The notes below the pieces were generated by a model that was not told where the DNA came from, did not search any database, and saw only the letters and a list, made by a program, of their open reading frames with translations. From a virus, in IMG/VR virus record IMGVR_UViG_3300049846_000494, positions 1 to 22,624 of that record: a stretch of 22,624 nt of DNA; one strand, written 5' to 3'. The position numbers and the translations under genes were made by a program. Of this stretch, positions 1-22,624 are shown piece after piece; the first letter of the stretch is position 1; each line of letters opens with the position of its first letter.

Positions 1-165
1 CGACCCACATAGATTGGTGGGGGAAGGACCCATTTTGTGACGCGCGACGACGGTGACCGGTCGAGCCCGGGGTGGCGAGGGGTATCTCAAAGCATCAGCG
101 ATCACGATGCCGTGATGGTGTGCAGCGCCAGCTGTGCGCGCGACGAAATGAAATGGATTTGTTGA
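1..165. other. left edge, no convincing gene
   Basis: No gene can be supported here. On the minus strand an ATG at 33-31 opens a frame of eleven codons that runs off the left edge, so the next leftward gene after the tail protein could begin there, but the frame is too short to judge. The remaining bases after the tail-protein stop show no clear terminator. Confidence 0.3.
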
Positions 166-846
166 TCAACGTGCGGTCGCGATGGCGCGTTGCAATGCGG
201 TCTCGAAGTAGGCGCTGTAACGACGCTGCACGACCTTGGCTGCGATGTCATCAATAGGGAAGCGTGGCGTGTAGCTGCCCTCATCAGTGGTCGCGATGAA
301 GTAGGGGAATAGCTGGAGGCGGGACCGGCGGTAGATACCAGGGGGGCGGTCACCACCCCGGGGGGTGCCGTAGAAGAACCCCCCCCGGGTGTTTGTGGTG
401 GACAGGCCCTTCTGAATGCTGCGGATGGTTGAGAGGGAGACGTTGCCCTGAGCTGTGAGCTTGACCAATGAGGTGGGCACCAGCTGGGCGTTAGCAGGAA
501 CGCCACCAGAGGCCACTACGTCGCCCAGGAAGCGCTTCTCAAACCCTTTCTGGGGTCTGGTGCCGCCATGCACCGCAAAGCGCAGGTAGCGCCTTCTGAG
601 CGCCTCTGGCAGTACAACAGCCTCGAGGGTGGCCTTGGTGGCCTTCTGAACGCGGTAGGCGGTCTGCGTGAACTTGACGGGCTGATCAAGGTATTGGCGC
701 GTGGCGCTGTTGATCGAACCGCGCGCGTCGAAGGCGGTGTCATTCAAGGCGACGCTGGCAGCGAAGCGCATCTGCTTGGTCATGGCCCCAGCGAAGGCGC
801 CGGCCTTGTCCAGGTTGCTGTCGATCGCGATGGAGAGGCCTGCCAT
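166..846 (-). CDS. minor tail protein Z-like protein
   Basis: A 226-residue protein that I read as a distant relative of lambda gpZ (prophage minor tail protein Z family), which acts at the head-proximal end of the tail during joining. Visible support: an N-terminal Ala-rich helix with the ASVALNDTAFDAR stretch (residues ~30-42), a basic middle, and a C-terminal FPIDDIA motif followed by an amphipathic Tyr/Phe-rich helix, the same order of elements as in gpZ. The frame stays open upstream to 966, but the extra 40 residues would be encoded by the tandem repeat at 875-898, so ATG 846 is preferred. No good ribosome binding site is visible. It is transcribed leftwards, away from the primase, and is separated from the other tail genes by the whole replication region, which is odd. 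It could instead be another virion or tail-completion protein. Confidence 0.55.
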   Translation of the reverse strand: MAGLSIAIDSNLDKAGAFAGAMTKQMRFAASVALNDTAFDARGSINSATRQYLDQPVKFTQTAYRVQKATKATLEAVVLPEALRRRYLRFAVHGGTRPQKGFEKRFLGDVVASGGVPANAQLVPTSLVKLTAQGNVSLSTIRSIQKGLSTTNTRGGFFYGTPRGGDRPPGIYRRSRLQLFPYFIATTDEGSYTPRFPIDDIAAKVVQRRYSAYFETALQRAIATAR

Positions 847-874
847 GAGCCAAGGGTAGGCGGAGCCGATTGCC

Positions 875-1103
875 CCTTCCAACCTTCCAACCTTCCAACC
901 TCGGCCAAGGACTCGCGAGACATTCGGTGCAGCCGTCGATTCCTGCCAACCTGTCAACCTTGCCAACGTTGCCCCTATAGGTCCTTTTTCGGTCCTTACT
1001 ACTCTTTACAGAGATCCTTCAGAAAGGTTGGGAGGTTAGAAAGGTTGGCTAAGTCGCTGGGCCGCAAGGGATCTCAGCCTTCCAACCTCATGCCGCAGGT
1101 TGG
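875..1103. repeat. AGGTTGG / CCAACCT repeat cluster
   Basis: The 240-bp gap between the primase stop and the tail-protein start is filled with a 7-bp motif on both strands. Exact plus-strand CCAACCT copies start at 879, 887, 895, 946 and 1082; exact AGGTTGG copies start at 1025, 1042 and 1097. Near-copies occur at 954, 962 and 1033. The first three are a perfect 8-bp tandem (CCTTCCAA, 875-898). A random 7-mer would be expected about three times in the whole window on both strands, so eight in about 225 bases is a real cluster. Placement beside the primase-helicase suggests iterons of a replication origin or a regulator-binding array; slippage of a simple repeat is the alternative for the tandem part. 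Confidence 0.75.
974..981 (-). promoter_or_regulatory. CCTATAGG palindrome, possible leftward promoter
   Basis: The 8-bp palindrome CCTATAGG lies in the gap upstream of the leftward tail gene; read on minus it continues as CCTATAGGGGC. The only other copy I found is at 4908-4915, read rightwards as CCTATAGGGTGC, ahead of the recombination cassette. TATAGG could serve as a sigma-70 -10 box, and CTATAGGG also resembles the start-site end of T7-type promoters, but no phage RNA polymerase gene is visible in the window. Function is inferred only. Confidence 0.3.
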
Positions 1104-1106
1104 AAG
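1079..1106. repeat. perfect 10-bp inverted repeat over the primase stop
   Basis: CTTCCAACCT (1079-1088) and AGGTTGGAAG (1097-1106) are exact reverse complements separated by 8 bases. The stop codon of the primase-helicase gene sits at the left arm. Both arms contain the 7-bp motif of the neighbouring cluster, so the element may be a double protein-binding site. As RNA it would form a 10-bp stem without a following U-tract on the minus strand, so it is not a standard intrinsic terminator. Confidence 0.7.
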
Positions 1107-3121
1107 AATACCCATTTGGCCCTGCCTTCGACCCATTGGCGCTGCTTGATGAAGCCGAGCTCGCGCATGATCGATGCCACCTGCATCTGATCAGCGCGGC
1201 CTTGGCGCTCCACTGGTTTGCTGATCGCTTCGCTCAACAGCAGCTCACTGGTGATGGGTCGGCCGTCGTTGCGAGGTGCTCCGAGCCACTCCTGAATGGC
1301 TGCTTTCCATGGGCTATCCACGAGGTAGGACTCGTTCTCGTGATCCACCTGTGCGCTGTGTTCGCGTGAGAGGTGATTTGGCTGGCCCTCGCGGTAAGCG
1401 GCTACTGCTGCGCTCCAGATGGCATCACGCTCAAGCAGCAGGCCATCCACGGGGATGTGTGGCGCAGCGGTGACGGGGATGACCCAGAAGCGCCGGTTGC
1501 CGGTGTCGTCGACCAGGAAGCCGGTGTCGCGGTTGGTGGAACCGACGATGATCGAGCGGCGTGGGTATGCCTCCGTGGTGCGCTGGTATGGCGCGCGGAA
1601 CATATCGGTCTGCTGGGTGAGAAAGGCTTTCACCTGGCCTGCGTGCTTGCGGCCGGTGATGTGATCGAGCTCGGCCCATTCCATGAGCCATGAGCGGTGC
1701 AGCACCATCAGGTCATCTTTCGAGCCGATGTCTCGTAGTGCATCGGAGAACCAAAGCCCGCCGAGGTTGCGCCAGAAGGTGGACTTACCGCAGCCTTGGG
1801 GGCCCATGAGCACGCAGGCTGAGTCGTGCTTACAGCCGGGCTCGAAGATGCGCCGCACAGCCGCTATGAGGGTGGCCTTGAGCATGGCGTCGTAGAGGCT
1901 GCCAGGAGCGTCTCCAGGGCGCAGGTAAGCGGTTGCTAGGTGCTCGATGGGTACGGGCTGCACGTGATCGGCTACGTGCTCGAGATATTCGCGAACCGGG
2001 TCGTATGGGTTTTCGAGTGCGACGACATGTACGGCATCTGCTGCGAGGTCTTTGGTGACCTTGACGCCTTGCTGTGAGAGCTCGAGGTAGAAGTGCTCGA
2101 TGTGCTCGAGCGGTTGCTCGTCTAGCTCGATGGTCTTGGTGAAAACATTCCAGCGGAGGCGGTCTGCCATCTGCTGGCGCAGCAGGGCCAGGAGTTCGTT
2201 TGATTCCAGCTTGAGCAGTTTGCCGGTTGTCGGTGTAGGGTTTGGCGCGCCATTAGGTTTGTGGACGATGGGCCGCGCGGCTGGAGACGTGCGGCTTTTC
2301 TCATGGCCGGCCAGGTGAGCAAGGGTGCCGAGGGAGACACCACCGGCTGCGGATGAGAACGTGCGCCATTTGGCTTCACAGGCGCCTGGCTCAAACTTGC
2401 CTGAGATGGTGGACCATTGGATCCAATCGGCTAGCAGTGAGTCGTCGACTGAGTGCAATGCCATGCCGACGCGTAACCATGCGTCGTAGTCATCAGCGTC
2501 TGCTGCTGGCACTGAGGCGAGGTAGGTGCGTGCGCGTTGAATGTCGGTGTCAGGCAGCTGCAGGAGCGGTGCAGATGCGGGCTTCTGGCGCTGCATCTGC
2601 TGCAGCAGCAGCGATGGCGCTTCGGCGAGAGGCAGATCACCAGGGGCGCGGCCATTGAGCCAGCGGTAGGCGCCGGTGATGGGGTGCGCGCCGGCTACGA
2701 CGGATTGGCATCCAGACCAGCGCAGCTCAAGCTGTTCGCCTTTGACGCTGCTGCGGATCTTGGTGGTCTTGATGGTGGGCCAGAAGGGCTCAGGCACCTG
2801 ATAGATCACCTGCAGGCGCCCATCGCGACCTGAGGTGACGGCCCAGGACTTGGGAAGGTCGCGCAGGGGGGCACCGATCTGCTCGAGGACCTCGGATGCG
2901 CCGAGGCCATCGTGATCGACGAATAGAAGACCGCCGGACTGTGGGCCTGCGATGACGCCAATGGCTACAGCACGGCCTGCTGTGATCTCGGTGGTGAGAT
3001 CAGCGCGTGAGATGGGATGCTTTTGCCATTCGGGCTGATAGGGGCGCTTGTCGTTGCCGACTGCTACCAGGGCCCAGTGGTTGGGGATATTGGCGAGCTG
3101 CTGCAGGAGATCGGCGGCCAC
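1088..3121 (-). CDS. bifunctional primase-helicase (Prim-Pol / PriCT-2 / D5-VapE-like ATPase)
   Basis: A 677-residue replication protein expected to synthesise primers and unwind DNA at the phage fork. Residues ~10-165 look like an archaeo-eukaryotic-type Prim-Pol domain: the metal-binding FVDHDG (Asp69, Asp71) and the GAYRWLNG region near 150. Residues ~195-275 match the PriCT-2 primase C-terminal domain (DYDAWLRVGMALH, CEAKWRTFS). Residues ~370-600 are a VirE/D5-like P-loop ATPase with Walker A GPQGCGKST at 440-448, an acidic strand WLMEWAELD at 478-486 and the GSTN...GNRRFWVI block at 527-548. The His usually found in the Prim-Pol SGxxGxH-type motif appears to be Gln104 here. Translation starts at GTG 3121; no good ribosome binding site is seen. 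The gene follows the VRR-NUC gene in the same leftward set. Confidence 0.85.
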   Translation of the reverse strand: MAADLLQQLANIPNHWALVAVGNDKRPYQPEWQKHPISRADLTTEITAGRAVAIGVIAGPQSGGLLFVDHDGLGASEVLEQIGAPLRDLPKSWAVTSGRDGRLQVIYQVPEPFWPTIKTTKIRSSVKGEQLELRWSGCQSVVAGAHPITGAYRWLNGRAPGDLPLAEAPSLLLQQMQRQKPASAPLLQLPDTDIQRARTYLASVPAADADDYDAWLRVGMALHSVDDSLLADWIQWSTISGKFEPGACEAKWRTFSSAAGGVSLGTLAHLAGHEKSRTSPAARPIVHKPNGAPNPTPTTGKLLKLESNELLALLRQQMADRLRWNVFTKTIELDEQPLEHIEHFYLELSQQGVKVTKDLAADAVHVVALENPYDPVREYLEHVADHVQPVPIEHLATAYLRPGDAPGSLYDAMLKATLIAAVRRIFEPGCKHDSACVLMGPQGCGKSTFWRNLGGLWFSDALRDIGSKDDLMVLHRSWLMEWAELDHITGRKHAGQVKAFLTQQTDMFRAPYQRTTEAYPRRSIIVGSTNRDTGFLVDDTGNRRFWVIPVTAAPHIPVDGLLLERDAIWSAAVAAYREGQPNHLSREHSAQVDHENESYLVDSPWKAAIQEWLGAPRNDGRPITSELLLSEAISKPVERQGRADQMQVASIMRELGFIKQRQWVEGRAKWVFFQPAA

Positions 3122-3155
3122 ATAGCTACAGAGAGGCCGGCGAAGTGTGGCAGAT

Positions 3156-3170
3156 AGGTTGGCAGGTTGG
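3156..3170. repeat. two AGGTTGG copies ahead of the primase
   Basis: AGGTTGG occurs at 3156-3162 and again at 3164-3170, an 8-bp spacing like the tandem at 875-898. They lie in the 52-base gap between the VRR-NUC stop and the primase start. The same motif thus brackets the primase-helicase gene, which fits either an origin-binding or an autoregulatory role. Confidence 0.55.
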
Positions 3171-3173
3171 TAG

Positions 3174-3524
3174 TTATCTCAAGATTTTGTTTGCGTCGCA
3201 GACTGAGCGAGCGATGCCAGCAATACCACCAGCGGATTGCACAGCGCCGAGCCATGCGTGCTGTTCGGGTCTGACGCGGCCGGTGGGAGTCTTGACTTCA
3301 ATGCTGGTGAACACGGCCAGTTGGCTGCCCACCATGTCGGGGGTGATGGTGATGGTGCGCCAGCCGATCAGGTCTGCGGAACCGCGTGCTAGGCCGAACT
3401 GCACGGGCCTGCCGGTGCGTGGATCTGGGAGGATCCCGCAGTTGTTCCGAAAAAGTCGCAGATCAGATCGGGTGCCGAGGGCTAGGCGGATTTGCTGTTG
3501 GAGGGTGGTCTCAACGTTGGCCAC
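3174..3524 (-). CDS. VRR-NUC domain nuclease
   Basis: A 116-residue protein matching the stand-alone VRR-NUC fold of the PD-(D/E)XK nuclease superfamily, common in phages next to helicases and thought to act on branched or flapped DNA. The active-site pattern is visible: GSADLIG with Asp51, then the strand SIEVKTP with Glu76 and Lys78, followed by RPEQHAW with Gln88. The length is normal for phage versions. Translation starts at GTG 3524, overlapping the end of the SF2 helicase gene by 14 bases, so the two are probably translated together. It precedes the primase by 52 bases. The fold is clear; the exact substrate is not. Confidence 0.85.
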   Translation of the reverse strand: MANVETTLQQQIRLALGTRSDLRLFRNNCGILPDPRTGRPVQFGLARGSADLIGWRTITITPDMVGSQLAVFTSIEVKTPTGRVRPEQHAWLGAVQSAGGIAGIARSVCDANKILR

Positions 3525-4884
3525 GCGCCTGATGGATCCGGTATGCCCAGCCCGGACTGTAACCGCGTTCTTTAGCTAGGGCGAGCAGTTGCGGAAGGGT
3601 GCGAGCTGCTTGGCGTTGGCGTTTGAATTGGTCGCGTTCTGCCATGCGTTGTTGCACCTGTTCGCGTTTGAGCTCTTTTAGTTCACCCATCAGCTGCCGG
3701 ATCTTGCTGTTGCGAATTGGCACGCATTGATGGCCGCAGACTGGGCATTGCGGCTGCGGCTTGAATGCCGCAAAGCACTGGTCACAGGTGCGGACCGATG
3801 GCGCTGGTGTGCCGCGGGTGCGCTTCATGCGGTCATCGAGTGACCAGTCGCGTGGATCATCAGGGAATCCATGGCGGGTGACGTTGCCGACGTGATCGAG
3901 AATCACAGCGTGTGGCTTGTCTGGTGTAGGGCGCAGCACGCGGCCCACCTGCTGCAGGTAGAGCCCGAGCGATTGTGTTGGCCTGAGAAGGATTGCGCAG
4001 CTGGCGGCCGGGACATCGAAGCCCTCGCTCACCACGTCGACGGTCACCAAGATGCGCGTGTCCCGGCTGGAAAAATCAGCCACCACCTGCTCACGGTCTG
4101 GTGTGTCACCTAACAACAACTCCGCTGTGATCCCAGCCGTCTTAAATGCGTCGCACACTGAAATGGCATGTTTGATATTGCAGCAGAAAGCGATGGCCTG
4201 TTGGCCTGCTGCCAAGCGCTGGTAGTGGCTGATGGCATCACCCGTCACCGTGGGCCGATCCATAGCGGCCGCGGCCTGATCATTGGCATAGTCGCCGGCT
4301 CGGGTGCGGACGCTTGCCAGATCAGCCACCACAGGCGGCGCATAGATCCGTGCAGGTGAGAGGTGGGCGGTGAACACCAGATCGGCCACAGATGGGCCAA
4401 GTACCAACTGATCGAACGCGGAGCGCAACCCACATCCGTCGAGGCGGCATGGCGTGGCTGTGACGCCCAAGCGGTAGGCATCGGGCCAGTGATCGAGGAT
4501 GCGCGCCCACTGACCAGCTGTGGCGTGATGGGCCTCATCAATGATGATCAGGCCGGGTTGCCAGTCCATGCGGGTTAGGCGCCGGGCGAGCGTTTGCACG
4601 GATGCGATCTGCACGGGTGCATCTGTGGCTGGCACACCAGCCGCGATGATGCCGTGATCGAGACCGACCCATTGGAGCTTGCTGCTGGCTTGATGGATCA
4701 GCTCACGGCGATGCACGAGGATCAGCACGCGGTTGCCTTTGGCTGCAGCGCTGGCGGCGATGGTGGCAAATACGACGGTCTTGCCGCCGCCCGTTGGCAG
4801 CACTAGCAACGGTGAACGCGCGCCAGCCCGATAGGCGTTGCGCAGATCATCGATGGCGCGCTGCTGGTAGGGGCGAAGCTGCAC
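3511..4884 (-). CDS. SF2 DEAD/DEAH-box helicase with zinc ribbon
   Basis: A 457-residue superfamily 2 helicase. The two RecA-like domains carry a Q-motif-like LRPYQQRAI at residues 3-11, motif I LPTGGGKT (29-36), motif II DEAH (115-118), motif III TATP (141-144) and motif VI QVGRVLRP (311-318). After the helicase core come a four-Cys zinc ribbon (Cys366, Cys369, Cys379, Cys382), a Lys/Arg/Gln-rich helix and a short C-terminal SPGWAYRIHQAR segment. This arrangement is common in phage and RadD/SSL2-type helicases that work in replication fork repair or start. It begins at GTG 4884; the nearby ATG at 4894 is out of frame. It is the first gene of the leftward replication set and is divergent from the RecE-like gene, with only 53 bases between the starts. 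Confidence 0.88.
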   Translation of the reverse strand: MQLRPYQQRAIDDLRNAYRAGARSPLLVLPTGGGKTVVFATIAASAAAKGNRVLILVHRRELIHQASSKLQWVGLDHGIIAAGVPATDAPVQIASVQTLARRLTRMDWQPGLIIIDEAHHATAGQWARILDHWPDAYRLGVTATPCRLDGCGLRSAFDQLVLGPSVADLVFTAHLSPARIYAPPVVADLASVRTRAGDYANDQAAAAMDRPTVTGDAISHYQRLAAGQQAIAFCCNIKHAISVCDAFKTAGITAELLLGDTPDREQVVADFSSRDTRILVTVDVVSEGFDVPAASCAILLRPTQSLGLYLQQVGRVLRPTPDKPHAVILDHVGNVTRHGFPDDPRDWSLDDRMKRTRGTPAPSVRTCDQCFAAFKPQPQCPVCGHQCVPIRNSKIRQLMGELKELKREQVQQRMAERDQFKRQRQAARTLPQLLALAKERGYSPGWAYRIHQARGQR

Positions 4885-4888
4885 GGGG

Positions 4889-4917
4889 TTGCATCCAATG
4901 GCAATAGCCTATAGGGT
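4889..4917 (+). promoter_or_regulatory. divergent control region with CCTATAGGG element
   Basis: The 53-base gap between the divergent helicase and exonuclease genes holds TTGCAT (4889-4894) and TATAGG (4910-4915). The 15-base spacing is short for a sigma-70 promoter. The CCTATAGG palindrome (4908-4915) matches the one at 974-981. Position argues for a rightward promoter of the recombination cassette, but the boxes are weak. Confidence 0.35.
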
Positions 4918-4937
4918 GCCGCAAGTTGCCACAACCT

Positions 4938-5768
4938 ATGGACAACGCCTCTTACCACGTTCATCCTGCTGTCTCAAAGTCTCATCTGGATCTCATTGCG
5001 AGATCACCGCTGCACTACTGGGCGCGGTACTTAGATCCGAACCGCGTTGCACCAGAGCCCAGCGCTGCAATGCGCCTTGGCACTGCGCTGCACACGCATG
5101 TCTTGGAGCTGAGTCGATGGGATGACGAGATCGCCGTGGCTCCTGCGTGTGATCGTCGCACCAAGGCTGGCAAAGATGCGTTTGCATCATTCGAGGCCAG
5201 CGCTGCTGGCAAGACCGTCATCACCGCCGACGATGCCGATGTGGTCATGGCGATGGGCCGCAGCGTGATGCGCCATCCAGGTGCAGCAATGCTGCTGGGA
5301 TTGCCTGGCAAGGCAGAGACCACGCACATGTGGACGGATCCGCTCTATGGCATCGAATGCAAGTGCCGGCCTGACTGGCTGACCGATGACGGCAGCATCA
5401 TCGTGGATCTCAAGACGACGCGCGATGCCAGCCCGCGTGGGTTCCGCCAGAGCATCGCGTCGTATCGGTATCACGTGCAGGCCAGCTGGTATCTGCATGG
5501 CGTTCACGCTGCCACTGGCAAGCGGCCTGATCAGTTCATCTTCATCTGTGTCGAGTCAACAGCTCCCTATGCGTGTGCGGTTTATGCCGCAGATGCGGAG
5601 ATGATCGAGCGTGGCCACGAGCAGGCCATGAAGGATCTAGGCAGGCTGGCTGTCTGCAAGGCGGCTGACAGCTGGCCGAGCTACAGCGATCAGATCGAAA
5701 CCATCAGCCTGCCCGGTTGGATGACGGGCCAGGGCGGGCAACAGCTCACCGAGATTGAGACCTACTAA
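4938..5768 (+). CDS. RecE-like PD-(D/E)XK exonuclease (DUF3799 type)
   Basis: A 276-residue nuclease resembling the C-terminal nuclease domain of RecE/exodeoxyribonuclease VIII. It would chew 5' ends to expose single strands for the annealing protein encoded next. Visible active-site elements are GTALH with His52, KCRPDW with Asp146, the IVDLKTT strand with Asp157 and Lys159, and YHVQASWY with Gln181 and Tyr185. ATG 4938 is chosen because the N-terminus then begins just before the conserved YHVHPAVSKS region; an in-frame TTG at 4926 would add four residues. The stop overlaps the RecT-like start by one base (TAATG), a coupled RecE-RecT pair. The fold is well supported; substrate polarity is inferred from the family. 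Confidence 0.85.
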   Translation: MDNASYHVHPAVSKSHLDLIARSPLHYWARYLDPNRVAPEPSAAMRLGTALHTHVLELSRWDDEIAVAPACDRRTKAGKDAFASFEASAAGKTVITADDADVVMAMGRSVMRHPGAAMLLGLPGKAETTHMWTDPLYGIECKCRPDWLTDDGSIIVDLKTTRDASPRGFRQSIASYRYHVQASWYLHGVHAATGKRPDQFIFICVESTAPYACAVYAADAEMIERGHEQAMKDLGRLAVCKAADSWPSYSDQIETISLPGWMTGQGGQQLTEIETY

Positions 5769-6436
5769 TGACTGACAGCACAGCACTCATCACCACCCAG
5801 CCCGGCGGCTCGGTGTTTTCGGGGATTGAACAATTCGAGAACGCTCAGCGGATCGCCAAGGCCTTGGCCAGCAGCACGCTCATCCCGCCGCAATTCCAGG
5901 GGCAGCAGGGCTTTGCCAACTGCTTGGTTGCGCTTGAAATCGCAGGGCGCATGGGCATCAGTCCGTTCCTTGCGATGCAACATCTGCATGTGATCCACGG
6001 CCGCCCCAGTTGGAGCAGCAGTTTCATCATTGCGATGGTCAACGGCTGCGGTCGGTTCAGCCCGCTGCGGTTTGAGATGAGCGGTGAAGGTGACAGCCTC
6101 GCTTGCTATGCCGTGGCGACTGACCTTGCCAGCCAGCAGGAACTAAAGGGGCCCACGATCACGATGACCATGGCCAAGCGCGAAGGCTGGGCTACCAAGT
6201 CAGGCAGCAAGTGGGCGACCATGCCTGAGCTGATGATCCGTTACCGGGCTGCAGCCTTCTGGGGCCGGCTGTATGCCAGCGACATGCTGCTTGGTATGCA
6301 GAGCCAAGAAGAGGTGCTCGATGTGGAGCCGGTCATGGTCACCACTGCCCCTGCTGCCACCAGCGTGGCGGATCTGAATGCAAAGCTGCAGGCTGACCCT
6401 GAGCCCGCCGTGATCGAAACCGATGAGCTCTTCTGA
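5768..6436 (+). CDS. RecT-like single-strand annealing protein
   Basis: A 222-residue protein of the RecT-like phage recombinase group, which anneals complementary single strands produced by the partner exonuclease. I recognise the family block ALEIAGRMGISPFLAMQHL (residues ~57-75), then HVIHGRPSWSSSF, MAKREGW and the C-terminal PELMIRYRAAAFWGRLY. A variable tail of about 35 residues rich in Ala and Asp follows. The start overlaps the stop of the RecE-like gene by one base, and the 3' end overlaps the small helix-turn-helix gene by 14 bases. The close pairing with a RecE-like nuclease and a downstream SSB supports the role in phage recombination. Confidence 0.82.
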   Translation: MTDSTALITTQPGGSVFSGIEQFENAQRIAKALASSTLIPPQFQGQQGFANCLVALEIAGRMGISPFLAMQHLHVIHGRPSWSSSFIIAMVNGCGRFSPLRFEMSGEGDSLACYAVATDLASQQELKGPTITMTMAKREGWATKSGSKWATMPELMIRYRAAAFWGRLYASDMLLGMQSQEEVLDVEPVMVTTAPAATSVADLNAKLQADPEPAVIETDELF

Positions 6437-6608
6437 CTATCTGACGGCCACGCAGCTGGCAACCCGATGGGGCCTGCACCCTGACACGCTGATGCGCTGG
6501 CGTAAGGCGGGCAAGGGTCCGTCGTATTTCAGAACTCCCGGCTTCGTGCTCTATCCCCTGGCCGAGGTAGAGCAATACGAAAAGGCCAACACCATTACCC
6601 ACGAGTGA
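6423..6608 (+). CDS. small MerR/excisionase-type helix-turn-helix protein
   Basis: A 61-residue protein with the winged-helix pattern of the HTH_17/excisionase group: YLTATQLATRWGLHPDTLMRWRKAGKGP (first and recognition helices, residues ~6-33), followed by a wing with YFRTPGFVLYPLAEVEQYE. Such proteins bind DNA as excisionases or small regulators. The gene starts inside the end of recT and its stop lies two bases before the SSB ATG, so it is translated as part of the recombination cassette. No integrase is visible, so an excisionase role is only one option; local transcription control is another. Confidence 0.75.
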   Translation: MSSSDYLTATQLATRWGLHPDTLMRWRKAGKGPSYFRTPGFVLYPLAEVEQYEKANTITHE

Positions 6609-6610
6609 TC

Positions 6611-7042
6611 ATGAGCTTCAACGGAACAGTGACCGGCAACCTGGCTCGAGATCCTGAGCTAAAGGCTTTTGATAATGGCAGCATGGTCTGCAACATTGTC
6701 ATTGGCGTCAAACGTCCCAAGCGCCGTGGCGAGGATCAGCCCCCTTTCTGGGTAAAGGCGCAAATCTGGGGCAAACAGGCTGAGATGGCGGCTGACTGGA
6801 TGCACAAAGGTGATCTGGTGCTGCTTACTGGCGAGATTTCCGAGGAGCGTTTCCAAAAGCGCGATGGCTATCAAGGCTTTGCTGTTGTGGTTGAAAACGC
6901 ACGTTTTGAGCTGCTGCAGTCGAAGGCTGCCTCTCCTGCGCCTGCGCTCCAAGCTGCCGCACAGGCCACCGCTGCGGCTCAGAGCCTGGCTGCGGCCACT
7001 GACGGCGTGGTTGCCGAGGTGATCGAGGAGCCGTTCTTCTAA
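6611..7042 (+). CDS. ssb: single-stranded DNA-binding protein
   Basis: A 143-residue SSB with one OB fold at residues ~1-105: FNGTVTGNLARDPELK, MVCNIVIGVKR, FWVKAQIWGKQAE, GDLVLLTGEI and a final VVVENARFELL strand. An Ala-rich flexible linker follows and the chain ends in an acidic-hydrophobic tip (EEPFF), matching the partner-docking tail of bacterial SSBs. ATG 6611 is preferred over GTG 6605 because the usual N-terminus begins at this Met. It coats single strands and probably works with the RecE/RecT-like pair directly upstream. Its stop overlaps the stop of the small convergent gene by two bases. Confidence 0.92.
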   Translation: MSFNGTVTGNLARDPELKAFDNGSMVCNIVIGVKRPKRRGEDQPPFWVKAQIWGKQAEMAADWMHKGDLVLLTGEISEERFQKRDGYQGFAVVVENARFELLQSKAASPAPALQAAAQATAAAQSLAAATDGVVAEVIEEPFF

Positions 7043-7242
7043 CGCCCCATCAGCTCGCACTCGAGGCGAGCGATCTCGTTAACGGCCTGCTGCAGCAGCT
7101 GCTGCTGATAGCAGGCTTGTTTCAGGAGCGCGGCAGCCATTGGGCCTGCATCTTTGCTTGTGAGCAGGGTGCGGGCCTGTTTTTCGATCTCGAACTGCTG
7201 CTCTGGCGATAGCTGGACAGCCATCCACTCACCGAAGTTCAT
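7039..7242 (-). CDS. small helical protein, faint NblA resemblance
   Basis: A 67-residue, nearly all-helical protein on the strand opposite to its neighbours. The central part has LSPEQQFEIEKQAR, a short break, then a Gln-rich helix QQQLLQQAVNEIARLE. The pattern of an EQ(E/Q)F start followed by two helices is similar to NblA, the small phycobilisome-degradation adaptor found in cyanobacteria and some freshwater cyanophages. The similarity is short and may be a generic helical pattern. ATG 7242 or ATG 7224 could be the start; the second begins just before the similar region. Its stop overlaps the SSB stop. If not NblA-like, it is an unknown small phage protein. Confidence 0.55.
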   Translation of the reverse strand: MNFGEWMAVQLSPEQQFEIEKQARTLLTSKDAGPMAAALLKQACYQQQLLQQAVNEIARLECELMGR

Positions 7243-7278
7243 GGTGCCATAGTGGAGGGGTACAGGTTCAGGTTACCT

Positions 7279-7512
7279 ATGGAGTGCCCACGCTGCGGTA
7301 GCGGTGAGATCAGGGCGATTGCGACGAACGGGAAGCAACCTGACAAGGTGACCCGCCAGCGGCGATGTGTGGACTGCCGCCACGTCTGGTACACGGTTGA
7401 GCTGCCGGTGAGCCTGGTGGCAATCGGCTGGGCACGGACACCGGATACCAACAAAAGCGTGCCCGTTCTTAGGGTCCCGGTGGAATTGGCGGTTGGCACC
7501 AATGCTGTGTAA
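7279..7512 (+). CDS. zinc-ribbon protein (NrdR/Ogr-like ribbon)
   Basis: A 77-residue protein that starts with CPRCG and has a second knuckle CVDC (Cys3, Cys6, Cys30, Cys33), then HVWYTVE. The spacing resembles the zinc ribbon of NrdR and of phage Ogr-type activators, with basic residues between the knuckles (KVTRQRR) suited to nucleic-acid binding. The ATP-cone of true NrdR is absent. ATG 7279 is chosen because it places the first Cys pair at the N-terminus; GTG 7252 would add nine residues. It sits just upstream of the lambda-like promoter at 7533, so it may be a transcription regulator, but that is inference. Confidence 0.65.
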   Translation: MECPRCGSGEIRAIATNGKQPDKVTRQRRCVDCRHVWYTVELPVSLVAIGWARTPDTNKSVPVLRVPVELAVGTNAV

Positions 7513-7532
7513 CGGGATATGACAACGACCCG

Positions 7533-7560
7533 TTGACGTACACCGCTGGCGGTGTATCAT
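7533..7560 (+). promoter_or_regulatory. sigma-70 promoter with lambda-like palindromic operator
   Basis: TTGACG (7533-7538) and TATCAT (7555-7560) form a good sigma-70 promoter with 16-base spacing. The whole spacer is an 18-bp perfect palindrome, TACACCGC-TG-GCGGTGTA (7539-7556), running into the -10 box. The block CTGGCGGTG also occurs at the same place in lambda pL and pR, where it is part of the CI/Cro operators. A repressor bound here would block RNA polymerase directly. The promoter faces the twelve-gene operon beginning at 7700. Confidence 0.7.
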
Positions 7561-7699
7561 CACGGCACGAGGGGAGCGGTCCACTCGCAAAACTCAACCG
7601 CCGGCCGAACAGCGCACACGAGGCCGCTAAACCCGAGCGCAACAGGGCCTGACTAAGCCCGCATCGCCGGTTGGCCCGGCACATTTATCTATCACCACC
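7561..7699 (+). other. leader of the microgene operon
   Basis: About 130 bases of untranslated leader between the promoter and the first ATG. It can form two short hairpins: GGGC/GCCC (7645-7648 with 7657-7660) and GCCGG/CCGGC (7666-7670 with 7676-7680). The block GCAACAGGGCCT (7639-7650) is repeated exactly at 10556-10567 after the last gene of the same operon. No Shine-Dalgarno site precedes ATG 7700; instead the bases are TCACCACC, as before ATG 11654. Confidence 0.45.
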
Positions 7700-7855
7700 A
7701 TGAAGCACGCACTGACGAGCGACTGGGGGCCGATTCTTTACGTATGGACTGCTCAGCTCGCCGAAATCATCGTGGCCGTGTACGTAGCCGGGCTAATGCT
7801 CGGCGCGTGGCTGCATCGCCTCAACAACCGCATCGCCAAGATGGTCGCATCATGA
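7700..7855 (+). CDS. small single-pass membrane protein
   Basis: A 51-residue protein, first in the operon. Residues ~11-38 (from PILYVWTAQL through the Leu/Gly-rich part) form one long hydrophobic segment, followed by a basic tail HRLNNRIAK, predicting a single membrane helix with the C-terminus in the cytoplasm. The stop overlaps the start of the next gene as ATGA. No family is recognised. The neighbour also encodes a tiny membrane protein, so the two could form a pair. The gene is supported by the ATG, the leader position and the exact overlap with the following gene. Confidence 0.65.
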   Translation: MKHALTSDWGPILYVWTAQLAEIIVAVYVAGLMLGAWLHRLNNRIAKMVAS

Positions 7856-7989
7856 TCAACCGCATCAACAACGCCATTTGCCTGCTGATCGTTGCTGGCG
7901 TGTTCGCCATGATCGGCATCGAATCCGGAAATCAAACCAGTGCCACTCACTCTGGTACGCAGTCCTATGTGGAGGTGCGCCATGACTGA
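7852..7989 (+). CDS. small membrane protein, second of a pair
   Basis: A 45-residue protein with one hydrophobic segment at residues ~8-24 (AICLLIVAGVFAMIGI) after a short basic start (MINRINN), and a polar Ser/Thr-rich tail. It could be an N-terminally anchored membrane protein or carry an uncleaved signal. It starts inside the stop of the preceding membrane protein (ATGA) and its own end overlaps the next start by eight bases. Function is unknown. Small phage membrane proteins of this kind include superinfection-exclusion factors and holin-like proteins, but nothing in the sequence selects among these. Confidence 0.6.
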   Translation: MINRINNAICLLIVAGVFAMIGIESGNQTSATHSGTQSYVEVRHD

Positions 7990-8155
7990 ACGCCGTTACT
8001 ACTTTCAGATTCCAAGCTGCAACGTGATCGACTGCGTGATGGCGGTAAGCATCACGGACGCTAAGGATCAAGCGTTCAAGGAATACGGCCACCAGTGGCC
8101 CGATCTTGAGTGGATCAATGCCGACACCGTTACTGAGTCTGTGATCTATGGCTGA
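7982..8155 (+). CDS. small hypothetical protein
   Basis: A 57-residue soluble protein beginning MTERRYYFQIPSC. Two beta-like strands are followed by a helix with ITDAKDQAFKEYGHQWPDLEWI and a final strand. No family is recognised. The helix-then-WP layout (AKDQAFKEYGHQWPD) is loosely repeated in the next gene (KKHAIRYAQNRWPGA), suggesting the two may be distant relatives. Start and stop both overlap neighbours by eight bases, the usual spacing in this operon. Confidence 0.6.
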   Translation: MTERRYYFQIPSCNVIDCVMAVSITDAKDQAFKEYGHQWPDLEWINADTVTESVIYG

Positions 8156-8381
8156 GGTTAAAGGCGCGTTGTTTCAATGGCGCAACGATGAAGAGGTTGG
8201 CGCTTGTTATGGCGAAGGCGTCAGCAGGCCACGCCACAATGCCCGCGTGCGTGACTACACCGTGATGGTCTACCCGCGAGGCGGGCAACCACTGAAGTGG
8301 TATACACGGGCCGAAAGCAAGAAGCACGCGATCCGATACGCGCAGAACCGCTGGCCTGGCGCCACAGTGGAGGTGATGTGA
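8148..8381 (+). CDS. small hypothetical protein
   Basis: A 77-residue protein with mixed strands and one C-terminal helix: DYTVMVYPRGG and LKWYTRAESKKHAIRYAQNRWPG, then TVEVM. The strand-strand-helix-strand pattern suggests a compact alpha/beta fold, perhaps related to the preceding gene product. It overlaps the previous gene by eight bases and its stop overlaps the next start as TGATG. No function can be assigned. Confidence 0.6.
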   Translation: MAEVKGALFQWRNDEEVGACYGEGVSRPRHNARVRDYTVMVYPRGGQPLKWYTRAESKKHAIRYAQNRWPGATVEVM

Positions 8382-8584
8382 TGGCAGATCACATTCGCGC
8401 CAAACTGGAAGCTTTGATCAGCGATTCCGGCATGTTCAACGCCGGCCGCCAGGAAGAACGTGTGCGACTGGGCAACCTACTGCGCGTTCGCCTGGATGAG
8501 CTGGCCAATCTGCCAAGCCATCCGCACATTTCCGCACGCCGCGAAGAATTGCTCAACATCTTGCAAGCCCTAGTGATCCCATGA
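8381..8584 (+). CDS. small helical hypothetical protein
   Basis: A 67-residue, mostly helical protein. A first helix (HIRAKLEALISD), a second basic helix (GRQEERVRLGNLLRVRLDELAN) and a third (ARREELLNILQALV) are separated by short turns, suggesting a small helical bundle. No known family is recognised. ATG 8381 overlaps the preceding stop as TGATG and the end overlaps the following start as ATGA, which supports this start over upstream ones in the same frame. Confidence 0.6.
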   Translation: MADHIRAKLEALISDSGMFNAGRQEERVRLGNLLRVRLDELANLPSHPHISARREELLNILQALVIP

Positions 8585-8871
8585 ACCGAGTGCAACTGGA
8601 TCAGCAACGCGCCAACATGATGGACGCGCTCTACGAGCGCAGCGGCCGTGATGAACTGCCCTACGGCCATCCACTCCGCAGCACCTACACCGGCCTGTGG
8701 GAAGAATTTTGCCGCGACATTGCAGCCAACTTTCGGGACACTGACTACGCGGACATGTTCGCCCGCGTGGTGGGTGCCATGGATGCCACGCAGTCGGTGA
8801 TGACTGAGAAACAGGCCCAGCAGGCGATCGAGGTTTGCCGGCAGCAGCTGCTGGGGGATAAGTGGCGATGA
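8581..8871 (+). CDS. hypothetical protein
   Basis: A 96-residue, mainly helical protein with the motif DALYERSGRDELPYGHPL (residues ~15-32) followed by TYTGLWEEFCRDIA. I associate this style with conserved small proteins of cyanobacterial phages, but I cannot name a family or role. The start overlaps the previous stop and the stop overlaps ATG of thyX (ATGA), so it is translated directly ahead of thymidylate synthase. Confidence 0.65.
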   Translation: MNRVQLDQQRANMMDALYERSGRDELPYGHPLRSTYTGLWEEFCRDIAANFRDTDYADMFARVVGAMDATQSVMTEKQAQQAIEVCRQQLLGDKWR

Positions 8872-9494
8872 GCGTTGAGCTGATCCACTGCACGCCAGAT
8901 GCTGAGGCGTTGATCGTCAAGATGGCCAGGGTGAGCAATCCGGCCAACGCCGACAATCAGGCCACCGCGCCAAGGCTGCTGCGCTACCTGATCCGGCACC
9001 GGCACTGGTCACCGTTCGAGATGGCCAGCCTGTGCCTGAAGATCGAAACCGAGCGCGATATCGCGGCGCAGATCCTGCGGCACCGGTCGTTCAGCTTCCA
9101 GGAGTTCTCCACCCGTTACGCCGTCACCGGCCGTGCGCAGGCGCCACGCTTGCGCCGGCAAGACACGGAGAACCGGCAGAACAGCCACGACGATCTGGAC
9201 CCGACAGCGCAGCAGGCATGGGGCAACCTGCTGAGCGATCACCTCACGCGATCCCACGCGCTCTACCAGCAGTTGCTGGAGCAGGGCATTGCCAAGGAGA
9301 CAGCGCGCCGGATCCTGCCACTCTGCACGCCAACCACGCTTTATATGCACGGCACGCTCAGAAGCTGGATCCACTACATCAATGTGCGGACTGATCCGTC
9401 AACGCAGCTGGAGCACCGTGAGATTGCGTTGGCCGCGCGCGAGATCTTCGCTCAGCAGTTCCCCGCCATTGCAGAGGCCGCCTTCAATGACTGA
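8868..9494 (+). CDS. thyX: flavin-dependent thymidylate synthase ThyX
   Basis: A 208-residue ThyX, the FAD-dependent enzyme that methylates dUMP to dTMP using methylenetetrahydrofolate and NADPH. The family signature RHR-x7-S is present as RHRSFSFQEFS (residues 71-81), followed by TRY. The C-terminal substrate-binding part has SWIHYINVRTDPSTQLEHRE. The length is typical for ThyX. ATG 8868 is chosen because it overlaps the preceding stop as ATGA; an in-frame GTG at 8862 would add two residues. The 3' end overlaps the DUF3310 gene by eight bases. Together with the dCTP deaminase-family gene at 11896 it would let the phage make dTMP from host dCTP. Phages often carry this gene to raise thymidine supply. 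Confidence 0.95.
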   Translation: MSVELIHCTPDAEALIVKMARVSNPANADNQATAPRLLRYLIRHRHWSPFEMASLCLKIETERDIAAQILRHRSFSFQEFSTRYAVTGRAQAPRLRRQDTENRQNSHDDLDPTAQQAWGNLLSDHLTRSHALYQQLLEQGIAKETARRILPLCTPTTLYMHGTLRSWIHYINVRTDPSTQLEHREIALAAREIFAQQFPAIAEAAFND

Positions 9495-9720
9495 TCCAAT
9501 CAACCCAGACCACTATCGCCGCGGCCCAGTGGAGGCCATCGACGTGATCGAGGCTGCCATAGCGGATGCGCCGCATATGGTGCCCGCCTACTTGCACGGT
9601 CAGGCGCTCAAGTATCTGCTGCGGCTGTGGTGTAAGGGCAATGCTCTGCAAGATGCCCGGCAAGATGCCCGCAAGTGCCGCTGGTATCTCGATCGGCTGA
9701 TTGCCAAACTAGAGGGATGA
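9487..9720 (+). CDS. DUF3310 protein
   Basis: A 77-residue protein of the DUF3310 family, recognised by INPDHYRRGPVEAIDVIEA at residues 5-23 and the C-terminal GQALKYLLRLWCKGN ... DARKCRWYLDRLI. The domain is widespread in phages, often near nucleotide-metabolism genes, and occurs in proteins related to the T7 gene 1.7 nucleotide kinase. Here it stands alone without an extra domain. It starts inside the end of thyX (eight-base overlap), which fits a nucleotide-metabolism role, though the activity of the isolated domain is uncertain. Its end overlaps the next start. Confidence 0.85.
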   Translation: MTDPINPDHYRRGPVEAIDVIEAAIADAPHMVPAYLHGQALKYLLRLWCKGNALQDARQDARKCRWYLDRLIAKLEG

Positions 9721-9947
9721 TGCACCTGCCAGGCCTAAACCTGCTCGAGCGCTTTGCGCTGTGGTTGTTGGTGCGCAGCCCGCGAACCAGCATGGTGGTG
9801 GTGAAAGAACTGCACTGGCCAACGGTGTTTGTGGCGGCCAATCCGCTGGATCCGGTGGCGGCGCACGTCACGGGCGGCCAATCAGAACCAGCCTCGCTGC
9901 AGCTCGAGCGGATCTACCACCTGCCGAGCTACGGGGAAGACGAGTGA
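9717..9947 (+). CDS. small hypothetical protein
   Basis: A 76-residue protein with a hydrophobic N-terminal part (LNLLERFALWLLV), two beta-like strands (SMVVVKELHW, TVFVAANP) and an acidic tail. ATG codons at 9717 and 9720 are both possible starts; the first overlaps the DUF3310 stop as ATGA, and AGAGGG just upstream could be a Shine-Dalgarno site. The N-terminus may be an amphipathic helix rather than a true membrane segment. No family is recognised. Confidence 0.6.
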   Translation: MMHLPGLNLLERFALWLLVRSPRTSMVVVKELHWPTVFVAANPLDPVAAHVTGGQSEPASLQLERIYHLPSYGEDE

Positions 9948-10267
9948 TCAGTCTGCACGCCGGCCGTTTGCTGCTGGTGTGCAGCCGCTCCGATCACAAC
10001 TGGCACGCGCGCATCGTGCTCGGTCCGAAACCCGAGCTGCAGCTCGAGGCCGATACCGGCACCGTGCAGCTGCAGGAAGCGCTGCTGCGGGCGCAGTCGA
10101 TCTATCGCGCAGCGGTCACCAACCTGCGGCCAGCTGGTGGCGCGCCAATGTGTTGGGATTGCCGCTTCTGGGAGATGGGGCACCAGCGCTGCGGGTATGA
10201 GTTGCCAGAATCGAAGAGAAGCGGCGGCCGTTTCGCGGCCAGGTGTGATCTCTATGTTCGGTCCTGA
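9944..10267 (+). CDS. small protein with C-terminal Cys cluster
   Basis: A 107-residue protein. Residues 1-55 form strands and a helix (HAGRLLLVCSRS, HARIVLGPK, LQEALLRAQSIYRAAV). The last 45 residues carry CWDCRFWEMGHQRCGYELPE and a final AARCDLY, a C-x2-C ... C ... C pattern that often binds zinc or a metal cluster in small phage proteins. It starts with GTG 9944, which overlaps the previous stop as GTGA, and it overlaps the next gene by 14 bases. Function is unknown. Confidence 0.6.
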   Translation: MISLHAGRLLLVCSRSDHNWHARIVLGPKPELQLEADTGTVQLQEALLRAQSIYRAAVTNLRPAGGAPMCWDCRFWEMGHQRCGYELPESKRSGGRFAARCDLYVRS

Positions 10268-10424
10268 GGTGCTCAGCCGCACCGAGCGCGATGGCGGCAG
10301 CATCGAAACGCTGATGCCAGTCAACGGCGAGATCTATTACCGCAGCTGCGTTGGCGGCACATGCCGCTACAGCTCCGACCTATGGCAGGCCGAGCTATAC
10401 CTCGATCACCTGCTCGGCCGCTGA
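10254..10424 (+). CDS. small hypothetical protein
   Basis: A 56-residue protein beginning MFGPEVLSRTERDGG and ending with WQAELYLDHLLGR. Two predicted strands (EIYYRSCVGGTCRY) contain two Cys four residues apart. It starts 14 bases before the stop of the preceding gene and its stop overlaps the next start as TGATG. No family or role is recognised. Confidence 0.5.
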   Translation: MFGPEVLSRTERDGGSIETLMPVNGEIYYRSCVGGTCRYSSDLWQAELYLDHLLGR

Positions 10425-10510
10425 TGCTCCACGACGTGCTGATCCTGGTGGTGGAGTATTGGGTGACGTGCCTGATCGCGCTGTGGGTGTGCAGCCGGAT
10501 TCTGCCCTAG
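10424..10510 (+). CDS. 28-residue membrane microprotein
   Basis: The last reading frame of the operon encodes 28 residues, almost all hydrophobic (HDVLILVVEYWVTCLIALWVC), enough for one membrane helix. ATG 10424 overlaps the preceding stop as TGATG, the same coupling used through the operon, which is the main reason to believe in it. It ends with a TAG shortly before the structured 3' region. Function is unknown; a chance frame cannot be excluded. Confidence 0.4.
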   Translation: MLHDVLILVVEYWVTCLIALWVCSRILP

Positions 10511-10536
10511 CCTGACTGCGTTCCCGCTCTGCTTCG

Positions 10537-10613
10537 GCATCGGGCTAAGTCCCTGGCAACAGGGCCTCATCGGGTTTACCAAGTCTGACTCTCTGCAGGC
10601 AGTCCCCCGATGC
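10537..10613 (+). ncRNA. possible structured RNA in the operon 3' region
   Basis: A 77-base stretch is closed by a perfect 8-bp stem, GCATCGGG (10537-10544) with CCCGATGC (10606-10613). Inside are a 5-bp hairpin with a GCAA loop (10551-10564) and a weak hairpin (10586-10604, GACT/AGTC). This gives a three-way-junction-like shape of tRNA size, but no T-arm or anticodon arm fits. It could be a regulatory RNA, an RNA-stabilising 3' end or chance pairing. Confidence 0.3.
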
Positions 10614-10659
10614 GACAACATCAGCGGTCGCGGATTCGCCAAGACTGCCGAGGTAGCCG

Positions 10660-10681
10660 AGCCCCTGGGAAACCGGGGGCT
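10660..10681 (+). terminator. GNRA-capped hairpin, likely end of the microgene operon
   Basis: AGCCCCTGG (10660-10668) pairs with CCGGGGGCT (10673-10681) across a GAAA tetraloop, with one G-U pair. The stem is followed on plus by TTTGGTGTATTTG, a weak U-rich tract. No U-tract follows on the minus strand. Its position 150 bases after the last operon gene fits a rightward terminator of moderate quality. The stretch 10511-10785 has no supportable gene otherwise. Confidence 0.55.
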
Positions 10682-10785
10682 TTGGTGTATTTGGGTGCCC
10701 GGTGGCTGGTCCGCACGAGGTGCCAGCCTCACCGCTGCCGGGCGCAGCGGACGACTGAGATCCGAAGATCAACAGAACCCAGAGC

Positions 10786-11112
10786 TTAGCCATCTGCAAG
10801 CCAACGTGCGATCGCCCACTCGCCCAGAGCTGACCAGAACGGCTGCTGGCGATACCAGTCCACCCACGGCTTGTGCCCCTTGGAGCAGTTGCAGCCCATG
10901 CAGCAGGCGACCATGTTGCTCGGCACGGTAATGCCGCCGTGCGCCTTGGGGATGATGTGATCGAGCGTCGGGCTGCGGCCGAGATCATCGCCGCAGTAGG
11001 CGCAGCGATAGTTCCAGGCGAGGAGGATCTGATCACGGGCTGATCGCCGGGTGACCAGCCGGGTCTCGTCAATCCGGTGTCGATCCACTGAGATCCGGCG
11101 GCAGGGGGACAC
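10786..11112 (-). CDS. HNH endonuclease
   Basis: A 108-residue HNH nuclease with zinc knuckles. CAYC (Cys37, Cys40) is followed by LDHIIPKAHGG (Asp51-His52) and SNMVACCMGCNCSKG (Asn66, Cys71, Cys74, Lys78), the standard beta-beta-alpha-metal layout of McrA-type HNH proteins. Short single-domain HNH proteins of phages act as homing nucleases or in genome packaging; no terminase is in view to favour packaging. Only GTG starts are available: GTG 11112 overlaps the upstream gene by 44 bases, whereas GTG 11088 would reduce this to 20. It lies on the strand opposite to the adjacent microgene operon. Confidence 0.85.
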   Translation of the reverse strand: MSPCRRISVDRHRIDETRLVTRRSARDQILLAWNYRCAYCGDDLGRSPTLDHIIPKAHGGITVPSNMVACCMGCNCSKGHKPWVDWYRQQPFWSALGEWAIARWLADG

Positions 11113-11254
11113 AGTTCACCTCGATGTCGATGATGTCTTCATCGGAGGGGATGAACTCGGCCAGGTGGCTGTAGATGTCAGCTGGCAGGTCGTCGGGATC
11201 GGAGTCCGATCGGATGATGAGCTTGGCGGAGATCTCTAGGTAGAACGCCCGCAT
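11069..11254 (-). CDS. small acidic hypothetical protein
   Basis: A 61-residue acidic protein: strand MRAFYLEISAKLIIRSDS, helix DDLPADIYSHLAEFI, strand DIIDIEVNCVPLP. This simple beta-alpha-beta layout and acidic character are seen in many small phage proteins, but no family is named. ATG 11254 is chosen; the frame stays open further upstream, but the extra residues look like unrelated low-complexity sequence and would cross the promoter region of the divergent gene. It overlaps the HNH gene, suggesting co-transcription. Confidence 0.6.
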   Translation of the reverse strand: MRAFYLEISAKLIIRSDSDPDDLPADIYSHLAEFIPSDEDIIDIEVNCVPLPPDLSGSTPD

Positions 11255-11313
11255 GGGCTGGCCGCCGCTTGCTGCACGGTAGCGGGCGCGACAGGATTGG
11301 GCCTGTGACGGAT

Positions 11314-11369
11314 TGTGAACGGGCCGGCCGATCAGCTCAGGGTGCCCCGTGGGCGGTGTATAGTTCACA
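11314..11369. promoter_or_regulatory. divergent control region with TGTGAAC/GTTCACA arms
   Basis: Between the divergent genes at 11254 and 11390 lie TATAGT (11359-11364), a possible rightward -10 box without a clear -35, and a 7-bp inverted repeat TGTGAAC (11314-11320) / GTTCACA (11363-11369). The block GGCGGTGTAT (11352-11361) matches the right half of the palindrome in the promoter at 7533-7560, at the same place relative to the -10 box. This suggests shared control but is weak evidence. Confidence 0.4.
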
Positions 11370-11389
11370 CATCGACAGCCACCACTCCG

Positions 11390-11614
11390 ATGACCCTCCC
11401 CACCATCGCCAACCGCACCAGCCACTTCCTGATCTCCGCCGATGGCACCCAGCTGGTTCGCTTCTCTGACGCCGGCGACCACCAGATGCTGATGAATCGC
11501 TTTGCTCTCGAAGCTGGCGAATGGGCTCCCCAGGGTGGCGGCTTTGATTGGACTGGCAAAATGCGCCAGCGCTACCAAGCCCTCACTGCCAAGGGCTACC
11601 GCAAGGTCGCCTGA
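11390..11614 (+). CDS. small hypothetical protein
   Basis: A 74-residue protein: FLISADGTQLVRFSDAG (two strands), a helix HQMLMNRFALEAGEW and a basic C-terminal helix KMRQRYQALTAKGYRKV. The compact alpha/beta pattern and basic end might suit nucleic-acid binding, but no family is recognised. It has its own putative promoter just upstream and is followed by a GC-rich UNCG hairpin. The longer frame from 11315 would begin before the putative -10 box, so ATG 11390 is preferred. Confidence 0.65.
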   Translation: MTLPTIANRTSHFLISADGTQLVRFSDAGDHQMLMNRFALEAGEWAPQGGGFDWTGKMRQRYQALTAKGYRKVA

Positions 11615-11622
11615 CCCCTACC

Positions 11623-11640
11623 GGGGCGCTCCGGCGCCCC
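11623..11640 (+). terminator. UNCG-capped GC hairpin after the small gene
   Basis: GGGGCGC (11623-11629) pairs perfectly with GCGCCCC (11634-11640) across a TCCG loop, giving a C(UCCG)G cap, one of the most stable RNA hairpins. It begins nine bases after the stop at 11614 and lacks a U-tract. It may partly terminate or protect the upstream message, or separate translation of the two small genes. Confidence 0.5.
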
Positions 11641-11653
11641 TAACCTCACCACC

Positions 11654-11842
11654 ATGCAATACATCCTCCGCATCGGTCCGTGGCACGTCGGACCGTTTCC
11701 GACCCACATCTCGGCGCAGCACTTCGCCGAGAGCCACGGCTGCGATGACTACACGATGATTCCGTTGGACGATCCGGCTGAGGCGCCGGGGCGGATCTAT
11801 CGGCTGCGCATGGCGGATCTGCAGCATCCGATGCGCAAATAA
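11654..11842 (+). CDS. small hypothetical protein
   Basis: A 62-residue protein starting MQYILRIGPWHVGPF, with THISAQHFAESHGCDDYTMIPLDDP and a C-terminal YRLRMADLQHP. The strand-helix-strand order suggests a small alpha/beta fold. No family is recognised. The start is preceded by TCACCACC rather than a Shine-Dalgarno site, identical to the start of the operon at 7700. Its stop runs directly into the A-tract of the opposite-strand terminator of the dCTP deaminase gene. Confidence 0.65.
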   Translation: MQYILRIGPWHVGPFPTHISAQHFAESHGCDDYTMIPLDDPAEAPGRIYRLRMADLQHPMRK

Positions 11843-11865
11843 AAAACCCGGCTGGCTAGGCCGGG
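11841..11865 (-). terminator. intrinsic terminator of the dCTP deaminase gene
   Basis: Read on minus, CCCGGC (11865-11860) pairs with GCCGGG (11852-11847) over a 7-base loop and is followed by six T. It lies 30 bases beyond the stop of the deaminase gene at 11896. This is the best intrinsic terminator in the window. On the plus strand the hairpin is present but no U-tract follows. Confidence 0.85.
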
Positions 11866-11895
11866 GCAGGCGTCCACTCGTTCTCCGGTGTCAGG

Positions 11896-12414
11896 CTAGC
11901 CCTTGCTCGCGGTGACGCCGAGATCGCCGTTGTAGCGGCCAGTGATCGCGTAGCTGCGGCCGGGGATGCCTTCCATCTTGTGGAAGACCATCTGGCCGAT
12001 CTTCATGCCAGGCCAGATCCCGATCGGGTGCATCCGGCGCGCATTGCTCAGCTCCAGCGTGAGGCGGCTGTTATGCCACCCTGGATCACACCAGCCGGCC
12101 AGCAGGTGCTCGAGGCCTTCGCGGGCGCGGCTGGACTTGAGCACGAACTGCGCCGCGATGAAGTCCGGCAGGTTGAAGATCTCGCGCGTCTCCGCCAGGC
12201 AGAACTCACCCGGCTGCAGCCAGTACGGGTCCTCCGCGGTGTGGCCGGCGATGCCGTGGATCTGCAGCTCAGGGCGATCCGCCACCTCGATCATGATCCG
12301 ATCGCCCAGCAGCACATCGATGCTGGCCGGATTCACTAGCTCAGGATCGAATGGCACCACCATCGCGTGGCGCTTGCACAGGTCGTGGATCTCGTAGTCG
12401 GGCAGCGGAGCCAT
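11896..12414 (-). CDS. dcd: dCTP deaminase / dUTPase-family protein
   Basis: A 172-residue protein of the Dcd/Dut trimeric family. Visible motifs are NPASIDVLLGDR (residues 28-39), KSSRAREGL (93-101), GWCDPGWH (107-114) and LTLELSN with the probable catalytic Glu121, then PGMKIGQMVF (135-144). These match dCTP deaminase rather than plain dUTPase. The Gly-rich C-terminus RYNGDLGVTAS could be the lid that closes over the substrate. The enzyme removes the amino group of dCTP; some relatives go on to dUMP. The product feeds ThyX encoded at 8868. ATG 12414 is preferred because the extra 27 residues of the longer frame have no family character. The gene ends at a strong terminator and is divergent from the homing endonuclease gene. 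Confidence 0.87.
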   Translation of the reverse strand: MAPLPDYEIHDLCKRHAMVVPFDPELVNPASIDVLLGDRIMIEVADRPELQIHGIAGHTAEDPYWLQPGEFCLAETREIFNLPDFIAAQFVLKSSRAREGLEHLLAGWCDPGWHNSRLTLELSNARRMHPIGIWPGMKIGQMVFHKMEGIPGRSYAITGRYNGDLGVTASKG

Positions 12415-12487
12415 GCGCGCGCAGTAGGATTGGGGTGCTCCAGCGGGTTGCCGCCCCTGAAGCGTGACCACCTGCAGGACCCAGGCG

Positions 12488-13015
12488 ATGACCACCAGCG
12501 TAGAGGTGTGGAAGCCCGTTGTCGGCTACGAAGGGCTTTATGAAGTGTCGGATCACGGCCGGGTCAGAAGCTTGCGCAACCGCCGCTGGTGCGGCAGCCA
12601 CTGGTACGAAGTGCCGATCAGTGCGATGAAGGCCACTATTGCCCGCAACGGTTATCCCGTGGTCAGGCTTACCAAAGAAGGCCGTGGTCGCACTGTCGCT
12701 GTTCACACGATTGTGTTGACCGCTTTTTGTAGTTCAAAGCCAGCGGGACAAGAGTGCCGGCATCTCAATGGGAATCCTCAAGACTCCCGCTTGTGCAATC
12801 TGGCTTGGGGAACGCCGCTTGAAAATACAGAAGACCGCAAAAGGCATGGAACCATGCCTCAAGGTCCTAAGCATCACGCAGCAAAGCTCACTATTGAACA
12901 AGTGCTTAAGATTCGAACCGCAACAGGCGCCCATCGAGAAATTGCACAGCGCTATGGGATTGCTGCTTCTGCCGTCTCAACGATAAAAAGCCGCAAGTCT
13001 TGGTCTTGGCTCTAA
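12488..13015 (+). CDS. NUMOD4-HNH homing endonuclease with C-terminal HTH
   Basis: A 175-residue homing-type endonuclease. Residues ~7-55 are NUMOD4 (VWKPVVGYEGLYEVSDHGRVRSL). Residues ~68-122 form the HNH_3 nuclease: VHTIVLTAF, CRHLNGNPQDSRLCNLAWGT, LENTEDRKRHG. The last ~45 residues (KLTIEQVLKIRT, HREIAQRYGIAASAVSTIKSRKSW) are a helix-turn-helix DNA-binding module. Such free-standing HNH genes spread by cutting phage DNA lacking them. It is on plus between two minus genes, interrupts the late-strand order and is visibly less GC-rich than its neighbours, all signs of recent insertion. Its stop overlaps the endolysin stop by two bases. Confidence 0.92.
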   Translation: MTTSVEVWKPVVGYEGLYEVSDHGRVRSLRNRRWCGSHWYEVPISAMKATIARNGYPVVRLTKEGRGRTVAVHTIVLTAFCSSKPAGQECRHLNGNPQDSRLCNLAWGTPLENTEDRKRHGTMPQGPKHHAAKLTIEQVLKIRTATGAHREIAQRYGIAASAVSTIKSRKSWSWL

Positions 13016-14088
13016 TACTCCCAGCGCACCCGTGGCCTGCCTTGCCGGATTCCTACATGCACGAATCCCTTGGCTGCTCCATAGCCCAATGAGTAGGGCC
13101 ATGCCTTATCGCACCAATCCTGCACGGTGTAGATGCTTACTCCGTCAACGTACACATCAACCGCCCCGCAACCCGTCTTGAACAGGTGCTCGCTGTTACT
13201 GGCGCCACCAACGGAGGCATTTACTGCTGGCGGCCTATGCCCACTTGTGATGATTACCGGCTTGCCAAAGTGGGCGCGCACCTTCTCAAGAAACTGGCAA
13301 AGTTCCGTAGCAATGTCGCACTGGCTTTGATTCAGAAAGCGGCGCCGCTCCTCACCGTTGCACAGCTCGCCATAGGTGAAGTTGGGGGTCACTGCAAAAG
13401 AGAACGGACTGGCCGGTGTCAGCTTGCTTGCTGGCTTTTGCGGTAAACCGATGCCCTGCATCCAAAGTCGACCCTCGGCTTGTCTGCGCCGGCGCAAGCC
13501 CGCTTCGACGTTCGTGTTGGGGTTGCAATAAAGAAGCATTGCGTCGGGGACTTTTGACCAGTCTTTGTCCCGCAGTCTGGCGGTAATAGTTTCAAAGCCT
13601 GTTGAGCCATAGAACGAGCTGCCCACGTTGTAACCCAGAGAGATGAGCGCGCACTTCTGCGCATCGGTCATCTCCACCCAGTAAGGCACGGTGATGCGCA
13701 GCTTCTCGGCGATGCGATCCACTTCCTGCCGCAGGAGCAGGTCAGCCTCGATCGCGTTGATCGCGTCGCCACGCTTGACAGGCACACCGCCGCTATAGCG
13801 GGTGGTGCCATACCCAATCGTCCACGGCTCACCACCGCTGAGCGGATCGGGATAGGCGCTGAGGTGGCAGCCTTCGAACTCCTTAATCAGGCTGATCGCG
13901 GCGCTTAGGTCGCTTTGCTTGCCGTCTTGACTCCATGTCTGAAACCATTCGCGGTCGCGCCGCATCACGGCGTCGTAGCCGTTGGCGATCAGATCGGTTT
14001 CTAGCTGCTGAATCGCGGCGCTCTGATGCGGTTGCGCCTTGTAGTACCTGAACAGCTGTTGCAGGGTGATGGGCGCGTCGTTCGCCAT
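13012..14088 (-). CDS. bimodular endolysin (GH24 lysozyme + M15 peptidase)
   Basis: A 358-residue cell-wall hydrolase with two catalytic domains. Residues 1-60 are a helical N-terminal segment without signal peptide. Residues ~62-212 are a T4-lysozyme-type glycoside hydrolase 24 with the triad positions Glu72 (FEG), Asp81 (YPD) and Thr90 (WTIGYG). After a short Pro/Ser linker (~214-232), residues ~235-358 form a peptidase M15 domain with VIITSGHRPP and probable zinc ligands His301 (NSEH), Asp311 and His344 (FVHV). The combination would cut both glycan and peptide bonds. Export probably needs a holin, and two small membrane proteins are encoded directly upstream; the nearest stop is three bases away. 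Confidence 0.9.
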   Translation of the reverse strand: MANDAPITLQQLFRYYKAQPHQSAAIQQLETDLIANGYDAVMRRDREWFQTWSQDGKQSDLSAAISLIKEFEGCHLSAYPDPLSGGEPWTIGYGTTRYSGGVPVKRGDAINAIEADLLLRQEVDRIAEKLRITVPYWVEMTDAQKCALISLGYNVGSSFYGSTGFETITARLRDKDWSKVPDAMLLYCNPNTNVEAGLRRRRQAEGRLWMQGIGLPQKPASKLTPASPFSFAVTPNFTYGELCNGEERRRFLNQSQCDIATELCQFLEKVRAHFGKPVIITSGHRPPAVNASVGGASNSEHLFKTGCGAVDVYVDGVSIYTVQDWCDKAWPYSLGYGAAKGFVHVGIRQGRPRVRWEY

Positions 14089-14091
14089 GAT

Positions 14092-14238
14092 TCAGCGGCG
14101 CTGCTTTGGGAAGGCCAGCTGCAGCACCTTGATCAGCAGCTGAATCCAGCTGTTCGACTTGAGCGGTGACACCGCGATGATCTCGCTGCCTGCTGCAACG
14201 ATGATCGCGATCACCGCGATCGTGGTGGCATGATCCAT
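14092..14238 (-). CDS. small membrane protein, candidate holin
   Basis: A 48-residue protein with one hydrophobic segment at residues ~4-24 (TTIAVIAIIVAAGSEIIAV), a short polar loop (SPLKSNSW), an amphipathic helix (IQLLIKVLQLAF) and a basic end (PKQRR). Its size, charge and position three bases before the endolysin start fit a class III or pinholin-like holin, but no family match can be shown by eye. It starts two bases after the stop of the preceding coiled-coil membrane protein. Confidence 0.6.
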   Translation of the reverse strand: MDHATTIAVIAIIVAAGSEIIAVSPLKSNSWIQLLIKVLQLAFPKQRR

Positions 14239-14240
14239 GG

Positions 14241-14492
14241 CTAACAGGTAGGCGGCCGTGCTTCCAACTTAGATACGCGCTGCTCAACCGTCGATAGCCG
14301 GCCAAACGTTTCGCGCCGGTCTTCCTTGATGTCTTTATGCAGCACCTCGAGCTGTGTGGCGATGTGCTCCACAGCTGAGGTGAGTCTGATCACGGCATCA
14401 CGGGCCTGGTCATTGCGGCGGCTGGCACCAGAAGCGCCCATAGCTGCCACTGTGATGGATGCACCAGCCACTGCGGCGATGATCTCGATCAT
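14241..14492 (-). CDS. membrane-anchored coiled-coil protein, lysis cassette
   Basis: An 83-residue protein with an N-terminal Ala/Gly-rich hydrophobic segment (residues ~3-22, IEIIAAVAGASITVAAMG) and a long charged coiled coil (~30-78, from RDAVIRLTSAVEHIATQ to VEQRVSKLEARPP). Small proteins of this layout occur in phage lysis cassettes as holin partners or spanin-like subunits. It precedes the candidate holin by two bases and so belongs to the same transcript as the endolysin. The N-terminal anchor with a coiled coil after it is the reverse of the XhlA arrangement. Confidence 0.65.
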   Translation of the reverse strand: MIEIIAAVAGASITVAAMGASGASRRNDQARDAVIRLTSAVEHIATQLEVLHKDIKEDRRETFGRLSTVEQRVSKLEARPPTC

Positions 14493-14516
14493 GGCGGCAA
14501 CGGCTACAACTACAGC

Positions 14517-14654
14517 TTACCGACCCTGCCCGCGCAAAGGCTTCTTACCGCGCCGCCGCGGCCGTGAGCGCTGCCCATAGCCCTGGCATGTGGTCTTAGG
14601 CGGGCCGGGCTGATGCTGCAGGCTGCCGGTGCCGGTCTTGCTGCGTACTGCCAT
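14517..14654 (-). CDS. 45-residue basic Gly/Pro-rich protein
   Basis: A very basic small protein (MAVRSKTGTGSLQHQPGPPK ... RSRPRRRGKKPLRGQGR) with no hydrophobic part. I associate this composition with small basic proteins encoded near tail genes in cyanobacterial phages, but no role is known. It could bind DNA or RNA or be a disordered virion component. ATG 14654 overlaps the stop of the preceding gene as TGATG, which supports that it is translated. Confidence 0.6.
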   Translation of the reverse strand: MAVRSKTGTGSLQHQPGPPKTTCQGYGQRSRPRRRGKKPLRGQGR

Positions 14655-14971
14655 CAGTTAGCCCAAGGCACACCAGCGCCAGTCACAGGATTGCGTTGCA
14701 GGTCGATCTGATTTTGCAGTGCAGCCTGTATCTCTTGCACTTTTCCCTCGCCAAACTTGGCGGCAACCCAGCTGGCGACAGTGAACTCATCGAGATCGGC
14801 GTAGGGCACCATGCTGTCGGGGTCTGCCGGATCGAGACCGATGCTGCCGTAGGCGCTGGAGCTATAAGTGCCGTCATGGGCGGTGACGGTGTAGTGAACC
14901 GTGGTCACCATTCCGTCCGCGAGATTGCGTTCGAGGTTGGCAACGTTCCAGCTGTAGGTGGTATCAGCCAT
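14654..14971 (-). CDS. conserved-type small phage protein
   Basis: A 105-residue protein beginning MADTTYSWNVANLERNLADG, with VTTVHYTVTAHDGTYS, a YGSIGL strand, PYADLDEFTVASWVAAKFGE and a final NPVTGAGVPW. This pattern (aromatic N-terminus, HYT strand, PY-x-L-x-E, NP...PW end) recurs in marine and freshwater cyanophages, usually among late genes, so a virion or assembly role is likely. No activity is known. It lies between the fibre gene and the lysis cassette, preceded by a 134-base gap containing an 8-bp hairpin. Confidence 0.7.
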   Translation of the reverse strand: MADTTYSWNVANLERNLADGMVTTVHYTVTAHDGTYSSSAYGSIGLDPADPDSMVPYADLDEFTVASWVAAKFGEGKVQEIQAALQNQIDLQRNPVTGAGVPWAN

Positions 14972-15037
14972 GGGGTTGGTGGTGATGGGTGGAGTTTAGA
15001 TCGGGTGGCAAGTGAAGGTGTCTAAAAGGTTTTGATG

Positions 15038-15082
15038 GCCTAAGCGTGAGACGCCTCATCAGGACGAAACAGAGGCTTAGGC
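15038..15082. terminator. 8-bp hairpin between fibre and small late gene
   Basis: GCCTAAGC (15038-15045) and GCTTAGGC (15075-15082) are exact reverse complements, with a competing inner pairing GCCTC/GAGGC (15053-15057 with 15072-15076). On minus the stem is followed, after several bases, by AAAACCTTTTAG, a weak U-tract. It may be a partial terminator or processing site after the fibre gene; it reads about equally on both strands. Confidence 0.4.
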
Positions 15083-15105
15083 GCTGTCATTAGAGAGTAG
15101 GACTA

Positions 15106-17730
15106 CTAGCTCAAGCGGTAGCTAACAAACGTGTTGGCAGCCGTCCGCCGTGAGGCAAAACGACCGGATGCACCAGCGGCAATAGTTGCACCACCAACAA
15201 TGGTGTGCCCTGTACCAGCACCAATCGTGCAGGTGCCCGATCCGGTGTTGATCACGGACCACTCAAAAGTCATGTTGGTGTAGATGCCACTGAAGCCACC
15301 TTCTGACAAGGTGCCAGTGGGTAGTGTCAGGGTTGCAGCAGCGCCGGTGTATTGGATGATGCCGGTCTTCAACTCAGCAATAGTGAGCGTTGCACCAGCA
15401 CTCTTGCTGGTTACATCAGGCTGGTTGTAGCAAACAACGCGGTCATTGGTGATGCGTAGGGCTTCAGTTGGGCTTGAGGCGCCATCGGCAGTTACCGACA
15501 GAACGATCCGCCCAGGCATGTCATTTGCGCCGGGGGTGCCGTCGACAAAAGCATCAATATTTGCAGCTAGCTTGGGGGTGGATGTTCCGTCATCGCCATA
15601 CCAAGATAGGGGGCCGAGTTGGTCACCACTTGACAAAATGGTTCCTATTGCTGTTGTTGATCTCGACTTAACAAAAGAGAATCCGTAAGAGAATTGGTTG
15701 GCGATTAGTGAGTGTTGGTAGATATTTCCGCCGCTGCATTCAAGCTTTCCGCTTCCAATCGCGGATCCGCCAATGCTGCTACTCGTCCCCACCAGCAGGC
15801 AACCCGATGAGTCGAGGCGGGCTTTTTCGCTGTCATTAACACCAAGCAGAAGAGGGACGTTATGCCCTGTTGCGACAAATGCGTAGCCATCTCCTGCTCT
15901 TAAATATGCGCTAGAGGCTGTGCCACCACCGCCACCTTGGTATGTTGCGTAAAATTGACCGATGGTGCCGCCAGAGGTATCTGTAGTGCCAACGCGGATA
16001 CTTTGTGTACCACTGGATCGCACGTCCAGCAGGTATTGTGGGCTACTAGTCCCCACACCTACTTTGCCATCGCTGGTGATGCGGAGGCGTTCGGTGTTGT
16101 TTGTCTGAAAAACAATATCTGTCGAACCTGCTGTTGAAAGAAAAAGGGGAAGGTAGGATCCAGTACCCAGTCTGTCGGAAGTTATGTCTGCCGTAGTAGA
16201 AGTTGCACGTAATCTGATGTATCCAGAGTTTGTTGGATCTGAAGCATTGGCGGCAACAATACCCGCCGTAGTATTTGATCCATTGGGCAAAATAAAAGGG
16301 GTTGTTGCTCCGTCTGTCGTACTTGTCTGGATTGCAAGCCGGTTTGCGTGAGTAGCGTTGCTAAAGTCACCGAGAAAACGCTTTCCAGTACCAGCAACCT
16401 CTACGTTCCCGTTGGAATCAATAGATAGGCGCTGGGTGCCATTAGTGGCGAGGGCTACGCTGTTAGCGGCAGGCAGGTAAACCCCGTTGGTGGGCACCGT
16501 GCTGCTTGTCGGGATGAAGCTCGCAGCGGTGCTGGTGCCGGTGGTGATGGTGTTCTGAGCGCCGAAATCAGGGCTGATCTTGGTGCCTGCAATCGCGGCG
16601 CTGGCGCTGATGTCGCCGTTGACGATGGTGCCGTCAGCGATCATCGTGCTGGTTACGGTGCCACTATCGCCAGTCGTTACAAGGGTCCCACTGGTAGCAG
16701 GAACAGTAATGGCTGTTGTACCAGCGACAGATGCAGGAGTAACGGTAATTGTTCCGCTAGTTGCCCCTGGCAAAGCAACAGAACTGATGCCTGTGAGTGC
16801 TTGATTTGCACTGGAGCGATTGAGTGCTACCGAAGTTGTGCCTACATATGTAGTGCTATTGCCGAGAACACCGCTTGGAATAGCGCCGCTCAGGTTGCTA
16901 GCTGTTAGTGCGATGCTGCTACCCAAACTGGTGGCATCCAACACTTTGGTGCCATTGATGCGGTACTCCTTGCCGCTGGCAATGTTGACGTGTTCGCTGA
17001 GTGTCCACGCATCTGTGGCGTCAACCCAGTTGATCGTCTTATCCGTAGCACCCTTCAATGTGATACCGCCGCCGTCAGCGGTTACATCTGTTGGGGTTGC
17101 AACATCACCGAGGATGACGTTCTTATCCTCAACGACAAGATTCTGAGTGTTGATATTGGTGGTCATGCCGTTGACGGTCAGATCACCCGTGATCGTGACA
17201 CTGCCATCGAAGGTGGCAGCACCCGTCACGTCCAACGTGCCGGGCACATCGATGTTGCTCGCCCACTCAACGCCAGTGCCAGCGGCATCAGTCTGCAGCA
17301 GTTGACGCGCGGCACCATCTGCCAGTTTGCTGACGGCGATCTCGGCGCTGGCACTGATGTCAGCGTTAACGATGCTGGCATTGCCGCTCACAATGACGGT
17401 GCCGCTCTGATTGGGCAGTGTGATCGTGCGGTCCGCCGTCGGATCCGTCACCGCCAGCGTGGTCTCGAATCCATTGGCGGTGCTGCCCTCAAAGGTCAGC
17501 GTGCCAGTGGTGCCGATCTCCAAGTTCCCCAGCACCGTGCCGCCTGACACCACGAACGGGAAATAGGCGAGGCTGTTCCATGCCGTTGTGCCATTGCCGA
17601 TCTTGATCTTCTTTGTGTCGCTCTCGAGGCCCAGCTCGTTTGCCAGCAGCGTCGGGTTTGCTGATGTCCAGTTAGCAGCAGTATCAGCGCGAAGCTGGAT
17701 CTGAACCTGAACGGTTGTGGGTGTGGTCAC
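15106..17730 (-). CDS. tail fibre protein
   Basis: An 874-residue fibre. Residues ~1-55 look like the Mtd N-terminal virion-attachment domain (LRADTAANWTSANPTLLANE, KKIKIGNGTTAWNSLAYF). The middle contains the cyanophage-style block NINTQNLVVEDKNVILGDVA and Gly/Thr/Ser-rich beta repeats. Four copies of a short ERLRI-SDGKVGVGT-type motif are spaced through the shaft (around 16430, 16080, 15810 and 15455). The C-terminal ~85 residues end with GTGHTIVGGATIAAGAS and no chaperone peptidase is present. It would bind the host surface. The start is GTG 17730, overlapping the preceding stop as GTGA. The shaft around 15600-16400 is less GC-rich than its flanks, suggesting exchange. No reverse transcriptase is seen, so no diversity-generating system is supported. 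Confidence 0.87.
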   Translation of the reverse strand: MTTPTTVQVQIQLRADTAANWTSANPTLLANELGLESDTKKIKIGNGTTAWNSLAYFPFVVSGGTVLGNLEIGTTGTLTFEGSTANGFETTLAVTDPTADRTITLPNQSGTVIVSGNASIVNADISASAEIAVSKLADGAARQLLQTDAAGTGVEWASNIDVPGTLDVTGAATFDGSVTITGDLTVNGMTTNINTQNLVVEDKNVILGDVATPTDVTADGGGITLKGATDKTINWVDATDAWTLSEHVNIASGKEYRINGTKVLDATSLGSSIALTASNLSGAIPSGVLGNSTTYVGTTSVALNRSSANQALTGISSVALPGATSGTITVTPASVAGTTAITVPATSGTLVTTGDSGTVTSTMIADGTIVNGDISASAAIAGTKISPDFGAQNTITTGTSTAASFIPTSSTVPTNGVYLPAANSVALATNGTQRLSIDSNGNVEVAGTGKRFLGDFSNATHANRLAIQTSTTDGATTPFILPNGSNTTAGIVAANASDPTNSGYIRLRATSTTADITSDRLGTGSYLPLFLSTAGSTDIVFQTNNTERLRITSDGKVGVGTSSPQYLLDVRSSGTQSIRVGTTDTSGGTIGQFYATYQGGGGGTASSAYLRAGDGYAFVATGHNVPLLLGVNDSEKARLDSSGCLLVGTSSSIGGSAIGSGKLECSGGNIYQHSLIANQFSYGFSFVKSRSTTAIGTILSSGDQLGPLSWYGDDGTSTPKLAANIDAFVDGTPGANDMPGRIVLSVTADGASSPTEALRITNDRVVCYNQPDVTSKSAGATLTIAELKTGIIQYTGAAATLTLPTGTLSEGGFSGIYTNMTFEWSVINTGSGTCTIGAGTGHTIVGGATIAAGASGRFASRRTAANTFVSYRLS

Positions 17731-18254
17731 TTGGCAGCGCCTCCGCCTTTGATGATGAGTGTGGCCGCAGGACTGGTGCGATCGGCCTCGCCTCCGTCAA
17801 GGATAAACGGGGCATTTCCATTGAAGGCAAACGATTGGAAGGCCGCAACGGTTCGCGTTACTGCAGTGCCACCCACCAAGATGTAAAGCAGGTTGACGCC
17901 GAACAGCATCCGCAGCGCCACCGTCACATTGAAGAACAGACCTAGCTGCTCTTCCTCCGGTGGCTCCTCATAACGAAAAACCGATGTTGCTTCACCGACT
18001 GGCGCACCACCCCAGATGGCGGTTGGCACTGCAAAGTAGCGGTGCGTGCCATCGCTACCGATCCAGTGGTCGCGGATCTGTTGCATCTGCGCCAGCGTCA
18101 GATTCGCGTAGCTCAGCCGCACGATGCCGCCGGTGGTGCGCAGCGAATGGCGAAACCGGATCGGGCCAGCACCGACGGTTGGTTCCTCGCTGATGTTGAG
18201 TGCGCCGATGTCATAGCTGATCGCATCGGCATAGAGGGAGGGGAAGTCAGCCAT
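17727..18254 (-). CDS. tail structural protein
   Basis: A 175-residue protein starting MADFPSLYADAISYD, with GPIRFRHSLRTTGGIVRLSYANLT, a DGTHRYFAVP loop, IWGGAP and RYEEPPEEEQLGLFFNVTVAL. It is a compact beta protein of the type encoded between tail-tip and fibre genes in cyanobacterial siphoviruses. Its core aligns by eye with the following gene in order of elements (RHS, L-R-S strand, PPE-EE, NV-V-L strand), so the two are probably ancient duplicates. The exact place in the tail is not known; a tip or fibre-attachment ring is plausible. The next gene's stop lies two bases before this start. Confidence 0.68.
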   Translation of the reverse strand: MADFPSLYADAISYDIGALNISEEPTVGAGPIRFRHSLRTTGGIVRLSYANLTLAQMQQIRDHWIGSDGTHRYFAVPTAIWGGAPVGEATSVFRYEEPPEEEQLGLFFNVTVALRMLFGVNLLYILVGGTAVTRTVAAFQSFAFNGNAPFILDGGEADRTSPAATLIIKGGGAAK

Positions 18255-18256
18255 GG

Positions 18257-18919
18257 CTAGCTAGTGCATCCGACGGTGTACTCCCATGCTGTCCCAGCCG
18301 TTGGCGCAAATATTGTCACCGTGATGTAGCGGCTAGTGCTGGTCTTGGTGACAGTCACCGTATGCGAGCCAGATACGATGCCGCTGTCGTAGCTTGCAGC
18401 CCCTGTGATCAGGATGCGATCAGCCACGGTGAAGAAATCGTAAGTGAGCTGAAATGAGCCAGCGCCGCTGCCGATATCAATGGTTTTCGTGTAGGTGCCA
18501 GCACCGCCGGAGTTGGCATTATCTGCGGTCGGGCAGGTTGGGATGTCAGCCACCTCGAAGCTAGGTGGAATCAGCTCTAGTTCCACATTGGCATAGATCT
18601 GTCCACAGACTTCCTCGGTCTCGGGCGGCGAAACATAGATCCACTGGTAGCCAGTCGGGAATGTGAGCCCAGACCCCACAAGCGTGGCGCTGTCCAGATC
18701 AAATGGCTCGAATCTGCCGTGCAGTGCGTAATGACTGATCAGGCTGTAGTGATTCGCGCGGCTGAGCAGGTTAAAGCTCATGCGTAGCTGGTGGCCAACG
18801 CTTGTGCTGCTATGGCGCACGCTCACCTCGTCACCAGTCAACACACGCAGAGGCGTGTTAGCGCTGCTGGCTGGCGTGTAGGTGCGGGTGCTAGGGGTTA
18901 GCGCGGGGAAAGTAGCCAT
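18257..18919 (-). CDS. tail structural protein, paralogue of the next gene
   Basis: A 220-residue protein. Residues ~1-120 carry FPALTPSTRTYTPAS, VSVRHSSTSVGHQLRMSFNLLS, a long loop and YVSPPETEEVCGQIYANVELEL, matching the order of elements of the 17727 gene product. After a Gly/Ala linker, residues ~140-220 form an extra beta-domain (GSFQLTYDFFTVADRILITG, SHTVTVTKTS, TVTIFAPTAGTAWEYTV) that the neighbour lacks. ATG 18919 overlaps the gpJ-like stop as TGATG, preferred over GTG 18922. The added domain could hold a small binding site for fibre or host. Confidence 0.68.
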   Translation of the reverse strand: MATFPALTPSTRTYTPASSANTPLRVLTGDEVSVRHSSTSVGHQLRMSFNLLSRANHYSLISHYALHGRFEPFDLDSATLVGSGLTFPTGYQWIYVSPPETEEVCGQIYANVELELIPPSFEVADIPTCPTADNANSGGAGTYTKTIDIGSGAGSFQLTYDFFTVADRILITGAASYDSGIVSGSHTVTVTKTSTSRYITVTIFAPTAGTAWEYTVGCTS

Positions 18920-21258
18920 CACAGATCTTTCCTTGTCGAAGTAACGACAGTCCCGTTGGTCAGAGTTGCAGTAAGACGGAATCCAACTACAGGATCAGAG
19001 AAGCAACCTACATTAGTCAAAGCAGTTATAAATCCGTTGCTTGGATTCCAATAAGCCGGTCTGAATATAGATGGATTACTACATGCAGGTGTGCTAGTAG
19101 CAAATACAACTGGCGGTGAGCTAAATTGCCCTAATACCTGTTCAAAACCTATTATCCAGCTCAACGTATAGAAAGAGACATTTCCTGGATATGGATCCCA
19201 AGTTGCACCAGGGAAAGAGCCGCCGCCTATACCAGGGAATGAAATGCCACCTGTAGGTGCGCCCCATCCATCTGGAGATGATGGATCCACGCACCTAGCA
19301 TCAGCTTCGAAGCAAGTAGCATTGTCAAACAAATACTCATTAAACAATTCAAACCTAACAAAGCAATCGCCTTCTATTGCTGTGCCTATAGCTATTGGAG
19401 CTTCGCTAAGGCGTACGCCTGATTCGCAATTTATCGCCCACAACCGCACCTCAGCCGGACAGCAAGGCGGTGTCACTGTCACCTCATCACCAGGCAGTAA
19501 TGGGCGATCCGTTGGGATACCGCTAACAGTGGGAGCAGGCGGTGTATCAATCGGATCCTCTGGATTGTTGATACCACCAGTGCCGCCGCCACCTGGCTGT
19601 GAATCTCTGCCACCTTGTGCGTCTGGATTATCTGGATTCTCCGTGCCAGCCGGGAACTCAGGGTCAGGCACATTAGCCGGCCATTCAGGCGAATCAGGAT
19701 CAGGCTCTACATCATCAGGGAAGTCATCAGGCAGGCCGCCAGGCGTGCCACCTTCGTCAGGGATGGGATCCTCATCTTCAGGGTCGTTCACGTCGCAGGT
19801 GAAATCACCGCGGCCGGTCGGATACTCGAAGCCATTGATTGTGGTGCCAGCCACATACAGCGCAACGATGCTGCGGCCGTTCATATCGATGGGGTAGTGC
19901 ATGAGATCAAGTTCAACCGCGCCGCTGAGGCTCTTGTTGATGCGCTCGACCTCATACAAATAGTCGTGATAGGTGACGGCATCCACATCCGTTTCACGCC
20001 GCAGGCGAACCCGCACCACGTCGCCCAATGTCAGTGTGCTGTTGAATGCATCGGGCCGCACACGGATGCGCAGAGTGTGAGTAACAAAAATGCGACGCGC
20101 AGCAAGGTATGCACCAACTTTTGCAGCGTGCAACTCTGACGTGCAGAACTCGCTTAGGTCATGCTGCTCAATCGGTGCATCAACATCGGTGCCTGGCAGG
20201 CGTACCACAGTGGTGCGAATGATGCCGATGTCATCATCAGGCTGCTGCCGCCATAGCACCTGCATTGCAGTGGGCCGACGGTCAGCGTATGGGATGAACT
20301 CGATCTCAAAACCATCCGGCAGCAGATGATCCTCGGTGAAGCCAAACACCCACTCGATGGCAGTGGTGTCGATTGCATACGCGACGGTATAGGGCAGCCG
20401 CGGGCGGAATGCCTTTTTGCCGTTGTTATCACTGACGCGCAGCAGGAAGTAGGTGCTGATGTTTTGCAGCCAGTCCTCTAGGTTCTGCGATGCTTCGACC
20501 GTACCGTTGAAATACAGCTGCTGCGTCTCGGTGAAGTTGGCCGCGGCTGTGAATGTAGCCGTGTCGATCAGCGCATCTGGGAAGCGGCTGGACTGTTTGA
20601 TCAGATAGATCGCTAGATCGCAGACGTTGTTGCTCGATCCTGTTGTGCCTTCAATCAGGCGATCAACAATGATGCCCTGGCGCACGAAACAATGCACCTG
20701 CCGATCCCAGGTGCTGTCACCATCGGCGTGCGTGTTCTCATAGCTCAGCGTGGTCAAGTCGTCGTAATAGCCACTGGTGCCGCAAAACGCTGGGCATGGC
20801 CACAGCTCTGTGCCAGCCACTGGCGTGATGAAGTTGCCAGGCGTCCATGTGCCAGCACGCTGGTCATAGGTTTGCGCCCATGTGCCAACGCGGCAGGCAC
20901 GCTGGAACACATCACGCACCTGCAGCTGCGGCATGTCGCCTTGGCTGAGCACCAGGTGCAGCTTCACCTCCAGTTCGTTGGTAGTGTCATCATTCTCAAA
21001 GCGCCCCTCAGTAGCGCCGGGGCTCACGAACACGCCGCCCACTTCGTAGACAATCGCTGTCGCTACATCCAGGTTCCACCTGTAGGTGGTGCGTGTCACG
21101 CGCTTGCCGAACACAATCGGAACGGTCTCACCGATCACGATGCTGCGCTGGCGGCTATCCAGTGCGCTGTATCCTTCCGCTGCACCTTCGCTGGTTGGTG
21201 CGCTCTGCTCAGGCAGCAGGGTCAGTGGGGCGCTGATCGTGATGCTTGTGCTGGCCAT
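18919..21258 (-). CDS. gpJ-like tail tip / host-specificity protein
   Basis: A 779-residue protein playing the role of the central tail-tip (lambda gpJ-like) hub that contacts the host. Residues ~1-480 hold the hub: RQRSIVIGETVPIVFGKRVTR near the start, a cysteine-containing TTLSYENTHADGDS region, and DVVRVRLRRETDVDAVTYHDYLYEVERI near 430. A linker of about 90 residues extremely rich in Pro, Asp and Gly follows (~486-575). The last ~195 residues are a Cys-rich beta domain of visibly AT-rich DNA (about 18930-19450), unlike the hub. This looks like an exchangeable receptor-binding tip. It begins at ATG 21258 and its stop overlaps the following gene's start. Confidence 0.8.
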   Translation of the reverse strand: MASTSITISAPLTLLPEQSAPTSEGAAEGYSALDSRQRSIVIGETVPIVFGKRVTRTTYRWNLDVATAIVYEVGGVFVSPGATEGRFENDDTTNELEVKLHLVLSQGDMPQLQVRDVFQRACRVGTWAQTYDQRAGTWTPGNFITPVAGTELWPCPAFCGTSGYYDDLTTLSYENTHADGDSTWDRQVHCFVRQGIIVDRLIEGTTGSSNNVCDLAIYLIKQSSRFPDALIDTATFTAAANFTETQQLYFNGTVEASQNLEDWLQNISTYFLLRVSDNNGKKAFRPRLPYTVAYAIDTTAIEWVFGFTEDHLLPDGFEIEFIPYADRRPTAMQVLWRQQPDDDIGIIRTTVVRLPGTDVDAPIEQHDLSEFCTSELHAAKVGAYLAARRIFVTHTLRIRVRPDAFNSTLTLGDVVRVRLRRETDVDAVTYHDYLYEVERINKSLSGAVELDLMHYPIDMNGRSIVALYVAGTTINGFEYPTGRGDFTCDVNDPEDEDPIPDEGGTPGGLPDDFPDDVEPDPDSPEWPANVPDPEFPAGTENPDNPDAQGGRDSQPGGGGTGGINNPEDPIDTPPAPTVSGIPTDRPLLPGDEVTVTPPCCPAEVRLWAINCESGVRLSEAPIAIGTAIEGDCFVRFELFNEYLFDNATCFEADARCVDPSSPDGWGAPTGGISFPGIGGGSFPGATWDPYPGNVSFYTLSWIIGFEQVLGQFSSPPVVFATSTPACSNPSIFRPAYWNPSNGFITALTNVGCFSDPVVGFRLTATLTNGTVVTSTRKDL

Positions 21259-21261
21259 GCC

Positions 21262-21726
21262 TTACATCCGAATCGGTGCGCCGATCAGTCGATTGGTGTA
21301 TTTGCGCGGCGGGATCTGCGCACCTACTGGCGCCAGCGTAGAGCCTAGGCGCAGCTCGATCAACGAGAACGATCCACCCATGCTGACGGCCTCACCGACG
21401 TAGGTGCCGATCAGCAGCTGGCCAGCCTGCGGCGCGGCATTGGTGAGCCGAGTGTCGAACTCATACAGCTTGATCTCGATCAGCCGGTTGAAGTTCAGCG
21501 CATCCTTAAAAGCCTGCAGGATCGACTCTGTGGCAGGCGCTTCAACGGTGATGCCAACATCAGTGCCAGGCGTGCCGCCGATCAGGCCGTTGACCGCAAA
21601 CGGCCTGTAAACCCAGCTCGCGCTATCCCAGACCACAGTGGTGTTGACGTAGTAGCCCTGCCAGCGTTGGTAGGTGGTGCTGCCCTCATAGATCCGCAGG
21701 TATTGCGCTTGGCCGCGATTGCTCAT
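21262..21726 (-). CDS. distal tail / tail-tip assembly protein
   Basis: A 154-residue protein between tape measure and gpJ-like hub, the position of distal tail and gpL/gpM-type proteins in siphoviruses. It starts MSNRGQAQYLRIYEGSTTYQ, has PFAVNGLIGGTPGTDVGITVEAP, RLIEIKLYEFDT and GSFSLIELRLGSTLAPVG, and ends KYTNRLIGAPIRM. The beta-rich pattern is compatible with a tail-tip ring subunit. ATG 21726 overlaps the tape-measure stop as TGATG. The precise family is not certain; function rests mainly on position. Confidence 0.65.
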   Translation of the reverse strand: MSNRGQAQYLRIYEGSTTYQRWQGYYVNTTVVWDSASWVYRPFAVNGLIGGTPGTDVGITVEAPATESILQAFKDALNFNRLIEIKLYEFDTRLTNAAPQAGQLLIGTYVGEAVSMGGSFSLIELRLGSTLAPVGAQIPPRKYTNRLIGAPIRM

Positions 21727-22624
21727 CAGATCGCACCTTGGAAGCGACGGCCGGCAAAGCTGCGGTTGTTGCCCAGCAGGTTGGACGCGAGGGAGTTGAG
21801 CGAACGCTCGAGATCCTCAATCGTGACGTACCGCTGGCCGCCCTGCTGCAGCACCGGGCCGGTTGTGATCTGCACGGTGGTGTTGCCTTGGCTGGCGCTA
21901 CCAGTAGCAGCGCCCGGCACCACGCCAGCACCGCGAACGCCCATCAGGTAGTTCGCGGACGCCCGCGCCATCTTGGATTCGGGGATGATGTATTCCCGCT
22001 GTCCACCTTCACCCACCATTGCCAGGGTGGGTCGATCAACGGTGCCGCCTTCTGCAAAGCGTGGGATCGTGACCGTAGGCGCCAGTGGAATGTTGGGCAG
22101 CTTCAATGCTGACAGCGCACGGTTAGCTGCGGAGATCAGCTTATTGATGCCGTTCACTGCACCATTGATAAACCTTTCCACCAGCGATAGGTAGCCGTTG
22201 AAGATGTTGCGAATGAAGCGCGTGACCGCATCAAATGGTGAGCGGAGCGCATCAGCCAAACCGCGAAACGCACCGGCGATACCTTTGACCACATCCCCTG
22301 CCAGCTTGACGACAGGATCCACAAAGGTGCGTTTGAACGCCGTAGCCGCATCAACTAGCACCTTGCCGATTGCCCCAAACGCATCTGCGATCTTGTCACG
22401 GAAGGCATAGATCGCAACGCCAGCTGCAACAGCAAGCGCAACCCAGCCGACTGGGCCAGTGAATACGCCGATCAGAATCTGACCCAAGCTCAGTAGTGCT
22501 GCACCAAGCGGGGCAAACGCACCAGCGAATCCAGCAATTACAGCAGGTGCTGCAGCGATAGCAGCTGCAACGCCGGCAATGATGGGGCCAAGTGTCGTCG
22601 CTACAGAGATCACAGCAGTGATCG
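21726..22624 (-). CDS. tail tape measure protein, C-terminal part (cut by window)
   Basis: The frame is open through the right edge; 299 codons are visible to the stop. The upstream part has long hydrophobic Ala/Val/Ile-rich stretches (IIAGVAAAIAAAPAVIAGF, IGVFTGPVGWVALAVAAGV), then helical segments with KLAGDVVKGIAGAF. The C-terminus contains FAEGGTVDRPTLAMVGEGGQ followed by REYIIP, the typical glycine-rich ending motif of phage tape measure proteins, and a Gln/Gly-rich tail. The protein sets tail length and passes into the host membrane. The GTG at 22613 is only an internal codon. It is the most upstream visible gene of the late operon. Confidence 0.85.
   Translation of the reverse strand, partial: ITAVISVATTLGPIIAGVAAAIAAAPAVIAGFAGAFAPLGAALLSLGQILIGVFTGPVGWVALAVAAGVAIYAFRDKIADAFGAIGKVLVDAATAFKRTFVDPVVKLAGDVVKGIAGAFRGLADALRSPFDAVTRFIRNIFNGYLSLVERFINGAVNGINKLISAANRALSALKLPNIPLAPTVTIPRFAEGGTVDRPTLAMVGEGGQREYIIPESKMARASANYLMGVRGAGVVPGAATGSASQGNTTVQITTGPVLQQGGQRYVTIEDLERSLNSLASNLLGNNRSFAGRRFQGAI

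Follow-up and report, generated by a model that had tools for sequence, protein, structure and literature searches.

In phage lambda the operators OL and OR lie inside the -35/-10 spacers of pL and pR, three to a promoter, and the block CTGGCGGTG stands directly before the -10 box of both promoters. The regulator NrdR, whose consensus is AT-rich, normally requires an ATP-cone for the formation of tetramers, plus a pair of boxes, and the put RNAs of HK022 consist of two plain stem-loops near the start of early phage transcripts. The palindromic boxes that NrdR recognizes measure 16 bp, and each half is bound by its own zinc ribbon (PMC12051234); in Pseudomonas aeruginosa such a box overlaps the -10 box (PMC4409342). 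Among cyanophages, manA, wcaG and PhotoRC-II are described as 5′ UTR RNAs (PMC2864571).

The locus reported here lies in a virus record of 22,624 bases (IMG/VR IMGVR_UViG_3300049846_000494), analyzed over its whole length and called the window below. The comparisons that follow identify its site at 7533-7560 as a control switch conserved among viruses of cyanobacteria from fresh and estuarine waters, and as no relative of the lambda switch.

The Phage and Its Relatives

Around the site are genes for a primase-polymerase/VapE protein, a VRR-NUC protein, a helicase, a DUF3799 nuclease, a RecT-like protein, a small HTH protein and an SSB-like protein (so called after its own sequence and the ssb gene annotated in S-CBS3), a small minus-strand gene and the gene for a zinc-ribbon protein that we call ZR. 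Beyond ZR there is a plus-strand cluster with thyX and, farther along, dCTP deaminase, lysozyme and tail genes on the minus strand.

7279-7512, plus strand: ZR, 77-aa NrdR-like zinc ribbon without ATP-cone, proposed operator-binding regulator (Pfam, PDB profile and fold search)
7700-7855, plus strand: opening gene of the cluster, whose 51-aa product is probably a small membrane protein (direct translation)
8862-9494, plus strand: thyX, flavin-dependent thymidylate synthase (Pfam Thy1, E = 2e-45)

The relatives comprise the Synechococcus phages S-CBS1 and S-CBS3 along with hundreds of IMG/VR contigs, collected through the RecT-like protein (301 relatives, of which 80 were kept). The latter are metagenomic contigs of uncertain completeness and, because the sequences are related, the counts given below are not independent and the shuffles are uncorrected for relatedness. 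The relatedness to S-CBS1 and S-CBS3 supports the preliminary description of this DNA in its guess of a cyanobacterial phage; of the twelve-gene operon that it placed downstream of the site, the plus-strand cluster was confirmed, with about eleven small genes from 7700 to ~10424.

Three other elements of the neighborhood were recorded. A 67-aa minus-strand gene at 7039-7242, divergent from ZR, has 87-98% identity across many relatives; by eye it looks like a small NblA-like or coiled protein, and it matched no family. A strong terminator-like hairpin follows the cluster at 10659-10682 (plus strand), and an ORF that by eye resembles an HNH endonuclease occupies 10786-11112 (minus strand), within a 600-base stretch 81-89% identical in relatives.

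Promoter A Encloses a Dyad

7519-7525, plus strand: TATGACA, counterpart in the window of a TGTNACA-like motif of relatives, possibly a site for an activator or second regulator
7533-7538, plus strand: -35 hexamer TTGACG of promoter A (promoter scan)
7539-7556, no strand: operator A, the dyad TACACCGC-TG-GCGGTGTA, which shares its last two bases with the start of the -10 box (symmetry, simulation, relatives)
7555-7560, plus strand: -10 hexamer TATCAT of promoter A, with the start of transcription predicted at ~7567 from the constant spacing to the leader RNA in relatives

Promoter A matches the sigma-70 hexamers at 10 of 12 positions with a spacer of 16 bp, inside the 16-18 bp range, and it is the only sigma-70-like match within 4800-12500. 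TTGACG and TATCAT were read correctly in the preliminary description. The 18-bp palindrome that was called perfect is symmetric at 16 of 18 positions, since its 8-bp arms flank a central TG that is not palindromic (the reverse complement of operator A is TACACCGCCAGCGGTGTA). The whole window has just two dyads whose arms reach 8 bp or more, the other one (AGGCATGGAACCATGCCT) being located at 12842-12859 inside a plus-strand HNH gene. In 200 Markov-simulated windows, no promoter scoring 10/12 or better enclosed a dyad with 8-bp arms; the combination is far beyond chance, and this agrees with the earlier view that the operator and the sigma-70-type promoter are fused. At 7540-7555 the dyad reads ACAC-N8-GTGT, a 16-bp palindromic box with NrdR-box-like spacing. 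The dyad and matrix scans of the window revealed no tandem operators or box pair at promoter A, where the dyad is single. In nearly all the relatives that were aligned, the TGTNACA-like motif precedes the -10 box by ~29-31 bp.

Comparison with the relatives shows that both promoter and dyad are maintained. Across the relatives examined, with 81 copies of ZR (54 distinct), the promoter directly follows that gene, and the dyad center keeps its distance of 7 bp to the -10 box though the sequences differ. With the right half and the -10 box as the sole anchors, 53 distinct promoters averaged 5.79 symmetric pairs out of 9 at the expected center and 1.8-2.8 at centers slid by 1-3 bp. At least eight pairs at the best center were reached by 12 of 79 distinct regions, compared to 0.7 expected, and strong dyads of other sequence were present in a few lineages, namely TGCCCTACG|CGTAGGGCA in L062/L063, CGCCACC|GGTGGCG in L052 and TGCACCGTC|GACGGTGTA in L041. 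Re-dealing the halves among the relatives gave 291 pairs versus 307 observed, a value reached in 21 of 2000 trials; therefore, the symmetry resides mainly in the consensus TGCACCG-N4-CGGTGTA and the covariation is weak. In the scan of relatives for the palindrome, named beforehand as a check, the dyad is kept at ZR-linked promoters, and the CTGGCGGTG block is not.

A Second Site in the Window

11343-11360, no strand: site B, TGCCCCGTG|GGCGGTGTA, another member of the operator A family (5/9 symmetric, matrix score 27.4)
11359-11364, plus strand: TATAGT, the -10 hexamer of promoter B, which precedes the 74-aa gene
11390-11614, plus strand: 74-aa gene downstream of promoter B (direct translation)

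A matrix built from the relatives' promoters scored 27.4 at 11343, the best value of the window, and 23.6 at 7539, whereas the best of 20 shuffled windows reached 16.4. Site B is conserved in three relatives (G002, G015 and G007) and on these comparisons is a real and conserved second site. A right-half copy had been announced here at a possible -10 box, and it was found at 11353-11362 with one mismatch (GCGGTGTATA), inside the best matrix site. The copy in the tail gene, located at 19539-19548, does not score above 7 and is not promoter-like, so it looks like chance, as had been suspected. A weak dyad (4-5/9) is seen in many relatives which, together with the 5/9 of site B, indicates that symmetry is not strictly needed.

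The Dyad Accompanies the Zinc-Ribbon Gene

The search of ZR against Pfam Zn_ribbon_NrdR gave E = 4e-6 and 27.1 bits, marginally under the 27.2 cut-off, for an N-terminal zinc ribbon of the NrdR family, and a PDB profile search returned NrdR as best matches (E = 0.002). The AlphaFold model of ZR has a pLDDT of 81; NrdR occupied all ranks from 1 to 11 in a fold search of the PDB, and 43 residues superposed on one NrdR structure at 1.5 Å. The zinc ribbon pattern CPxC...RxRxCxxC...TxE is the same as in NrdR. Unlike NrdR, ZR stops at residue 77 and the domain search found no ATP-cone in it; where NrdR has boxes paired 15-16 bp apart the phage promoter has one, which makes ZR NrdR-like and not an NrdR. 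Like the NrdR boxes of PMC12051234 and PMC4409342, operator A is a palindrome of 16 bp that overlaps parts of its promoter. It differs from the NrdR box in its GC-rich center and in that it would control a cluster with thyX, no ribonucleotide reductase being seen in the window. Since its profile and fold matches are to NrdR, which binds 16-bp palindromes with one ribbon per half, ZR is probably the operator-binding protein and likely binds the dyad. A literature search for NrdR in phages produced nothing useful.

Promoters that precede the same leader RNA (see below) offer a comparison. Those linked to ZR had 6.06 of 9 pairs (34 distinct), whereas the non-ZR ones had 2.02 of 9 (42 distinct; Mann-Whitney p = 6e-13, uncorrected for relatedness). 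ZR was generally not found in the non-ZR leader genomes checked, S-CBS1 and S-CBS3 included; one of them, G024, matched ZR weakly (E = 7e-4) and has 4 of 9 pairs. By sequence, the dyad thus co-occurs with the adjacent NrdR-like zinc-ribbon gene, although the association could reflect shared ancestry, given the physical linkage of gene and dyad and the kinship of the phages. The small MerR/excisionase-like HTH protein was rejected as dyad binder: six non-ZR genomes, in which the dyad is absent, retain it, so that the dyad tracks ZR and not this protein. A phage sigma factor reading the site was also rejected, as it was absent from the 18 relatives searched; in the isolates, sigma-70 region 2 genes are present at 22356-22568 (S-CBS3) and 20889-21104 (S-CBS1).

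A Double-Pseudoknot Leader at the Transcript Start

Downstream of the -10 box the relatives have a common non-coding stretch, which is predicted to be transcribed as follows.

~7567-7680, plus strand: leader RNA, 114 nt (covariation; model match at 7601-7680, 97.5 bits)
7568-7571 with 7584-7587, plus strand: P1 (leader model)
7576-7580 with 7597-7601, plus strand: pseudoknot 1 (covariation)
7602-7606 with 7622-7626, plus strand: P2, interleaved with P3 (7612-7615 with 7637-7640) to form pseudoknot 2 (covariation)
7645-7648 with 7657-7660, plus strand: hairpin P4 (covariation)
7666-7670 with 7676-7680, plus strand: hairpin P5 (covariation)

A pattern scan of IMG/VR retrieved at least 120 loci, of which 102 distinct cores were read, placing the leader in at least about 100 distinct phage sequences. 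Its 3′ domain, made of two interleaved helices and two hairpins, was paired in 92.7% of cells among 35 distinct domains, with 82 double-change cells versus 23.4 in shuffles (0/500) and a covariation score of 0.381, falling to 0.074 or less when slid. Over 81 distinct domains P3 was paired in 320 of 324 cells, through GCGC/GCGC, GATC/GATC, GGGC/GCCC, GAGC/GCTC and GAAC/GTTC. The loop-tail pseudoknot of the 5′ domain changes in concert (GCGGT/ACCGC, GAGGG/CCCTC, TGGGT/ACCCA) and is weak or missing in one subgroup. Single-sequence folding (z -0.84) is uninformative, since pseudoknots are outside its model. The segments GAAC, ACACGA, CGA and AAC are conserved and unpaired.

The comparison also shows that the position is fixed: the RNA starts 6 nt after the -10 box in 69 of 81 cases and 7 nt after it in 7 of 81, whatever genes adjoin. 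Downstream genes belong to 16 families, and the 51-aa gene of this window is conserved in 21 of 98 leader contexts. In S-CBS3 the leader is 97% identical over 114 nt and lies in an unrelated, unannotated place, where its predicted first base, the A of ACGAG, falls at about 28907 on the minus strand. Rfam gave no match to the leader at E up to 1 (window, L091, L014), and a sub-threshold PhotoRC-I match in L012 lies outside it. The strong covariation and the absence from Rfam identify, at the sequence level, a newly recognized double-pseudoknot RNA. Like manA, wcaG and PhotoRC-II it is a structured cyanophage RNA in or near 5′ UTRs, but it matches no Rfam model, starts at +1 and is bound to no single gene class. 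With the HK022 put RNAs, on which a literature search found nothing useful, it shares structure close to the transcript start, and it differs in having two consecutive pseudoknots and usually one copy per genome.

Two readings of the element were discarded. As a bacterial element it gave three pattern hits only across genomes of 84,980 bacterial/archaeal species, which fail the RNA model and are attributable to chance; paired sites like lambda nut do not fit with the single copy in 27 of 34 phage records. L198 is an exception, with two leader copies and different promoters in one locus.

Other 5′ arrangements were noticed. A second structured-looking element (GCCACAAGCCnGATA...GGGATTCTCCGC), without Rfam match, replaces or follows the leader 5′ domain in L091 (4100-4170), L084, L123, L143 and L014 (8690-8800). 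A third alternative 5′ domain, e.g., ATGGGGCGGACGGAAGCACCCCGGCGAAAGCC, precedes the same 3′ domain in L139, L165, L114, L181, L188, L212, L125 and L225. In L013, L049, L068 and L074 the ZR promoters lack the leader, and the transcript would start with another possible 5′ pseudoknot, GACCGGAGGCGATCGGTCCTCC.

Alternative Explanations

The dyad can be read in ways other than as a ZR operator. Its symmetry could be incidental to a promoter consensus, due either to extended recognition by a host or phage-modified polymerase or to an activator box like that of T4 MotA: the best conserved part is the right half with the -10 box, several relatives without a good -35 box have the TGTNACA-like motif upstream, and site B is symmetric at just 5/9. 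Since, however, the symmetry is specific to one center (5.79 vs. 1.8-2.8), is missing at the non-ZR promoters of the same leader and is kept in divergent sequences such as those of L062 and L052, we regard this explanation as possible but rather doubtful. A host regulator, for instance cyanobacterial NrdR, could bind the dyad, ZR being unrelated to it or competing with the host protein; the ACAC-N8-GTGT spacing would suit it, but the GC-rich center departs from the AT-rich NrdR consensus, the box is single and the dyad sequence diverges among phages that all carry ZR, which makes such a regulator unlikely. Exceedingly improbable is a lambda-type CI/Cro operator governing lysogeny, whether by descent or by close convergence. 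The preliminary description had proposed a lambda-like operator, and the position inside the -35/-10 spacer, with CTGGCGGTG directly before the -10 box, is indeed that of pL and pR. The best match to any of the six lambda operators is nevertheless 12/17, when random windows reach 12-14/17, and the block, said to be that of lambda, is replaced in relatives by TCGACGGTG, CCGACGGTG, CGCGTAGGG and others, L011, the closest relative, alone retaining it. Promoter A has one operator in place of three. Domain searches found S24 peptidase and Phage_integrase in 0 of 18 relatives each, and HTH_3 was over the cut-off in 1 of 20, two others matching weakly (the window, for its part, covers an incomplete genome); as homology, the lambda reading is already refuted by these sequence comparisons, the relatives being without integrase and, nearly all, without CI-type repressors.

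For the leader, a role in 5′-end protection or in antitermination appears the likeliest, a function tied to the transcript 5′ end being favored because the start is fixed at +1 and there is no common downstream gene. A role as ligand-binding riboswitch, or as a phage RNA acting in trans, would account for the conserved unpaired segments and for the swapping of the 5′ domain with two others that look structured. A riboswitch does not need a fixed +1 start, though, and the differing downstream genes (16 families) leave no common regulated gene, so that we hold this alternative to be conceivable and somewhat improbable. It is quite unlikely that the element acts as DNA, e.g., as a transcription-primed replication origin: it is present in one copy per genome, intergenic and beside a promoter, and the counts of G-U and A-C (11 vs. 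9) are too close to tell the strand, but two interleaved covarying helices, a further covarying pseudoknot and the start fixed at +1 speak against it.

Discussion

We propose that promoter A is read by a host-type sigma-70 polymerase and that its core serves as a dimer operator. ZR, encoded immediately upstream, would occupy the dyad as a dimer, with a ribbon on each half-site, excluding RNA polymerase from the -35/-10 region and so switching off or limiting the thyX-containing cluster; promoter B (11343-11364) would be its second target. That ZR represses is what we infer from this arrangement. The transcript would begin at the first base of the 114-nt RNA, with its two consecutive pseudoknots and two hairpins, which may shield the mRNA 5′ end from 5′-end-dependent nucleases or act on the nascent-transcript side of the polymerase, and the leader would be a separate module that phages swap between promoters. 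This model as a whole, a dimer operator in promoter A bound by ZR and a separate +1 leader module, has in our judgment an even chance of being right. We are equally divided on the broader claim that the leader represents an undescribed family of 5′-terminal double pseudoknots, promoter-swapped and always at +1, placed here under a phage mini-NrdR operator with two target promoters, repressor class and leader both being new to phages.

Little is known of how siphovirus-type cyanophages control their early genes. ZR with its dyad provides a testable regulator-operator pair and suggests that a zinc ribbon of the NrdR type may function in the absence of the nucleotide-sensing cone. The leader adds a strongly supported, widespread structured RNA, which is testable in culture because the isolates S-CBS1 and S-CBS3 carry it, and which, starting at the first transcribed base, may bear on mRNA survival against host nucleases or on polymerase modification.
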